A DNA stretch of 64,000 nt, taken from the IMG/VR virus record IMGVR_UViG_3300031715_000003, positions 30,225 to 94,224 of that record, one strand, 5' to 3'. Position 1 is the first letter of the stretch, and the number at the start of each line of letters is the position of its first letter. Positions 1 through 64,000 of the stretch are shown here, piece after piece. The stretch comes from a virus. A model generated the notes under the pieces. It searched no databases. It was not told where the DNA came from and saw nothing but the letters and a program-made list of their open reading frames with translations. The translations under genes were made by a program, and so were the position numbers.

Positions 1-92
1 GGACAGCGCTCCGTCCGTCTTTTTCGTCCTGGTCTCTTCCGTAGGGAGGCCAGATACCGAGCGGCCTCGCTACGTTTTTGCTTTTTCGTCAT
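1..92 (-). CDS. Partial basic protein, leaves window
   Basis: An open leftward frame begins with ATG at 92 and runs off the window edge without a stop. The visible 30 residues are very basic (MTKKQKRSEAARYLASLRK then RPGRKRRTER), which suggests a nucleic-acid-binding N-terminus, but no family can be named. A clear promoter lies directly upstream (107-135), so the predicted transcript leader is only about 8 nt. It is a separate transcription unit from the operon that ends at 150. Confidence 0.5.
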   Translation of the reverse strand, partial: MTKKQKRSEAARYLASLRKRPGRKRRTERC

Positions 93-106
93 CACGTTCC
101 TTAGAT

Positions 107-135
107 AACATATCGCTTTTTTATCCGCTAGTCAA
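107..135 (-). promoter_or_regulatory. Leftward sigma70-type promoter (copy 2)
   Basis: Read leftward: TTGACT at 135-130, 17-nt spacer, TATGTT at 112-107. The spacer contains GCGGATAAAAAAGCG, which also occurs in the promoter at 6106-6135. The -10 ends about 15 nt before the ATG at 92, giving a nearly leaderless mRNA. Confidence 0.7.
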
Positions 136-149
136 GATGGGATACGCTT

Positions 150-374
150 TTATTTTTTGTCCCCGACTGGCGTTTCTGGTTGCCACCATTGGATGCTCTG
201 GATGGAGTCGATCTGAAGTAGTCTCCGGGGATTGGTTCCGTTAAGAGCTTCTGAGATCAGCGTGCCCGCTGCTTCGAGTTCGCTAATGTACGAAATCGCC
301 TTTGCGTCCGATAGCGCATCGAAAGCCAAATAGATTCCGCGCATTTGGTCAACGCAAGTGGTGAAGATTTTCAT
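150..374 (-). CDS. Small hypothetical protein (74 aa)
   Basis: Starts with ATG at 374, overlapping the stop of the upstream gene by ATGA, with a GAGAAG-type ribosome site; longer in-frame extension runs through the neighbour and is not needed. The product begins MKIFTTCVDQMRGIYLAF and is mixed alpha/beta without a recognisable domain. It is the last gene of the leftward operon before the second promoter. Function unknown. Confidence 0.6.
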   Translation of the reverse strand: MKIFTTCVDQMRGIYLAFDALSDAKAISYISELEAAGTLISEALNGTNPRRLLQIDSIQSIQWWQPETPVGDKK

Positions 375-625
375 TCCGTGCTCTTCTCGGGGAGAACCCT
401 TTCGGATCTCTTGTTCGTGCGGATCTTCTCCAGTGCGGCCATGGCGTATTCGGCACCCGCATGGAAGGCGTCGTTGAGGATATCGGCTTCGTGCTCTGCG
501 TCGTCCAGGGACTCGTAGGACGTGCTCCCGCAGATTCCATCGGGACGGCGCACCATCCATGACTTACCCGCGCCACAATGCTTGCATCCGGGTTTATCCA
601 CAACAACGGTATAGGGCTGTCTCAT
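371..625 (-). CDS. Zinc-ribbon-like small protein (84 aa)
   Basis: ATG at 625 overlaps the previous stop (ATGA). Residues 14-36 hold CKHCG and a third Cys in GICG, a half zinc ribbon, followed by an acidic helix (DDAEHEADILNDAF). Length and position fit the small early proteins of this operon. Function unknown; nucleic-acid or protein binding through zinc is only a guess. Confidence 0.6.
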   Translation of the reverse strand: MRQPYTVVVDKPGCKHCGAGKSWMVRRPDGICGSTSYESLDDAEHEADILNDAFHAGAEYAMAALEKIRTNKRSERVLPEKSTE

Positions 626-1074
626 TTCATCGGACTCCTCTCCATCTGAATCTCGTTTCGTGCGGCGCAGAGCCGCGTGTACACGGGGAGTTCCGCGCCG
701 TCTCCGGGTTGGTACTCCCCGCAAATCTCCGTGAACAGCGCATCGCTTCCACTCAACCACTCGAGATGCTGGCGAATCTCTTGAAACCGTTCTCCCCAGC
801 TCGAAACAGCGTATTGCAGAACCCCGGTTGTGGGCTTGCGCTGGCGGGGAGAACGGGCCTGACGGACAACGGGCTCCCTCCAGCGCTTGCGCTTGGCATC
901 CCATACGGGCTCGGGGCGGATACTGGGGTCCAGGATGCTGGCCAGCCGCCAATCCGCAGTCCACCACTCGCGCGCCTTCTTGTCCCAACGGAAGCCAGCG
1001 GATTTGACTTGTGCGTTTTGAGACATCGATGCGCACGCCACGTAGCGTTCTCCCCGGTGGATTACGGGAATCAT
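622..1074 (-). CDS. DUF5710/HARP-like small protein (150 aa)
   Basis: ATG at 1074 lies inside the stop of the upstream gene (TGATG). Residues 22-45 contain VKSAGFRWDKKAREWWTA, the 'GxRWDxxxKxWy' pattern known from DUF5710 and from HARP-type domains attached to DNA-processing enzymes. The middle is very basic, the C-terminal half helical. A DNA-associated role is plausible from the motif but unproven. The frame is open upstream to 1332, but that part overlaps the neighbour. Confidence 0.6.
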   Translation of the reverse strand: MIPVIHRGERYVACASMSQNAQVKSAGFRWDKKAREWWTADWRLASILDPSIRPEPVWDAKRKRWREPVVRQARSPRQRKPTTGVLQYAVSSWGERFQEIRQHLEWLSGSDALFTEICGEYQPGDGAELPVYTRLCAARNEIQMERSPMK

Positions 1075-1715
1075 CACCCGATTGTCAGGAGTGCGGGATT
1101 CAGTACGCCGCCGCTTTCGTTGGCCTTCTCTCCCTCTGTTCCGATCTGGGTCTTTAAGTTGTGCCAACGACGAAGGGCTTCCCCATGAATCCAACATTTT
1201 GCCAGCATTGCGACAGCGGCCCCGAACATAAATCCGGTGATACCCTCGTCGTCCGCAATGTGCGATGCGTCGTTCGCACAATTCTCCAAAGTGTCGCCGT
1301 TGGAGATTCTCGCTTCCATTAAGCGCGCCCATTTATCGGCGTAGCGAACCACTCCAGATCCGTAAGGATCGGTGTTTTTGGCGACCCAGGAAGCCCATAA
1401 TTCGGGATCGCGCAACGTCAACGTGCCCGGTGCTGTCAATAGCGCTCCTTTTAAAGCGGCATCCTTGCGGCGCTGGTCCTCCTCATACTGGCGCTGTTGC
1501 TCTGCGTATTCCGGCGAAGCCAACCATTTCTGGTGGCGTGTGTCGGACTCAGAGTCGTAAAAATTGACGATCTTGTCCACGGTATCACCGGGCCAAGCTG
1601 TCAGTTCTATATCATTGAATTTAGTGGTGACGGCGCTTTTGGACTCATCCGCAAGCGCGATTATGGCTTCGGCGCATTCGCGTATATGCTGGCCTGCCTT
1701 TGATTCGTAAGTCAT
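1074..1715 (-). CDS. Hypothetical phage protein (213 aa)
   Basis: ATG at 1715 is preceded by AAAAAAGGAGAATTGA, a strong ribosome site that includes the stop of the small upstream frame. The protein is soluble, helical in the middle (residues 65-90 rich in Q, E, K, R), and contains no metal or nucleotide motif I can recognise. It is the largest gene of the leftward operon. Function unknown. Confidence 0.65.
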   Translation of the reverse strand: MTYESKAGQHIRECAEAIIALADESKSAVTTKFNDIELTAWPGDTVDKIVNFYDSESDTRHQKWLASPEYAEQQRQYEEDQRRKDAALKGALLTAPGTLTLRDPELWASWVAKNTDPYGSGVVRYADKWARLMEARISNGDTLENCANDASHIADDEGITGFMFGAAVAMLAKCWIHGEALRRWHNLKTQIGTEGEKANESGGVLNPALLTIG

Positions 1716-1862
1716 TCAATTCTCCTTTTTTTCTGAGCAAATTCGCTCGCTAGTGGCGTCCCACAGGAGAGCCGTCTCCCCCGAGATTGGTCTCCCCCAA
1801 AGGAACGCCCTAAGCGCGAGAATCAGCCCTACTGTCCTCGCAAGCCTGTTGGCGGGTAGCAC
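1716..1862 (-). CDS. Possible small membrane peptide
   Basis: A frame ending directly before the next ATG could encode about 48 residues from GTG at 1862; residues 7-23 (LARTVGLILALRAFLWG) look like one membrane helix with a polar tail. No convincing ribosome site is visible and the start is uncertain (GTG at 1904 is also in frame). Supported mainly by the otherwise unexplained 110-nt gap in a gene-dense operon. Confidence 0.3.
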   Translation of the reverse strand: MLPANRLARTVGLILALRAFLWGRPISGETALLWDATSERICSEKKEN

Positions 1863-1933
1863 ACGGCCATGAGCCGGCGCTCCACGCGGCGCCGGATGCG
1901 CCACACGCGGATCTTACGCAATATCCACTTCAT
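1829..1933 (-). CDS. Very basic 34-aa peptide
   Basis: ATG at 1933 has a strong upstream AAGGAGGG and overlaps the previous stop (ATGA). The peptide (MKWILRKIRVWRIRRRVERR and a short tail) has 11 Arg/Lys in the first 20 residues, alternating with bulky hydrophobics, as in amphipathic membrane- or nucleic-acid-binding peptides. Too short for homology; translation is suggested by the ribosome site and coupling. Confidence 0.45.
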   Translation of the reverse strand: MKWILRKIRVWRIRRRVERRLMAVCYPPTGLRGQ

Positions 1934-2343
1934 AGTTTCCCTCCTTTCCGCAGGTTTAGTGCGAATCGAGCGCGCTTGCCGATTGCGCCGGGGAGTTTGG
2001 CCGCGGCGCGAAGTTTTCGTGCGGGGAGTTCGCTTCCGGCCGGAACTCCCAAATCGCGATGAAGCTGGCCCGGCGTCAACTTCGACGAAGCAACCTTGCG
2101 GAGCCACTCGCGCGCTACTTCGGACTCCTCGGAGCCGTCATCGTAACCGACTCGCCTGAAGACGTTCGCGCTTGCGAACCCACCGTACATGCGCGCATTC
2201 CACGCGGTGACTGCGGCCTTGGGTGTGGCCGCCACAATCATGGCGGGGCATCCCGAGCACCTGACTCCACCACAGGTCGCGACGCTGCGGATACGTTTGG
2301 CCTCACTGCCGCAAAACGGACACGGCAGAAGTTTGGTCTTCAT
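1930..2343 (-). CDS. Lar-like zinc protein fused to phage 'LHRxLGVP' domain
   Basis: ATG at 2343 follows AAGGAGGG. Residues 4-50 match the Lar/restriction-alleviation zinc family: LLPCPFCGSEA, a second CSGC-type pair, then AVTAWNAR. In Lar proteins this fold is linked to protection from host type I restriction. Residues about 90-137 (from TPGQLHRDLGVP to the basic end) are a second domain, the same one that makes up the whole protein at 18702-18884. Between them sits GFASANVFRRVGY, a segment also found in the tail spike at 35880. The two-domain fusion is visible; the restriction role is inferred. Confidence 0.65.
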   Translation of the reverse strand: MKTKLLPCPFCGSEAKRIRSVATCGGVRCSGCPAMIVAATPKAAVTAWNARMYGGFASANVFRRVGYDDGSEESEVAREWLRKVASSKLTPGQLHRDLGVPAGSELPARKLRAAAKLPGAIGKRARFALNLRKGGKL

Positions 2344-2567
2344 CGTTCTACCCTCCTTGCCGTGCGTTCCCGCCGGCGCGCAGCGGCGGCGTTCTCCGCG
2401 CCCAGCTTCCACAGTTGGTCATACGTTGCGGTGTAGGAATGCCTGGTTCCTTTGAGCCTGATGGTGATGTAGGTGGCGGCCAGCTCGATTACGATGGGTC
2501 GTATCTTGCCGCGCTCCCGCACCGATTGCAGCGTTTCGCGTTTGATGGGCTTGAGTGTGGTGGTCAT
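2340..2567 (-). CDS. Small basic protein (75 aa)
   Basis: ATG at 2567 overlaps the upstream stop (ATGA). The protein has a beta-rich middle (IRPIVIELAATYITIRLKGT) and a strongly basic Ala/Arg tail, typical of small phage proteins that bind nucleic acid, but no family is recognised. Part of the translationally coupled leftward operon. Confidence 0.6.
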   Translation of the reverse strand: MTTTLKPIKRETLQSVRERGKIRPIVIELAATYITIRLKGTRHSYTATYDQLWKLGAENAAAARRRERTARRVER

Positions 2568-2908
2568 CGCGCGCGCTCCCGTGGCTTCCAGTGCACGTCA
2601 TAGAACCAGAGCGACATCAGATAGGCGCAAGCAGCTTCCTTATGCTCATGTTGCGGCTGAAACGATCGCGCAATGGCTTGAACGTGGTTGAACGCCTTCA
2701 CTGTGTCGATCCCTACTTTAGGCGTGAACCTGACATCCTCTACTCCAAAGAAAAACATATCACTAAAGAAGCCATTCCAGAGCGTACGGCCGTGCTTGAA
2801 CTCCTCTGGGATGGCTTCGAAGGCAGGCATGAGCGAAAACACATCCGCTGGCCCGAAGGCCATATCCAGCCCGGTTACTTCGGTGGGAGCAGTGAAATCT
2901 GTCGTCAC
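2564..2908 (-). CDS. Hypothetical protein (114 aa)
   Basis: GTG start at 2908 overlaps the upstream stop by GTGA. Soluble, aromatic-rich (WNGFFSDMFFFGVEDVRF in the middle) and with a His-rich helix near the end. No motif recognised. Coupled to both neighbours, so it is probably translated. Confidence 0.55.
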   Translation of the reverse strand: MTTDFTAPTEVTGLDMAFGPADVFSLMPAFEAIPEEFKHGRTLWNGFFSDMFFFGVEDVRFTPKVGIDTVKAFNHVQAIARSFQPQHEHKEAACAYLMSLWFYDVHWKPRERAR

Positions 2909-3423
2909 TTCGCAACCTCCTGCGGGAGTTCGCTTTCAGCCGATTCCGTTCTCCCCGTCAGCCAGAATTTATTGCCGTCTACAATTGCTTGGCAGATGAT
3001 GCGGAGTCGGTCGCGAGCGGATGCCGGGCGTTCTTCCTCGAATGGCCACGGATATCTCATAGGGCTCCATCCTTCGAAGATCGCCTCGACGCGCGTTCGG
3101 CTTGCTTTGTCTAGTGGTAGACGCGGAAGATAGATGTTGTCCTCAATGTAGAGGTATCCATTGGTGCGGAAATTGAGGTCAATTGCGTCCTCCCGAATGG
3201 CTTGGGCAACGAGAAATGCCCCGAGCGCGCAGACGTGGCACTCCACGCCCGACAATGCGAGCTGCTGAAGGTCGATAGGGCCATCGCCCTCCCATTGCTC
3301 AACCCGCACGTAACTTATTTCCGTGAGTTCGAGTTTTACCGGCCCCTTGTAGTCGTGGTCCAGGTATCGCAGCACGTCGGCTGCAAGCATTTCGATGGTC
3401 AGTGGTTGTTGTTCTTCGGACAT
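2905..3423 (-). CDS. Hypothetical protein (172 aa)
   Basis: The start is ATG at 3423, 12 nt after AGGAGG in the leader cassette at 3432-3449; an in-frame GTG at 3450 would place the ribosome site inside the gene and is rejected. The protein contains a single CHVC pair near residue 65 and an acidic C-terminus. No known family. It is the first gene after a hairpin leader, so it may have its own translational control. Confidence 0.6.
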   Translation of the reverse strand: MSEEQQPLTIEMLAADVLRYLDHDYKGPVKLELTEISYVRVEQWEGDGPIDLQQLALSGVECHVCALGAFLVAQAIREDAIDLNFRTNGYLYIEDNIYLPRLPLDKASRTRVEAIFEGWSPMRYPWPFEEERPASARDRLRIICQAIVDGNKFWLTGRTESAESELPQEVAK

Positions 3424-3490
3424 CAGTTGTTTGAGCCTCCTATTGCTCACCCGAGGGGAGCACGGTCGCGGGTGTGCTCCCCTTCGGCGC
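3424..3490 (-). promoter_or_regulatory. Leader cassette 1: G-rich hairpin + SD hairpin
   Basis: Read leftward: GTTTCCTGATGCGC (which includes the stop of the upstream gene), an inverted repeat with arms 3455-3463/3474-3482 (GGGGAGCAC/GTGCTCCCC), then TGAGCAATAGGAGGCTCA at 3449-3432. In the last element TGAGC and GCTCA can pair, leaving the ribosome site AGGAG in the loop. The same order occurs at 3845, 4890 and 5605. Confidence 0.65.
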
Positions 3491-3493
3491 GCA

Positions 3494-3844
3494 TCAGGAA
3501 ACGTCTTTCACAACACGCAAAGCGACATCGTAAAGGCCAGGATTAGCGAAGTCTCCAAGATTGGCCTCGGATGAATGCTTGTTCGTCAGATGCATTCTGG
3601 CTTCCGAGACGTGCGCGTAAACTGCGCCGGAGCCTGGCCCTTCCCGCTCAATAGTCTTATCGCGCTGGTTGACCAGCATGTGAATCCAATACGATCCGTC
3701 GGTGCAGCGCTCAATATCGATCTCCCCGCCAGGGAACTTGACTCGGAAGCTGTCGTGTTCCGGCTTGCGCGGATTGCCCTCCAATTCGACACCAACGACG
3801 CTATCCCCAAAGGATTTGATTCTCAGGTGTTCGCCTGTTTTCAT
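3494..3844 (-). CDS. Hypothetical protein (116 aa)
   Basis: ATG at 3844 is downstream of the AGGAGG of leader cassette 2; the frame extends upstream but that part lies in the structured leader. Beta-rich N-terminal half (residues 1-60, for example VELEGNPRKPEHDSFRVKF), probably a small beta barrel, then helices. Its last codons (Val-Ser-stop) are part of the repeated cassette. Function unknown. Confidence 0.6.
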   Translation of the reverse strand: MKTGEHLRIKSFGDSVVGVELEGNPRKPEHDSFRVKFPGGEIDIERCTDGSYWIHMLVNQRDKTIEREGPGSGAVYAHVSEARMHLTNKHSSEANLGDFANPGLYDVALRVVKDVS

Positions 3845-3941
3845 AGTTTGTGAGCCTCCTATTGCTCGATGGCCGCCGTCTCCGCGCGGAAAAGATAGGA
3901 GACTTGGGAATCTTGCCCCACGGCGGCCGTCGCGCACCAGG
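3845..3941 (-). promoter_or_regulatory. Leader cassette 2: hairpin + SD hairpin
   Basis: Same layout as the other cassettes, but the large stem has a different sequence: GGCCGCCGT (3871-3879) against ACGGCGGCC (3920-3928), with an inner palindrome TCCGCGCGGA at 3881-3890. The SD element at 3851-3868 keeps AATAGGAGGCTC. The conserved GCGCACCAGGAA box is at 3933-3944. A changed stem sequence with kept pairing argues for RNA structure. Confidence 0.55.
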
Positions 3942-3971
3942 AAGCTGGCGCGCGCCCGCATTAGCCGGGTT

Positions 3972-4241
3972 TCATGCGATTATCCCGGCGAGTTTGTCGC
4001 GCAAGATGTCCAGGTGCAACTCGAACATCCGAACCGCTTCCTTGCGGGTCTTGAGGAGCCCAGGGCCGAACTTGCTGCGGTAGCTCCAAGTCCAGTGATA
4101 GCGGCCAACCTTGCGGATGGGATAGCCGTCGCTTCCAAAGTGGTCAACGTGCGTCAGGATGAAAGCCTCGTCCTCATCGAGCCGTCCGGCGCTGCGGGTG
4201 ACTAGTCCGCCGTAATCAGTAAAGGATTGGGGGGAGTTCAT
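3972..4241 (-). CDS. Hypothetical protein (89 aa)
   Basis: ATG at 4241 overlaps the upstream stop (ATGA). Residues 40-75 are rich in Tyr, Trp and basic residues (GRYHWTWSYRSKFG) followed by an amphipathic helix. No recognised domain. The first four codons (MNSP) come from the scattered GGGGAGTTC motif read in reverse, as in the next gene. Confidence 0.55.
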   Translation of the reverse strand: MNSPQSFTDYGGLVTRSAGRLDEDEAFILTHVDHFGSDGYPIRKVGRYHWTWSYRSKFGPGLLKTRKEAVRMFELHLDILRDKLAGIIA

Positions 4242-4474
4242 TGTCGGATCTCCTCTGTGCGGACGAAAGGGCCATTACCGAACTCCCTGATGTTGCGGTG
4301 GGCCTCGCACCTATTGGCGCGCGATAGTCCATCGGGTGATGGGATCACGCCCAGGCCGAGCAAGGCTTGGCGGGTACTTTCCGTTCTGGTGGTTATCAGG
4401 ACGTTGGTAGCGGGGTCTCCGCATTCGTGCCCATAGGTTCCGGGAGCGGCGAACTGGCATTTGGGGGAGTTCAT
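4238..4474 (-). CDS. Cys/His zinc-knuckle protein (78 aa)
   Basis: ATG at 4474 overlaps the upstream stop (ATGA). Cys at residues 6 and 18 and a CEAH at about 56-59 form a spaced C-C-C-H set, consistent with a small treble-clef zinc site around a short beta hairpin (NVLITTRTES). Nothing else recognised. The in-frame extension upstream to 4546 overlaps the exported protein and is unlikely. Confidence 0.55.
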   Translation of the reverse strand: MNSPKCQFAAPGTYGHECGDPATNVLITTRTESTRQALLGLGVIPSPDGLSRANRCEAHRNIREFGNGPFVRTEEIRQ

Positions 4475-4719
4475 TTCTGGCCCTCTTTCTGCGCCCAAGC
4501 GTTCTTTGCTCCCTTGGTGCTTTTGCTCTTGTAGCAGATGGCGCACGGCTTCAGCTCGTGCTGTTCAGCGTCTTTGCGATCGGCGTGGAGCACGTTCTTG
4601 GTTTTGCTCAGGTGCTCGCACTGAGAAGATGCGTGGTACGTCTTCCCATTGGGCGAGAAGTACACGGTTTCGGCCAGCAGCATCCCCGAAGCCAGAACGA
4701 AAGCGATGAGCTTATTCAT
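4471..4719 (-). CDS. Exported Ada-like metal-motif protein (82 aa)
   Basis: ATG at 4719 overlaps the upstream stop (TAATG). Residues 1-17 form a short signal peptide (MNKLIAFVLASGMLLAE). The mature part has the pattern YFSPNGKTYHASSQCEHL ... PCAICY, the 'TPxGxxYHxxxCxxL...PCxxC' module seen in exported or lipid-anchored bacterial proteins and related to the Ada metal-binding fold. Likely periplasmic and metal-binding; the role in infection is unknown. Confidence 0.6.
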   Translation of the reverse strand: MNKLIAFVLASGMLLAETVYFSPNGKTYHASSQCEHLSKTKNVLHADRKDAEQHELKPCAICYKSKSTKGAKNAWAQKEGQK

Positions 4720-4889
4720 TAGCGTGCTCCCCCAATGACCGTCCCCTTAACCAGTGAGGCAATGTCATGGACAACGGACGTGCGCCAAATCCAGGCCAAG
4801 CCGATATTGTCGGTCCATTCATCTCCGTCCTCCCCGCAGCGGTAGTAATGGCCGTCCTCATTGACCACAAGGAAAAGATTGTGTTTCAT
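4719..4889 (-). CDS. Small hypothetical protein (56 aa)
   Basis: A short frame from ATG at 4889 to TAA at 4719-4721 sits correctly behind the SD element of leader cassette 3 (AGGAGG at about 4901-4906) and overlaps the next ATG. The product starts MKHNLFLVVNEDGHYYRCG and is acidic and Trp-rich; it looks like a small single-domain phage protein. Function unknown. Confidence 0.6.
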   Translation of the reverse strand: MKHNLFLVVNEDGHYYRCGEDGDEWTDNIGLAWIWRTSVVHDIASLVKGTVIGGAR

Positions 4890-4960
4890 GCTATTTTGAG
4901 CCTCCTATTGCTCATTGGGGGAGCACGTTAGCGGACTCCCCCAAGGCGCACCAGGAAACA
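4890..4960 (-). promoter_or_regulatory. Leader cassette 3: G-rich hairpin + SD hairpin
   Basis: SD element TGAGCAATAGGAGGCTCA at 4914-4897; inverted repeat TTGGGGGAG (4915-4923) / CTCCCCCAA (4936-4944); conserved GGCGCACCAGGAAAC box at 4944-4958. The 87 nt between this box and the stop of the next gene (5048) contain no gene I can support; the GTTTCCTGG box there may be the remnant of a lost gene end. Confidence 0.6.
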
Positions 4961-5047
4961 GGCTCCGAATCCCCACCGCTCGGAGCAACACGGTTCGCAC
5001 GTTCGCCTGCAGCCCGGAGACATCAGGTGCGAGCGATGTTGGGGTAA

Positions 5048-5335
5048 TCAGGCGCATTGAGCGTAATCCACGCCGCCGAGAGGCGTCATTTTGGCGCTCG
5101 CGCGCATCACGATCTCGCCGTCCTGGTATTCCTCTGCGGTTAGATGGACGACGATGGAGCGCTCACCGGAGTCCGCATAATCATATGAGTCAGCGAAATC
5201 CTCGAGCGCCTCAATGAGCGTGTCGCCCTCGGCCAGATCGTAGTAGTAGCCCATGACTTCATCGGCGATGCGGATCTCGCGCCCGGTGCCGGCTAGTTCG
5301 CTTTTATAGTTGTGCTGGTAAGTTCCGTTTGCCAT
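5048..5335 (-). CDS. Hypothetical acidic protein (95 aa)
   Basis: Best start is ATG at 5335 (MANGTYQHNYK), 6-7 nt after GAGG; a second ATG at 5347 overlaps the upstream stop and is also possible (99 aa). The protein is acidic with a predicted alpha/beta layout (ADEVMGYYYDLAEGDTLIEA, then a beta strand SIVVHL). No known family. Confidence 0.6.
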   Translation of the reverse strand: MANGTYQHNYKSELAGTGREIRIADEVMGYYYDLAEGDTLIEALEDFADSYDYADSGERSIVVHLTAEEYQDGEIVMRASAKMTPLGGVDYAQCA

Positions 5336-5343
5336 ATTTCGCC

Positions 5344-5604
5344 TCAAAGCTGAACCAGAACGCGGTTAACGTCGTTCTCGAACGTGTAGACTTGGTCGCC
5401 GTTCTCCAGACCACCTTTCATGAGCGGTCCAGCCCATCCGAACTTCCGGCAGAGCGCGATGGCGGCTCCATCGTGGGCTTTGTCGGCGCTGTCGAACTGG
5501 CTGACCTTGACGGTGACGCGGTTCTTGGGATGGCCGGTTGTGGCGGAAACCGTTGATGGTTTGGTCACGTCGGCGCCGTGGTATCGGGTAATGATTGCTT
5601 TCAT
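5344..5604 (-). CDS. Hypothetical small alpha/beta protein (86 aa)
   Basis: ATG at 5604 follows the SD element of cassette 4. The product (MKAIITRYHGADVTKPSTVS...) resembles small phage proteins with a KxIxTxYxGPTNxxGSRI-like opening used on RNA- or DNA-binding beta hairpins, with a helix AAIALCRKFGW near the middle. Family recognition is only general; function unknown. Confidence 0.6.
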   Translation of the reverse strand: MKAIITRYHGADVTKPSTVSATTGHPKNRVTVKVSQFDSADKAHDGAAIALCRKFGWAGPLMKGGLENGDQVYTFENDVNRVLVQL

Positions 5605-5680
5605 TTTGTGCGAGCCTCCTATTGCTCAGCCAGGGGAGAAGACCGAAAGCGTTCTCCCCTGAAGCGCACTAGGAAACCAC
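5605..5680 (-). promoter_or_regulatory. Leader cassette 4: G-rich hairpin + SD hairpin
   Basis: Perfect 10-bp inverted repeat CAGGGGAGAA (5631-5640) / TTCTCCCCTG (5652-5661), SD element GAGCAATAGGAGGCTC at 5627-5612, and conserved GCGCACTAGGAAAC at 5664-5677, which contains the stop codon of the upstream gene. Confidence 0.65.
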
Positions 5681-6073
5681 AGGGTCGGAGTTGAAGGACC
5701 AGCGCAGCTCGGTCACTTTGCCACGGACAAAACAACGGCCGTCCTGATGGCCTGAACGAGTGGAGCCGCAATTCAGGCATTTTTCCAGTTGCCGATCTCC
5801 CGACATGGCTTCTTGAGCTTCCATAGTCAGAACCAAATGCGTCACTCCAGGCAGTGCGATATCGGCCATTGGGCAGAACACCGAATAGCTGGCGGCGAGT
5901 TTCGTCCACCCGTCCGTTACGCTAGCGGCATCGGTGTATTCCACAAATGCATCCAGCCCATCTAACCGGATTCGCAGTTTCACCTTAAATCCGTTCTGGT
6001 CCGGAAGAATACCGTGGCCTAGCAGCCGTGCGCGACGGCTTGTGCCTTGCTCCACAAATTCCCTCAAGTTCAT
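5669..6073 (-). CDS. First gene of leftward operon, zinc-knuckle (134 aa)
   Basis: ATG at 6073 follows GGGAAATAGGAGCCC, a ribosome site in a small hairpin loop. The protein has a beta-rich N-terminal two thirds and a C-terminal zinc motif CLNCGSTRSGHQDGRC at about residues 98-113. As the promoter-proximal gene it should be the earliest product of this operon. No family recognised; a nucleic-acid-binding regulator is conceivable. Confidence 0.6.
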   Translation of the reverse strand: MNLREFVEQGTSRRARLLGHGILPDQNGFKVKLRIRLDGLDAFVEYTDAASVTDGWTKLAASYSVFCPMADIALPGVTHLVLTMEAQEAMSGDRQLEKCLNCGSTRSGHQDGRCFVRGKVTELRWSFNSDPVVS

Positions 6074-6080
6074 TGTTTCC

Positions 6081-6097
6081 AGGGCTCCTATTTCCCT
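6081..6097 (-). promoter_or_regulatory. SAS-like SD hairpin
   Basis: Leftward AGGGAAATAGGAGCCCT: arms AGGG/CCCT enclose the loop AAATAGGAG with the ribosome site, 7 nt before the ATG. The loop is the same as in the four TGAGC/GCTCA elements at 3432, 3851, 4897 and 5612, but the arms differ and still pair. Confidence 0.6.
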
Positions 6098-6105
6098 GTG
6101 GAGAT

Positions 6106-6135
6106 AAGATACCGCTTTTTTATCCGCAGTGTCAA
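6106..6135 (-). promoter_or_regulatory. Leftward operon promoter (copy 1)
   Basis: Read leftward: TTGACA at 6135-6130, 18-nt spacer, TATCTT at 6111-6106. The spacer GCGGATAAAAAAGCG is shared with the promoter at 107-135. It should drive all genes from 6073 down to 150. Confidence 0.75.
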
Positions 6136-6205
6136 GATTTATTTTTGTTCTCCCCGCAAGTTTCAGAAAATGCTACCATAAAACCGAAAGCGTTCTCCCC
6201 TTAGT

Positions 6206-6820
6206 ATGTTGGTAGCACCAGAAAACGGGCGCATTCGAGGCAAGCGAGACATCCTCAGCAACCCAGAGCGGAAATTCGCGGATGCCATTGCTCAGGGCAA
6301 ATCGAAAGAGGACGCCCTCGCAGCCGCTGGCTACAGTTCCAAGTGCGGTAAATCCCAAGCCTGGAAACTCCTTTCGCGCAAGCGCGTGATCGACCGCATT
6401 GCGGAAACCAACATCGAAATTGCCCGCCAAGTGGCCGTCTACAGCGCGCGCTCCCTTAGCGAGATCCCAAACTTGGCTGAAGTCACCCTGAATAGAACCC
6501 GTATCGTGTCTTTCCTTGTGGTGGTGGCTCAGGAAGCAAGAAAAGCCGGGCAGTATGCATCAGCGATAACTGGAATGGTTCAAGCGGCTAAAGTTTCTGG
6601 CGCTTATGTTGAGCGAACAGAGCAAGCTGTTGAGTTTCAACTGCTTGAGAAGGCAGCGGCGGGCAACATGAGCGAGTTGACGGATGATCAGGTGGAGCGG
6701 ATGACGCGGGCGCTGGAAGTGATGGCGTGGGGCTCGGATAGAGCACGCATCGAAGCCGAAAGACGGAAACAAGGCATCATAGAAGCCAGCGCGGAAGCCG
6801 TTGAAACGAAAGATAGTTAG
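6206..6820 (+). CDS. terS: Terminase small subunit
   Basis: Residues about 17-70 (NPERKFADAIAQGKSKEDAL, then AAGYS and KLLSRKRVIDRIAE) match the N-terminal DNA-binding HTH of phage small terminases ('FxxxxxxGxxxxxAAxxAGYS...LLxxxxVxxRI'). The rest is helical and could form the oligomer. It recognises the packaging site and feeds DNA to the large subunit, which here lies 12 kb away at 19114. Start ATG at 6206, just right of a CGTTCTCCCC motif; no strong rightward promoter was found in the 70-nt gap. Confidence 0.75.
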   Translation: MLVAPENGRIRGKRDILSNPERKFADAIAQGKSKEDALAAAGYSSKCGKSQAWKLLSRKRVIDRIAETNIEIARQVAVYSARSLSEIPNLAEVTLNRTRIVSFLVVVAQEARKAGQYASAITGMVQAAKVSGAYVERTEQAVEFQLLEKAAAGNMSELTDDQVERMTRALEVMAWGSDRARIEAERRKQGIIEASAEAVETKDS

Positions 6821-6851
6821 ATTTCCTACGAACAATTACCTTATTTCCTTG

Positions 6852-6857
6852 TATAAT
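6852..6857 (+). promoter_or_regulatory. Possible -10 box, leaderless start
   Basis: TATAAT at 6852-6857 in an AT-rich stretch ends 7 nt before the ATG at 6865, so transcription would begin at or next to the start codon. The -35 region is weak. Confidence 0.4.
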
Positions 6858-6864
6858 AGGCTGC

Positions 6865-7191
6865 ATGAGAAGCCATTTGTTACAAGAAACTCTGCCAGAG
6901 ATCAAGAAGCGCGGACGCCCACAGCGTATTGTTCGATGCGACTGTGGCGACCGAATGCCCTCGTTCGAGTTCCAGCACCACTATTCAGGCTGCGATGCGT
7001 TCTGGAAAAAGCACGGCGCCGTGGAGACGGATCAGGATATTTCGGTTCGTTGTTACGTGAAGCACGGAGTCAGCCTGATGAAGTGGTGCGAGGAGAACGT
7101 TGAAGGCTGGTCCAGCGCCTCATGGCAGGAGAAAGAGGAGGTTCTGGAAGCTGAGCACGCGCGGATCGATGAGATTCAGTTCTCGTTGTGA
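6865..7191 (+). CDS. CxCG...H...GC zinc protein (108 aa)
   Basis: ATG at 6865 has no ribosome site but sits 7 nt behind TATAAT. Residues 24-44 contain CDCGDRMPSFEFQHHYSGC, a C-x-C-G...H...G-C zinc pattern also found twice in the protein at 40114. The C-terminal half is acidic and helical. Likely a small zinc protein; role unknown. Nothing recognisable lies between its stop and 7244. Confidence 0.6.
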   Translation: MRSHLLQETLPEIKKRGRPQRIVRCDCGDRMPSFEFQHHYSGCDAFWKKHGAVETDQDISVRCYVKHGVSLMKWCEENVEGWSSASWQEKEEVLEAEHARIDEIQFSL

Positions 7192-7244
7192 GCCGGCTTG
7201 GATCGCGCGGCGGGCCTGGCTTCCGGCTTCGGCCCCTCCCTTCC

Positions 7245-7299
7245 TTCCCGACCACCCCACCCCACAGTACCCTCGCCCCCCCCACCCCCCACCCCCCCC
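7245..7299 (-). repeat. C-tract / possible G-quadruplex
   Basis: After several CCACCCC steps there are runs of 8, 6 and 8 cytosines separated by single A (7276-7299). The opposite strand therefore has G8-T-G6-T-G8, enough to form a G-quadruplex. It lies downstream of the 6865 gene and 30 nt before a large inverted repeat. Homopolymer length errors are possible. Confidence 0.5.
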
Positions 7300-7327
7300 T
7301 TCGATTTAATTCACCGATCAGCACGAA

Positions 7328-7366
7328 GTTGATTCTGGAAAGAAGGCCACCGGCCTAAGAATCAAC
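7328..7366. promoter_or_regulatory. Nested inverted repeat, operator candidate
   Basis: Outer arms GTTGATTCT (7328-7336) and AGAATCAAC (7358-7366); inner arms AGGCC (7344-7348) and GGCCT (7352-7356). It lies 15 nt before the -35 box of the next gene, whose product has a helix-turn-helix, so autoregulation is a natural guess. No T-tract follows, which argues against a terminator. Confidence 0.5.
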
Positions 7367-7380
7367 GATATAAAATATAG

Positions 7381-7410
7381 TTGACACCGTGCTCAGTGCC
7401 GATGTAAACT
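7381..7410 (+). promoter_or_regulatory. Promoter for coat-fragment/HTH gene
   Basis: TTGACA at 7381-7386, 18-nt spacer, TAAACT at 7405-7410. The ATG at 7418 is 8 nt after the -10 box, so the mRNA would be leaderless. Confidence 0.65.
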
Positions 7411-7417
7411 TAACGCA

Positions 7418-7981
7418 ATGGAACGGAAGAGATATTGGGCGCATGTGGATGGAGCGGGGCAAGCGGGTACGGAGTTGATCACTTCAGGGTGGGGCGAATG
7501 GATGCCGGAGGCTGGCGACATCTTCACGATCGATGGAGTCTATGGAGTGAATCCTGATGGCGAAAGCTGGACAGGACGGCTCCAGTATTTTGCGATGCAG
7601 GAAAGTCCGAAGAAACTAGCCACTAATGGTAATGCGGTTTTGACCATCGCGCCCGCGATCATCCCAAGTGGGAAGTTCAGGACGGTAACGAACTCGCCGG
7701 CGAACGGGGCACGGATTCAACCGGTTGATCCTATACTCTTTGGAAGCGACCTCCCTAAGGGGAGAACGGTTTTGAAGACTAAGGAATTGAAGGAGTTAAG
7801 GAAAGCGCTGTCACAACAGCACGGGGCGATGGCCAAGATTGCTAGGTCGCTTGGGATCTCGAGGACGGCTGTATCGTTGGTGCTGAATGGGGTGAGCAAG
7901 AGCGAGAGGGTGTTGAAGGCTTGTAAGGCAGCGGTGAGGGGAGAACGCTTTGGAAACCAAGGTCCGCGGGTGGATAATTAA
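7418..7981 (+). CDS. Coat-protein fragment fused to HTH domain (187 aa)
   Basis: Residues about 8-102 align by eye with the C-terminal half of this phage's own P22-type coat protein (28733-29983): GDIFTIDGVYGVNP against GDIVQFAGVYKVNP, and TVTNSPANGARI against TVTNSPANGAQV, with an LTIAPAII strand before it. Residues about 125-175 are a different module, a LacI/Cro-type helix-turn-helix (MAKIARSLGISRTAVSLVLN). The linker is encoded by a GGGGAGAACGG motif. It could be a DNA-binding regulator that senses or mimics coat protein. The start has its own promoter and operator-like repeat. Function is inferred; both segments are visible in the sequence. Confidence 0.65.
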   Translation: MERKRYWAHVDGAGQAGTELITSGWGEWMPEAGDIFTIDGVYGVNPDGESWTGRLQYFAMQESPKKLATNGNAVLTIAPAIIPSGKFRTVTNSPANGARIQPVDPILFGSDLPKGRTVLKTKELKELRKALSQQHGAMAKIARSLGISRTAVSLVLNGVSKSERVLKACKAAVRGERFGNQGPRVDN

Positions 7982-8501
7982 GAACCGGTCGGATGGAACT
8001 GGATCGGCGAAGTTCAGTGAGTGCGAGCGCTATCGCTACACTCTGACCAGGAGTTTTGCGCCTGGGATAGTGATGCCGCGGCACGTGAACTTCATTATGC
8101 TGAACCCGTCGACCGCCGACCATAACCAGAACGATCCGACGGTGGAGCGGTGCGAGCGCCGGGCACGCGCTTGGAGATTTGACGGGCTGACGGTGACGAA
8201 TCTATTCGCGTGGAGGGCGACCGATCCGTCTGAACTACTCAAAGTGGCGGATCCCGTCGGGCCAGACAACGATTGGAATTTAGTGCACGAGGCCAAAATG
8301 GGAGCTGATTTAGTCGTATGCGGATGGGGCGGAAATAGCCGGTTCACACGCAACAGAGCCATCCATGTCGTTAGTCTCCTGTTGAATGCGGCCGTGCCGC
8401 TGACGTATTTGCGACTGTCGCAGAGGACTGGACAGCCTTGTCATCCTCTTTACTTGCCGTACTCCGAGTTGCCTAAAGTCTGGTGGGACGAGCGCGTCTA
8501 G
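7950..8501 (+). CDS. DUF1643 family protein (183 aa)
   Basis: A TTG at 7950 overlaps the end of the previous gene. The protein has the hallmarks of DUF1643: FIMLNPSTAD, NDPTVERCERRA, VTNLFAWRATDP, a CGWGG segment and the C-terminal GQPCHPLYL. The family is common in phages and bacteria; its biochemical activity is not known to me. Length (183 aa) is normal. A GGGGAGAACG motif acts as or overlaps the ribosome site. Confidence 0.75.
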   Translation: METKVRGWIIKNRSDGTGSAKFSECERYRYTLTRSFAPGIVMPRHVNFIMLNPSTADHNQNDPTVERCERRARAWRFDGLTVTNLFAWRATDPSELLKVADPVGPDNDWNLVHEAKMGADLVVCGWGGNSRFTRNRAIHVVSLLLNAAVPLTYLRLSQRTGQPCHPLYLPYSELPKVWWDERV

Positions 8502-8512
8502 GGAGAACGGAT

Positions 8513-8614
8513 TTGGCGAACAACCGGCTTCATTTCACTTTGCGGCTCATTGGCGCTATTATGGCGGGCGGCATCACGGGAGTGGTGTTGGGCTGGCTGA
8601 CCTATCGAAACTGA
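8513..8614 (+). CDS. Single-pass membrane peptide (33 aa)
   Basis: TTG at 8513 follows AGGGAGAACGGAT and ends at TGA 8612-8614 before another GGGGAGAACG motif. The peptide has one hydrophobic helix rich in small residues (IGAIMAGGITGVVLGWL) and a short basic end. Small inner-membrane peptides are common in phages, but this one has no recognisable relative. Confidence 0.4.
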   Translation: MANNRLHFTLRLIGAIMAGGITGVVLGWLTYRN

Positions 8615-8632
8615 GGGGAGAACGATAGCGAA

Positions 8633-9025
8633 ATGATCAAAAAAATGGAACAAGCGGACGGGCAGAGTTGCTGGAATAAGGCTCATGAGGAAGAAATGGT
8701 TTTCGTGCTGCTCGAGCGCGATCTAGCCGCCCCCTATGCGATACGGGAGTGGGCCAAGAAGCGGATAGAACTTGGCAAGAACACCACGGACGATCATCAG
8801 ATCAAAGAGGCGTTGGGCGCCGCGCTCTTCATGGAGAGACGAGATAAATCCGCAGAACTTTTGCCGAACGAGGCAAAACGACATACTTGGGAGTATGTCC
8901 ATATGTCCGACGGACGGCGCGTCAAAAGATGCAGCCTCTGCTGGTGCGCCTACGAGTTTGGATACGACTTGCCCTGTACAGCAAAGCCGAAAGAGCTGCT
9001 TAGGGAGAATGAACCAGGCTGTTGA
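8633..9025 (+). CDS. Conserved phage protein with 'CxxKAxxDE' opening (130 aa)
   Basis: The segment SCWNKAHEEEMVFVLLERD, followed by IREWAKKRIELGKN and an EAL...ME helix, resembles a family of small phage proteins that state 'L..A..DEP.FVL.A.D.' near the start. A C-terminal CSLCWC ... C cluster may bind zinc. Start ATG 8633 or the ATG at 8645; both are behind a GGGGAGAACG motif. Function unknown. Confidence 0.6.
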   Translation: MIKKMEQADGQSCWNKAHEEEMVFVLLERDLAAPYAIREWAKKRIELGKNTTDDHQIKEALGAALFMERRDKSAELLPNEAKRHTWEYVHMSDGRRVKRCSLCWCAYEFGYDLPCTAKPKELLRENEPGC

Positions 9026-9067
9026 CGTACTCCCCCAAAGAGGCGCATAATCCAATCATCACGGGCC

Positions 9068-9280
9068 ATGACGGAAGAAGAAAAGCGCGCGCTTATTGCT
9101 GAGTTTCTTAAAGCGCTCTCCCCTGATGAGCGTGCACGTGTAGTGTGCGGGGCCAGCGGGGAGAACGCTTCTGAACCCGTTAAAGAAATCCAGAAAATTC
9201 CGGATCCGCGCTACCAATATAGACCACAGATCCCGGCTGACTACACGGTGCCGCCCAAGCCGGCAGGCTGGCTGAAATGA
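9068..9280 (+). CDS. Small hypothetical protein (70 aa)
   Basis: ATG at 9068, no strong ribosome site; overlaps the next gene by ATGA. An N-terminal amphipathic helix (EEEKRALIAEFLKAL) is followed by a Pro/Tyr-rich extended tail. Two motif copies (CTCTCCCC at 9118 and GGGGAGAACG at 9159) lie inside. Function unknown. Confidence 0.5.
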   Translation: MTEEEKRALIAEFLKALSPDERARVVCGASGENASEPVKEIQKIPDPRYQYRPQIPADYTVPPKPAGWLK

Positions 9281-9513
9281 AATGCTGCGACTGCGGTGCC
9301 ATCAACGTTCCGGGCAACCATCTCGGCACAGTACAGCGTTGCCGCCGCTGTCTCGACCGGCTACTGATCCGGACGCTTCGGCCCCACGTTCTTAAATCTC
9401 CGCTGCTGCGAAAATGGAACCAGGAGATTGAGGCAGTTCTGCCAAAACGGCTCTCCCGTGAAGAAAAGGAGGGGAGAGCGATATTGATCATGAAGGCTAG
9501 CAATGGAACCTGA
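9277..9513 (+). CDS. Zinc-ribbon protein (78 aa)
   Basis: ATG at 9277 overlaps the previous stop. Residues 3-25 hold CCDCG and CRRC, a standard four-Cys zinc ribbon, followed by a basic helical tail. Likely nucleic-acid or protein binding. Overlaps the next gene by 11 nt in another frame. Confidence 0.6.
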   Translation: MKCCDCGAINVPGNHLGTVQRCRRCLDRLLIRTLRPHVLKSPLLRKWNQEIEAVLPKRLSREEKEGRAILIMKASNGT

Positions 9514-9664
9514 ACAAAGACTCCCTGCGATAAACGGGACCAATGCTGGAGAATGGAACCACTCTGAGGTAGAGTACAATGCCTGCCAGAGCACCAATGG
9601 ACCGATGAAGGATTGCCCGTCGTGCGGTGGGACTGGTAAGATTTCAGAAAGCGCACTACCATGA
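9503..9664 (+). CDS. Small protein with CxxCGGTG motif (53 aa)
   Basis: ATG at 9503 overlaps the end of the previous gene and the stop overlaps the next ATG. The C-terminal part contains CPSCGGTGK, half of a DnaJ-type zinc module. The N-terminal part is acidic. Too short for further assignment. Confidence 0.5.
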   Translation: MEPEQRLPAINGTNAGEWNHSEVEYNACQSTNGPMKDCPSCGGTGKISESALP

Positions 9665-9777
9665 AAAGGCTCTTCTCCATCACCGGATGGGAGTACAAGT
9701 GGATCTTTGAAATTCGGCGTGGACCCTTCCGATCGTTTCACCTCATGATCAGACGTGAACTAAAGAGGTGGCTATGA
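9661..9777 (+). CDS. Basic aromatic peptide (38 aa)
   Basis: Coupled on both sides by ATGA overlaps (9661 and 9774). Rich in Trp, Phe, Arg and Lys (WEYKWIFEIRRGPFRSF). Accepted mainly because it exactly fills the gap between coupled genes. Confidence 0.45.
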   Translation: MKRLFSITGWEYKWIFEIRRGPFRSFHLMIRRELKRWL

Positions 9778-9989
9778 CGGTACTCCTCTCACGTCCTTAT
9801 CGTCCCGCCATGGCTTGTGAAGCGTGTTGCTTCGGGGGGAGTACGCACGCGGTCTGGTGCAGCAAAGCCCAAAGTTTCATGGAGGCGTGGGATGCTGTTA
9901 CGTGGCTCCCTGGATCGCCACGTGCCGCCAGAGAAGCCGCTATGCACCCGGCGTCTCACTCTCCACCGAAAGTGAACTCCCCCCAATGA
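9774..9989 (+). CDS. Cys-rich small protein (71 aa)
   Basis: ATG at 9774 overlaps the preceding stop. Residues 16-31 contain CEACCFGGSTHAVWCSKA, four Cys and one His that could hold a metal. The rest is low complexity with Ala and Pro. Function unknown. Confidence 0.5.
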   Translation: MTVLLSRPYRPAMACEACCFGGSTHAVWCSKAQSFMEAWDAVTWLPGSPRAAREAAMHPASHSPPKVNSPQ

Positions 9990-10564
9990 ATACTGAACAG
10001 CAAACTCCAGAAGCCACATGCGATGAAATCGTAGCGGCCGTGTGCGATCTCCCCGAAATACCCAAGATAGGATGGACCGTCGCAATACGGCGGCGACTTC
10101 CATTCGATGCTCTCGGGAAGTGTCCCATGACCCAGCAAATTCCAGTCGTCCTCGAACCAGAACTCTGGGCCAAGGTCATCGCCTGCATCATGATGAATCC
10201 GAAAATCAAAGCTACGGCCAGATGGCTGAATCCTACGTCCGCCTCTAAACATTCGGGCCGAACTCCTCCCGTAACATTGGCCGACGCCATAAATCTAGCG
10301 CGGATGCTCGAGAAGTCTTTCCACGGGTGGCTGGCCGGAGTCTACGGCTCGGTTCTCAATGGGGAGGGCCGCGACGGAGATATCCTATTGACTCCGTGGC
10401 GAGAGGTTGCGATACCGCTGGTAGAGTTCGTGGAGAGCGCCACCAGCATGAAGATGTTGAAATCTGAGGCAGGGTTGATGGCGCACTCATATCTTATGAT
10501 GGATCGGGACGGCAGGATCTTCGACCTTCGCTGGACGTATCCGTACTCTCCGAGGTACCAATGA
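9986..10564 (+). CDS. Hypothetical protein (192 aa)
   Basis: ATG at 9986 overlaps the previous stop (ATGA); the frame is open further upstream but that overlaps the neighbour. Soluble alpha/beta protein with a central amphipathic region (ADAINLARMLEKSFHGWLAG). No catalytic motif recognised. Confidence 0.6.
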   Translation: MNTEQQTPEATCDEIVAAVCDLPEIPKIGWTVAIRRRLPFDALGKCPMTQQIPVVLEPELWAKVIACIMMNPKIKATARWLNPTSASKHSGRTPPVTLADAINLARMLEKSFHGWLAGVYGSVLNGEGRDGDILLTPWREVAIPLVEFVESATSMKMLKSEAGLMAHSYLMMDRDGRIFDLRWTYPYSPRYQ

Positions 10565-10887
10565 GTCCCAAAGAATCAACTCCCCTGATGGAGGCGTGGG
10601 CCAAAGAACTGGCGCGCCAGATGCTGGAGCCACGCGATGGCGACTCTTCCGAATCCGTTCTCCTACGAGTCGCGATCGCGCTCGTACAGGCTCGAGCAAA
10701 AGAAGCGCGGCATCTGGCCGGCGCATTCACCATCAAGAGCACCGACCCACATAATCCCCTCTGGGAATTTCACCGCTCCCTCGCGCGGCACCTAACGGAC
10801 CGCGAGCATCTACTGGAGCAGTTCGCCCTGGACATGGCTGGCTTTAAAGAGGAGACGGCGATCGAACTCCCCGGAATGCTTCAATAA
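10561..10887 (+). CDS. Helical hypothetical protein (108 aa)
   Basis: ATG overlaps the previous stop. Almost entirely helical, rich in Ala, Arg, Glu and Leu. Ends the first accessory block; a new promoter follows. No family recognised. Confidence 0.55.
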   Translation: MSPKESTPLMEAWAKELARQMLEPRDGDSSESVLLRVAIALVQARAKEARHLAGAFTIKSTDPHNPLWEFHRSLARHLTDREHLLEQFALDMAGFKEETAIELPGMLQ

Positions 10888-10905
10888 CAGACATAATTTT
10901 CTGCC

Positions 10906-10935
10906 TTGACTTTGTAGGGTATTCCGCCGTAAGAT
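10906..10935 (+). promoter_or_regulatory. Promoter before 5-nt repeat array
   Basis: TTGACT at 10906-10911, 18-nt spacer, TAAGAT at 10930-10935. The predicted start is at about 10942, exactly where the 5-nt array begins, so the array would form the 5' end of the transcript. Confidence 0.65.
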
Positions 10936-10941
10936 GGCCTT

Positions 10942-11012
10942 GCATCTCTCGTCGGGTCTGCTCCTGGCATGTCATCACGCAGCGCTACACGGCAACGCGA
11001 CGCAACGCAAGG
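10942..11012 (+). repeat. 5-nt periodic array, 14 units
   Basis: Fourteen pentamers in one phase (GCATC TCTCG TCGGG TCTGC and so on), all with C at position 2 and G, T or A at position 1. It ends with GCAAC GCAAGG, the same ending as other arrays at 20763, 51976 and 52184. No gene is encoded in it. Confidence 0.75.
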
Positions 11013-11020
11013 AAATCGCA

Positions 11021-11056
11021 CTGGGGGATAACAAACCAGAAATCGAACTCCCCCAG
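11021..11056 (+). promoter_or_regulatory. Hairpin after array
   Basis: CTGGGGGA (11021-11028) and TCCCCCAG (11049-11056), perfect 8-bp arms. No T-tract follows, so it may be a processing or attenuation structure rather than a classic terminator. Confidence 0.5.
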
Positions 11057-11104
11057 GGCTAAATGGTTCAGTGATTCCGATAAAATGCAAGCAGGGAGAA
11101 CACC

Positions 11105-11272
11105 ATGGCGATCCTATCCTTTATACTTCTGGTTTTCGCATTTGTGCTTTTCGTTCTGGCGGGCTTGGGCCTCCCCAGTCCTCCAGTGCCGCGCGGCAAC
11201 CTGATCGGCTGGGGGCTGGCGTGTTGGGTTCTAGCGGAGATCCTAATGCACACCCCGCCATTGATTCACTGA
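11105..11272 (+). CDS. Two-helix membrane protein (55 aa)
   Basis: ATG at 11105 follows GCAGGGAGAACACC. Residues 2-22 (AILSFILLVFAFVLFVLAGL) and 32-48 are hydrophobic helices joined by a Pro-rich loop. Typical of small phage inner-membrane proteins; a holin-like role is possible but no lysin lies nearby. A longer frame covering the same bases in another phase has no such features and is rejected. Confidence 0.5.
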   Translation: MAILSFILLVFAFVLFVLAGLGLPSPPVPRGNLIGWGLACWVLAEILMHTPPLIH

Positions 11273-11383
11273 ACGAACGGACGCGATACAATAGCGGACA
11301 TCGGGTCGGGCTCCGAAAGGAACCCGAAAATCAAACCCAACAATTTACCCTGTAAAAGGGGAGATCAACAACTGAAGCGGTAG

Positions 11384-11410
11384 AGAGCCGGGGGCGACCT
11401 CGGCTCTTTC
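11384..11410 (+). terminator. Rho-independent terminator
   Basis: Stem AGAGCCG (11384-11390) / CGGCTCT (11401-11407) followed by TTTC. The region 11273-11383 holds no gene I can support. Confidence 0.55.
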
Positions 11411-11444
11411 CGTTATCCCCACCGAAACGTTACAATCTTGTGCA

Positions 11445-11473
11445 TTGCAATCCATAAGATCTTGCGCTACACT
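11445..11473 (+). promoter_or_regulatory. Promoter for Phd-like gene
   Basis: TTGCAA at 11445-11450, 17-nt spacer, TACACT at 11468-11473. The ATG is at 11486, so the leader would be about 6 nt with no ribosome site. Confidence 0.5.
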
Positions 11474-11485
11474 TGTCCTTAAAGA

Positions 11486-11707
11486 ATGCCAGAAGATCTG
11501 CCGGTTTTCGACGAACGCGTGGAGTTTCAGGGCACAACATACCTGCGGGAGTTAACATCCGATGCTCTCCGAACTCTCGGCAGGATGGGCAAAGTAGTGA
11601 TCCTTAGAGATGGGACGGAGCGATTGTCTGCCCTCATTCCTTACGATCAATACGTCAAGCTTAATGAGATGGCCTTCGGTAAATCGAAGGAAGTTAAGAG
11701 CCAATGA
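11486..11707 (+). CDS. Phd/YefM-like antitoxin fold (73 aa)
   Basis: LRELTSDALRTLGRMGKVVI followed by LRDGTERLSALIPYDQYVKL resembles the N-terminal Phd/YefM fold ('...G.vvItr.g.p.a.LvP...Y..L'), which binds operator DNA and neutralises a toxin. No toxin gene follows; the next gene is a protease-like protein. It may be a solitary antitoxin used against host toxins, or only a DNA-binding repressor. Independent promoter. Confidence 0.45.
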   Translation: MPEDLPVFDERVEFQGTTYLRELTSDALRTLGRMGKVVILRDGTERLSALIPYDQYVKLNEMAFGKSKEVKSQ

Positions 11708-11738
11708 CCGGTAGAGTCGGGGGAGAAAGAACACAACA

Positions 11739-12518
11739 ATGGAAGTTAAGATAACAGGAAAGCGGCTCGGGAAGCGTGCTCCTCGCTTGGATCCACGCAC
11801 CCCACAGCTTAAGAACTATATCCGAGTTACGCCTCCCATTCCGCCTCCCGAGGTCAGTTGGATCACCAAGGCAACCGCTGCGGAACCATGGCCCATGCTA
11901 GCCAACGACACGCTTGGGGATTGTGTTGAGGCCGCCCAACTCCATATGATCGAGCAGTGGATCTACTACGGATCTGGGACGGTCCAACAGGCCCACAACA
12001 ACGATGCCATCAAGCTATACGAAGCCGAGGGCGGATACGTGCCGGGGGATCCCAATACGGACAACGGAACCGACATGCTGACGGCCCTTAACTATTGGAA
12101 AAACACCGGTGCCAAAATAGGGACCGTAGTTCATAAGATCGCGGGATACGTGAAGGTGGATCCCACCAACGACACCGAAGTCCAGATGGCCATCTGGGTA
12201 TTCGGAAATCTCTTCACCGGGATACAACTGCCTTTGTCGGCCCAAGTCCAGACGTCTTGGACTGTACCGGCCGGCGGACCGTACGGGGATGGGTCACCGG
12301 GGTCGTGGGGGGGGCATTGCGTCCCGATAATGGCCCGCTCTCCCGAAAGCTGCACCTGCATTACGTGGGGTTCGGTACTGAAGATGAGCCACAATTTCTT
12401 CAGCGATTACGTCGACGAGTGCTACGCAGTTCTGGCCCCCGATTGGCTCAATGCCGCTTCCGTATCACCCGGTGGTCTTGATCTGGCGCAACTACAGGCA
12501 GACCTCGCGGCACTTTAG
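11739..12518 (+). CDS. Papain-like cysteine protease-like protein (259 aa)
   Basis: Residues about 50-65 (ANDTLGDCVEAAQLH) give a Cys preceded by a small polar loop, and residues about 190-197 (WGGHCVPIMA) give a His, then CITWGSVLKMS with a Trp-Gly typical of the Asn/Trp region of C1-type peptidases. The order Cys, His, Trp fits a papain-like fold. No signal peptide. It could be a virion or host-directed peptidase. Ribosome site in GGGGGAGAAAGAACACAACA. Catalysis is inferred from the motif order only. Confidence 0.5.
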   Translation: MEVKITGKRLGKRAPRLDPRTPQLKNYIRVTPPIPPPEVSWITKATAAEPWPMLANDTLGDCVEAAQLHMIEQWIYYGSGTVQQAHNNDAIKLYEAEGGYVPGDPNTDNGTDMLTALNYWKNTGAKIGTVVHKIAGYVKVDPTNDTEVQMAIWVFGNLFTGIQLPLSAQVQTSWTVPAGGPYGDGSPGSWGGHCVPIMARSPESCTCITWGSVLKMSHNFFSDYVDECYAVLAPDWLNAASVSPGGLDLAQLQADLAAL

Positions 12519-12529
12519 GAGAAGCCCAA

Positions 12530-12760
12530 ATGTGGATGACGGATTACATCAGAGAAGTAAAAAAGCAGTTTCGGGATCTGTACGGGTTCAAACCCACAGA
12601 TGACTGCTCGCCGGATGATCCAGTCTACGAAGAGGGGAAGGTCCCGGACGGAGTCTACCCGATGATCATCGAAGGGAAGATGGACTTTTTGGAAATTAAG
12701 TGCGGCAAAATTAACTGCTGCAACGAGAAACCAAAAGGACCGTTGCAGTACGTAGGATAG
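12530..12760 (+). CDS. Hypothetical protein (76 aa)
   Basis: ATG at 12530 follows TAGGAGAAGCCCAA. Two Cys pairs (DDCSPDD and KCGKINCCN) near the middle and end. Acidic, small. Function unknown. Confidence 0.5.
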   Translation: MWMTDYIREVKKQFRDLYGFKPTDDCSPDDPVYEEGKVPDGVYPMIIEGKMDFLEIKCGKINCCNEKPKGPLQYVG

Positions 12761-12764
12761 GCAA

Positions 12765-20762: not shown

Positions 20763-20843
20763 CCTTGCGTTGCGATGCTATGCGCCGACGAGATTTGCGG
20801 AGACGAGATACGCCAGGCTCCGACGAGCGCCGACATGCCGTGA
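20763..20843 (-). repeat. 5-nt periodic array, 16 units, leftward
   Basis: On the minus strand: TCACG GCATG TCGGC GCTCG and so on to GCATC GCAAC GCAAGG. All 16 units have C at position 2 and G or T at position 1. It points against the surrounding genes. A leftward promoter candidate (TTCAGA, 17 nt, TATAGT) lies just upstream at about 20852-20880. Confidence 0.75.
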
Positions 20844-20848
20844 CTTCC

Positions 20849-20877
20849 TTACGACTATACCAAGATTATGGTATCTT
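20849..20877 (+). promoter_or_regulatory. Promoter with palindrome
   Basis: Rightward TTACGA (20849-20854), 17 nt, TATCTT (20872-20877). ATACCA and TGGTAT form an inverted repeat inside the spacer (about 20857-20874) that also supplies a leftward TATAGT; a shared operator for divergent transcription is plausible. Confidence 0.5.
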
Positions 20878-20896
20878 CTGAAGCAGGAGATTCCTG

Positions 20897-21172
20897 ATGA
20901 CGAGTGCCAGCGGCAAGAGGCCCACACGGCCTGAAAAACGCAAAGTGCTTCACTTCCATGGAGAGCCAGCGCAAAACGGTTTTCTCATTCATCACAGATT
21001 GGAGCCCCGGAAAATTCCACGCGCTGGCGGAGGGAGTATGCCGGCAATGGATGACGTGGATCCGAAACCCTATATGGCCACCGACAAGCAGTCCGCGCTC
21101 GATCACATCAGCGGATTGATGGATCAAATGGGGCCGTCCGATCAGAGTCCGGACCAAGCCGTCGCAGGGTGA
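20897..21172 (+). CDS. Hypothetical protein (91 aa)
   Basis: ATG at 20897 after CAGGAGATTCCTG. Basic, Pro-rich N-terminal half and acidic C-terminal half. No recognised domain. First gene of the block between large terminase and portal. Confidence 0.5.
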   Translation: MTSASGKRPTRPEKRKVLHFHGEPAQNGFLIHHRLEPRKIPRAGGGSMPAMDDVDPKPYMATDKQSALDHISGLMDQMGPSDQSPDQAVAG

Positions 21173-21396
21173 AATTCCCGCTGACCATGACCCGCATCGA
21201 TCCAGTATTGCTCCTGCTCTTCCTCGGGATGCTGGTCTTCACCGGGTTGTTGCTCCTCATCTCTAAGTGGAGTCCCAACGATGGCCAGACCTTCCAGGTA
21301 ATTTCCGGCTTGCTCACCGCCTTCTCTGGCGCATTCTTTCTCCGCATCAAGCCCAAAACCGAAGATAAGACACCACCGGAACCGCCGGGGCAGTAG
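21169..21396 (+). CDS. Two-helix membrane protein, holin-like (75 aa)
   Basis: GTG at 21169 overlaps the previous stop. Helix 1 PVLLLLFLGMLVFTGLLLLI, helix 2 about residues 41-58 (VISGLLTAFSGAFFL), then a charged Pro-rich tail. Size and layout resemble class II holins, but no endolysin is near, so this is only one option. Confidence 0.45.
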   Translation: MKFPLTMTRIDPVLLLLFLGMLVFTGLLLLISKWSPNDGQTFQVISGLLTAFSGAFFLRIKPKTEDKTPPEPPGQ

Positions 21397-21408
21397 AATA
21401 GAGGGAGC

Positions 21409-21846
21409 ATGAACGGTCTCCTCTGTCCTCGATGCGAAAAGCCGCTCTCGAAGCATCATGAGGGGGAGTGCCCTCGCCACCACGTCAGTCGGCGCTTCTT
21501 TTTGGGATTTTTGGGAACCGCATTTGGAGCCGCAGCGGCCGCAAGCGTTCTCCCCAATGTAGAACTAGATGCGCCCCAAGGCGACGGGATACTCGTAACG
21601 GCAACGCCCAAGATTCACTCTGGTGCCACCATCACGGCTGAGCATTGGGGAAATTGGTACTGGATGGGGACGTCCTCAGATCCGCGCGCTAGGGCGATGT
21701 GCGAGGACGCCAAGCAGATTGCCGCCCGTCGCCACCGCTCCGTAATCGTGAGGAACAATGGTCAGGTGGTATGCCATGTGGACTTCGACAAAAATGGGAA
21801 GATGGTGGTGACGGAATATCCCACCGAAGGAGATCGGCTTTTGTGA
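21409..21846 (+). CDS. Tat-signal protein with N-terminal zinc knuckle (145 aa)
   Basis: ATG at 21409. Residues 1-26 contain CPRCEKPLSKHHEGECPRHH, a possible zinc site. This is followed by a twin-arginine signal (SRRFFLGFLGTAFGAAAAAS), so the domain after residue 48 would be exported folded. The exported part includes EHWGNWYWMG and a helix before a beta strand (SVIVRNNGQVV). A zinc knuckle before a Tat motif is unusual. Function unknown. Confidence 0.55.
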   Translation: MNGLLCPRCEKPLSKHHEGECPRHHVSRRFFLGFLGTAFGAAAAASVLPNVELDAPQGDGILVTATPKIHSGATITAEHWGNWYWMGTSSDPRARAMCEDAKQIAARRHRSVIVRNNGQVVCHVDFDKNGKMVVTEYPTEGDRLL

Positions 21847-22103
21847 AAGCGACGTTCGTTATCGAAGTGGACAACATCTCGGTTGGCGCGATCCCACAAC
21901 TTCAGCGCTACCTAGAGCGTCAGGTGGAACTGATCAGTTGGCCGGGAGGTCCATCCGGAAGTGTGCGGCGCTGCGAACGTGCTGCCTACAAGTTGGCGGA
22001 AATGTGCTCTGGCGCAGATATGGCGAACCAGACTCAGGGGGCATGCTTGGCACCTGGCCAGAGTCTTGAGGAGTTCTGCGACCTCTACGGGAGGTTTGCA
22101 TGA
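21843..22103 (+). CDS. Hypothetical protein (86 aa)
   Basis: GTG at 21843 overlaps the previous stop (GTGA). Helical, with three Cys; contains FVIEVDNISVGAIPQLQRYL. No family recognised. Coupled to both Tat-signal neighbours. Confidence 0.5.
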   Translation: MKATFVIEVDNISVGAIPQLQRYLERQVELISWPGGPSGSVRRCERAAYKLAEMCSGADMANQTQGACLAPGQSLEEFCDLYGRFA

Positions 22104-22396
22104 TAACGCGAAGAGGACTGATTGCGGCAATCGCGGCGGTGTTTCTGCCGAGCCGCAAGCGTACTCCCCCAAATACGCTGTACTGGCGAAAGCCTATCCT
22201 GGTCCCCGTTACCCACGGCGACTGGCCATGGCTACAGCCGGTTTCAGAGCCAGAACTGGAGACTGAATCTGTCTGCCTTCTCACAAACCGCGCCATCGTC
22301 GGAGAAATGCTCGATGTCCTTCATCGGGACATAGTGATAGCCAAAAAGGTAAATCGCAGGTACGAACAGAGATTAGGAGCATCATGGCCAAGTTAA
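22100..22396 (+). CDS. Tat-like signal + coat N-terminal fragment (98 aa)
   Basis: ATG at 22100 overlaps the previous stop. Residues 1-17 (MITRRGLIAAIAAVFLP) look like a short twin-arginine signal. Residues about 59-93 (LLTNRAIVGEMLDVLHRDIV then AKKVNRRYEQRLGA) align by eye with residues 5-40 of the coat protein at 28733 (EMLMVLHNLVVAAKKANRNYEKQF). So a piece of coat N-arm is attached to a possible export signal. Role unknown; interference with capsid assembly or sensing of coat-binding factors are options. Confidence 0.55.
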   Translation: MITRRGLIAAIAAVFLPSRKRTPPNTLYWRKPILVPVTHGDWPWLQPVSEPELETESVCLLTNRAIVGEMLDVLHRDIVIAKKVNRRYEQRLGASWPS

Positions 22397-22614
22397 GCAG
22401 CAAGCCATCCGAGGGTACGATTGAATCTCCCCCCACAGCGCAGCGCCGGGCCGCGTTCAACACGGAGATGGGAATCCAGAACCGGCGAGTCACGGGGGTG
22501 ACACGGAATCTCTTGCGCGCCTACCAGCAGTCGCCCGGGAGGTTCCTACCCAAGACCAAGGCCCTGGACGTGCTGGCCAATATGCGGAAGCCCGGCGAGA
22601 AGGGGGCGGTATGA
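22384..22614 (+). CDS. Small basic protein (76 aa)
   Basis: ATG at 22384 after TTAGGAGCATC. Basic with an Arg/Gln-rich helical centre (NRRVTGVTRNLLRAYQQSPG). Overlaps both neighbours. Function unknown. Confidence 0.5.
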   Translation: MAKLSSKPSEGTIESPPTAQRRAAFNTEMGIQNRRVTGVTRNLLRAYQQSPGRFLPKTKALDVLANMRKPGEKGAV

Positions 22615-22796
22615 GGCTTGTCGGCCTGTACGTGCGCGCGCATCGTACTGACAGAATCATGCTTAATCCGACAGGGCGAGGTCTCTACCGTCAGTTCCGC
22701 ATCGGGTCGAACCAGAACATCGATTGGTTTGAACGTCGCCATCCCAAGGCATTCGTTTTCCCTGACAGGTGGCACTGGAGGGGAGCACGCTCTTGA
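22611..22796 (+). CDS. Small basic protein (61 aa)
   Basis: ATG overlaps the previous stop (ATGA). Rich in Arg, Trp and Phe (GRGLYRQFRIGSNQNIDWF). Its end overlaps the next start inside a GGGGAGCACG motif. Unknown. Confidence 0.45.
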   Translation: MRLVGLYVRAHRTDRIMLNPTGRGLYRQFRIGSNQNIDWFERRHPKAFVFPDRWHWRGARS

Positions 22797-23062
22797 AGCA
22801 CAAGGAGTTGTACTTGCATTCACACCGATGGGTGAAGCATTCTGGGAGTAGAACGCACTCCTATTGGGTATCGCCGCACAACGGCAAGATTTACATCAGG
22901 GCGTTCGCGGTCCAGATCCAACGTGGTTACGACAAGAGGGCCATTTGTGAATCGCTCAAAAAAGAAGCAATGAAACAAAAATCGGCGCCACCGTGTGCGG
23001 CGCAAACAGAACCGCCAAAAGATGTGTCTGCCCCAGCGGCCGAAGGGGCGACTCTAGCGTGA
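22793..23062 (+). CDS. Small basic protein (89 aa)
   Basis: TTG at 22793 overlaps the previous stop (TTGA) 6 nt after GGAGGGGAG; a GTG at 22769 is also in frame. Residues 20-45 (THSYWVSPHNGKIYIRAFAV) form a beta hairpin of nucleic-acid-binding type, then a basic helix and an Ala/Pro-rich tail. Function unknown. Confidence 0.5.
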   Translation: MKHKELYLHSHRWVKHSGSRTHSYWVSPHNGKIYIRAFAVQIQRGYDKRAICESLKKEAMKQKSAPPCAAQTEPPKDVSAPAAEGATLA

Positions 23063-23063
23063 C

Positions 23064-23261
23064 GTGCCGCAAAACGGCGATATCGTTCTCATTAGGCAAT
23101 CGATAGGGGGCAAGACCCACTACTTCATGATCGATAACGTGAGCCCCGAGCGATATGATCGCACCGCCATCCAGGAGGAGGACGGAATCGCTAGGCTTGC
23201 CGTGCAGCACGCTTCTACAATTTCCGCCGACGTGATGGAGGAAGAAAGCAGGCTCCCCTAG
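23064..23261 (+). CDS. Small beta protein (65 aa)
   Basis: GTG at 23064. Sequence MPQNGDIVLIRQSIGGKTHY resembles an SH3-like barrel start; the tail is acidic. Overlaps the next gene by TAGTG. Unknown. Confidence 0.45.
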   Translation: MPQNGDIVLIRQSIGGKTHYFMIDNVSPERYDRTAIQEEDGIARLAVQHASTISADVMEEESRLP

Positions 23262-23524
23262 TGGAACAACAACTCCCGCGATACCGCTGCCACAAAGAAG
23301 TGCGGTCCTTCAAGATCGACCAGATCAATCCTGGGAGACTGGACGGCCAAGGCCCTGGTGCCACACTCGTCTCGTTGACGATTCCATTGTCCATTTCCGT
23401 TGGAGAAGAGTATCTCCACAAGCATGACCCTGAGCCGGGTGGATATTACGTCCGGTACGCTGACGGATACGAATCGTTCTCCCCATGCGCTGCATTTGAG
23501 GAAGGCTATACGCTGATATCCTGA
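23261..23524 (+). CDS. Gp49-like small phage protein (87 aa)
   Basis: GTG overlaps the previous stop. The end of the protein (GGYYVRYADGYESFSPCAAF then EEGYTLI) follows the pattern 'GGYxVxYxDGYxSxxPxxxFExxY', widely found in small phage proteins. Function not known. Confidence 0.6.
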   Translation: MEQQLPRYRCHKEVRSFKIDQINPGRLDGQGPGATLVSLTIPLSISVGEEYLHKHDPEPGGYYVRYADGYESFSPCAAFEEGYTLIS

Positions 23525-23721
23525 TGCCAGAATTCCTCGAGCAAAAACTTCGCTCCGAATACGCCGCCAAAGGGAAGAAGGGGAGAGCGCTCGACGCGGT
23601 GGTATACGGCACTCTGAACACCATCGGGGCGATGAGGGGCAATAAAATTACAAAAAAAGGGCGAGCCATGGAGCGCAAGCACGAGCGTGATACCATTTCC
23701 TCTATGGCCAATCGAAAATGA
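23524..23721 (+). CDS. Small basic helical protein (65 aa)
   Basis: ATG inside the previous stop (TGATG). The segment MPEFLEQKLRSEYAAKGKKG then AVVYGTLNTIGAMRGNK resembles short phage proteins that associate with head or DNA, very basic. Unknown role. Confidence 0.5.
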   Translation: MPEFLEQKLRSEYAAKGKKGRALDAVVYGTLNTIGAMRGNKITKKGRAMERKHERDTISSMANRK

Positions 23722-24107
23722 CACCAGCGAACCAACTGCAAGGAATCCCGGAAGGCGTGGAGGTCATCGACTACTTGCCAGCCAGCTCCGATGATTTCGA
23801 ACTCCTCCGCTTCTTCGATGACCCCATCATCATCAAGGGAGGGCGCCCGCACGCTTCGATCTCGATCCGGGTTAAGCCAGCGCAAGGCTATTGCTTCATC
23901 GAGGGGAAACTCCTCCAGCAGGCCGATATCAGGGCGCTCGGCACGACGACGCTGCAAACATATTCGGCCACGAAGGTTCTCCCTCCGACCGTCATTATGG
24001 CAACCATCAAGTTTTCGGTGGAGAACGCTATCGATCAGGCAGCGGTGGAGCAGGCGCTGGAAGGGTTGCGCCAAGTGCGGGGATTCAATTCGTTGGAGAA
24101 GGCATGA
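23718..24107 (+). CDS. Hypothetical protein (129 aa)
   Basis: ATG overlaps the previous stop. Beta-rich front (IIIKGGRPHASISIRVKPAQ) and a helical end. No recognised family. Confidence 0.5.
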   Translation: MTPANQLQGIPEGVEVIDYLPASSDDFELLRFFDDPIIIKGGRPHASISIRVKPAQGYCFIEGKLLQQADIRALGTTTLQTYSATKVLPPTVIMATIKFSVENAIDQAAVEQALEGLRQVRGFNSLEKA

Positions 24108-24313
24108 ATATGGCAGAACTAAATCCGATTACTGACGTAGAACGTTATATCGACGCCAAACTTCAAGAAGGATTGACGGCGCTGGAAATCAAGATCAAGA
24201 TTGCGATCGCCGTGGAGGATGCGCGCATCGCGCTAGCCCGTGCCCTTCAACTCGATGATGATCCGAAGAACAAAGCCAACTACAGCGCGGCACTGACGGC
24301 TCTGGGGGAATAG
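24104..24313 (+). CDS. Helical small protein (69 aa)
   Basis: ATG at 24104 overlaps the previous stop. Acidic helix bundle (VERYIDAKLQEGLTALEIKI). Unknown. Coupled downstream by TAGTG. Confidence 0.5.
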   Translation: MNMAELNPITDVERYIDAKLQEGLTALEIKIKIAIAVEDARIALARALQLDDDPKNKANYSAALTALGE

Positions 24314-24546
24314 TGGACTTCGAGCGATATCTCCTTAAAGCCCTCGGTGGTGCCGATGATGGATTGCTCTCCCTGAGGGTGGAACCGCTGGAAGACGGAT
24401 CTGGCCACTACGTTTACGTGGACCCACTGGGCGATAAGGAAGTCTTTATGCTGAAAGGCAACGAGCTGGTCCCATTCGGATTTTTCGATCCCGCCGAAAG
24501 ACCAAAAGCGTTCTCCCCCGATGAGTCACCGCTTCAAACGTCCTAA
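24313..24546 (+). CDS. Acidic hypothetical protein (77 aa)
   Basis: GTG overlaps the previous stop. Beta-rich (GHYVYVDPLGDKEVFMLKG). Contains a CGTTCTCCCCC motif at its 3' end, which also places the ATG of the next gene. Unknown. Confidence 0.5.
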   Translation: MDFERYLLKALGGADDGLLSLRVEPLEDGSGHYVYVDPLGDKEVFMLKGNELVPFGFFDPAERPKAFSPDESPLQTS

Positions 24547-24805
24547 GCAGTTCCTCAATCAGGGAACTCCCCTGGCGAGACTGCGGAAGCACGTAGAGCA
24601 GATCCAGACTCAGGAGCAGTTCGACGCCTTCCTGGAAAAGCTCAGACCTGATATTCGTGCCGCCGGACTCCCCATGATCGAATCCTGGCTAAAGTTTGCT
24701 CCTCGAAACCTTGCTACCAAGGCCAACGCATCACGCGCTGCCGAGTTAGCCGTTAGCGAGGGGGAGTACGCTGTAGAAATTGAGACCGGGCCTTTATTCT
24801 CCTAA
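24521..24805 (+). CDS. Helical hypothetical protein (94 aa)
   Basis: ATG at 24521 overlaps the previous gene by 26 nt. Amphipathic helices (RLRKHVEQIQTQEQFDAFLE). Converges with the leftward zinc gene at 24753, overlapping by 53 nt. Confidence 0.5.
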   Translation: MSHRFKRPKQFLNQGTPLARLRKHVEQIQTQEQFDAFLEKLRPDIRAAGLPMIESWLKFAPRNLATKANASRAAELAVSEGEYAVEIETGPLFS

Positions 24806-24989
24806 GGCGGCCCACCACGGCAAACAATCGCCCTAGATTGGTATGCTTGTGTCCGATGTGCCAGCCTCCGCACTCCTCGCATTCGTAAGGAGTCATCCCG
24901 CCGTACCCCTTTTTGGTCATAGCGCGGCAAGCGTTCGATGCGGTTTCCCGATGCCGGTACCGAACCTTTCCCGTGGCTTCGCACGTCAT
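24753..24989 (-). CDS. Leftward YxCxxCxxWHIG zinc protein (78 aa)
   Basis: Leftward ATG at 24989 behind GCAGGGGAGAG; a longer start at 25022 is possible. CEATGKVRYRHRETASNACR, then YECEECGGWHIGHKH, match a recurrent phage zinc protein ('C..GK.ry.s...A..........YrC..C..WH.G'). It lies antisense in a rightward region and its end overlaps the 24521 gene. Function unknown. Confidence 0.55.
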   Translation of the reverse strand: MTCEATGKVRYRHRETASNACRAMTKKGYGGMTPYECEECGGWHIGHKHTNLGRLFAVVGRLRRIKARSQFLQRTPPR

Positions 24990-25049
24990 CTCTCCCCTGC
25001 TGGGCCCTCCCGGCGCACTTTCCATTTTAGACCAGTTCTCCCCCAACAT

Positions 25050-25079
25050 TTGCATTTCAAAACATTTCTGCTGTATAGT
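25050..25079 (+). promoter_or_regulatory. Promoter of the structural operon
   Basis: TTGCAT (25050-25055), 18 nt, TATAGT (25074-25079), about 105 nt before the portal start. It could drive portal, scaffold, coat and the rest. Confidence 0.55.
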
Positions 25080-25087
25080 GTGAATCA

Positions 25088-25175
25088 GCGGGGACTTCCC
25101 CGCCAATAAGAGAAGAACACCGCACCTGACCCGTCGTGATGACGGTGATGGTCGACCCCGGAAGTTTCGGGGGGA
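25088..25175 (+). promoter_or_regulatory. Structured leader of portal gene
   Basis: Three inverted repeats in a row: GCGGGGA/TCCCCGC (about 25088-25103), CCGTC/GACGG (about 25128-25143) and CCCCG/CGGGG (about 25154-25170), ending in GGGGGGAGTTC as ribosome site. Possible timing or attenuation control of late genes. Confidence 0.45.
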
Positions 25176-25183
25176 GTTCATAG

Positions 25184-27418
25184 ATGGATCCAAACTCCGT
25201 CACGGCGATGTCGCCGGCGCAGGTCCATTCGTGGCCTGTGCCGATGAATCCCCAATCCTATTCGGGCCAAATTTTTACCGACGCCGACGCCGAAGACGCG
25301 TTCCTCAAAGAAGCGCTGGAGCGTTTCAAAACCGCCGAAGACGCCGAACGCAAGCTCCGCGAAGAGATGGAGGAAGACCATCGCTTTGCCTGCGGAACCC
25401 AGTGGCCCCAAACCATCCAAGCACAGCGCCATGCCCAGGATCGACCCACCCTCTCGATCAACCGCGTCCCTGAATTCGTCTCCCACGCCGTAAATAACCT
25501 TCGTCAGAACCGGCCGATGATCAAGATCGTCCCAGTGGGGGACGGTGCCACCACCGACATCGCCAACCTTCGGCAGGGGCTGGTCCGCCACATCCAGCAG
25601 AAATCCAAGGCGGAGACAGTTTTTGACGAAACGGCCCACATGATGTTCGAAATGGGGTTGTCGTGGATCCGCGTGGTGGCCGATTGGGCCAATCCTGAAT
25701 CTTTCGATCAGGAACTCTTTATCCGCTGGATCCGCAATCCCTTTACGGTCTACTGGGACCCGTTCTGCACGCAGCCGGACTGGTCCGACATGAAGTGGCT
25801 CTTCATCATCGAGGACCTTACCAAAGCGGAATTCCAGACACGCTTTGGGGAAGACGCACTAGCGATGAGTTGGCCCACCACGGAAAGCGGAAACTCCACT
25901 CCCTCGTGGTTCCCGGAGGGCAAGATTCGGATTGCCGAGTACTTCCGGGTCAAGATCGTGGAGGACAAGCTCTGCCAGCTTGAGGACAAGACCACGCGGC
26001 TATTCTCGGAACTCCCCAAAGGCATGTATTTCGTGGCCGAGGTAGAGAACGGCAAACCCGGCGAACTCGGACTTTTTGAAGAAGAGACGAAAGCGTATGT
26101 CGGCAAAGCTCGCGAGACCAATGTACCAGAGGTCTGGCACTACCTGATGAGCGCCCGCAAGGTGCTGTCGAAGACGAGGTGGTTAGGGTCGCGCATTCCC
26201 GTTCTCCCCTGCATTGGACACCAGACGGAATTTGAAGGCGAACTCAGCGTGGAGGGCATGGTGCGGTGGGCACGGGAACCGCAGCGCATGTACAACTACA
26301 TGTACTCCTCCTTTGTGGAAGCGGTGGCGCTTACGCCCAAGGCGCCGTTCATCGCGGAGGTGGATCAGATCCCGGATGGCAATGCAGAAGAGTGGGAGAA
26401 GGCGAACCAAAAGCCGGTTGCCGTCCTGCGATACAAGGCCAGGTCAGAAGGCGGCCAACTTCTTCCTCCCCCCATGCGGCAACCCGCCACTCCCGATATC
26501 GCGGCGTTTAGCGCCGGGCTGCAGATGTCGGATGCCAACCTCAAAGCCGTCTTCCGAATCTACGATGCTTCGCTTGGACAGCGGGGCCCCCAGGAGTCTG
26601 GGCTTGCGATCAATGCCCGCAAGGTGGAGTCCGATACCGGGATTTTCAACTGGGGCGATAACTTCCTGAGGTGCCTCCACAACGTCGGCTGGGTCCTGAA
26701 TGAACTCCTACCGTTCTACTACAACAGCCCGGGGAAGGTGATCCGCATCCTCCAGGATGATGACTCCCGCAAGGAAGTCGTAATGAACCAAGCATTCCTC
26801 GAACAGGGACAGAAAAGGATTTACGATCTCGAACAACAGGGGGAGTACGGAGTAGATATTTCGACCGGGCCATCCGTCCAGACGCTGCGGCAGGAGAAGG
26901 TCAAGGGCATGATCGAGTTTTTCCAACTGTACCCTGCAGGTCTCCAAGCCTGCGCCCATGTCCTGGTAAAAGAATTCGATTTCCCTGGAGCGGAGAAGAT
27001 TTCGGCGCAACTCGAGAAGCTTCTCCCACCGGCCCTGCAGACGCCCGATCCGGACTCCCCGCCTGATCCCAATCAACTTCAATCGCAGATCGGGATACTG
27101 ACGCAGCAGAACCAGCAACTATTGGCGGCCCTCAAGGAAGCGAGCGACAAATTCAACCTCGAAGCCATGAAGCAGTTGCACGCCGATTGGCGCAACCAGC
27201 AGACCCAGGAAGTGCAATTGGCACTGGGGCTGAGCCGCACGGGCTCCGAGGAAATCAAGTTTTTATTCGACCGGATGTTCAGCGAGATGGAGCAACTGCG
27301 CCAGCAAGTGGCGGCAGGCTCTCCGGGAACTCCGGCGACGCCGGGAGTGAACTCCCCTCCGGCGACTCCGACTTTACCTCCAACGGCGGGAGGGCAGACG
27401 CCGTCCGTGGGTCCCTGA
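25184..27418 (+). CDS. Portal protein, P22 type (744 aa)
   Basis: ATG at 25184. The N-terminal pattern of P22-like portals is clear: HRFACGTQWPQTIQAQR, RPTLSINRVPEFVSHAVNNL, QNRPMIKIVPVGDG, then FDQELFIRWIRNPFTVYWDP. A helical, Gln-rich tail (residues 640-700) is consistent with the portal barrel. Forms the dodecameric vertex for DNA entry and tail attachment. Length equals the P22 portal (about 725). Confidence 0.85.
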   Translation: MDPNSVTAMSPAQVHSWPVPMNPQSYSGQIFTDADAEDAFLKEALERFKTAEDAERKLREEMEEDHRFACGTQWPQTIQAQRHAQDRPTLSINRVPEFVSHAVNNLRQNRPMIKIVPVGDGATTDIANLRQGLVRHIQQKSKAETVFDETAHMMFEMGLSWIRVVADWANPESFDQELFIRWIRNPFTVYWDPFCTQPDWSDMKWLFIIEDLTKAEFQTRFGEDALAMSWPTTESGNSTPSWFPEGKIRIAEYFRVKIVEDKLCQLEDKTTRLFSELPKGMYFVAEVENGKPGELGLFEEETKAYVGKARETNVPEVWHYLMSARKVLSKTRWLGSRIPVLPCIGHQTEFEGELSVEGMVRWAREPQRMYNYMYSSFVEAVALTPKAPFIAEVDQIPDGNAEEWEKANQKPVAVLRYKARSEGGQLLPPPMRQPATPDIAAFSAGLQMSDANLKAVFRIYDASLGQRGPQESGLAINARKVESDTGIFNWGDNFLRCLHNVGWVLNELLPFYYNSPGKVIRILQDDDSRKEVVMNQAFLEQGQKRIYDLEQQGEYGVDISTGPSVQTLRQEKVKGMIEFFQLYPAGLQACAHVLVKEFDFPGAEKISAQLEKLLPPALQTPDPDSPPDPNQLQSQIGILTQQNQQLLAALKEASDKFNLEAMKQLHADWRNQQTQEVQLALGLSRTGSEEIKFLFDRMFSEMEQLRQQVAAGSPGTPATPGVNSPPATPTLPPTAGGQTPSVGP

Positions 27419-27440
27419 GGGATCCGCAGAAAAGAGAACT

Positions 27441-28706
27441 ATGGCAATCAGAATGGACTCGAACACTCAAGAGGATTTTCAGCAGGTCATCAAGCACTAC
27501 GGGTTGGAAAACCTACCCGAAGCGCAGGCGGCTTCCGAAGAGACTCCAGTGTCGGAACCACCCTCCGAATCCAAGGAAGAGCCTGGCGGGGAACCCGCTG
27601 GGGAGCCCAAGGATAAAAGCGCGGCCCCTCCGGAGGAGGTCAAAACAGAAACAACGCAGGAGGCTCCTCCTGTAGGGGAAACCGAAGACGAAAAGAAGAG
27701 AAAGAGTGGATGGGCCCGCAAGGTCGAGAAACTAACGGCCCAAGTAGATGCGATTCGTGAGCAACTAGAGAGCGAACGCGGCAACTCCCGTGGCCTCCAG
27801 GAACGCCTGGAGGAAGCGGAGCGACGACTTGCGGATGCGACGGGATCAGAACCGGAGCCTGAGGTAGAACAGGGCCCGGTTCGTCCCAAGCGTCCCAAGA
27901 CGCCGACCCTGGCAGAGCACGACGGCGATTACGAGAAGTGGAGTGCGGCTATGGTGCAGCACGATGTCCTCCTCGACAAATACGAGGAGGAGATGGAGCA
28001 GTACCGCACGCAAGTCACGGAACGGGCGATCGCTGAAAATAGTGCCAGGGCCGAACAACAACTCCGGGAAAACGAAATTGTCCGCAGTTTCGTGGATCGC
28101 CGGGATGCCGGAAAGAAGATTCTGGCCGAATCCTTGGATTCCGAGGAAGTCTCATGGGCCGAACTATTCGGGGATGGCAACGGCAATCCCGGGATTGTCC
28201 GCGACAGCTTCATGGACGCTCCTGCCGACAATCCGCAAGGTGGTGCGGCGGCGGCCAGGGACTGGATCAATCGCAAATCCAAGAATCCGGCTCTTTTGCT
28301 CTATCACTTCGGTCTTGATTCCATACACAGCGGCGCGGAGAACCAGCGCTTCCGCGATATGGATGCCTTCGATCAAATCGTCGAACTCAAGGCGCTAGAT
28401 GAGCGTTTGGGAGCGGAAATTGCGGCCAAGAAAAACGGCCGCACTGAAGCAGCCCCACCGCCAAGACAAGAGCGTACTCCCCAGCAGGAACCTCCCGCAA
28501 GAACACAACCACGTCCCGCCCACAGGGTACCGGAACCTCCGATCCCAACCGTCGGTGGCCACTCCATACGAGCGACCGCCGATTCAACGGCTCAACTGGC
28601 CAGACTCTACGAGGAAGGCCGTAAGACCGGGGATATGAGTGCCTACCGGCAAGCGCGGGAACAGCAGAGAGCTGCTGAAGTCGCGGCGGGGAGGATACGC
28701 CCTTAA
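27441..28706 (+). CDS. Scaffolding protein (421 aa)
   Basis: Placed between portal and coat as gene 8 of P22. Acidic, Pro/Glu-rich N-terminus, coiled coil (VEKLTAQVDAIREQLESERG) at about residues 90-135, a further helical core, and a Gln/Pro/Arg tail. No enzyme motif. Assigned from position and composition, as scaffolds are poorly conserved. Confidence 0.7.
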   Translation: MAIRMDSNTQEDFQQVIKHYGLENLPEAQAASEETPVSEPPSESKEEPGGEPAGEPKDKSAAPPEEVKTETTQEAPPVGETEDEKKRKSGWARKVEKLTAQVDAIREQLESERGNSRGLQERLEEAERRLADATGSEPEPEVEQGPVRPKRPKTPTLAEHDGDYEKWSAAMVQHDVLLDKYEEEMEQYRTQVTERAIAENSARAEQQLRENEIVRSFVDRRDAGKKILAESLDSEEVSWAELFGDGNGNPGIVRDSFMDAPADNPQGGAAAARDWINRKSKNPALLLYHFGLDSIHSGAENQRFRDMDAFDQIVELKALDERLGAEIAAKKNGRTEAAPPPRQERTPQQEPPARTQPRPAHRVPEPPIPTVGGHSIRATADSTAQLARLYEEGRKTGDMSAYRQAREQQRAAEVAAGRIRP

Positions 28707-28732
28707 GATCCCGGCCGGGAGAACAAAACCGA

Positions 28733-29983
28733 GTGGCTAATTCATTTCTCACCATCGGCATGGTCACATACGAAATGCTGATGGTGCTTCACAACCTTGT
28801 GGTGGCGGCCAAGAAAGCGAACCGCAACTACGAGAAACAATTCGCGCGAGTGGGCGCCAAGATCGGACAACAGGTCCAGATCCGCAAGCCCCCGCTCTAC
28901 ACCGTCACGGATGGTCCTACGTTTGTCGCGCAGGATTACGCCGAAACCAGCGTCCCCTTGACGCTCAACAAGCACAAACAGGTGGGCGTTGAGTTCCTCA
29001 ATGATGACCTCGTGCTCAGCATGGACGATTTCCGTGGTAGATTCCTCGAGCCCGCCATCGTTCCCCTTGCGAACATTGTCGACACCGACATCATGTCGCT
29101 CTACACCATGGCTTGGGAATTCACCGGCACCCCCGGCGTCACCCCGGCCCAAGACCTGCCGTTCCTAGACGCCAAAACCCTGATAACGGCCAATGCCGCC
29201 GGCGGAAGAATGTGGCCCATGATCGTCAGTTTGACCACTGACGCTCGCCTGTCCAGCGGCCTGGCTGGACGCTTCAACCCCCAAAAGGACATCTCGGGTC
29301 TGTACCTTGAAGGTTCGATGGGGCCCGCTCTGGGATGGGACTTCTACAAGACTCAGAACGTCCAGATCTTCACCACCGGAGCATGGTCGGCCAGCGTCCC
29401 TGCGACCGGCATCACGGTGAATCTCGCCGGACAAACCGGTTCCACCATCAACGTGACTGGGGCGACCGCTGGTGTCAACAACATCGGTCTCCTCGGCGAT
29501 ATCGTCCAGTTCGCTGGTGTCTACAAGGTCAACCCCGTAACGTACCTCAACACCGGGTTGCTCCAAAACTTCGTCCTCACGGCCAACGTAAATTCGGACG
29601 GCGGTGGCAACATCGCGCTCCCCATCAGCCCCCCGATCATCATCGTGGGCAAGGGCCAGACCGTAACGAACTCCCCGGCCAATGGCGCGCAGGTGCTGGT
29701 GTGGGGGAATCAGAACGTCGCGCAGGTGGCCAGCGTCACCTCCGCTCAGTGCATGGGATGGGCCTCGGAAGCCGTCACCATGGCGATGGCCGATCTCAAG
29801 GTCTTCGGTGAAGGCGAGGGCGTAAAGTGCACCCGCATGGCCGACGACGATCTCGGGATGAGCGTGCTGTATACACGCGGAGTGGACATTCGCGAATTCT
29901 CCGAGATTTCGCGCATGGACATCCTCTACGGCATGACCATGCCTCGTCCGGAACACGCCGTCAGGGTGGCGGCGATGTCGTAA
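28733..29983 (+). CDS. Major coat protein, P22 type (416 aa)
   Basis: GTG at 28733 behind CCGGGAGAACAAAACCGA. N-arm and helix MANSFLTIGMVTYEMLMVLH then KKANRNYEKQF, a DLTLEF-like stretch, the inserted Ig-like part around residues 215-320 with GDIVQFAGVYKVNP, LPISPPIIIV and TVTNSPANGAQV, and the C-terminal VVYTRGV-like end. These follow the P22 coat family. Pieces of this gene occur in 7418-7981 and 22100-22396. Confidence 0.8.
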   Translation: MANSFLTIGMVTYEMLMVLHNLVVAAKKANRNYEKQFARVGAKIGQQVQIRKPPLYTVTDGPTFVAQDYAETSVPLTLNKHKQVGVEFLNDDLVLSMDDFRGRFLEPAIVPLANIVDTDIMSLYTMAWEFTGTPGVTPAQDLPFLDAKTLITANAAGGRMWPMIVSLTTDARLSSGLAGRFNPQKDISGLYLEGSMGPALGWDFYKTQNVQIFTTGAWSASVPATGITVNLAGQTGSTINVTGATAGVNNIGLLGDIVQFAGVYKVNPVTYLNTGLLQNFVLTANVNSDGGGNIALPISPPIIIVGKGQTVTNSPANGAQVLVWGNQNVAQVASVTSAQCMGWASEAVTMAMADLKVFGEGEGVKCTRMADDDLGMSVLYTRGVDIREFSEISRMDILYGMTMPRPEHAVRVAAMS

Positions 29984-30016
29984 GGGGGAGCGTACTCCCA
30001 AAGGAGAACCATAACC

Positions 30017-30886
30017 ATGAAAACCTTTAGACTGATCGCTCTCTTGTCTCTGGCCAGCGCCATTGGCTCTGCCCAATTGAACGTGACATCGACCACGCTC
30101 GCGGCTGCCGTTACGTCGGCCAGTTGTCCGGCGGCTGGCTGCACCGTGACGCTTACCAGCGCCACTGGTGTCGTGGCCCAAGGTCCCAACAACCAAATCA
30201 ATACCGTGCTCTACGTGGATCGCGAACTGATGTGGGTCACCAACTTCATCAGCGGCACCACTTACGGAGTGCAACGCGGCAAAAACCAAACGCGCCCGTG
30301 GACTCACTCCAGTGGCGCGACCGTCTACCTCGGACCTCCCACCAACAACTTCCTCGCTAACAATGGGACTTCGGCGGAGACTTGGGGGAGTTGCGTGGCG
30401 ACCAACGAATACAGTCTCCCCAAGATCTATGTCACAACCGGAGACATCTTCCAGTGCTACAACGGTGCGAATGGAGGGAATTGGTTCTTGGTCGGGAGTG
30501 GCACCGGGGTGACGGTAGGGAAGTCTCTTTCGGCCTTCTGCACCGGAACGGTCGGTAGCGCCGAGACTGAATTCCTCAACGACGCGGCCTGCTCTGGAGC
30601 CACCGCAAACCTCGCGAAAAACGTAGTCGTAACCGGTGGAACGCTGGCAAACCTTAGGGTTTACAGCACTGCGGTCGCCGTCGGAGGAACCAACAAGGAC
30701 GTGATGACCGTTTTCAAGAACGGCAGCGCCACCACCATCACCTGTACGATTGCGGCTTCGGCCGCGACGTGCTCTGACTCGGGTCATTCCGTCATGACGG
30801 TACCGGGTGACGTCATATCGTTCCAATTCGTGACCGCCACTTCCGATACCGCCGCCAATATGGTGGCCTCAGTCGGTCTGTACTGA
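30017..30886 (+). CDS. Exported fibre/knob-like protein (289 aa)
   Basis: ATG at 30017 after AAAGGAGAACC. Signal-like N-terminus MKTFRLIALLSLASAIGSAQ. The middle is a beta-rich repeat region; the C-terminal 120 residues (VTGGTLANLRVYSTAVAVGG, then FKNGSATTITCTIAASAATC) look like the jelly-roll knob found at tips of phage fibres. Lies directly after coat, so it might be a decoration protein, but the signal peptide argues for export. Confidence 0.55.
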   Translation: MKTFRLIALLSLASAIGSAQLNVTSTTLAAAVTSASCPAAGCTVTLTSATGVVAQGPNNQINTVLYVDRELMWVTNFISGTTYGVQRGKNQTRPWTHSSGATVYLGPPTNNFLANNGTSAETWGSCVATNEYSLPKIYVTTGDIFQCYNGANGGNWFLVGSGTGVTVGKSLSAFCTGTVGSAETEFLNDAACSGATANLAKNVVVTGGTLANLRVYSTAVAVGGTNKDVMTVFKNGSATTITCTIAASAATCSDSGHSVMTVPGDVISFQFVTATSDTAANMVASVGLY

Positions 30887-30898
30887 CACACAAGGGGA

Positions 30899-30932
30899 CA
30901 GGGGGAAGACGCTTTCGAGCGTTCTCCCCCTG
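30899..30932 (+). promoter_or_regulatory. Strong hairpin between genes
   Basis: CAGGGGGA (30899-30906) / TCCCCCTG (30925-30932) with inner GACGCT-TTCG-AGCGTT, so a long stem with a TTCG loop. No T-tract; could slow polymerase or stabilise the upstream coat mRNA end. Confidence 0.55.
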
Positions 30933-30945
30933 AAGGGCCAAATAA

Positions 30946-31380
30946 ATGAAAATGCTGATGCGAATCTGGTGCGGTGCGTTGCTGGCCTTCATGTTATTTG
31001 TAGTGGGGGTATCGGCCGAGCCGCAGCAGGGCAGGATCATCACCATCACGGCGGGAACGGCCATCAGGCTGATTCTTAACCCCACCACCGTCAAGCCGGT
31101 GCTGGCCAACTCCATGCTGATCCAGGTGCAGCATGCAGGAAGTGGCCTCGTTTATGTCCTCAACGCCAACCCGCAGCAAACATGCGCCCTGGGGAATGCT
31201 ACGACGACGGAGGTGGCGGAACTGGCCCCAGCTACATCGACAGAGCCCGGGGGATCATTCACGTTCCCTAGCAATGGGTCGGCAACCACCGGTTCCAGCG
31301 GGTTCGATGTCCGGTACTGGTGCGTCGATGGATCCAACAGCGGCGACACCGTGATTGTGTCGTGGGATGTAAGGAATTGA
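30946..31380 (+). CDS. Exported beta protein (144 aa)
   Basis: ATG at 30946. Residues 1-25 form a signal peptide (MKMLMRIWCGALLAFMLFVV then GVSAEP). The mature part is beta-rich with three Cys. No family recognised. Stands between coat and head-completion genes. Confidence 0.55.
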   Translation: MKMLMRIWCGALLAFMLFVVGVSAEPQQGRIITITAGTAIRLILNPTTVKPVLANSMLIQVQHAGSGLVYVLNANPQQTCALGNATTTEVAELAPATSTEPGGSFTFPSNGSATTGSSGFDVRYWCVDGSNSGDTVIVSWDVRN

Positions 31381-31393
31381 GAGGAGAACGTTC

Positions 31394-31669
31394 ATGAAAA
31401 CAGGCAAGACGGCCCAGGATTATCGGGAGACGGGCTGGAAGAAGCAGCCCAAGCCGCCCGAAAAGAGGCTGCCAGATCCCGGGAGCGAATTCCCCAAGCA
31501 TGTCGTGTGCTTCGACGGAGCGAAGCGGACGGTTAACTCCGCGGAGGAGGAAGCACAGTGTACCAGAGCTGCGGAGGTTGAACCACTGCCAGCGGAAGAG
31601 AAGAAAGAGGAGTCGGCGGCCGCGCCGGAGCCACCCAAGGAGGAAACTCCGACGGAGCATGCGGCCTAG
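31394..31669 (+). CDS. Charged low-complexity protein (91 aa)
   Basis: ATG at 31394 behind GAGGAGAACGTTC. Lys/Glu/Pro-rich throughout; intrinsically disordered. Could be a small virion or ejected protein. Unknown. Confidence 0.5.
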   Translation: MKTGKTAQDYRETGWKKQPKPPEKRLPDPGSEFPKHVVCFDGAKRTVNSAEEEAQCTRAAEVEPLPAEEKKEESAAAPEPPKEETPTEHAA

Positions 31670-31681
31670 CTGTTTCTGGGT

Positions 31682-32050
31682 ATGGCCGAGGAACTTCGTC
31701 CGCTGACATACGCGGAGCGCAAGCGCGAAGAGCGACGAGAGAAATGGGAGTTTGCTTTCGGCAAGGAACGGACAATGCCATTAAGGGAAAATGCCACGCC
31801 ACAGGAAGTCCATGAATACCCCAAGTGGGTTACGGACCGCCAGACTGGACTCCGCATCATCGTCCACAGCCGCGAGGAGGAGGAGAGGCGCGCGGAGGCT
31901 CCTTCTCCTTTTCCTCCCTCAAATGAGGCGCCAAAACAGGAAGCGGCCAAAACCGAACTCCCCCAGAAGAAGCGCCGGGGAGCACCGTTCCCGTTCCGCA
32001 CCAATGCTGGATATGAAGAAATGAAACGAGCGCAGGACGCGGCCCAGTGA
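31682..32050 (+). CDS. Charged helical protein (122 aa)
   Basis: ATG at 31682. Highly charged helix (YAERKREERREKWEFAFGKE) and a disordered C-terminal part. Overlaps the next GTG. Unknown; head-completion region. Confidence 0.5.
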   Translation: MAEELRPLTYAERKREERREKWEFAFGKERTMPLRENATPQEVHEYPKWVTDRQTGLRIIVHSREEEERRAEAPSPFPPSNEAPKQEAAKTELPQKKRRGAPFPFRTNAGYEEMKRAQDAAQ

Positions 32051-32805
32051 GCATCACGTTCATACAGCTAGCGTCCGATGCCTTGAGCGATATCAAGCAA
32101 CTCGGTATCGGCCAAAGCCCCAGTCCGGAGCAAATTACGCAGGCGTTAAATTACGCCAACCGGATGCTCGGTAAGTGGAGCACGCAGCGGCTGTTCCTCT
32201 ACACCGTTGCCAAGTTACCGTTCGCCGCGACAGCCAACGTCCAGGACTACACCATCGGGCCGTCCGGTGCTACCTTTACCGCTGTGCGACCGACATTCGT
32301 GGAAGCCGCCCAGGTGACGCCACCGGGGAGTTCCCTCTACCTTCCGCTGAGCATCCTGGACATAACCAAATGGGGAGCCATCAGGGATAAGGGCGCTACG
32401 TGTAGCGCGTCAGGCGTTCCACAGGACGTCTGGATTGAGTACGCCTATCCAAACCTCGGATTCCATCTGTGGACCATTCCGTCCAACGCCTGCACCATCT
32501 ACCTGTCGGCATGGCAACCCCTGCCACAATTCGTAACGGCCTTTGACGTTTTGAGCTTTCCGCTTGGGTATGAGGAAGCCATACAGAAAAATCTTGCCGT
32601 AGAATTAAGTCCGGCGTATGACATGCCCGTGGACCCTACTCTTGCGGCCCTAGCGATGGACGGAATGGCGAAAATACAAGCCGTCAACCAGCAGAGCCTC
32701 GGTGGTGCGCTAGGCGATAGTCAACTCCTCACGGCCCCGAATCTTGCGAATCCAAATCCCACGGCGACAGCGGCCCCGCCGCCGGGCTCCCCCCAGAGGC
32801 AATAG
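32047..32805 (+). CDS. Tail accessory factor, P22 gp4-like, copy 1 (252 aa)
   Basis: GTG at 32047. QITQALNYANRMLGKWSTQR ('aL..lN.mL..W...gl') and the C-terminal GYEEAIQKNLAVELSPAYDM match P22 gp4-type proteins, which bind below the portal, close the packaged head and, in P22, also degrade cell wall. The next gene is a paralogue. Confidence 0.65.
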   Translation: MSITFIQLASDALSDIKQLGIGQSPSPEQITQALNYANRMLGKWSTQRLFLYTVAKLPFAATANVQDYTIGPSGATFTAVRPTFVEAAQVTPPGSSLYLPLSILDITKWGAIRDKGATCSASGVPQDVWIEYAYPNLGFHLWTIPSNACTIYLSAWQPLPQFVTAFDVLSFPLGYEEAIQKNLAVELSPAYDMPVDPTLAALAMDGMAKIQAVNQQSLGGALGDSQLLTAPNLANPNPTATAAPPPGSPQRQ

Positions 32806-32808
32806 CAC

Positions 32809-33624
32809 ATGGGGAACTACATCAGCCCTAGCGTCATCAGTCCCTCAAGCTACACTGTCACGGCTTGGACGCTACAGGACATGATCACGCAGGCCATGCG
32901 GATGGCCCACGCGCTGAAGATGCCAGGGCAAGGCGCCAGCCCCAGCGAACTTCAGGAGGGGCTGGACGTTTGCAACCATATGGTAGACGGCTGGAAGCTG
33001 GAAAACCTCCTGATCCCGTTCTTCATCCGGACAGTTGTTTTGCTACAGACCAACCAGAAGACCTACGGCGTCGGGCCCGGTCAGGACTGGGACATCGAAC
33101 GACCAGAGAAGATCCACTACGCCAGCTTCCTGATCAATCCGAGCACCAGCACGGAATGCGAAATCCCCATGGAAGTGGTGCTGACGTATCAGGAGTTCGC
33201 CGCCATCGTGGCGAAGAACGTTACGGCATCCATCCCGCTGGCTATCTATTACCAGAACACTCTCCCCTATGGGACGGCGCAACTGTGGCCGGTCCCGAGC
33301 GCCACCACGACCCAAGTAGCGCTATACACGCAGTGGGCTCTCCAGGAATTCAATACGGTGGACGACAATCTCGTGACGCCCAAGGGATTCCGCGAGATGA
33401 TCATGTACAACCTGGCGGTTCGGGTACGGCAACGCGCCAGCGAGACCAGAGTATTGGCGGTCCCGATGGACCCCACGGTTTACCAGATGGCGCTTGAGAC
33501 GAAACAGCGGGTGAAAAATCAGTTCATCAAGCCCATATACGTCGGGTCCGATCCGGCAGCGATCGGACGCCGGCAGGGCAGGTGGTACGGGGGCATGGCG
33601 CAAGCTTGGACGCCGTACAGTTAA
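32809..33624 (+). CDS. Tail accessory factor, P22 gp4-like, copy 2 (271 aa)
   Basis: ATG at 32809. Same layout as the previous gene: LQEGLDVCNHMVDGWKLENL, a YGVGPGQDWDIERPEKI strand, and GFREMIMYNLAVRVRQRASE near the end. Sequence identity with copy 1 is low, so this is an old duplication or two ring layers under the portal. Confidence 0.65.
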   Translation: MGNYISPSVISPSSYTVTAWTLQDMITQAMRMAHALKMPGQGASPSELQEGLDVCNHMVDGWKLENLLIPFFIRTVVLLQTNQKTYGVGPGQDWDIERPEKIHYASFLINPSTSTECEIPMEVVLTYQEFAAIVAKNVTASIPLAIYYQNTLPYGTAQLWPVPSATTTQVALYTQWALQEFNTVDDNLVTPKGFREMIMYNLAVRVRQRASETRVLAVPMDPTVYQMALETKQRVKNQFIKPIYVGSDPAAIGRRQGRWYGGMAQAWTPYS

Positions 33625-33635
33625 GAAAGGAACCT

Positions 33636-33884
33636 ATGGCTTGGATAGCGGTAGAGGCGGGTCGGCTCATCAACACGGAATTCCTCTCGAACGTGGAGTT
33701 CAACCATCGTCTGAAGCACGGGCACTGCATGTCGGCTGGCGTGGTCATTGCGAGCGATAGCCGGATGGCCTACGACTACTTCTGGCCGCTCTTTCAGAAG
33801 ACCATCGCCGAACAACAGGCAGCGTCCGAACAACAGGTGGCGGCCGAAAAACAGGTAGCAGAAGAGAAGGCCAAGGGGGCCTAA
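33636..33884 (+). CDS. Small protein with Gln/Ala/Glu coiled tail (82 aa)
   Basis: ATG at 33636 after AAAGGAACCT; upstream in-frame extension overlaps the previous gene. The tail repeats AEQQAASEQQVAAEKQVAEE. Unknown; lies in the tail module. Confidence 0.5.
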   Translation: MAWIAVEAGRLINTEFLSNVEFNHRLKHGHCMSAGVVIASDSRMAYDYFWPLFQKTIAEQQAASEQQVAAEKQVAEEKAKGA

Positions 33885-33887
33885 CGA

Positions 33888-35402
33888 ATGGCGCAGTGGC
33901 CGGGATTCTGCGGGCCGTCCTACAAACTGGAGTCCCCCAACGGTTCTCCCGACGAGACCATCAACTTCTACACCGAGACGCTCGAGCGTGGACCACGCCA
34001 GGGACAAACTCGGCTACGCCAGATCCCCGGTCTATCGATACTGCCCGGCTTCGTGACGGAGAGCACCAACGGATTCCCTGCGGGCCCTATCCAAGCGCTG
34101 TATGCCAGCGCTGGTGGAGCACGACTCTTCGCCGTAGCGGGTGGTGGAGTCTTCGAGGTCTTTCAGCCGCCGGCCAATCCTCCCTATACGTTGCTCGGAA
34201 ATGTGGGGCTGGCGACCAATCCCGCCACGATGGCGGCCAACGGATTCCAGTTGGCGATCGCCAGCGGCGGCCAACTCTACATCACTAATCTTGGGACCAC
34301 AGGTCCGGGCGTCATCCCCGTGGTCGACACTACGGGGCAGGAAGTGGTGGCGACGGCCGTGAACGTCATTGATCAGTATTTCGTCATCAGCCAGCCCAAC
34401 ACCAAGATCGTGCAGATTTCGAATCTCGCTCCCAATGGAGGCATTTGGGATCCTGCCGATGAGGCGGAAAAGGAAGGCTACGCCGACAATATCCAGCGGG
34501 TGTGGGTCGACGCTCCGGGGGGAGAACTACTCTACCTACACGGCACCGACACGATGGAAATCTGGCAGGACACTGGCGGATTATTCCCGTTCCAGAGGAT
34601 TTCCGGATGCGTCTTCCCCGTGGGCTGCGATTCCGCTTGGTCGATCGCCGGCATCAATGGACTCCACTTCTGGCTGTGGCGAGGCCAGATTTGGGTGACG
34701 CAGGGGACGATGGCTCCGGTGGTCGTGAGCGACTGGGGAGTAGAACAGCAGATCAAGCAGTACAGTTGGAACGACTGGCTGAACGCGGAAGGCTTCAGCT
34801 ACCTGCAGGGCCATCACGTCTTCTACGTCATCTCCTTCCCGTTCATTGGGGAAACGTGGTGCCTGGACTTCACCGAAAAGGCGTGGCATAGGCGGCTGTA
34901 CTGGCAGAACGGAGTATGGACCCGCTACCGGCCGAGGGTTTACGCCAATGCTTTCGGACTCGACATCGTGGGAGATTACGCAACCAACATGCTGTACGTG
35001 CTGGACCCCACGGTAGCGACCGACGCCACGGTGAACGGCGTGACGGCTCCCCTGCGGCGCGAGCGCATCGCTCCCTATTTGACCAGCGGGATGACGAATG
35101 TGCGGCATAATCGTATGACGCTCGACATGGATACAGGTGTGGGGCTGCAGGTTCCGGTGGGGCACGTAGGGCAGAATCCACAGTGCCAGATGCGCTACTC
35201 CAAGGACCGAGGCAAGAACTGGAGCCTGTGGCGGCAAGACAGTATCGGGGCGGCAGGCTTGGATCAAACGCGCGTCTTCTGGCCGCAGATGGGGAGTTCA
35301 CGGATCGGCTTGACCGTGGACCTCGTCATTACAGATCCCGTCATCACCTCGATCAACGCTGCCTACATCGATGAGAATCCGGGGACGTGGCCACGCCCAT
35401 AA
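33888..35402 (+). CDS. Tail hub / DNA stabilisation protein, P22 gp10-like (504 aa)
   Basis: ATG at 33888. The whole sequence follows the gp10 type: NFYTETLERGPRQGQTRLRQ, PGLSILPGF, NIQRVWVDAPGGELLYLHG, TDTMEIWQDTG, and repeated beta blades. In P22, gp10 caps the gp4 ring and carries the spikes. Position after two gp4-like genes fits. Confidence 0.75.
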   Translation: MAQWPGFCGPSYKLESPNGSPDETINFYTETLERGPRQGQTRLRQIPGLSILPGFVTESTNGFPAGPIQALYASAGGARLFAVAGGGVFEVFQPPANPPYTLLGNVGLATNPATMAANGFQLAIASGGQLYITNLGTTGPGVIPVVDTTGQEVVATAVNVIDQYFVISQPNTKIVQISNLAPNGGIWDPADEAEKEGYADNIQRVWVDAPGGELLYLHGTDTMEIWQDTGGLFPFQRISGCVFPVGCDSAWSIAGINGLHFWLWRGQIWVTQGTMAPVVVSDWGVEQQIKQYSWNDWLNAEGFSYLQGHHVFYVISFPFIGETWCLDFTEKAWHRRLYWQNGVWTRYRPRVYANAFGLDIVGDYATNMLYVLDPTVATDATVNGVTAPLRRERIAPYLTSGMTNVRHNRMTLDMDTGVGLQVPVGHVGQNPQCQMRYSKDRGKNWSLWRQDSIGAAGLDQTRVFWPQMGSSRIGLTVDLVITDPVITSINAAYIDENPGTWPRP

Positions 35403-35707
35403 TGGTGGATATGCGGAAATTCATTATCAAGCAACTGTTGAAGATCCTGAATAGCCAATGGTTCAACCAAAGCCCCTGCCGCTATGGATTCATCGGAAAC
35501 GTTGATGCCTTTTCCTACGAAAATCTTATGTATGAGGAAAAGGGTCGGCCGGGCATAACAGTAAAGACAATTCTCGCGGAAGCCGATGCTTTTCGGTCAT
35601 GCCCCATGAGGAAGGCAGGCGTGACCGTCATCGAGGATGGGGTCGCGCGCGAGGCCGACATCTGGGACCTCCACGAACTACGCAATATGGGAGTCGAACG
35701 AAAATGA
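35402..35707 (+). CDS. Hypothetical protein (101 aa)
   Basis: ATG at 35402 overlaps the previous stop (TAATG). Mixed composition, two Cys. No family recognised. Confidence 0.5.
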   Translation: MVDMRKFIIKQLLKILNSQWFNQSPCRYGFIGNVDAFSYENLMYEEKGRPGITVKTILAEADAFRSCPMRKAGVTVIEDGVAREADIWDLHELRNMGVERK

Positions 35708-35880
35708 TCGGACAAGAGGAAGAAGACCGTATTCCCCGCGATCCCGATTATTACACCGATGACGAGATTGACGAACTGCTTTTGAAGGCCCACGCTCTGG
35801 GTTATTCGCTTGATCCCGGTAGCGAACTGGAGGAATTGACGATTCGCCAACTTGAAGTGCTGGTAATGAGGATTCAGTAA
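35704..35880 (+). CDS. Acidic small protein (58 aa)
   Basis: ATG at 35704 overlaps the previous stop (ATGA) and its stop overlaps the spike start (TAATG). Strongly acidic (YYTDDEIDELLLKAHALGYS). Unknown. Confidence 0.5.
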   Translation: MIGQEEEDRIPRDPDYYTDDEIDELLLKAHALGYSLDPGSELEELTIRQLEVLVMRIQ

Positions 35881-37556
35881 TGGGTGCCGGACCAATCCTC
35901 AGCGCCTACACGTTGCGCGCACCGTACTCCCCCACGCCAATCGTGGACCCTTCAACGGGTGTCGCCACGCCCCAGATGGACCTCTGGCTGCGAAACATCC
36001 AGCCCACTCTCCAGCAACTCTCGGGAGTCAGCGCCATTCAGTACGGTGTCCGAGGAAATGGAAAAGCTGACGACACCGCTGCAATCCAGGCCACCATCAA
36101 CCAAGTGGCGGCTAACGGTGGGGGTGTAGCGCTGCTGCCGGTCGGCACATTCAATATCGGGACCGTCACGTTTCCATCGGGCGACATCCCCATCACGCTG
36201 GCGGGCCAGGGGCCGGCGAGCATTATCTTGCGAGGCAAGCAAACCGGAGCCGGCCAGGGACTCCTCGACATCAGCGGTTCGAACGTCACGTTCCAGGACT
36301 TCCTGATCGACGGTGCCACCACGATGCCGCAGGGGCTGCATTACAACCAGGACTTTTTGGGCGTTGGCGGTAACGATCCAATGGCGTCCTCCCTCACGCA
36401 AAACACCTCCATCTGGGTCCACAGCAATGTCAGCGGGTTCCGCATGGACCGAGTGACGATTCAGCACACGGGGGGATATTCAGTTCTGCTAGATGCACGG
36501 TCCGGAACGATAGAACTGGTCGATATCGTGCAGTGTTGGTTCCAAAACAACCGGCCGTTCCTATTCGGCACCATCGGCAACCCCGCGATTTACGGATCGT
36601 GGGGAGGCGGCATTCTGGCTCATGGAGCCGGGCAGACTGCTGGATCGGGAGTGGTCCAAACCCTCCTGGTGGCGCTCTGCCAGTTCCAACGCAACACGGG
36701 CAATTGCCTGTGGAGCCATCTCTACGGGCTGAATGAACTGCATCAAAACTTTCGTTTCATCGGCAATCACTTTCTGGATTGCGGGCTGGACGGAATAGAA
36801 TTCGGGGGGGTTGACGGCGGATCCGCCAGCGCCAATGTCTTCAGGCGTGTGGGCTACATCTGCCTGGACGACACTTCACAATCGACTCCCCGATGGGACC
36901 CGGTCGCACCCGCCACCGCCATAGATTCGAGTGGGGTCGTCAAGGCCGTTGCGCTCACGGGGAACTCGTTCACATCGGTGAACGGCGGCGCGATGGATCT
37001 AGACGGCCATGGCCAGAGCGCCATTGTGGGGAATGTCGTGCGGGTGCCGTATTTTGGTGAGCCAGAATATGATGAAGACCAGATTCCACTGACTGGTCCG
37101 ACCAACAGCGGATCGGCCAGCTATGGCGTCAACATGAACAACACGAGCCAGACCGCTGAGGGTGCTGCAAATGTCGAAATCGTGGGGAATTCGTTCATCA
37201 ACTTGGCGGGCGGATCGATTCGCCTCTATGCGGCGCGGTTCTGTGCGGCTAAGGCCAACCTGATCGTGTCGCCGGATGCGCCTGCGAATCCGCCCGTAGC
37301 GCTCGGACCCGTGGGGCCGAATCCCAATCAGCGATGCCACGATAACCGCGTTGCCCACAACGACGTCAGCTACGCCCCAGCTTCGTCGGAGCCAGTGGTG
37401 TTCGAGGACGACACCATTTCGATGTTCATGTCGACCGAGAAGAATTATGTGTTCGGCAACCAGCCGATAACGCCATCGGGGTCCAACGCCTTCGAGTTTC
37501 AGCCAAGTTCGCATTCGGGAAGCCCCACTTACGCTCAAACCGTGTGGTTCCCATGA
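35880..37556 (+). CDS. Tail spike, pectate-lyase-like beta helix (558 aa)
   Basis: ATG at 35880. Residues about 55-85 (VRGNGKADDTAAIQATINQV, AANGGGVALLP) are the hallmark start of phage beta-helix spikes. The core has repeated short strands with N and G turns (GFRMDRVTIQHTGGYSVLLD, SANVFRRVGY). Likely binds and may cleave surface polysaccharide. The segment ASANVFRRVGY also occurs in the Lar-like protein at 1930. Confidence 0.75.
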   Translation: MGAGPILSAYTLRAPYSPTPIVDPSTGVATPQMDLWLRNIQPTLQQLSGVSAIQYGVRGNGKADDTAAIQATINQVAANGGGVALLPVGTFNIGTVTFPSGDIPITLAGQGPASIILRGKQTGAGQGLLDISGSNVTFQDFLIDGATTMPQGLHYNQDFLGVGGNDPMASSLTQNTSIWVHSNVSGFRMDRVTIQHTGGYSVLLDARSGTIELVDIVQCWFQNNRPFLFGTIGNPAIYGSWGGGILAHGAGQTAGSGVVQTLLVALCQFQRNTGNCLWSHLYGLNELHQNFRFIGNHFLDCGLDGIEFGGVDGGSASANVFRRVGYICLDDTSQSTPRWDPVAPATAIDSSGVVKAVALTGNSFTSVNGGAMDLDGHGQSAIVGNVVRVPYFGEPEYDEDQIPLTGPTNSGSASYGVNMNNTSQTAEGAANVEIVGNSFINLAGGSIRLYAARFCAAKANLIVSPDAPANPPVALGPVGPNPNQRCHDNRVAHNDVSYAPASSEPVVFEDDTISMFMSTEKNYVFGNQPITPSGSNAFEFQPSSHSGSPTYAQTVWFP

Positions 37557-37593
37557 AAATGATCTACACTTCAATTAAAGGAGAAATTCCAGA

Positions 37594-38145
37594 ATGACCC
37601 GTCAATTCCGGGCCGCGCTCATCGGCGTTGCCCTCATTGCTTTCTTCGCGGTGGTGGCGCACTACGCCCCGCACGTGGCCGCGCAGTCTGCCCCGTCCTT
37701 CAGCAACACCGGCTCGTTCGCGGCGGTAACGACGCGCGTCTGCAGCGATGTCGCTAACGTTGGCTCGCAATACACCCAAACCGTGAACGGCGGCTTGAGC
37801 TACCTCTGTCTGGAAACCGGAAACCCCGCCACGCTTGGAACGGCAGCATTCCAGTGGCTTCCATTTGTGGGGCAACAGGGTTACATTACGGGGGAGAACG
37901 GTGCCAACAACGCGATCGCCACCCCGGTGGGCGTGGGGCCGGCGCTCTCGCCCGGCACTATCCTCTACATTCTGCTGGCGCACTCCCTACAGGCTGGTGC
38001 CGACACGCTGGCGTACCAAGGCGGAACCGCGACCGCGATCAAGAGTCACCGCAACACGGCCAACAACATTGGAACGGCTTACGCCACGGGCGGCGTTATC
38101 CAATTGGAGTGGGACGGAACGCAGTTCGAGGATATGTCGCAATAA
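37594..38145 (+). CDS. Exported fibre-tip-like protein (183 aa)
   Basis: ATG at 37594 after AAAGGAG. Signal or anchor MTRQFRAALIGVALIAFFAV then HVAAQS. The last 70 residues (AHSLQAGADTLAYQGGTATA, IKSHRNTANNIGTAYATG) match the end of the protein at 56369. Beta-rich. Possibly a receptor-binding or surface protein. Confidence 0.55.
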   Translation: MTRQFRAALIGVALIAFFAVVAHYAPHVAAQSAPSFSNTGSFAAVTTRVCSDVANVGSQYTQTVNGGLSYLCLETGNPATLGTAAFQWLPFVGQQGYITGENGANNAIATPVGVGPALSPGTILYILLAHSLQAGADTLAYQGGTATAIKSHRNTANNIGTAYATGGVIQLEWDGTQFEDMSQ

Positions 38146-38147
38146 AC

Positions 38148-38720
38148 ATGGGCGTTGCCATCGTATCTCCATTCCCGCTCGCCCATGCCGATTTTCTGTT
38201 TCGATGGCTGAAGCAGCAACCACAGTGGAATTTTGATGACCATTCGTTTATCCACGCGGAGGAGAACGTTCGTAGTTGCCTTTACAAACGGGTGTCCAAT
38301 GGGGAAATCACATGGGAAGCCACTTCGGACGGCCAACCCGTGGGATTTATAGGGGCGAACGCGATCAATCATCATGTGGCTACACTTAGGGGGATTTGTT
38401 TTGATGAATGCGTCCACGGAACAGGAATTCCCCGTACCGCCATGCTAATGGCCCTAGACGTACTATTTGAGTTCAGTACAATTCATCGCGTGGAGGCCAC
38501 CTACTTCTCCGACAACGCCAGAGTGCGGCGTTTCCTCCGCAAGTTCGGATTCCGCATCGAAGGGACGTTGCGCCAGAGAGCCATCCGTGATGGTCATTCC
38601 CTCGATATGGAGATAGTGGGGCTACTGGCCGATGATTTTCAGAATTGCCGCGAACGACTTCGACAGAGCCTTGGTGAAGCTCATCTTGACGCATCCGAGG
38701 CTGTACCGACATCTGCATGA
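38148..38720 (+). CDS. GNAT acetyltransferase (190 aa)
   Basis: ATG at 38148. C-terminal half follows the RimJ/RimL type: GTGIPRTAMLMALDVLFEFS, THRVEATYFSDNARVRRFLR, KFGFRIEGTLRQRAIRDG. Uses acetyl-CoA; target unknown. Often seen next to tail genes of podoviruses. Confidence 0.65.
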   Translation: MGVAIVSPFPLAHADFLFRWLKQQPQWNFDDHSFIHAEENVRSCLYKRVSNGEITWEATSDGQPVGFIGANAINHHVATLRGICFDECVHGTGIPRTAMLMALDVLFEFSTIHRVEATYFSDNARVRRFLRKFGFRIEGTLRQRAIRDGHSLDMEIVGLLADDFQNCRERLRQSLGEAHLDASEAVPTSA

Positions 38721-39105
38721 CGACGATGCTCCAGACCGCGAAACGTTCTCCCCTCCGCAGGCTCCCGGACTCTTATCCTATGTGCTGGTCATCGATGAAG
38801 GAGAGCCAATAGGTGTGCTGATCGTATCGCATCATAGCCGCTATCTGTGGGAACTCCACATGGCCTTTCTTCCACTCGCATGGGGAGAACGCGCGGAGCG
38901 CGCAGGCCGCGAGTTCATCGAATGGGTCTGGAGCAAGACGAAATGCGTGCGGCTATTCGGCAACATCGTGCGGTCGAATCGGCTTTCGTTGCGGTTCGCG
39001 AAGCAAGCGGGGATGATGGAATTCGCAGTGCAGCCGCGCTGTTTCATGAAGCATGGGAGACTACAGGACATCGTGATGGTCGCGATTCAGCGACCGGGAG
39101 CGTAG
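38632..39105 (+). CDS. Second GNAT-like acetyltransferase (157 aa)
   Basis: ATG at 38632 overlaps the previous gene by 89 nt. Contains a central strand VLVIDEGEPIGVLIVSHHS and the late segment VRLFGNIVRSNRLSLRFAKQ, as in phage GNAT proteins. The acetyl-CoA loop is less clear than in the first copy. Adjacent tandem placement suggests paired or nested roles. Confidence 0.55.
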   Translation: MIFRIAANDFDRALVKLILTHPRLYRHLHDDDAPDRETFSPPQAPGLLSYVLVIDEGEPIGVLIVSHHSRYLWELHMAFLPLAWGERAERAGREFIEWVWSKTKCVRLFGNIVRSNRLSLRFAKQAGMMEFAVQPRCFMKHGRLQDIVMVAIQRPGA

Positions 39106-39106
39106 A

Positions 39107-40093
39107 GTGCCGTTTGCCGCTATAGCCGGGATCGGTGGGGCCACTAGCCTCCTGGGCGGAATCTTCGGCAGCAAGTCTGCCAAAAACGCCGCCAATGTGC
39201 TGCAGCAAGGCGCGGTTGGTGCCGGCAACCTCGTCACCAACGCGGCCAACACGGTCCAGCAGAACATCGGCGGTAACGTGGTGGCGGGGCAGAATCTGCT
39301 GAGCGGCGCCAACGCGGCGGGCCAGGGGCAGATCGCGCAAGGCGTAGCGGGCGCGCAGCAAACGCTCTCCCCCTATGTCCAGACGGGCAGTACCGTTCTC
39401 CCCACTATTCAGGCGCTGGCCAATCAGGTAGGGACCAATCGATTCAGTTTCGACCCCAACAATCTGGCCAACAACCCCGGCTACCAGTTCACCCTACAGC
39501 AAGGTCAGCAAGCCATCCAGAGGGCGGCTGCGTCCCAGGGGAACCTATTCTCTGGCGGAACACTGAAATCGCTAGCCAACTACACGACGGGCGCGGCCAA
39601 CCAGTTCGAAGGCCAGATGTACAATCAGGCGCTCTCAACGTTCCAGCAAAACCAGCAGAACGCGCTGAACCAGATCTCCACACTTCAGCAATTGGCTAAT
39701 CAGGGGCTGACGGCCAGCGGACAAGCCGCGAACCTTGGGTACCAGGGCGGTCTTGCGGGGGCGAACCTCGGCTATCAGGCTGGATCGGGAGCCGCTAATC
39801 TCGGGATGCAAGGCGCGCTGGCAGGCGGGCAGGTAGGGCTGGAAGGCGCGTCGGCGGCGGCGAATTATCTGACGCAGGCGGCCAACGCTAAGGCGGCGGG
39901 CATCACTGGCCAAACCAATGCATGGCTCCAGGGAGTCCAGGGAATCGGGAATGCGATCGGCGGCGGGCTGTTGGGCGGATACTACGGGAATTCGCTGGGC
40001 AGCATGGCCAACATCAACCCAAACATCGGGACCGGTATTGCCCCCGGCATGGTCTACAACACAACCGGAGGCGTGCAGTACCCGGGGTATTAA
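39107..40093 (+). CDS. Ejection protein, P22 gp7-like (328 aa)
   Basis: GTG at 39107. Gly/Ala/Asn/Gln-rich with an opening GATSLLGGIFGSKSAKNAAN, then LSPYVQTGSTVLPTIQALAN and a YQFTLQQGQQAIQRAAASQG segment that is typical of the podoviral DNA transfer (gp7-type) proteins ejected into the cell. Confidence 0.65.
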   Translation: MPFAAIAGIGGATSLLGGIFGSKSAKNAANVLQQGAVGAGNLVTNAANTVQQNIGGNVVAGQNLLSGANAAGQGQIAQGVAGAQQTLSPYVQTGSTVLPTIQALANQVGTNRFSFDPNNLANNPGYQFTLQQGQQAIQRAAASQGNLFSGGTLKSLANYTTGAANQFEGQMYNQALSTFQQNQQNALNQISTLQQLANQGLTASGQAANLGYQGGLAGANLGYQAGSGAANLGMQGALAGGQVGLEGASAAANYLTQAANAKAAGITGQTNAWLQGVQGIGNAIGGGLLGGYYGNSLGSMANINPNIGTGIAPGMVYNTTGGVQYPGY

Positions 40094-40113
40094 TATAGTA
40101 CGAGGCGTGAAAC

Positions 40114-40950
40114 ATGAGTCGTGATTTTGTTCGTAGGGCAATAGAATATATGTCGGATGAGGAATTGGAGAGGGTTGAGGGCGTTCTCTGCAATCCACTG
40201 CCGCGAGTCCCAAATCCTCCCCCTGCCACGGCGGCAGTGAAACGCATGGCGAGTAAGCTATACAATCCGCTGGAACATAGCGTCGTTCAGGCTTTCCTGA
40301 AGGCCGATGCTTGCAATCGTTTTGAGGTTGAGCGGTGCGGCTTCGTCTGTGCCCTCCTAGAATCTATCGTTAATCGCCTTAAAACCGCTTATTGGAACGT
40401 GAAGCAGGAGAAATTCGAGAATCGTGAGGACCGGCAGTTTTTGGAGATTCCAAGTTTTGAGTATCGCCGCTATTTCTGGGATGAATGTGACTGCGGTGCC
40501 GAGTCCCCGGTCCATGCAAAAGATTGCCGCCAAATCGCAGAGCATTCGGAATGGAACCGCCGACGTTTGGATGCCATCAGCGATCCACAGAAACTTGATG
40601 GGATGTCCGAGGAGGAAGTCAAAAAGTTAAGTTTCTGGGAAATCTTGCAGATGTCCGGCAGGGCCATTCACTTTGAGCGTAGCCCAGCGTGGGAAAAGAA
40701 GAATCCTCGCCCTCCCTGTACTTGCGGAGCCACCAAAGCATGGAAGCCACGCGACGAGCACCTGGAGACCTGCAGTCCAGGACTACCAAATATGCGGTTC
40801 GGCCCAGTCATCATCAATTGGTACAAATACCTCGGGCGCGGAACCTCCACCAACGTAGACTGGGATGAGGCTCAGTGGCGCGAGTGGTTCGATTCCGTCA
40901 TCCGCGCCATAGAAGAATGGGAAAGGCCAGCACTGGAACGCCTGCCCTGA
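40114..40950 (+). CDS. Hypothetical protein with two CxCGA...H...C sites (278 aa)
   Basis: ATG at 40114. Two similar zinc patterns, CDCGAESPVHAKDC at about residue 127 and CTCGATKAWKPRDEHLETC at about 205. The C-terminus is Trp-rich. Sits between two ejection proteins but is not rich in Gln as they are. The zinc pattern is also in the protein at 6865. Function unknown. Confidence 0.55.
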   Translation: MSRDFVRRAIEYMSDEELERVEGVLCNPLPRVPNPPPATAAVKRMASKLYNPLEHSVVQAFLKADACNRFEVERCGFVCALLESIVNRLKTAYWNVKQEKFENREDRQFLEIPSFEYRRYFWDECDCGAESPVHAKDCRQIAEHSEWNRRRLDAISDPQKLDGMSEEEVKKLSFWEILQMSGRAIHFERSPAWEKKNPRPPCTCGATKAWKPRDEHLETCSPGLPNMRFGPVIINWYKYLGRGTSTNVDWDEAQWREWFDSVIRAIEEWERPALERLP

Positions 40951-42569
40951 TGCCCATCGACCCCAATCTCGCCTTGATGACGTACAGTCCAGGTACGCAA
41001 GTGCCCTCCCCCTATGCACAGGCCACCCAAGCCCTGAACCTGCAGAGCCTAGCGAATCAACAGGCGATCAACCGGCAGGTCCAACAGGAGAACGCACTAA
41101 AGATTCAGGCGATGCAGCGCCAGCAACAGGACAGCCAAGCACTGGGGAGTGCGCTCCAGAAATACACCACGTTCGATCCCGATGGCAAGCCAAAAGTGGA
41201 CTGGGGCTCAGCCTACAATGAAGCGGTTCCACAGATGTCGCTTCAGGGCGCGCAGGCAGCGCAACAAGAGCATTTGGAGATGCAGCGGTCGGCACTCGCT
41301 ATGGAGCAGACCAAGCGTCAGAGCCTGTTGATGAACAATCAACTAATCGGGCAGGCGCTGTCCGCCGTGATGCAGGCGCCGGACGATCAGAAGGACGATG
41401 TCTACCAGCAGAAGATGACGGCGCTCAAGGGAGCGGGCATCGACACGTCCGGGTTCCCGCAGCAGCGTCCCAATGATGCCCTATTGAACGCGTATGCCGC
41501 GGGCGTCGGGTACACCGGCCAGATTCTTTCGGACGCGGATCGAAAGGCGCTCGAAGCGCAGCGCAAGTCCAAGGCGCAACTTCAGCAGACCCAAGAACAG
41601 AATCAACTGGCGGAAGAAGAAGCGAAACAACGACAGAGGATGAAGGCGGATGCAGCGACAGGCTACTTGGCCGTGGAGGCCGCTCCACCGGAACAACAAC
41701 AGGCCATGCACCAGCAATGGCTGGCGAATCTTCCGGACAAAATTAAGGCGGATTATGCGCCGTTCCAAACGTTCTCCCCGCAGAACGCCCAAGCCATCCA
41801 CAGAATGGCGCTGACGCCCGCGCAACTCATCCAGCAACAGAAGGAAGAGGAGCAGGAGCGCAAGGATCAGGCCAAGGAGAACAAGACACAGACGCCCAGA
41901 ACCGCCGACGAGGCCCTCGCGCTCGCCTCCGCAGCGACTGACCCAGCGGAAGCCGCTAGGCTCAAGGCGCTGGCGAACGATATGGTAGCGGCGCGGATCC
42001 GGGAGACCACCGCGACGCAGGGGGCGATCGAGGATCGTACTAGGATGCGGCAGGAACAAGATGACGCTGGTGCGTTCCGCAACATTCAGAAATCGGAGCA
42101 GCAGCAGTGGGACTTGGCTCAGTCGCTTGGTGACACCACCAAGATCCAGAACGGCGATAAATTCGTGGATCCACGCGATCCTAAAAAGACCCCGCAGGTC
42201 ATGACCGACGGCTTGCGGCAGCAACTTAACTCGGCTGTTGTGGACGCTCAAAACGAAGCCCGCAACCTGATGCACCAGAAGGGGCAGATATTTGATAAGT
42301 GGGGCAGGGTTCCGGGGAGTGTAGCGGGCGTTATGGGTAAACCGCCGACCCCCGCTTCGGGCGCGCCCGCAACAGCGTCTACGCCAGCACCCGCAGGCCC
42401 AAAATTGTCACCAGCACCAGCGTTCTCCCCCAAGTGGAAACAGAGAAACGATGTTCCTTCTGTCTACGCTTCCCAGATTCCGGAAGGGCAGATGGCGTCT
42501 GTTAATACTCCGGCAGGGAGCATCATGCTGGCGAAAAAGAACGGTAAGATGTACGAAGTAACGCAGTGA
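40950..42569 (+). CDS. Ejection protein, Gln-rich (539 aa)
   Basis: ATG at 40950 inside the previous stop (TGATG). Long helical, Gln/Ala-rich region (residues 30-340), disordered Pro/Ala segment near 430-480. Position and composition fit the second internal ejection protein of P22-like phages (gp20/gp16 place). No enzyme motif. Confidence 0.6.
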   Translation: MPIDPNLALMTYSPGTQVPSPYAQATQALNLQSLANQQAINRQVQQENALKIQAMQRQQQDSQALGSALQKYTTFDPDGKPKVDWGSAYNEAVPQMSLQGAQAAQQEHLEMQRSALAMEQTKRQSLLMNNQLIGQALSAVMQAPDDQKDDVYQQKMTALKGAGIDTSGFPQQRPNDALLNAYAAGVGYTGQILSDADRKALEAQRKSKAQLQQTQEQNQLAEEEAKQRQRMKADAATGYLAVEAAPPEQQQAMHQQWLANLPDKIKADYAPFQTFSPQNAQAIHRMALTPAQLIQQQKEEEQERKDQAKENKTQTPRTADEALALASAATDPAEAARLKALANDMVAARIRETTATQGAIEDRTRMRQEQDDAGAFRNIQKSEQQQWDLAQSLGDTTKIQNGDKFVDPRDPKKTPQVMTDGLRQQLNSAVVDAQNEARNLMHQKGQIFDKWGRVPGSVAGVMGKPPTPASGAPATASTPAPAGPKLSPAPAFSPKWKQRNDVPSVYASQIPEGQMASVNTPAGSIMLAKKNGKMYEVTQ

Positions 42570-42578
42570 TAGTAACCG

Positions 42579-42770
42579 ATGAGGAAGCACATGACCACTA
42601 AGATATCTGCTCGGCCTAAACCACACAAGAGCGTTGAGAAGAGCATTAATTTGGCATTCGATATCATCGCCACGATCAGGAAGTCAGGAGCAATGCAGGC
42701 GGTGGCGCTCAGCGCGCTTCGTGCGGCGATAGCGCACATCGAGCAGATTATGGGAGGTGAGCGAGTTTAG
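42579..42770 (+). CDS. Small helical protein (63 aa)
   Basis: ATG at 42579. Basic start, then hydrophobic helix (AVALSALRAAIAHIEQIMGG). No ribosome site of note. Unknown. Confidence 0.4.
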   Translation: MRKHMTTKISARPKPHKSVEKSINLAFDIIATIRKSGAMQAVALSALRAAIAHIEQIMGGERV

Positions 42771-42814
42771 CTGACTTTAGGGTAAACGTAGCGCATCTGA
42801 CAAAATGGCAGAGC

Positions 42815-43126
42815 ATGGAAACCACGTCCGTCAGTTCCAAAAAATTCAGAAAGATCCTGTATGGCCGAGCGCGGTGCGCGCGCGTCGGTATAGAGGTTAA
42901 TTCTGACCATACCCTTAATATCCATACGGTTCTAGCCGACGAACTGGACCTCTGGCGCGGTGGGCTAAGTTTCCATGGATCCAGCTTTTTTCGGCGGAGG
43001 TGCCTCGACGTTGAGTTCGTCGGTGGCATTGAATTCAAGAGAGATTGGTGCCTGATCCTGGAAAACATCAGCGGCCACAATGCCGAGGTCGATTACGACG
43101 TCTACGAAAGAGTAAAGTATACCTAG
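42815..43126 (+). CDS. Hypothetical beta-rich protein (103 aa)
   Basis: ATG at 42815; ends directly at the start of the giant gene (TAGATGG). Beta-rich, no motif. Slightly different composition from neighbours. Unknown. Confidence 0.45.
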   Translation: METTSVSSKKFRKILYGRARCARVGIEVNSDHTLNIHTVLADELDLWRGGLSFHGSSFFRRRCLDVEFVGGIEFKRDWCLILENISGHNAEVDYDVYERVKYT

Positions 43127-46100
43127 ATGGCCGACGCCGACACCCAAGGATGGTCGTGGGGGACAGCCGCACCACCACCGCAGGGCTCCCCTACGGAAGG
43201 ATGGTCATGGGGGACCTCGGCTCCTGAGCCGCCGACTCAGCCTCCAGCCACTAGGACAGTAAGACGGTTCGGACAGCCGCCGCAGCAAGTGCCAATTGGG
43301 CAACCAGCACCAGAAGATCAGGCACCCGCCGGTCCACCATTGAAGGCATGGAACTGGGATGTGATTCGGGCCTATCCCACGGTCATCGGCAGCATGGTGA
43401 ACTCTCTGCTGCAGACTCCCGTAATCCCCAAAGTCGCCATCTCGGCACCGACTACCGCTGAAGCCCTACAGGCCGCGTCCCGCGCACCTGGCGCGCCCGC
43501 TATTCTGCAACATCCCATCGTGCAGCGCGGTCTGGACATTGCGGCTGGCGCATCGCGGTGGGCGTTGGAGTTTGGCCGCCAGATGACGGCTCCCGCCAAC
43601 ATCGGGATGATGTTCGGCACCGAAGGCGTGGGACTCCTGCCGGGAGCGCTCTCCAAGATAAGCCAGTACCTGCCGCGCGCCATCTCAGGAGTGTTCAGTT
43701 GGCAGATGCTCAAGGGAGCCTATGATCAGGTCCCAGCGGTCAAGCAAGCGATCGACAAGGGAGATTACGCTGGTGCCGCATCCACCATCACGAGTATCGG
43801 ACTTCAGGGGCTGATGGGGGCGGCCGGTGCGCTCCATTTGGCATTCGATACCACGGGGAGATTCGCGCGATCGCTTGAGGAGCACAATGCCAACGCGGAA
43901 GTTGCGCTGCAAAAGGAAGCTCAGCAGCAAACTCCCGTGGGCCAAGGGGAGGGCACTCCAGTAGAGGGGCTGAACCGCCCAATGTCGGTCCGGACCGCCA
44001 CGCTTGGCCCCGATGGTTCTCCCTCAAGCTACGACGTAATCGATCCCGATACGGGAGAAGTGCTACATGAAGGGGATTACCCATCCGTAGCCAATTTCAT
44101 AAGGCAGTACCAAGCGCAGTCGATAGAAGGCGATATCGATAAGGCGGCAGAGCAAGGCTGGAGCTTTCCAGAAGAGCCGCCATCGTCACCAGAAGCACCC
44201 GCCCCTCCGGGAGAGGAGGTGATCCCTCAGGCACAAGCGGCAGGGGCGGGACCACAACAGGAGGTTCCCAGTGTCAGTGTGGGTGAAGGTCGAGGGGCTG
44301 AACAGCCAGCAACGGTGGGAGGAGGCGAAGCAGGAGTTGAAGGGGGCGCACCTGGAGGTGAACCACCCGTACCTGTACGGGGAGTTCCGCCACAGGGACC
44401 AAGCGGACTTGGCAGTGCTCAGCCTCAATCTGCTGCCGGGGGTACGGGCGAGCGTGCTGGAGCAGTGGCGGGATCTACCGGATCTGCGGAAGATGTAGTG
44501 ACGGGCGAAACCGACCTCCCCCTGGATACTCAAGGGGAACGTGACGCCAAGACCGATGCGAAGAAGGTTGCGGACGTCGACGAGGTCAACACCAGCCCGA
44601 AGCAACGCGGAGAGCAAACTGGTGCAGCGGTAGGGGAAGTCGCTGGTGTCAAACCACAACCTGACGAAGCACTTGCTCCGTGGAATCTGGGGCCAGAGAT
44701 TCAGGGGAGGCCGCAAACAGAGGTCAAGGCCCTGATGGACGACTACATCGTGAAGCGTCCTGATGAGGCCCCTCCTGGAGGGGAATCGTTCAACGATTTC
44801 AGCCAGCGATTCATCGGCGGCATCCAGCAGCAGATGGCGGATTACCAACCCGGACAGAAAATCCTCAACATCACGCACTCGATTGGAATCCACACGGCGC
44901 TGGCATGGAGCGAAAACGGTTCTCCCCAGGATAGATCGATCGACAATCAAGCGATGCTGGACCGGACCCACATGGACCCCGGATCGTTGTGGCGAATGAA
45001 TCCCAAAACGGGGGTCATGACGGAAGCAAAGAACGATGCCAAGCCGGGGATCTACTTTCAGCGGCACGCCGATACTGCATGGGACAATCTGAAGCCGGGG
45101 GAGGCCGTTCCTAACGCGGCAGATGCTGGAGCACCAAATCCAGAAGTAGCGCAGGAACCGCCCGCTACGCTTCCGGGGAAGGAGGAGGTTTCCTCAGTTA
45201 CGGCCCCTGTTCCCTCAGTTACGGCAGCAGTTCTCTCAGTACCTCCCCAAGAGCGTCCTCCCCTGCCCGACAGGATCATGTCAGCAATGCGGGCCCTGGA
45301 GCCGACGCCGGGAGTTCCAGTTTCGATGGAGCGGCTGCGTGCGGCACTCCCCGATGTTGGCAAGCCGGATTTCGATAGCGCGATGCTGCAATTGCGGCAG
45401 AACCAGCAAATCTACCTGCACCCGCATGACAGCCCAATGCGTCTTCCCCCAGAACAGCGCGCAACATTGGTGCCGAGCGCGGGTACGAACCCCAACAACT
45501 TGGATGAGCACTATGTTGCGGCAAGCGAAAGGGGGAGTACGCCAGCGGCAGCGGCGGGAAGAACTTCCATTGGGAGGACGACTCCCGCAAAAGGAACCCC
45601 GGAACGCGAGCAGATCGAATCTGAGTACGACCGTCTGCGGAAGGCCATCGACGAACAAACCCCAATAGTGGAGGGTCTTCAAGCCAAATACGATAAAGCC
45701 GGATACGGGACAAAAACGCGCGAGGCGGCGGGAAGGAAATTGGAGGTCGCCAAGGATAAGCTGGATGGTCTATATGCGGAACTAAATCCGATAACGAAGC
45801 GCTCCTACCGCGCCATGTTGGAGGATGCCGTGGAGTCCGATAACCCAATCCTCCGTCAAGCCGCAGGACTTAAGCTCGACGAGGAACTGGGAAGACGAAC
45901 CGGCGACAGATACAGCACGGTTGAAAAAACGCTAACCACTGAACTGGAGCCAATCGCCAGGGCGGCAGCAGTGAGAGTTGAGGACGGACGCGCCTATCTT
46001 TCTCCGCAACAGGAAGAGCAGGCGATCCGCAATGCTGCGGTATCAACCGCCAGGAATTATCTCAGTTTCCCGCTGACTGCTGAAGAGGACATCCCCAAGA

Positions 46101-49100
46101 GAATGGAGGGCCACGTTAGAGGAGAGCGACTCCAGATATTTCGAAACGAAGCACAGGAAGAGATTTCGGCTATCGACAATTTGATCCGAGAGGAAGGTCT
46201 CCAGCGATCGCGCGTTCCCAACGTGCGGGACATGTACGACTTTGAACAGATCAGCAAGGCCGTGGAGAACGAGCGCAAGGTCCTCGCAGACCGACAGGAA
46301 GAAAAGCGACTCATAGAAGAGCAGGATAAAGCGGCGTCCATCAGTCTCGCCGAGAGGCTGGAGCCGATTGGCGACTTGAAGCCAACCGCCAGAACCAAGG
46401 GGATCTGGAACGGAAATGTCATCCTGGGCAACAGTCCATTCGTCACCGATGGCACCATGATGATGCCGATCAGCGCCGTTCAGGGTCCTAAATCCATGGC
46501 CGGTCTTCCTCGAAAGGCTTCCGCATTGGCTGAAGCGGCTAAGACTCCCAGCGCTACGCCGGAGCAAGCGACGACCATTTGGGAAAGGTCCACCGGCGCA
46601 GATTTAAAGCCAGTTCAATTCCTCGGGGCGGACAGGAGTAACAAGACGGTAGGGAGCAAGATGCCAGCGTTCTTCGTGAATGCTGATGGCAACATTGTCA
46701 CCGTGGATGCCAACAAACTGGCATTTATAAAAAGCGCAATAGGGGCCGATGACATCAAGGCGTCCACGACATCCACGCGCGCGGCATCTCCGCTTGTTCT
46801 CTTCAGGGACGGCAAGCCATCCGCCCTACTAATGCCCTGGAAGAATCCAGCGATCACCCCAGATTTAGCGATCGCCAGAAGCGGACCAGCAGCAGATAAA
46901 ATTCCTGCTGGCTTGACTCCCGAAAAAGCAGGTGAGCGCGGTGCCGTCGCCATCACGCCGCCGAACGTGCGGGCCGCACTACAGACCGCTGGCTCGCCCG
47001 CAGCGCAGATGCAGCAATTCCTGGGAGCTCGCAACAATGCCGCCCGTGCCCTCCTCTCGACATTGAATGCGACCGGCATCGACAGCCGACTGGGGGAGAA
47101 GATCCGGACCTTCACCACGGGAGAACGGGATTACCGCGTAGCCGAAACCAATCAACTGCGAGATGTGCTACGGCAGCAACTCCCCGATCCACTCGACCAG
47201 GAAGCCTTGACGCTGCTGCGCGACTTCAAGAATCGGCCCAATGAACTCGCGGAGTTTCGCAACGGAACGCATCCCGAATTCCAAGCGCTCTCCCCCCAGC
47301 AACAACAAGTAGCGTCCCAAAAGATCATGCAGATGCGACCCGTGATCGACAGGGTGCTAAATCCCTCGCCAGCACTCCTGGCGGCTGACCAGGAACTCAC
47401 CAACTACTTCCGTGCCCATCTGGCGGAAGGGAAACAACTGGGTTTCCTGGACTCGAGCATCCCGGACGAGGAGTACATCACGCACGTGTTTGCGCCAGAT
47501 CAGAGAACGGCAGGATCCTGGATCGGGAGACTTTCGCGCGGGCGCCTCGGACCGCGAAAGTTCCGATACAACCTTCAGCGCTCCTACCCGACCGTTTTGC
47601 ATGCGGTACTCCACGGCGTCGAACCCAAGACGATCAACGCGCTGGACGCGCTGGGCGTCTATGGCGAGAAGTACGCCACCACCGCTGCCTACCACTTCCT
47701 CACGACGCTGCTGCGCAGCACGGCAACCGGAAAGTGGGGGACGCAGCCGATGCAACGCGCCGGCCAGATCCCGGCCGATTGGGTTCCGCTGGCACCCGAT
47801 CAGCCACTGTTCCAGCAAAAGGTGCCGTACCTGGATCAGGCCGGGGAGGCGAGGCTGGCATCGCGCTCCCTATATGTGCCGCCCGATGTGGCCAAGGCGA
47901 TGCACGCCATCACGGACCCCAATTTCATGGAGCGGTATGCGTGGTGGCAAAACGTTCGGCAGGCTCAACAGGTTGTCAAGATCGTTGAGTTGGGATTCTC
48001 TATATTTCACATGAAGGCGCTGGCGTTGAGCGCACAGGCCAATATGGGACCCGGGGCAGCCGCTGCTGCCCTTGTGGCCGATAAGGATAGTCAAGACTTC
48101 TTGGATGCCGAGAAGGCTTGGATGAGATTTGGGTTGACGACTCCCATTACTGGGAAGACGATTGAGATCTACAAGGCGCTACGGCCCACGTCTCTTCCGA
48201 CCGTCGGGGAAAAGATTCGGAACCTTCCCGGCATTAAGCAGGCAGACAAAGCCGCTGCGGCAATCTCCCACTTCACCTTTGGTGTCATGCAGCGCAAACT
48301 AAAGGTGATCGACGCCTCACTCAAATTCGCAGCCTGGTCCGATTCGCATCCCAACGCAACGGATAAAGAGACCGCAGAAGCGATGCGCCTGATCGCGAAG
48401 GAAATCAATGCCGTGTATGGCGGCCTCCATTGGGAGAACATGGGCGTGGGGAGAACGATAGTGGAGCTGTCGCGAGCGATATTTCTGGCCCCAGACTGGT
48501 TCTACTCCGACCTGGCGACGTGGAAATACGCTCTCCAGAAGGGTTTAACCGGCGATGCCGCGCGAGTCTACATGCTGTGGGGTGCCGTTTCGGCGCTGTT
48601 AGGAACAGCGGCTCTGAGTTGGCTCTGGTCCAGGAAGCTTTCGAAAGACCCCACGCGCGTTATTCTCGGGAAGGACCGCGAGGGCCACGACGTGGATGAC
48701 AATCTGTTCTTCGTGGGTGCCATTGGAGACTTATCAACGCTGATTCACAACGTCGCTAGGTATGGGGCGCTTGTGGGGACAGCCCGCACGTTCGCATCCA
48801 AGTTTGGGCCCGTCACCAAAACCGCCGTGGCGCTCTCCAGCAATAAAAGCGCGCGTGGTGGCAGCGACATCATCCCCAGAACCATCAGCAAGAGCGTCTA
48901 TACCGGCCAGCCGTTGCCGAGAACTGGTCCGCGCGGTGGCCGGTCGCGTCCTCCCACATGGGGCGAGAAGAACGTGCTCGGGGCAGAGGAAGCGGCCGGC
49001 AACACTCTCCCTGTACCATTTACCGTGACGACGATTGCGAAGATGCTGGCCAATCCCAAGGAGCACTACCGACTGAGCCAGTACTTCGAAGCGCTCATCA

Positions 49101-49132
49101 GCGGGCGTCAGCCACGGGCGGTGAATCAATGA
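43127..49132 (+). CDS. Giant ejected polyvalent protein (2001 aa)
   Basis: ATG at 43127. Two short repeats at the N-terminus (GWSWGTAAPPPQG and GWSWGTSAPEPP), then an amphipathic stretch (residues 85-245). Residues about 455-655 form a histidine-phosphatase domain in changed order: LPLDTQGERDAKTDAKK, SPKQRGEQT, APWNLG, PGGESF, ITHS and only then YFQRHADTAWDN. Residues about 705-800 resemble a winged-helix (MERLRAALPDVGKPDFDSAM). A coiled coil follows at 830-885. The last 700 residues resemble the LPD38-type domain of large ejected polyvalent proteins, with AIFLAPDWFYSDLATWKYAL near 1785. Delivered with the DNA to act early in the host. Confidence 0.7.
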   Translation: MADADTQGWSWGTAAPPPQGSPTEGWSWGTSAPEPPTQPPATRTVRRFGQPPQQVPIGQPAPEDQAPAGPPLKAWNWDVIRAYPTVIGSMVNSLLQTPVIPKVAISAPTTAEALQAASRAPGAPAILQHPIVQRGLDIAAGASRWALEFGRQMTAPANIGMMFGTEGVGLLPGALSKISQYLPRAISGVFSWQMLKGAYDQVPAVKQAIDKGDYAGAASTITSIGLQGLMGAAGALHLAFDTTGRFARSLEEHNANAEVALQKEAQQQTPVGQGEGTPVEGLNRPMSVRTATLGPDGSPSSYDVIDPDTGEVLHEGDYPSVANFIRQYQAQSIEGDIDKAAEQGWSFPEEPPSSPEAPAPPGEEVIPQAQAAGAGPQQEVPSVSVGEGRGAEQPATVGGGEAGVEGGAPGGEPPVPVRGVPPQGPSGLGSAQPQSAAGGTGERAGAVAGSTGSAEDVVTGETDLPLDTQGERDAKTDAKKVADVDEVNTSPKQRGEQTGAAVGEVAGVKPQPDEALAPWNLGPEIQGRPQTEVKALMDDYIVKRPDEAPPGGESFNDFSQRFIGGIQQQMADYQPGQKILNITHSIGIHTALAWSENGSPQDRSIDNQAMLDRTHMDPGSLWRMNPKTGVMTEAKNDAKPGIYFQRHADTAWDNLKPGEAVPNAADAGAPNPEVAQEPPATLPGKEEVSSVTAPVPSVTAAVLSVPPQERPPLPDRIMSAMRALEPTPGVPVSMERLRAALPDVGKPDFDSAMLQLRQNQQIYLHPHDSPMRLPPEQRATLVPSAGTNPNNLDEHYVAASERGSTPAAAAGRTSIGRTTPAKGTPEREQIESEYDRLRKAIDEQTPIVEGLQAKYDKAGYGTKTREAAGRKLEVAKDKLDGLYAELNPITKRSYRAMLEDAVESDNPILRQAAGLKLDEELGRRTGDRYSTVEKTLTTELEPIARAAAVRVEDGRAYLSPQQEEQAIRNAAVSTARNYLSFPLTAEEDIPKRMEGHVRGERLQIFRNEAQEEISAIDNLIREEGLQRSRVPNVRDMYDFEQISKAVENERKVLADRQEEKRLIEEQDKAASISLAERLEPIGDLKPTARTKGIWNGNVILGNSPFVTDGTMMMPISAVQGPKSMAGLPRKASALAEAAKTPSATPEQATTIWERSTGADLKPVQFLGADRSNKTVGSKMPAFFVNADGNIVTVDANKLAFIKSAIGADDIKASTTSTRAASPLVLFRDGKPSALLMPWKNPAITPDLAIARSGPAADKIPAGLTPEKAGERGAVAITPPNVRAALQTAGSPAAQMQQFLGARNNAARALLSTLNATGIDSRLGEKIRTFTTGERDYRVAETNQLRDVLRQQLPDPLDQEALTLLRDFKNRPNELAEFRNGTHPEFQALSPQQQQVASQKIMQMRPVIDRVLNPSPALLAADQELTNYFRAHLAEGKQLGFLDSSIPDEEYITHVFAPDQRTAGSWIGRLSRGRLGPRKFRYNLQRSYPTVLHAVLHGVEPKTINALDALGVYGEKYATTAAYHFLTTLLRSTATGKWGTQPMQRAGQIPADWVPLAPDQPLFQQKVPYLDQAGEARLASRSLYVPPDVAKAMHAITDPNFMERYAWWQNVRQAQQVVKIVELGFSIFHMKALALSAQANMGPGAAAAALVADKDSQDFLDAEKAWMRFGLTTPITGKTIEIYKALRPTSLPTVGEKIRNLPGIKQADKAAAAISHFTFGVMQRKLKVIDASLKFAAWSDSHPNATDKETAEAMRLIAKEINAVYGGLHWENMGVGRTIVELSRAIFLAPDWFYSDLATWKYALQKGLTGDAARVYMLWGAVSALLGTAALSWLWSRKLSKDPTRVILGKDREGHDVDDNLFFVGAIGDLSTLIHNVARYGALVGTARTFASKFGPVTKTAVALSSNKSARGGSDIIPRTISKSVYTGQPLPRTGPRGGRSRPPTWGEKNVLGAEEAAGNTLPVPFTVTTIAKMLANPKEHYRLSQYFEALISGRQPRAVNQ

Positions 49133-49269
49133 GCCACCTCTGTGGAAAAACGTGCTGGCAATGCGGCAAGCCCATCAAGTACGGGGACTACTGTCTAAAG
49201 TGTTCTCCCCAGTGGCTCCTGATTGTGCTGGCGATTCTGGTGATACTGTTATGGTGGGCCACAAAATAG
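49129..49269 (+). CDS. Zinc-ribbon + membrane helix peptide (46 aa)
   Basis: ATG at 49129 overlaps the giant gene stop. CGKTCWQCGKPIKYGDYCLK C provides a zinc ribbon, then LLIVLAILVILLWW a membrane helix. The same layout returns at 49572. Confidence 0.55.
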   Translation: MSHLCGKTCWQCGKPIKYGDYCLKCSPQWLLIVLAILVILLWWATK

Positions 49270-49282
49270 AAAAGGAGGCTAA

Positions 49283-49552
49283 ATGCCAAAGATCGAAAGC
49301 GAAGACGTGACCGTGCTCTGTATGGTAGTGAGAAAGCCGTTTCAGCCGGGCACGAAGATAACGGTTGAGGGAGCGGACGGGGAGGATCTGCGAGTCGCGC
49401 ACATACTCCTAGATATCCCGAAGCGGGGGCTGGAGGAGTGGTCAGACAAAGCATTTATGCAGGTTTGCGGCTCTGGATTGGTCCCGCTGTACGATTACCT
49501 GCGTGTAACACCCGGCATTTTCAAGGAAGGACCGTTGGTACCGGCCCCGTAA
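49283..49552 (+). CDS. Hypothetical protein (89 aa)
   Basis: ATG at 49283 after AAAAGGAGGCTAA, the clearest ribosome site of the region. Beta-rich, one possible active Cys pair. Unknown. Confidence 0.55.
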   Translation: MPKIESEDVTVLCMVVRKPFQPGTKITVEGADGEDLRVAHILLDIPKRGLEEWSDKAFMQVCGSGLVPLYDYLRVTPGIFKEGPLVPAP

Positions 49553-49571
49553 GTTCTATGCAGGTAACGAA

Positions 49572-49715
49572 ATGATGAGAATATGCCGCAAGTGTGAGCG
49601 GATCATTCGGGGAGATGATATCTTCCACCGATGCGCTCCCCTCTGGCTGTGGCCTGTCATCTTACTCATGGCCCTCCCCATCGCGGCGTTCGTCTTATGC
49701 ACACTGGGAAAATAA
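49572..49715 (+). CDS. Zinc knuckle + membrane helix peptide (47 aa)
   Basis: ATG at 49572. CRKCERIIRGDDIFHRC then LWLWPVILLMALPIAAFVLC. Like the 49129 peptide, a half ribbon in front of one transmembrane helix. The 3' end overlaps the next gene. Confidence 0.5.
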   Translation: MMRICRKCERIIRGDDIFHRCAPLWLWPVILLMALPIAAFVLCTLGK

Positions 49716-50137
49716 CGAAGACGGCGGGCTGCTATTTGGAAATCGCTGGGTCCTCGTACACATGCCAGCAGTGCGCTTTCTTTCGCCCCAAGGCCGACTG
49801 CCTCCTGTTCCCTCCCAACGAAAAGGTCAACGGCCCGAGCGGCGGTTGCAATTATTGGGTTCCCCAGCCGACGAAAGCGGTGGTGGTTCCAGAGATCCGA
49901 ACTCTCAACAAATCGACGCTTGGGTACAGCGAAAATCTCCACGGTTTCACCTGCGGAAGATGCTTACATTTCTCACCGCGGAGGCGGATGTGCGAGCGCG
50001 TCAGCGGCTCGATCGCGGCGGGCGGTTGCTGCAATTTATGGCAACGAGACCAACAGCGCGGTAGCCTCACGGATGCGGAGCTAAAAGCCCACCTCGCTTC
50101 TCCGCGGCATACGCTCGTGCAGATCGCGCACTCCTAA
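49697..50137 (+). CDS. Duplicated Cys-cluster protein (146 aa)
   Basis: Probable start ATG at 49697 (MHTGKITKTAGC); longer starts overlap the neighbour. Two similar halves: TCQQCAFFRPKADCLLF with GGCNYW, and TCGRCLHFSPRRRMCERV with GGCCNLW. The pattern 'C..C..F.....C.........GGC..W' is like small iron-sulfur (HiPIP-type) or zinc proteins; here it is doubled. Function unknown. Confidence 0.55.
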   Translation: MHTGKITKTAGCYLEIAGSSYTCQQCAFFRPKADCLLFPPNEKVNGPSGGCNYWVPQPTKAVVVPEIRTLNKSTLGYSENLHGFTCGRCLHFSPRRRMCERVSGSIAAGGCCNLWQRDQQRGSLTDAELKAHLASPRHTLVQIAHS

Positions 50138-50147
50138 ATAAAACTCC

Positions 50148-50176
50148 TTGACTTAACCGTAACGCCGTGTTACCGT
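50148..50176 (+). promoter_or_regulatory. Promoter before zinc gene and arrays
   Basis: TTGACT (50148-50153), 17 nt, TACCGT (50171-50176). The next ATG is at 50185, so the leader is again very short. Transcription would continue into the arrays. Confidence 0.5.
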
Positions 50177-50184
50177 AGAACGGT

Positions 50185-50313
50185 ATGAAGGTGAAGGCCA
50201 GTACGGTCAAGGTTAAACTGGACGGGATAAAGTGCGGACACTGTGGGCATGCCTGGAAACCGCGCACAGAAAGTGGCGCGAAGAAGTGCCCACGATGCCA
50301 GCACAAGCTTTGA
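50185..50313 (+). CDS. Zinc-ribbon peptide (42 aa)
   Basis: ATG at 50185. IKCGHCGHAWKPRTESGAKK then CPRCQHKL: a complete four-Cys zinc ribbon as in small transcription- or RNA-related proteins ('CxxCGHxWxxR...CPxC'). The stop is 3 nt before the first 5-nt array, so it belongs to the array locus. Confidence 0.65.
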   Translation: MKVKASTVKVKLDGIKCGHCGHAWKPRTESGAKKCPRCQHKL

Positions 50314-50315
50314 GG

Positions 50316-50405
50316 GCGACGCAACGCGTGTCAACGCGCTACAATGCGCGGCGGCTCACGTCTGCGTAAGGCGAGTCTGGTCTGCTCCCGGCATCGCAAC
50401 GTAAA
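50316..50405 (+). repeat. 5-nt periodic array, 18 units
   Basis: Units begin every 5 nt from 50316 without an indel (GCGAC GCAAC GCGTG TCAAC ...). The array ends in GTAAAGGAG, which is the ribosome site of the next gene. C is at position 2 in all but two units (GTAAG, GTAAA). Confidence 0.8.
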
Positions 50406-50416
50406 GGAGAAATGGA

Positions 50417-50980
50417 ATGATTTCGGCAAAATGCCATCTTGAATCGATTTCGCAGTACTCCCAGAGCAAAGCTCATCGAGTTCCGCGCAATCAAAATGAA
50501 TCTTATGACCAATGGGAAGAGCGGACGTGGCGCGAACGCCTGCATGTGTCCGAGGATGGCCACATTTTTATTCCTCCCACTGCCATCAAAAACGCGCTCT
50601 CGGAGGCGGCTCAGTACCTCTCGATGAAGATTCCGGGGAAGCGCAACGCCACCTACACCAAGCGCTTCGTCTCGGGGGTTCTGGTGGCCGATCCCATAAC
50701 GCTGCCGATCACGGTCGATGAGGTCAAGTGCGAATGGCTTTTCCTGCCGGCCGATGGGAAGCGCGGTTCTGGAACGCGCGTCAACAAATGCCTGCCCCTG
50801 ATTGATCGGTGGTCGGGCGATGTACAGGTATTCATTCTGGACGACGAGATCAGCAAGGAGGTCTTCGAGAAGCACATGGATGTTGCGGGATCCTTGATCG
50901 GAGTTGGCCGGTTCCGCCCCTCGAAGAATGGATACTACGGTCGGTTCAAAGCTACCGTTAGGTCCTGGGAGTCGCAGTGA
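50417..50980 (+). CDS. Phage protein, possibly RAMP/Cas7-like (187 aa)
   Basis: ATG at 50417 behind the array-encoded AAAGGAG. Segments SYDQWEERTWRERLHVSEDG, IFIPPTAIKNALSEAAQYLS, TYTKRFVSGVLVADP, DGKRGSGTRVNKCLPLIDRW and VGRFRPSKNGYYGRFKA are conserved marks of a phage protein family I have seen without function. The IPP...ALSEAA step and the late Gly/Arg loop resemble RAMP (Cas7-type) folds, but this is a weak reading. First gene of the three array-associated genes. Confidence 0.55.
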   Translation: MISAKCHLESISQYSQSKAHRVPRNQNESYDQWEERTWRERLHVSEDGHIFIPPTAIKNALSEAAQYLSMKIPGKRNATYTKRFVSGVLVADPITLPITVDEVKCEWLFLPADGKRGSGTRVNKCLPLIDRWSGDVQVFILDDEISKEVFEKHMDVAGSLIGVGRFRPSKNGYYGRFKATVRSWESQ

Positions 50981-50992
50981 AATGATCTCGCG

Positions 50993-51136
50993 GCACGTCT
51001 TGGCGAGTCGCCTTCTGGCCAGTCCAGGCGCATCATGCTCTCGTCGTGGCCTGTCACCGCCTGTCGCTCAGCTAGGCACGTCTTGTCATGGCAGGTCTGT
51101 TCGCGTCTAGTCTTGGCACCGCATCGCATCTCAAGG
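50993..51136 (+). repeat. 5-nt periodic array, about 28 units
   Basis: From GCACG TCTTG GCGAG TCGCC at 50993 to GCATC TCAAG G at 51136, with one or two small phase shifts near 51035-51065. Ends in TCAAGGAG, ribosome site of the next gene. Confidence 0.75.
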
Positions 51137-51144
51137 AGAATAAA

Positions 51145-51348
51145 ATGGCAAAGGAATCTAAGATATCCAAACTCATCGAGGAACTAGCAGAAGAAATGGC
51201 AGAGGATCTGGTGAAGAGTTTGACGATGGAGTTTAAAAAGATTTCGCCGGGAGCGAACAGGCTGGCAAATGGAAAGCGTAGGAGCACGCCAGAGGCTTCT
51301 GGCCCAAAGAAACCTGGTTGGAGCATAAGGGGTACGAAGAGGAAATGA
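51145..51348 (+). CDS. Small basic helical protein (67 aa)
   Basis: ATG at 51145, 5 nt after AAGGAGAATAAA with the array in front. Acidic amphipathic helix (LIEELAEEMAEDLVKSLTME), then a very basic tail (KRRSTPEASGPKKPGW). Could be an adaptor for RNA or DNA. Unknown. Confidence 0.6.
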   Translation: MAKESKISKLIEELAEEMAEDLVKSLTMEFKKISPGANRLANGKRRSTPEASGPKKPGWSIRGTKRK

Positions 51349-51355
51349 TTTCATG

Positions 51356-51440
51356 GCTCGTCCGGGCCCGGCATGGCAACGCTTGTCCTGGCAGGACTCG
51401 GCTCGTCTAGTCGTATCGTGGTATGGCACGGCATCGCAAG
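51356..51440 (+). repeat. 5-nt periodic array, 17 units
   Basis: Perfect phase from 51356: GCTCG TCCGG GCCCG GCATG ... GCACG GCATC GCAAG then GAG. All units but GTATG have C at position 2. The last unit forms the ribosome site of the gene at 51450. Confidence 0.8.
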
Positions 51441-51449
51441 GAGAATAAA

Positions 51450-51971
51450 ATGGCAGTAGAAACTAAAAACGGTAAAGATCCAAAGCGTCCTATTGGTACG
51501 ATCTCGATCGACACACGGGTCGTTTACGATCGTCTCAAGGCGACGCAGATCGGGGAGACCGTACTGTATGCCGATTTGACCAAGCTAATCGGTCGCGATA
51601 TCCGCGGCGTGGCTTCATGGGTACTCCAGAGCGCACGGCGCAAAGCCCTGCACGACGATCAACTGGTGTTCGGATCGGTTCGCAACGAGGGAGTACGGCG
51701 TCTGGCAGACACGGAGATCGTCGACACCGGGCACGACGCCATCACTCAGATCCACAGGCGGTCGGTTCGGTCCCTCAGGAAGCTGGCCTCAGTCCAGGAT
51801 TTCAGCGCTCTCCCCCCGCAAGATAAAGTGCGACACAATGCCTACGCTTCGCTGCTCTCCATATCGGCGCATGCCACCCGGGATAAGCAGGTCAAGAAGA
51901 TCGAACAAGCAGTGGAAAAGTCTCAGGCAGCTCTGGCGGTCCAGAGGACGCTGGACGCGCTCAAGGAATAA
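51450..51971 (+). CDS. Winged-helix-like phage protein (173 aa)
   Basis: ATG at 51450 behind GCAAGGAGAATAAA. Residues 17-80 (DTRVVYDRLKATQIGETVLY, LTKLIGRDI, VLQSARRKALHDDQLVF) look like a winged helix with a basic recognition helix. The C-terminal half is a long helical hairpin. Third and last gene of the array locus. Function unknown. Confidence 0.55.
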   Translation: MAVETKNGKDPKRPIGTISIDTRVVYDRLKATQIGETVLYADLTKLIGRDIRGVASWVLQSARRKALHDDQLVFGSVRNEGVRRLADTEIVDTGHDAITQIHRRSVRSLRKLASVQDFSALPPQDKVRHNAYASLLSISAHATRDKQVKKIEQAVEKSQAALAVQRTLDALKE

Positions 51972-51975
51972 CATG

Positions 51976-52151
51976 GCTCGTCGTGGCGAGTCTTCGCCTA
52001 GCAGGTCTTGTCATGACGAATCACCGCACGTCCATGCGAGTCCAGTCCGCGCTCCTCGATGCATATCGTGGCGATTCGTGGCGGCTCCTAGCATCGCCTG
52101 TCGGTGCACGGCATCTCCCGGCGAGTCCTGTCCCGGCAACGCAACGCAAGG
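51976..52151 (+). repeat. 5-nt periodic array, 35 units, perfect phase
   Basis: Thirty-five consecutive pentamers from 51976 to 52150 without a single indel (GCTCG TCGTG GCGAG TCTTC ... GCAAC GCAAC GCAAG). Every unit has C at position 2; position 1 is G or T except one A. No real gene starts behind it: the next 33 nt (GTATTAATGTGG...) are AT-rich and lead into another array. Confidence 0.85.
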
Positions 52152-52183
52152 TATTAATGTGGTCTTTTATAACGTTCTTCTCG

Positions 52184-52279
52184 GCGTGTCTGGTCAGAGC
52201 ACGGCAGGTCTGCGCCCGGCATTGCTCGTCTGCGCGCCACGTGGCGTATCAACTCCGCTCTAAGCGCGGCATCGCAAGG
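52184..52279 (+). repeat. 5-nt periodic array, 19 units
   Basis: Perfect phase from GCGTG TCTGG TCAGA GCACG at 52184 to GCGCG GCATC GCAAG G at 52279. Followed by 44 AT-rich nt with no gene, then the last array. Confidence 0.8.
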
Positions 52280-52323
52280 TTCTTTATCTCCCCAAAACTA
52301 CAGTAAAATGGTCTACATATTCA

Positions 52324-52402
52324 GCGTGGCGCTGGGCCCGTCATGGCTTAGCGAGACAACGCAAGGCTGGTCTGGTCTCGGCAACGCCGGGCAACGCATC
52401 GG
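52324..52402 (+). repeat. 5-nt periodic array, about 15 units
   Basis: GCGTG GCGCT, a 2-nt shift, then GCCCG TCATG GCTTA GCGAG and so on to GCAAC GCATC at 52400. The next 60 nt are AT-rich and end in a hairpin. Confidence 0.7.
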
Positions 52403-52464
52403 ATTTAAACGAAGACTGGCATTTATGTTGTAGAATCGTAGTCGTAAGCGTAAGGCCAAAGGTA

Positions 52465-52491
52465 GGGGAAGCGTCGTGAGACGCACTCCCC
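52465..52491 (+). promoter_or_regulatory. Hairpin before fibre module
   Basis: GGGGAAGCGTC-gtga-GACGCACTCCCC: outer GGGG/CCCC and inner GCGTC/GACGC (52471-52475/52480-52484). It lies 25 nt before the start of the first fibre-like gene. Terminator-like stem without T-tract. Confidence 0.5.
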
Positions 52492-52516
52492 GCCATCCCG
52501 CAAGGGAGGAGGCACG

Positions 52517-54943
52517 TTGAGGAGAGCACTAACCATCATTGCGCTCCTGCTGGGTGCGGCAGTGCACGCCGCCGCCCAGTACGGCCTCGCGCCAGCCTTT
52601 GATCAACAATTTTTCAGCAACACCGGCTTGCCGCTCATCGGCGGCCAAATCTACACCTGCTACGCCGGAACCTCCTGCCCCGGCAATCCGCTGGCCAGCT
52701 ATACCGATTCCACCGGCGCAGTCCAGAACTCCAATCCCGTGGTCCTCGATGGATTCGGCCGCGCCTCCATCTGGCTAACGTGCAGTCTCGCGTACAAGCT
52801 CGTTCTTCAAGATGCCATGGGGAATACGCTCGTCACCTCCGACAACCAAACTTGCGGATCCGGTGGTGGCGGAGGCGGTGGAACCAACTACTGGACTCTG
52901 TCGGGGAGCACGATCTACAACAACAACGGTGGTGGCACGGAACCTCCGGGCGGCGCAGGCAACGTTCAGGTAGGGGCGGATTTCATCGCGGGCGGAAACC
53001 TGTGGGCCGGACAATCGCTCCGGATTGCCTCCAGTACCGCGCCTAACCACTTCATATTGCGGGCCAACAGCGGCATGGCTAGTGATGTGACGTGGCGGTG
53101 GGCCCAGCAGGACGCTATGGGGTGCTTGGCCAGCGACGGAATGGGCAACCTCAGCTTTCAGGCGTGCGGGGCAGGCTTGACCCCTGGAGGCTCAAATGGA
53201 AACGTGCAGTTCAACAGCAACGGGTATTTTGGGGGGAATTCCAACTTCAACTGGAACAATACGAGCCAACTCCTTACTGTCGTTGCGCAGACCAGTAGCG
53301 TAGCGGGGATTGCGGTTGGAACCGGCTACGTCCAGGCCGATGCGGGATTCCTAGCCACGCCGTCTACAGCGACGCAATACGATGTGGTCAACGCTCCTGG
53401 CGGCGGGATGTACGCGCTGTCGTTTACGGCCGCCAATTACATCCAAAGCGGCTTCGGAGCAACTAACCCGACAATGACGCCCGGCGACTCACCGCATCCC
53501 GGCGCACTCTATTGGAACACGACCTCTGGGGCGGAGCAGGTCTTCAATGGAACTGCATGGGTGTCGCTAGGGGGCGGTAGCGGATCCGCTGGAGGCTCCA
53601 ACACCGATGTGCAATTCAACAGTTCTGGAGCCCTCGGGGGAAGTGGAAATTTCACATGGAACAACGGTAGTCGGCTCCTCACCGTAACGTCGGCATCCTC
53701 TGGCGTGGCGGGGATCGCGGTCGGAACTGGCTACATTCAGGCGGATGCGGGCTTCCTTGCGACGCCCGGAACCGCCATGGCCTATGATTCGATTCAAGCC
53801 CCTGGCGGTGGATTCTATGGGAAATCCTTCACGGCCCTGAATTATATCCAGACTGGAAACGGCACTGCCATTCCGACGCTTACCTCTGGAGATAGCCCGA
53901 ACGCAGGGTGGATGTACTACAACACGACGAACGCGTGCGAGGAACTCTATAGCGGGACCGCATGGAGTTGTCTGGGGATGGCTGGCTCCAGTTCCCCGGG
54001 GGCTCCCAACAGTTCCGTGCAGTTCAATAACTCTGGTGCCTTAGGAGGTTCGGCCAACCTGATGTGGAACAACGGCAGCCAACTCCTGACCGTTACGGCA
54101 GCGTCTTCCTCAGTCGCTGGAATCGCGGTTGCTACCGGATTTGTTCAGGCAGATGAAGGATTTATCGCAACCTCCGGAACGGGCACCCAGTACAACGTCA
54201 TTCAGGCTCCTGGCGGAGGAATGGCCGCGAAGTCTTTCACGGCCGCGAACTACATCCAGACGGGGAGCGGCACCGTAAACCCCACCGCCACCACGGGCGA
54301 TACCTTCAACCCGGGCGCGCTTTACTACAATACAGCGAACGCCTGCGAAACCCTCTACAACGGGTCGGCTTGGGCCTGCATAGGGGGAGGATCAGGGGGA
54401 GGGCCATTCCCGTCGACATACTTTATCCCCGCAGCCAACTGCGTAACCGGGGCTCCTGGGTCTGGATGGTCGATAAGCTCCGGAGGATCGGCTTCCTGCA
54501 GGTCTGGTGTCCATAATGTAGGCGGCTACATCGCCATCAGCGATACGTCCTCAACGTTTGCCAGTTTTCAAGTAGAGATCCCGCTTGATTGGGACACGGG
54601 AGTCAACCCCTACATTCGGTTCCAGCTCGCTTCGACCGATACGGCGAGCGGCCACACCATCATCCCGCAGATTCAGGTCGCCTGCTACAAGGGAGACGGG
54701 ACCACTACGGATGATGTAGTCGCGAACGCAGCGCACTCCTCGAGCACCGTTACCCTGAACGGGAACGCGAACGCATTCTGGGCGACTTCCAACGTACAGA
54801 TGAACTCCACCGATGTTACGGGTTGTGTCGGTGGCTCCCTCATGCAGGTCACGGTCGGTCGCGCTACCGACACGGCGACCAGCGCGGAATTCTACGGCGC
54901 CACCATTACGTTCCCGCGATCGATCATGGTGCAACCGGACTGA
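52517..54943 (+). CDS. Exported fibre with tailspike head-binding-like domain (808 aa)
   Basis: TTG at 52517 after AAGGGAGGAGGCACG. Signal peptide MRRALTIIALLLGAAVHAAA with Gln at +1. Residues about 25-115 (FSNTGLPLIGGQIYTCYAGT, YTDSTGAVQNSNPVVLDGFG, YKLVLQDAMGN) resemble the P22 tailspike head-binding fold. A Gly linker leads to three repeats of about 140 residues (GGSN..VQFN...LLTV...GIAVGTGYVQADAGFLATP) and a C-terminal beta domain. A virion-attachment domain behind an export signal is contradictory and notable. Confidence 0.65.
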   Translation: MRRALTIIALLLGAAVHAAAQYGLAPAFDQQFFSNTGLPLIGGQIYTCYAGTSCPGNPLASYTDSTGAVQNSNPVVLDGFGRASIWLTCSLAYKLVLQDAMGNTLVTSDNQTCGSGGGGGGGTNYWTLSGSTIYNNNGGGTEPPGGAGNVQVGADFIAGGNLWAGQSLRIASSTAPNHFILRANSGMASDVTWRWAQQDAMGCLASDGMGNLSFQACGAGLTPGGSNGNVQFNSNGYFGGNSNFNWNNTSQLLTVVAQTSSVAGIAVGTGYVQADAGFLATPSTATQYDVVNAPGGGMYALSFTAANYIQSGFGATNPTMTPGDSPHPGALYWNTTSGAEQVFNGTAWVSLGGGSGSAGGSNTDVQFNSSGALGGSGNFTWNNGSRLLTVTSASSGVAGIAVGTGYIQADAGFLATPGTAMAYDSIQAPGGGFYGKSFTALNYIQTGNGTAIPTLTSGDSPNAGWMYYNTTNACEELYSGTAWSCLGMAGSSSPGAPNSSVQFNNSGALGGSANLMWNNGSQLLTVTAASSSVAGIAVATGFVQADEGFIATSGTGTQYNVIQAPGGGMAAKSFTAANYIQTGSGTVNPTATTGDTFNPGALYYNTANACETLYNGSAWACIGGGSGGGPFPSTYFIPAANCVTGAPGSGWSISSGGSASCRSGVHNVGGYIAISDTSSTFASFQVEIPLDWDTGVNPYIRFQLASTDTASGHTIIPQIQVACYKGDGTTTDDVVANAAHSSSTVTLNGNANAFWATSNVQMNSTDVTGCVGGSLMQVTVGRATDTATSAEFYGATITFPRSIMVQPD

Positions 54944-55986
54944 TGCAGATGAGGAGATCCATTACCCTAGCGTTGGCAGTTGGGCTTGCGGCCTACGCCC
55001 AGTACGTCCCTGTCCCATTTACCACCACCAGTTGTCTGGCGATCTCCCCGCCTGGCCCTGGCTGCGGGACCGGAACCAACACTATATTCCTGACATCCGC
55101 CAGCGGCACCTGGACGGTTCCGACCTGCTGGAACAATTCCAACAACTCGATTGAGGGAATTGGAGGAGGAGGAGGAGGTAATGGCGGTGGCTCTCCCGGC
55201 GTAGCGGGCGGAGGAGGAGGTGGGGAGTACGCCAAAGTCGTCAACCTCGCGCTCACGATAGGAGCCTCCATTCCCTACACGGTGGGGGCAGGAGGTGCCG
55301 GGGGAAACTCTGCCGGCAGCAACGGGGCCAACGGAGGCGCGACGTCTTTCAACACTACGACCCTCGTGGCACACGGCGGGGGCGGCGCCACCTCGTCTGC
55401 AGCGGGAGCAGGAGGAACTGGCGGCACCGGAACCACACTGCATAACGGCGGCTCCGGGGGAACAGCCGGGACCCACAGCGCTTTCTCCGGCGGCGGAGGC
55501 GCGGGCGGACCCAACGGTACGGGAGCGACAGGTGGCCCCTCCAATACTGTCGCCGTAGAAGCTGGAGCTGGCGGTGGAGGCGGTTCGGGAGGAGGGATGG
55601 CCGGCGGCGCTCCGTCCGCGAATAATGGAGGGGCTGGTGGTGCCAACTTCTCTGGAAGTGTGGCAGGTGGGGCTGGAGAGACCAGCGGCGGAGCGGCTGG
55701 AAACGGAGGGGGCGACGTCAACGGGGCCTCTGGGGGCGGTGGAGGCGGAGCCACATTTCTGATGCCTGGCAAGGGAGGATCTGGAAGAGAATGGGGCGCG
55801 GCCGGATCAGGCGGTGGCGGAGGCGGCGGCGGCGGAGCCAATTTCTTCGGGTCAGCCACTGGCGGCTCTGGCGGGTGTTTCGGCGGCGGAGGCGGATCCG
55901 GTTCATACGATAACGTGGACGGGGTTATGCCCGCCCCGGGAGGACCAGGCGCGCCTGGTTTGCTCGTAATAAAGTACACGAATTAG
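54943..55986 (+). CDS. Exported glycine-rich adhesin-like protein (347 aa)
   Basis: ATG at 54943 inside the previous stop (TGATG). Signal MQMRRSITLALAVGLAAYAQ. A short beta part (FLTSASGTWTVPTCWNNSNN) starts a glycine-rich domain: most residues from 75 to 335 are Gly with Ala/Ser/Asn, in blocks of GGGG. This resembles the polyglycine sandwich of phage adhesins such as S16 gp38 and other glycine-rich tail-tip proteins. Likely receptor binding. Codon-level antisense frames here are artefacts of the Gly codons. Confidence 0.6.
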   Translation: MQMRRSITLALAVGLAAYAQYVPVPFTTTSCLAISPPGPGCGTGTNTIFLTSASGTWTVPTCWNNSNNSIEGIGGGGGGNGGGSPGVAGGGGGGEYAKVVNLALTIGASIPYTVGAGGAGGNSAGSNGANGGATSFNTTTLVAHGGGGATSSAAGAGGTGGTGTTLHNGGSGGTAGTHSAFSGGGGAGGPNGTGATGGPSNTVAVEAGAGGGGGSGGGMAGGAPSANNGGAGGANFSGSVAGGAGETSGGAAGNGGGDVNGASGGGGGGATFLMPGKGGSGREWGAAGSGGGGGGGGGANFFGSATGGSGGCFGGGGGSGSYDNVDGVMPAPGGPGAPGLLVIKYTN

Positions 55987-55997
55987 AAGGAGAAAAG

Positions 55998-56366
55998 TTG
56001 AAACAGTTATTGTTCGTTTTGATGGCCGTGGCGGGATTCTCCCAGGAGTCTGGGGAGACCGCTCCAAAGCCAGAGGCCAAAAAGGAATACCTACTGACCA
56101 AAGAGGAATCGCTAACGGTGAAGCTCGATATCGCGCAGATCCAACTCCTCAATGAGAAATACAAGATTGATGACTACAACAAGGAAATAAAGCCCTGGAG
56201 CGCGGAACAGGAAGATGTCATCACGAAAGCCTGCATGAAGGTAGGGGTCGCCAAGGATAAGATCCGGAGCGACTGTGGGGTCTCGTTGGGGGCGAAGGAT
56301 CAGGCCGGAAACGAACTCCCCGCGAAGGTGTGGAAGATCGAGAAGGTGACGGCTCCGGCCAAATAA
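55998..56366 (+). CDS. Exported helical protein (122 aa)
   Basis: TTG at 55998 after AGAAGGAGAAAAG. Signal MKQLLFVLMAVAGFSQ with Gln after a small residue. Mature part is Lys/Glu-rich and helical (ESLTVKLDIAQIQLLNEKYK) with one Cys pair. Not beta-rich like its neighbours; may be a chaperone or spacer. Unknown. Confidence 0.5.
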   Translation: MKQLLFVLMAVAGFSQESGETAPKPEAKKEYLLTKEESLTVKLDIAQIQLLNEKYKIDDYNKEIKPWSAEQEDVITKACMKVGVAKDKIRSDCGVSLGAKDQAGNELPAKVWKIEKVTAPAK

Positions 56367-56368
56367 AT

Positions 56369-57118
56369 ATGCGGTGGATCGCTGCAATTTGTCTGACTGG
56401 CGGCCTTGGGGCGCAATCCCTCACGACCGTAACCGACACCATCACCTGGGCCAACGGCGTGATGCCGAACGGCTACGCAACGATCCGTTGGCAACGATTC
56501 CTCAATGCTTCGAAACAGGTGGTGGCACCTAATTCCGTCGGCCTCGTTGTCCCGGTCACGAGTGGGGCCTTTAGCGTGCTGTTGACACCGACCGACACGG
56601 CAGTCCCGGTGGGGAGTTGCTATTCGGTAGCGTACTCCCTGAATGGAACCAACTATACCCGCACCTGGAATGTCCCTACCACTACGAACCAGGTCGGGTT
56701 GAGCGTTGTGGAGAGCGATACGCCCTGCACTCCCCAAACGGCCGCCGCGGTGGCGCTCTCGCAGTTGACCAACTCAGGCGCCAAGACCGGACAGGTCATC
56801 GCCTGGAACGGTGCATATTGGGCCCCGGCGCTCGGTAGCGGAAACTACGTCGGCACGGAGACTGGCACCAATAACGCATGGGCCATAGCGTTGACCGATG
56901 CCTCGGGGAATGCCGTCTCGCTGGTGGCCGGACTCGAGGTATGCGTGCAGTCGACCCACACGCTTCAGGCTGGGGCCAATACGCTGTCGTTCAACGGCAC
57001 GGCCAAGAACATCAAGAGCCACCTCAACAGCGGGAACAACATTGCGACCGCGCACTCGGGGCCGGGAATCGGATGCTTCATGTACGACGGAACGGGCTGG
57101 GAGGATTTAAGTGAATAA
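56369..57118 (+). CDS. Exported fibre-tip-like protein (249 aa)
   Basis: ATG at 56369. Signal MRWIAAICLTGGLGAQ. The first 120 residues form an Ig-like beta domain (TITWANGVMPNGYATIRWQR); the last 75 (STHTLQAGANTLSFNGTAKN, IKSHLNSGNNIATAHSG) match the end of 37594-38145. Overlaps the next GTG. Confidence 0.55.
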   Translation: MRWIAAICLTGGLGAQSLTTVTDTITWANGVMPNGYATIRWQRFLNASKQVVAPNSVGLVVPVTSGAFSVLLTPTDTAVPVGSCYSVAYSLNGTNYTRTWNVPTTTNQVGLSVVESDTPCTPQTAAAVALSQLTNSGAKTGQVIAWNGAYWAPALGSGNYVGTETGTNNAWAIALTDASGNAVSLVAGLEVCVQSTHTLQAGANTLSFNGTAKNIKSHLNSGNNIATAHSGPGIGCFMYDGTGWEDLSE

Positions 57119-60100
57119 AACATATACGGCGCTGCTGCTTCTGGCGGCCGGCTCCTACGGACAGGTCATCAACAATGGAGGAGGCGGGGGGGGAGGCGGA
57201 ACTCCCTTTATACCGGGTGGCCAAAATGGTGGCGTCTACCAGAATGTGGGGGGGAATCCTCAGGCAACCGCTACAGGAGGTGCCGGAACTCTCTGTTTCG
57301 TTGAAACTAATGGTGGAATACCGACGTGGGGTTCGTGCTCCGGCTCAGCCGCCACGGCGTGGAGTTCCCTCACGAATCCCTCCGCCAACGAAGCGCTAAA
57401 TATGGGGACCAACACCACCACCTTTACGCTCGGGACAGGCACGGGAACCAATAGCGGCTTCCTCTTCCAGGACACGACTGGCAATACGGGGACCGGCCCC
57501 GTTCTTCAGGTCGCAACTATTGGGACATCCACGATGTTGCCTGTTCAGATCACGGCCAAGGGAACGGCCAATGGCATCAACATGACGGCCGCAGGGCTCC
57601 TCCAAGCGATCGGCACTGGCGGCATCAACGCCACCCAAATCGCCGGCGCCGCACTCGGAACCACGACAGCCACCTCCGGCAACCTACTGATCGGCTCCGG
57701 TTCGCAATGGGTGACAGAACCACTCTCCCAGGACTGCACACTCTCCAGCGCGGGAGTCATTACGTGCCTCAAGACCAACGGAACGCTATTCACCGGAGCC
57801 GCAACGATGTCGCTCCCGGTATCGGTAGCCAACGGAGGGACGGGCGTCTCTACGCTGCCAGGCACCAGTGGTCAGTGCCTCATCAATAACTCGGGAGCGT
57901 TTGGAGCAGTGGCGTGCGGTGGCCTCACGCTTCAGACCAATGGGACCAACAACTCCAGCCAGACGACGCTCAACATACAGAACGGCACGGCAGCAAACGG
58001 CGTGAACGTCATGTTCAGTAATCCGAGTGCAGGCAACGTTAAGCCAGCGGTATTATTCACCAACAGTTTGAGCAGTTCATCAATCCTGGCTACGGATTCC
58101 AGCGGAAATGTCTCTACGCCAGCCAGTCCGGCCTGCAGCACTTATTTTTCGGGATGCAGCGGCGGAGGCGGCATCACTCAGTTGACGAGCGATGTTACGG
58201 CAGGTCCAGGAAGTGGATCTCAGGCCGCAACGATTCAGCCAGGTGTCGTTACGCTCGCGAAGATGGCTAATCTCACGGCCAACAGCATCATCGGGAACAA
58301 CAACGGATCTCCCGCCACGCCTATCGCGTTAACGGAGACGCAGGTCACGGCCATGTTGAATCCCTTCAGCAGCAGCCTCAAGGGTGTTGCCCCGGCATCC
58401 GGCGGAGGTACGACAAACTTCTTGCGCGCGGACGGGACGTGGGCGACCCCTCCAGGTGGAGGATCGGGCTGCAATCCCTCGGGCGGTGCCGGGGTTGTTC
58501 AGGCGTCCAACGGAAGCGGTGCGTGCCAGAACACCAGCATTACCGACAACGGGACTACGGTCAGCACGACAGAACCTATTAGCGCTGGTGGGACTATTAC
58601 GGCAGGCGGCTCAGGAGCGGGCGCTTTCGTTTTCCCCCAAGGGACCACGCAATCGGCCGCGAGCGGAACGTTTGTATTGCAAGCCCCACCAACGATCACG
58701 ACGCCCTATGAGTTGACGAGTTTCACAGCGCCGGGAACGGGATTACAATTTTGGACCAACACTAGCGGCAATATGCAAGCATCGTTGGTTACCTCAAGCG
58801 CAGCATGCTCGACATACTTCACGGGCTGTAGTGGAAGCACTGGAGTCTCCTCACTGAATACCTTGACTGGTGCGCTCACTATCGCGGCTGGTACCAATAT
58901 CACGGTCACGCCTTCCGGGGGCAATACCTTGACGATCGCGGCAGCAGGTAGCGGAGGAAGCGGCCTAATCAACACCGTAGCGACGGACTTCAGTATGACG
59001 GTTACCAGCGGAACGGTCCTAACGATGAGCGCCGGCACTTACGGCATCGGCTACGCGCAATACACCACTTTCGGGAGTACGACGTATACCCTATACCAGC
59101 GCACAATTTCCACAATTTCCTCAGCCACGCAAGCCGTCCTCACGCTGTCCTCGGCCCTTGCCAACTCTATCGCTGTCGGGGACACCTACTACGTGAGCGG
59201 GGCCACAGGGAGTGGATGCACGGGGCTGAATGGGCTCCAGACCGTGGTGAACATCGGCGGGGGCGGAACCCTCATCACCATCAACTACAACTCGATGGGC
59301 TGCACCTATGGAGCTTCCAGCGCGACATTCGGTGCGAATCCAGGCGCATCAGGAACTGGATACATCTACGGCGATAAGCTGGGCAACCTCACCATTATGA
59401 TGCCTGCAAGCGCCGGGATTTTAGTGAGCCCATCTGCTGGAATCTCGATCCAATCGGCCACTCCTGGATTCGCCGCCGGTAGTTGGCCAATCTCTCAATT
59501 CACGCTGAACAGCACGGGAAATGGCAATTGGGCGACCGCAGTCGATAAGCGCGTCTTTGCGGAAACCACCGCCCTCATCGCGTCCACCGGAATGCTGCTG
59601 AATGAAGCGGGCGGAGTCTGGACCGTAGGGATAGACCCGAGCGTAGTGCCGGAATTGGGTGCGGGCAACATTTGGACCGGATCAAGCGATTGCAGCGGAT
59701 GTGTCTATGCGGCCCCAATGCCGGTACTAGCGAGCGCTCCTGTGGCTTGTGTGGTGGGGCAGTATTACTTCAACACCGTAACCACTACGGGAAATTCCTG
59801 TATAGCAGCTAATACGTGGGGTGCGTCTCTTACAGAAAGCGCCGCTCCTATCGTCTTATCAAATAGTAGTGCGACGTCTGCCGTCACGCTGGCGACCTCT
59901 TCGATAGCTAGTGGAGACTATCTCATCACCTATGGGTTAGACCTTCATACACCCTGCACGACAGGAACTGGGCAGTTGTATCTCTCTATTGCATACGGTT
60001 CTAATGCCGCGCGAACGATCAAAACAGGAGACTGGGCATTGACGGCGACGCAGGGCGCTTCGGTACCGTTTAGTGGAGTCCTGCCTATTCATGTGGTAAC

Positions 60101-60212
60101 TGGGACAGCCGTAACCATTACTCCGACTCTAGATGCTACCGCTCCTAATGCCGGAGCTTGTACGACTGGTACGGCGACGTGGGATGGAAAGATCTGGATG
60201 GTGGGGAGCTAA
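57111..60212 (+). CDS. Long exported tail-fibre-like protein (1033 aa)
   Basis: GTG at 57111. Signal MNKTYTALLLLAAGSYGQ, then a Gly-rich segment, many Thr/Gly/Ser beta repeats, the fibre pattern SVANGGTGVSTLPGTSGQCL, and a C-terminal jelly-roll-like knob (residues about 900-1033, VTLATSSIASGDYLITYGLD). From about 59750 the DNA becomes AT-richer, so the tip may be a recent exchange. Likely surface binding. Confidence 0.6.
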   Translation: MNKTYTALLLLAAGSYGQVINNGGGGGGGGTPFIPGGQNGGVYQNVGGNPQATATGGAGTLCFVETNGGIPTWGSCSGSAATAWSSLTNPSANEALNMGTNTTTFTLGTGTGTNSGFLFQDTTGNTGTGPVLQVATIGTSTMLPVQITAKGTANGINMTAAGLLQAIGTGGINATQIAGAALGTTTATSGNLLIGSGSQWVTEPLSQDCTLSSAGVITCLKTNGTLFTGAATMSLPVSVANGGTGVSTLPGTSGQCLINNSGAFGAVACGGLTLQTNGTNNSSQTTLNIQNGTAANGVNVMFSNPSAGNVKPAVLFTNSLSSSSILATDSSGNVSTPASPACSTYFSGCSGGGGITQLTSDVTAGPGSGSQAATIQPGVVTLAKMANLTANSIIGNNNGSPATPIALTETQVTAMLNPFSSSLKGVAPASGGGTTNFLRADGTWATPPGGGSGCNPSGGAGVVQASNGSGACQNTSITDNGTTVSTTEPISAGGTITAGGSGAGAFVFPQGTTQSAASGTFVLQAPPTITTPYELTSFTAPGTGLQFWTNTSGNMQASLVTSSAACSTYFTGCSGSTGVSSLNTLTGALTIAAGTNITVTPSGGNTLTIAAAGSGGSGLINTVATDFSMTVTSGTVLTMSAGTYGIGYAQYTTFGSTTYTLYQRTISTISSATQAVLTLSSALANSIAVGDTYYVSGATGSGCTGLNGLQTVVNIGGGGTLITINYNSMGCTYGASSATFGANPGASGTGYIYGDKLGNLTIMMPASAGILVSPSAGISIQSATPGFAAGSWPISQFTLNSTGNGNWATAVDKRVFAETTALIASTGMLLNEAGGVWTVGIDPSVVPELGAGNIWTGSSDCSGCVYAAPMPVLASAPVACVVGQYYFNTVTTTGNSCIAANTWGASLTESAAPIVLSNSSATSAVTLATSSIASGDYLITYGLDLHTPCTTGTGQLYLSIAYGSNAARTIKTGDWALTATQGASVPFSGVLPIHVVTGTAVTITPTLDATAPNAGACTTGTATWDGKIWMVGS

Positions 60213-60215
60213 ATC

Positions 60216-61343
60216 ATGAAACTACTATTCGTTGTTGCACTTTACCCCGTGTTCCTGTTGGGTCAGAATGCCGCTTCTGGAACAGCTATGGGAAGCCCGA
60301 GCGGTACCGGGGCAGCTAATTTACATCTTACCAATATCGTAGACACGGCTATTACACAGCCGCTAATAACTGCCCCTGACCTTAGTAGCCTGTGGGTGGC
60401 AAACGGTGGGATTATAACCGGGGCTAGTGGCACAAACAGGCTTGTAGTCCAGAACTCCTCTTTAGACGCTTCCGGTATGAGCGCACCAGGAGTAACGCAG
60501 TTCGTTGGAACAATTGTTAATTCCACGTCACCTGACCCTAATGGTTATTGGGGACTTTATGCAGAGACATTGATTCCCACCACGAGCACCGTTAATTATA
60601 CTGGGTCAGATTATCTAGCACTCTATGGAGAATTCGATCACTTCGGAACCGGAAACGTGAGTAACGGAGTGGGTGTGGATGCGGAGTCATATGTAGAGGC
60701 TGGAGGAACCGCTACTAGCTTAGTAGGTCTTGAAGCGTTTTCTGGCAATTATGGAACTGGTCTAGTTACAGAGGCGGATGCTGTATACGCTGCCGTAAAC
60801 GGACCAGGCCCAATTACTACCGGTATAGGCGTGCACATAGACGCACCTGTAGCCGGTGGGGCTCCAGTGAATCTGGTGGGTTTACAGATTGAGAATCAAA
60901 CATCCGGGACGGGTACTAATTTTGCAATCAAGACAGGACTCGGAAAGGTACAATTCGGAGATGCGTTAGCGGTAACCGGTGCTTTCACGGTCGGAGCAGG
61001 GGCACCTCTTCCACCATGCGCGGACGCTGGAGGATCTCACCTGAACTGGACTAGCACAGGCGGTTTCGCGTGCGGAATAACCGTGGGCAGCAACCCGAAG
61101 GGCACGCTTTCGTGGGATTTTGGAGCGCTAAACGATGGGTCATGCAACAGCAAGACCTTGCCGTTGGGAGGAGCCTCATTAGGAGACCCGATCACCCCGG
61201 GATTTCCGGCAATTGCTTTCGCGGGTGCGATGACAATGTTTGTGAGCGCTATAGATACGGTGCAAGTAACGGTCTGCAATTTCTCTGGAAGTACTTCGGC
61301 CGATCCTGGAATATTAGCATTTATCGCAGAGGATACAAAATGA
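60216..61343 (+). CDS. Exported beta-rich protein (375 aa)
   Basis: ATG at 60216. Signal MKLLFVVALYPVFLLGQ. Mature part has repeated strands (VVQNSSLDASGMSAPGVTQF, GVGVDAESYVEAGGTATSLV) of fibre type and a VCNFSG-like end. DNA is AT-richer than the flanks. No enzyme motif. Confidence 0.55.
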   Translation: MKLLFVVALYPVFLLGQNAASGTAMGSPSGTGAANLHLTNIVDTAITQPLITAPDLSSLWVANGGIITGASGTNRLVVQNSSLDASGMSAPGVTQFVGTIVNSTSPDPNGYWGLYAETLIPTTSTVNYTGSDYLALYGEFDHFGTGNVSNGVGVDAESYVEAGGTATSLVGLEAFSGNYGTGLVTEADAVYAAVNGPGPITTGIGVHIDAPVAGGAPVNLVGLQIENQTSGTGTNFAIKTGLGKVQFGDALAVTGAFTVGAGAPLPPCADAGGSHLNWTSTGGFACGITVGSNPKGTLSWDFGALNDGSCNSKTLPLGGASLGDPITPGFPAIAFAGAMTMFVSAIDTVQVTVCNFSGSTSADPGILAFIAEDTK

Positions 61344-62938
61344 AGTCGTTAGTCATATTATTTACTTGTACCTGGTGTTGCTGTGCTCAGATACCAACTC
61401 TTGGCCTCAAGGTGCAATATGATGGCGTCACAGTAGGGAGTGGGGCGCTGACGGATCTTTCTGGTAATGGAAATAACTGCACCCTAACTGGCACAACACA
61501 GGTGGCGCAGGGAACCACCTTCAACGGCACAAGTGATATTTGCCAGTACACACCTGTTCTATCTGGGAATACTGACTTCACGATGCTTATTATAATGACT
61601 GGCTCCAATAATAATATCGTGTGGGAAGAAGCCGATTCCGCTAACGCTAATCACGCGCGCATGGGGCCTCAAGGAAACATTTCTGAATTGGTTGGTAGTG
61701 GAGGGTCTGCTGCTGTGCCGAACAACTTTTTGGCGCACTATGTGAATGGCGAATACCACGGCTATATCTTCCAGAGAGCCGGACGAAGCCTAAAATCGGG
61801 AAACATAGAGTCACCTTACTCCGTAACGTTGGACCTTGGAGGTAACCCGACTTTCACGGCTACCTGCGCCACCATTGGAGCACAGGGTTTTGGTGCTGGA
61901 TGCACAAGCCACAATGTCTACTGGGCGGGAACGATGGCTTATTTTCTTCTCTACGCGCGCGCTCTGTCCTTGAGCGAGATTCAGGCGGCTTATACGGCGA
62001 TTCAGGCAGCGGTTGTATCGCGACCGGTATTTATTCAGGATTATCACGCGTCCTTCCCTGTAACTGGCACGGTATATCAGAGACAGGGAGTGATGATTGA
62101 ATCTGGTCAACCGATAGAACCTACTATCGTTTGGGACTACACGGCTAATATCTGCAAAATGTGGATGTCAAGTGGAAGTAACATCGCATACTCAACATCT
62201 CCGGACTGTAAGAGCGCCTGGGCGACACCTACAACAGTGCTCAACGGTTATGGGGCCTCTTACGTTATACGTGTTGATTCTACGCATTATAAGATGTCAG
62301 CCCTGAACCGGTCCACTCTTGTAATAGACACCCTTACTTCATCGGACGGCCTAACCTGGACAGTATTAACCGCTGGCGCGATTCCTTTAGGTAGCTCAGG
62401 AGCGTGGGACAGCAATACAGTATATAACAGCGCGTGGTTGCGAGTTGACGCAACGCATTCGTATATGATCTATGAGGCTAAGGGGCCTTTAGGGATATTT
62501 CAATGCGGTGGCGCTACCTCGTCAGATGATGGAGCGTCTTGGACAAAAGTATCGGCCAACCCAATCATAGGTATCGGAGGAAATTGCAGCTATCCAATGC
62601 TATGGCAGTCACCTTCAGGACATTGGTATATGTGGGGTGGTCCGAATATATCAGGAGCATCGGGGAATGGCATGACTCGCTGGGATGCCTCCTCATTCAA
62701 TTCATTTTGGACGCCTATGCCGATGCCTCAATTTTTAGGGACTGCGCCGGATGAAGCGGTAGGATCATCAGGGCAAGCAGCCGACGTGATGCTAATGGGA
62801 GGTCCTACCGGAAATCAGACGTACTTATTCTATTCAGCGGTAATCTCGGGCGTTCAAGCCATAAAGTTGGCAATCGCCCAGATGCCTATGTCTCAATTAG
62901 TTCTTACCTCAGAAGGAGCAACATCCAGTGTTCCGTAA
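61340..62938 (+). CDS. Exported LamG + beta-propeller (GH43-like) protein (532 aa)
   Basis: ATG at 61340 overlaps the previous stop (ATGA). Signal MKSLVILFTCTWCCCAQ. Residues about 18-210 (LTDLSGNGNNCTLTGTTQ ... YARALSLSEIQAAY) form a concanavalin/LamG domain. The C-terminal 290 residues have blades like IEPTIVWDYTANICKMWMSS and SYMIYEAKGPLGIFQ, as in GH43/GH32-type five-bladed propellers. Probably binds and may cut glycan. AT-richer DNA than the virion genes. Confidence 0.6.
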   Translation: MKSLVILFTCTWCCCAQIPTLGLKVQYDGVTVGSGALTDLSGNGNNCTLTGTTQVAQGTTFNGTSDICQYTPVLSGNTDFTMLIIMTGSNNNIVWEEADSANANHARMGPQGNISELVGSGGSAAVPNNFLAHYVNGEYHGYIFQRAGRSLKSGNIESPYSVTLDLGGNPTFTATCATIGAQGFGAGCTSHNVYWAGTMAYFLLYARALSLSEIQAAYTAIQAAVVSRPVFIQDYHASFPVTGTVYQRQGVMIESGQPIEPTIVWDYTANICKMWMSSGSNIAYSTSPDCKSAWATPTTVLNGYGASYVIRVDSTHYKMSALNRSTLVIDTLTSSDGLTWTVLTAGAIPLGSSGAWDSNTVYNSAWLRVDATHSYMIYEAKGPLGIFQCGGATSSDDGASWTKVSANPIIGIGGNCSYPMLWQSPSGHWYMWGGPNISGASGNGMTRWDASSFNSFWTPMPMPQFLGTAPDEAVGSSGQAADVMLMGGPTGNQTYLFYSAVISGVQAIKLAIAQMPMSQLVLTSEGATSSVP

Positions 62939-63377
62939 GCTTCTTTATGCGTTTCTTGCATTTCCTCTATTGGCTCAACCGCCCACTATTCGTGGGACGC
63001 TCGGCAGCGGATACGTGTTGCTCGGAAAACTGGTGTCCGCAAATCTAAACGTCACTACCGATCAGGCCATCACGGTCACTATTCCAGGAGGAGCAAGCAA
63101 GTACCAAGTGCAGAGCGTCACAATTACGAATGCCTCGACATCGTTGGGCGCGGGCCTCGCGGTGGGGGCGATATACACGGCGGCCTCCAAGGGCGGAACT
63201 GCGCTGTATTCAGCGGCTACAGTCTACACGAGCCTAACGGCAGCGACCGCGATTTATAACCCGGCCATCACAATAGCCACGTCCGCCAATGCGACAACGC
63301 TCTACTTCTCGCTCACGACGGCGAATGGATCGGCGGCCACTGCGGATGTGTACGTGTTCGGAACTCCTTTGCCATGA
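62928..63377 (+). CDS. Exported small beta protein (149 aa)
   Basis: GTG at 62928 overlaps the previous gene. Signal MFRKLLYAFLAFPLLAQ, then a Thr/Ala-rich beta sandwich (AITVTIPGGASKYQVQSVTI). GC-rich again. Possible decoration or tip protein. Confidence 0.55.
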   Translation: MFRKLLYAFLAFPLLAQPPTIRGTLGSGYVLLGKLVSANLNVTTDQAITVTIPGGASKYQVQSVTITNASTSLGAGLAVGAIYTAASKGGTALYSAATVYTSLTAATAIYNPAITIATSANATTLYFSLTTANGSAATADVYVFGTPLP

Positions 63378-64000
63378 GAAATACAAAACTGAAGGTCATC
63401 TCGTTATTGATACTCGTTGCATTTCCGACTACGGCTAAACGAAGCGGCGGCGGCAATCCAACGCCGTGCTCGCCGTGCGTGCTCTCACTGGTCGCGAAAG
63501 ACTGGGAGCTGTCCACCTGGGTCTCCTCAGTGCCGACAATCCCCGTGAAGGACACCTCAACTGGCGCGTTGGAGTTCTCGTTCCCGCAGGCGTCTACAAA
63601 CACTTGGGCTGCGTATCTAACCTATTACACGGCCAAGCCCTACGACATCAGCGCCAATCATACGCTCTCGACTACGGTACAAGTTGACGTAACGGGTTCG
63701 CCGACATTCAACTACATGAGCGAAAGCTTCAACACCTGCGTGGTTCCGGCAAGCGCACGCCCGATGATCTGGGGCGCTGGCACGACGGCTCTTCCCGATG
63801 GCCGGTGGTGGTCGGATAACGTGGTCTATACGATAGTGCCCGGCACGGACACTCTAACGGTATCGCTCGACCCGAACATAAATTCGTGGTCCAACTCGAA
63901 TGGACAGATAGCAACCGAGGATGCCGATACGCTGGCGGCGTTTCAAGCGGCGCTCAAGAGCACGCAGTACTTGGCGCTGACATTCGGAGATCGGAAGAGC
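63374..64000 (+). CDS. Exported beta protein, partial at window end
   Basis: ATG at 63374 overlaps the previous stop (ATGA) and the frame stays open to the last base, at least 209 residues. Signal-like start MRNTKLKVISLLILVAFPTT, a Cys pair (CSPCVL), then a jelly-roll with ISANHTLSTTVQVDVTGSP, MIWGAGTTALPDGRWWSDN and a Trp-rich patch. The end resembles a carbohydrate-binding module. No stop in the window. Confidence 0.55.
   Translation, partial: MRNTKLKVISLLILVAFPTTAKRSGGGNPTPCSPCVLSLVAKDWELSTWVSSVPTIPVKDTSTGALEFSFPQASTNTWAAYLTYYTAKPYDISANHTLSTTVQVDVTGSPTFNYMSESFNTCVVPASARPMIWGAGTTALPDGRWWSDNVVYTIVPGTDTLTVSLDPNINSWSNSNGQIATEDADTLAAFQAALKSTQYLALTFGDRKS

Follow-up and report, generated by a model that had tools for sequence, protein, structure and literature searches.

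The five-letter repeats between the genes of this virus are very probably VIPR guide RNAs, in a form whose fixed part is less strict and which has additional guides at a distance from the main locus. They were analyzed in a window of 64,000 nucleotides, comprising positions 30,225 to 94,224 of IMG/VR record IMGVR_UViG_3300031715_000003. We put a probability of about 0.93 on the reading that the window carries a tailed-phage VIPR locus consisting of vipr, a 67-amino-acid (67-aa) open reading frame (ORF), a vap-like gene, at least six guide arrays and two solitary ones, the mechanism outlined below included. In a 2026 preprint from the Doudna laboratory, VIPR is described as a phage-encoded RNA-guided system related to CRISPR (PMC13142463). 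Its effector, Vipr, is a phage-encoded minimal RAMP homologue (~20 kD) with a G-loop and acts on guides called vrRNAs, which are built from 9 to 16 pentamers, each with a GGY triplet and two hypervariable bases (also written YNNGG), the triplet following GGY or a related consensus (PMC13142463). The NN bases pair with DNA in a code that leaves one base unread between successive dinucleotides, in most cases the wobble base of a codon. Complexes bound in this way repress transcription, chiefly that of competing phages and satellites (PMC13142463). The same text reports an invariant 3' tail with conserved structure for type II vrRNAs and hammerhead ribozymes in some arrays, and proposes VIPR as the ancestor of CRISPR RAMPs (PMC13142463).

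The initial annotation of the window had described the gaps between these genes as pentamers of the form K-C-N-N-N. When such units were scored across the whole 94,224-base record, C occupied position 2 in 158 of 162 units and G or T occupied position 1 in 154, in agreement with that description. Lag-5 C-C pairs were more frequent than in 1000/1000 dinucleotide-preserving shuffles in each of five locus gaps (50314-50416, 50981-51144, 51349-51449, 51972-52160, and 52161-52440; z 3.8 to 7.1), and the excess over all 1000 shuffles was also found in the two distant arrays, a1 and a2. The autocorrelation of C in the locus gaps had its highest peaks at lags 5 and 10, and along one 150-nt stretch C filled 30/30 in-phase positions. 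The best period-5 array score was 59.8, compared with at most 15.6 for controls with periods of 4, 6, 7, and 8 and 23.2 for the reversed sequence. The period is real, but calling it strict was slightly too strong because the phase shifts in the gap at 50981-51144 (two small shifts) and in the stretch beyond 52150.

Positions 3 and 4 of the 162 units were near random, with H of 1.91 and 1.97 bits, respectively; at position 5, 90 units had G and 46 had C (136 together). Re-phased, the unit reads [G/C][G/T]C (SKC) followed by NN, with three bases constrained and two free; the middle base of the triplet was T in 40% of the window units. This modifies two earlier statements: two bases vary freely rather than three, and what is kept is the period together with the C and the two bases preceding it, not the period alone. 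The two variable bases of each unit are probably the message, i.e., the guide sequence, and not noise. A tandem-repeat scan and the period-5 analysis found no CRISPR direct repeats with unique spacers, showing contiguous diverged pentamers instead; with the unit statistics, this bears out the view that the arrays are not a microsatellite, a CRISPR array, or a coding period.

The whole-record scan located seven array segments at the locus and two distant ones 30 to 40 kb away (Table 1). The six arrays that had been counted within 2 kb are present, but the locus holds seven segments, and the distant pair had not been listed.

Table 1. Arrays, genes, and promoter-like sequences in the window (window coordinates)
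Feature	Position	Strand	Basis or description
Promoter-like TTGACT-18-TAAGAT	10906..10935	+	Ends 1 nt before a1
a1, solitary vrRNA-like array	10937..11011	+	15 units, ends GCAAC GCAAG G
a2, solitary vrRNA-like array	20764..20843	-	16 units, ends GCAUC GCAAC GCAAG G
Promoter-like TTCAGA-17-TATAGT, TG before -10	20854..20882	-	Upstream of a2
a3, vrRNA-like array, vipr leader	50316..50400	+	17 units, period-5 scan and shuffles
vipr, 187-aa RAMP (Cas7-like), predicted guide-RNA-binding effector	50417..50980	+	PHROG, hhalign, fold model
a4+a5, vrRNA-like	50988..51135 (50988-51037, 51066-51135)	+	1-2 nt phase shifts between them
67-aa ORF between vipr and vap, own array leader	51145..51348	+	Open reading frame
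a6, vrRNA-like array	51351..51440	+	18 units, period-5 scan and shuffles
vap-like accessory gene, 173 aa	51450..51971	+	Homologous to SUSP1 gene after vipr
a7, vrRNA-like array	51971..52150	+	36 units, period-5 scan and shuffles
a8, vrRNA-like array	52179..52278	+	20 units, period-5 scan and shuffles
a9, vrRNA-like array, less regular	52321..52400	+	16 units, period-5 scan and shuffles

The arrays usually end in (K)CAA..CAAGG, and the strand of the locus arrays agrees both with vipr and with this CAAGG 3' end. The a4+a5 stretch ends in TCAAGGAG, the ribosome site of the 67-aa ORF, and a6 ends in GCAAGGAG, the ribosome site of vap. AAGGAG and then the start codon thus come directly after a5 and a6 and nearly so after a3, with GTAAAGGAG; three arrays had been said to end in a ribosome site, which holds fully for the first two. 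Arrays a7, which probably holds more than one guide, and a8 have the CAAGG end followed by neither a start codon nor a hairpin. Since most arrays are followed by unrelated sequence after CAAGG, no structured common tail is visible. Hairpins were found only after the solitary arrays, at CUGGGGGA/UCCCCCAG 3' of a1 and, a strong one (z -3.2), at GGGGGGAG/CUCCCCCC 3' of a2. The promoter-like pattern of a1 occurred at 2 sites in the stretch against 0.3 expected per shuffle, and that of a2 at 1 site against 0.2. Intrinsic terminators were not in excess at the locus, and Rfam at the gathering threshold gave 0 matches in the window, the hammerhead ribozymes of some VIPR arrays included.

By sequence comparison, the gene at 50417 is a homologue of vipr. 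Its product has a glycine-rich loop, GVGRFRPSKNGYYGRF, and shares phrog_4652 (E = 1e-11) with the Vipr of Escherichia phage SUSP1 (1.4e-96); no match was found in Pfam. Aligned as families, the two gave an hhalign probability of 98.1% over 167 columns, the glycine-rich loop included. A RAMP fold is predicted from the AlphaFold2 model (pLDDT 79, with low confidence for the G-loop, residues 162-172), and RNA binding is predicted by homology. In a Foldseek search of this model against the PDB, the top 39 matches (E <= 1e-3) were all CRISPR effector complexes, mostly Cas7/Csm3, headed by subunits of Cas7 (type VII) and Csm3 (type III). The TM-scores were moderate (about 0.5), as expected of a distant, minimal RAMP. 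The family of the 51450 product matched that of the SUSP1 protein ALH47068 with an hhalign probability of 96.7%, and its model (pLDDT 74) weakly resembled winged-helix DNA-binding domains. The 67-aa ORF had no Pfam or PHROG match and no tblastn match among the relatives' loci compared.

Arrays and vipr were associated in both directions of search. Pentamer arrays were present in 4/4 viral relatives found by protein alone (L183 to L186), and also beside the vipr genes of an Accumulibacter (L195) and the cyanobacterium Iningainema (L196), likewise found by protein alone; the vap-like gene adjoins vipr in L183, L184, L186, and L195. The initial annotation had named two refuting outcomes, no lag-5 excess of C over shuffled sequence and related phages lacking any period; the excess survived shuffling, and the corresponding gaps of related viruses show this period too. 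Conversely, phrog_4652 was encoded in 35/50 IMG/VR records picked by the array pattern alone and in 0/50 control records, which came from other pattern scans and were without arrays (Fisher P = 2e-15). The figure of 35/50 is a lower bound because many array records are fragments. A 1.9-kb viral fragment (L047) bears an array of period-5 units and has no vipr within it. Matches to the pattern GCAWCGCAACGCAAGG in IMG/VR were mostly chance or coding, and Vipr was present in 6/7 of the clearly array-bearing ones. The cyanobacterial locus (L196, 5560-5710) lies on a chromosomal contig and has short STC/NN arrays; it is possibly a host-borne or prophage VIPR.

A letter-free period-5 scan found the triplet GGT for SUSP1; next to the majority of the other vipr genes it found triplets of the GGC type. 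The clade containing the Vipr of the window was split from the SUSP1 side with a support of 100/100, and its triplets were GGC, GRC, SKC (the window), STC, CKC, and CGC, the C being the most constant scaffold base. The published plan of SUSP1 (vrRNA, vipr, vap, and three vrRNAs) was found again in KT454805, with GGY arrays on both sides of vipr-vap. SUSP1, a type II VIPR, and the window have in common homologous Vipr and Vap, the vipr and vap pair with arrays on both sides, and pentamers with a three-base scaffold and two free bases. They differ in the scaffold (SKC in the window, GGT in SUSP1, and GGY as published), in the clade of Vipr, in the extra 67-aa ORF of the window, in its guides between the genes and its two solitary distant guides, and in guides that run into the ribosome sites of locus genes. 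SUSP1 also has a structured common tail, whereas the window arrays are without one. As the tail is described for type II vrRNAs, its absence argues against the SUSP1 subtype and not against VIPR. The window has a minimal RAMP Vipr, an adjacent vap, and pentamers of a fixed triplet and two variable bases flanking vipr; its triplet is strictly not GGY, and those of its clade relatives span GGC to STC/CGC. The locus is most likely a divergent branch of VIPR, which the published list of seven types may already cover.

Class 1 CRISPR-Cas effectors (type III Csm3/Cmr and type VII Cas7) likewise have the RAMP fold predicted here and a protein expected to oligomerize on its guide RNA and leave a regular footprint. 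Their period, however, is 6 nt and not the 5 nt of the window, where the guide information is gapped, and neither CRISPR repeats, spacers, nor further cas genes were seen at the locus. The leaders bound by TRAP, the trp RNA-binding attenuation protein, contain (G/U)AG repeats with 2-nt spacers and so also present a short RNA motif every 5 nt. The motif there is KAG, in contrast to SKC in the window, and the neighboring protein in the window has a predicted RAMP fold. A TRAP-like ring protein was an early candidate and was dropped once the RAMP homologue had been found.

By analogy with the published SUSP1 and P. fulva systems, each array would be transcribed as a vrRNA, along whose pentamers the RAMP subunits of Vipr would bind, holding on to each [G/C][G/T]C triplet and exposing the two bases that are free. 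Taken together, these dinucleotides would pair with a DNA target through a code that skips one base (xNN), and transcription of competing mobile elements would be blocked by the complex once bound. The initial annotation had proposed a contact every 5 nt, by half a helical turn of DNA or by a filament protein. The filament on RNA fits, since the 50417 product is homologous to Vipr and Vipr is a RAMP working on RNA pentamers of this type, while the option of a DNA half turn was left without support. In its main lines, the proposal of a protein footprint at 5-nt intervals was right, a conclusion that the evidence supports, but the system had already been described.

The arrays could instead be mainly cis-acting mRNA leaders, with Vipr assembling on the pentamers ahead of vipr, the 67-aa ORF, and vap and repressing translation at the AAGGAG that closes them in an autoregulatory circuit, any guide role being secondary. 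Arrays a5 and a6 do run straight into AAGGAG ribosome sites, a3 nearly does, and the closing CAAGG doubles as a Shine-Dalgarno sequence. However, a1, a2, a7, and a8 share the CAAGG end with no vipr or vap gene after it, a1 and a2 are isolated and have promoter-like sequences of their own, and a simple leader role leaves the free NN positions unexplained, so this account appears unlikely. Far less probable is a DNA interaction with half-turn phased contacts, e.g., at a packaging or partition site. It would accommodate a period of strictly 5 nt that extends over as much as 180 bp, but the phase is broken by indels between segments, the strand of the locus arrays follows vipr and the CAAGG end, the neighboring protein is a predicted RNA-binding RAMP, and the solitary copies have promoter-like sequences. 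Least credible of all is a decayed microsatellite or pentamer expansion without function. Unit sequences do vary and phase shifts do occur, but nearly all units (158/162) retain C ahead of two near-random bases, a pattern that is not one of neutral decay, and the same period stands beside vipr in distant viruses and a cyanobacterium, with the 35/50 versus 0/50 association.

Targets of the putative guides were sought by taking positions 3-4 as NN and skipping one base from each NN to the next. For a6, a9, a2, a1, and a7, five 8-unit patterns were searched for natural targets in IMG/VR and gave 7 to 13 matches each, none extending beyond the seed. When 111 guides of relatives were compared with 2.1 Mb of loci at skips of 0 to 2, they matched no more often than their shuffled versions. 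In the orders of the cyanobacterial and Accumulibacter relatives, the guides of these had 1 match in 293 cyanobacterial genomes and 0 in 300 Accumulibacter-order genomes (twice), about the chance level. Within its own genome, a6 had a weak match of 20/24 bases inside vap, on the opposite strand and with a 1-nt skip (P = 0.0025, 400 shuffles), and a9 had a weak match in the next gene, at 52635, also with a 1-nt skip (P = 0.03). The skipped base was the wobble position in both, no comparable match in their own genome was found for a6 and a9 with a skip of 0 or 2, and no relative gave a better match. As nine arrays and three skip lengths were tested, these self-matches are a lead and not a result. 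They are consistent with self-regulation or with guides aimed at homologous genes of rival phages.

The window also has a terminase gene (19114-20682), a portal gene (phrog_156, 25184-27418), a head-closure Hc3 gene (33888-35402), and a DNA-ejection protein gene at 39107, which suggests a P22-like podovirus. The style of the secreted proteins hints at a host among the Acidobacteriota. The structural region contains a 2001-aa ORF (43127-49132, +) in which a histidine phosphatase domain is embedded (residues 453-600, E = 3.9e-18), and a LAGLIDADG homing-endonuclease-like ORF lies at 18131-18658 (-) (E = 2.5e-13). Several large ORFs, Gly-rich or of low complexity and with starts resembling signal peptides, follow the VIPR locus at 52517-64000 (+); the first of them holds the weak a9 self-match. 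Upstream of the window, the same virus record encodes another RNA-guided family, a 381-aa TnpB-like protein (OrfB_IS605, Cas12f1-like TNB domain; L002:13738-14883, -).

It is possible, though we hold it only tentatively, that in this VIPR branch the scaffold has relaxed to approximately "C every 5 nt", that guide 3' ends have fused to the ribosome sites of the locus, and that promoter-bearing solitary guides act in trans. If the fusion is true, a single molecule would serve as guide and mRNA leader, and VIPR may be self-regulating here. VIPR guides can be found by period alone, as a simple array pattern recovers vipr-bearing viruses. The guide format is extended, in that the fixed triplet drifts within the Vipr clade and a guide can be located at a great distance from the effector genes. 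With this drift, the scaffold bases truly needed by the protein become directly testable.
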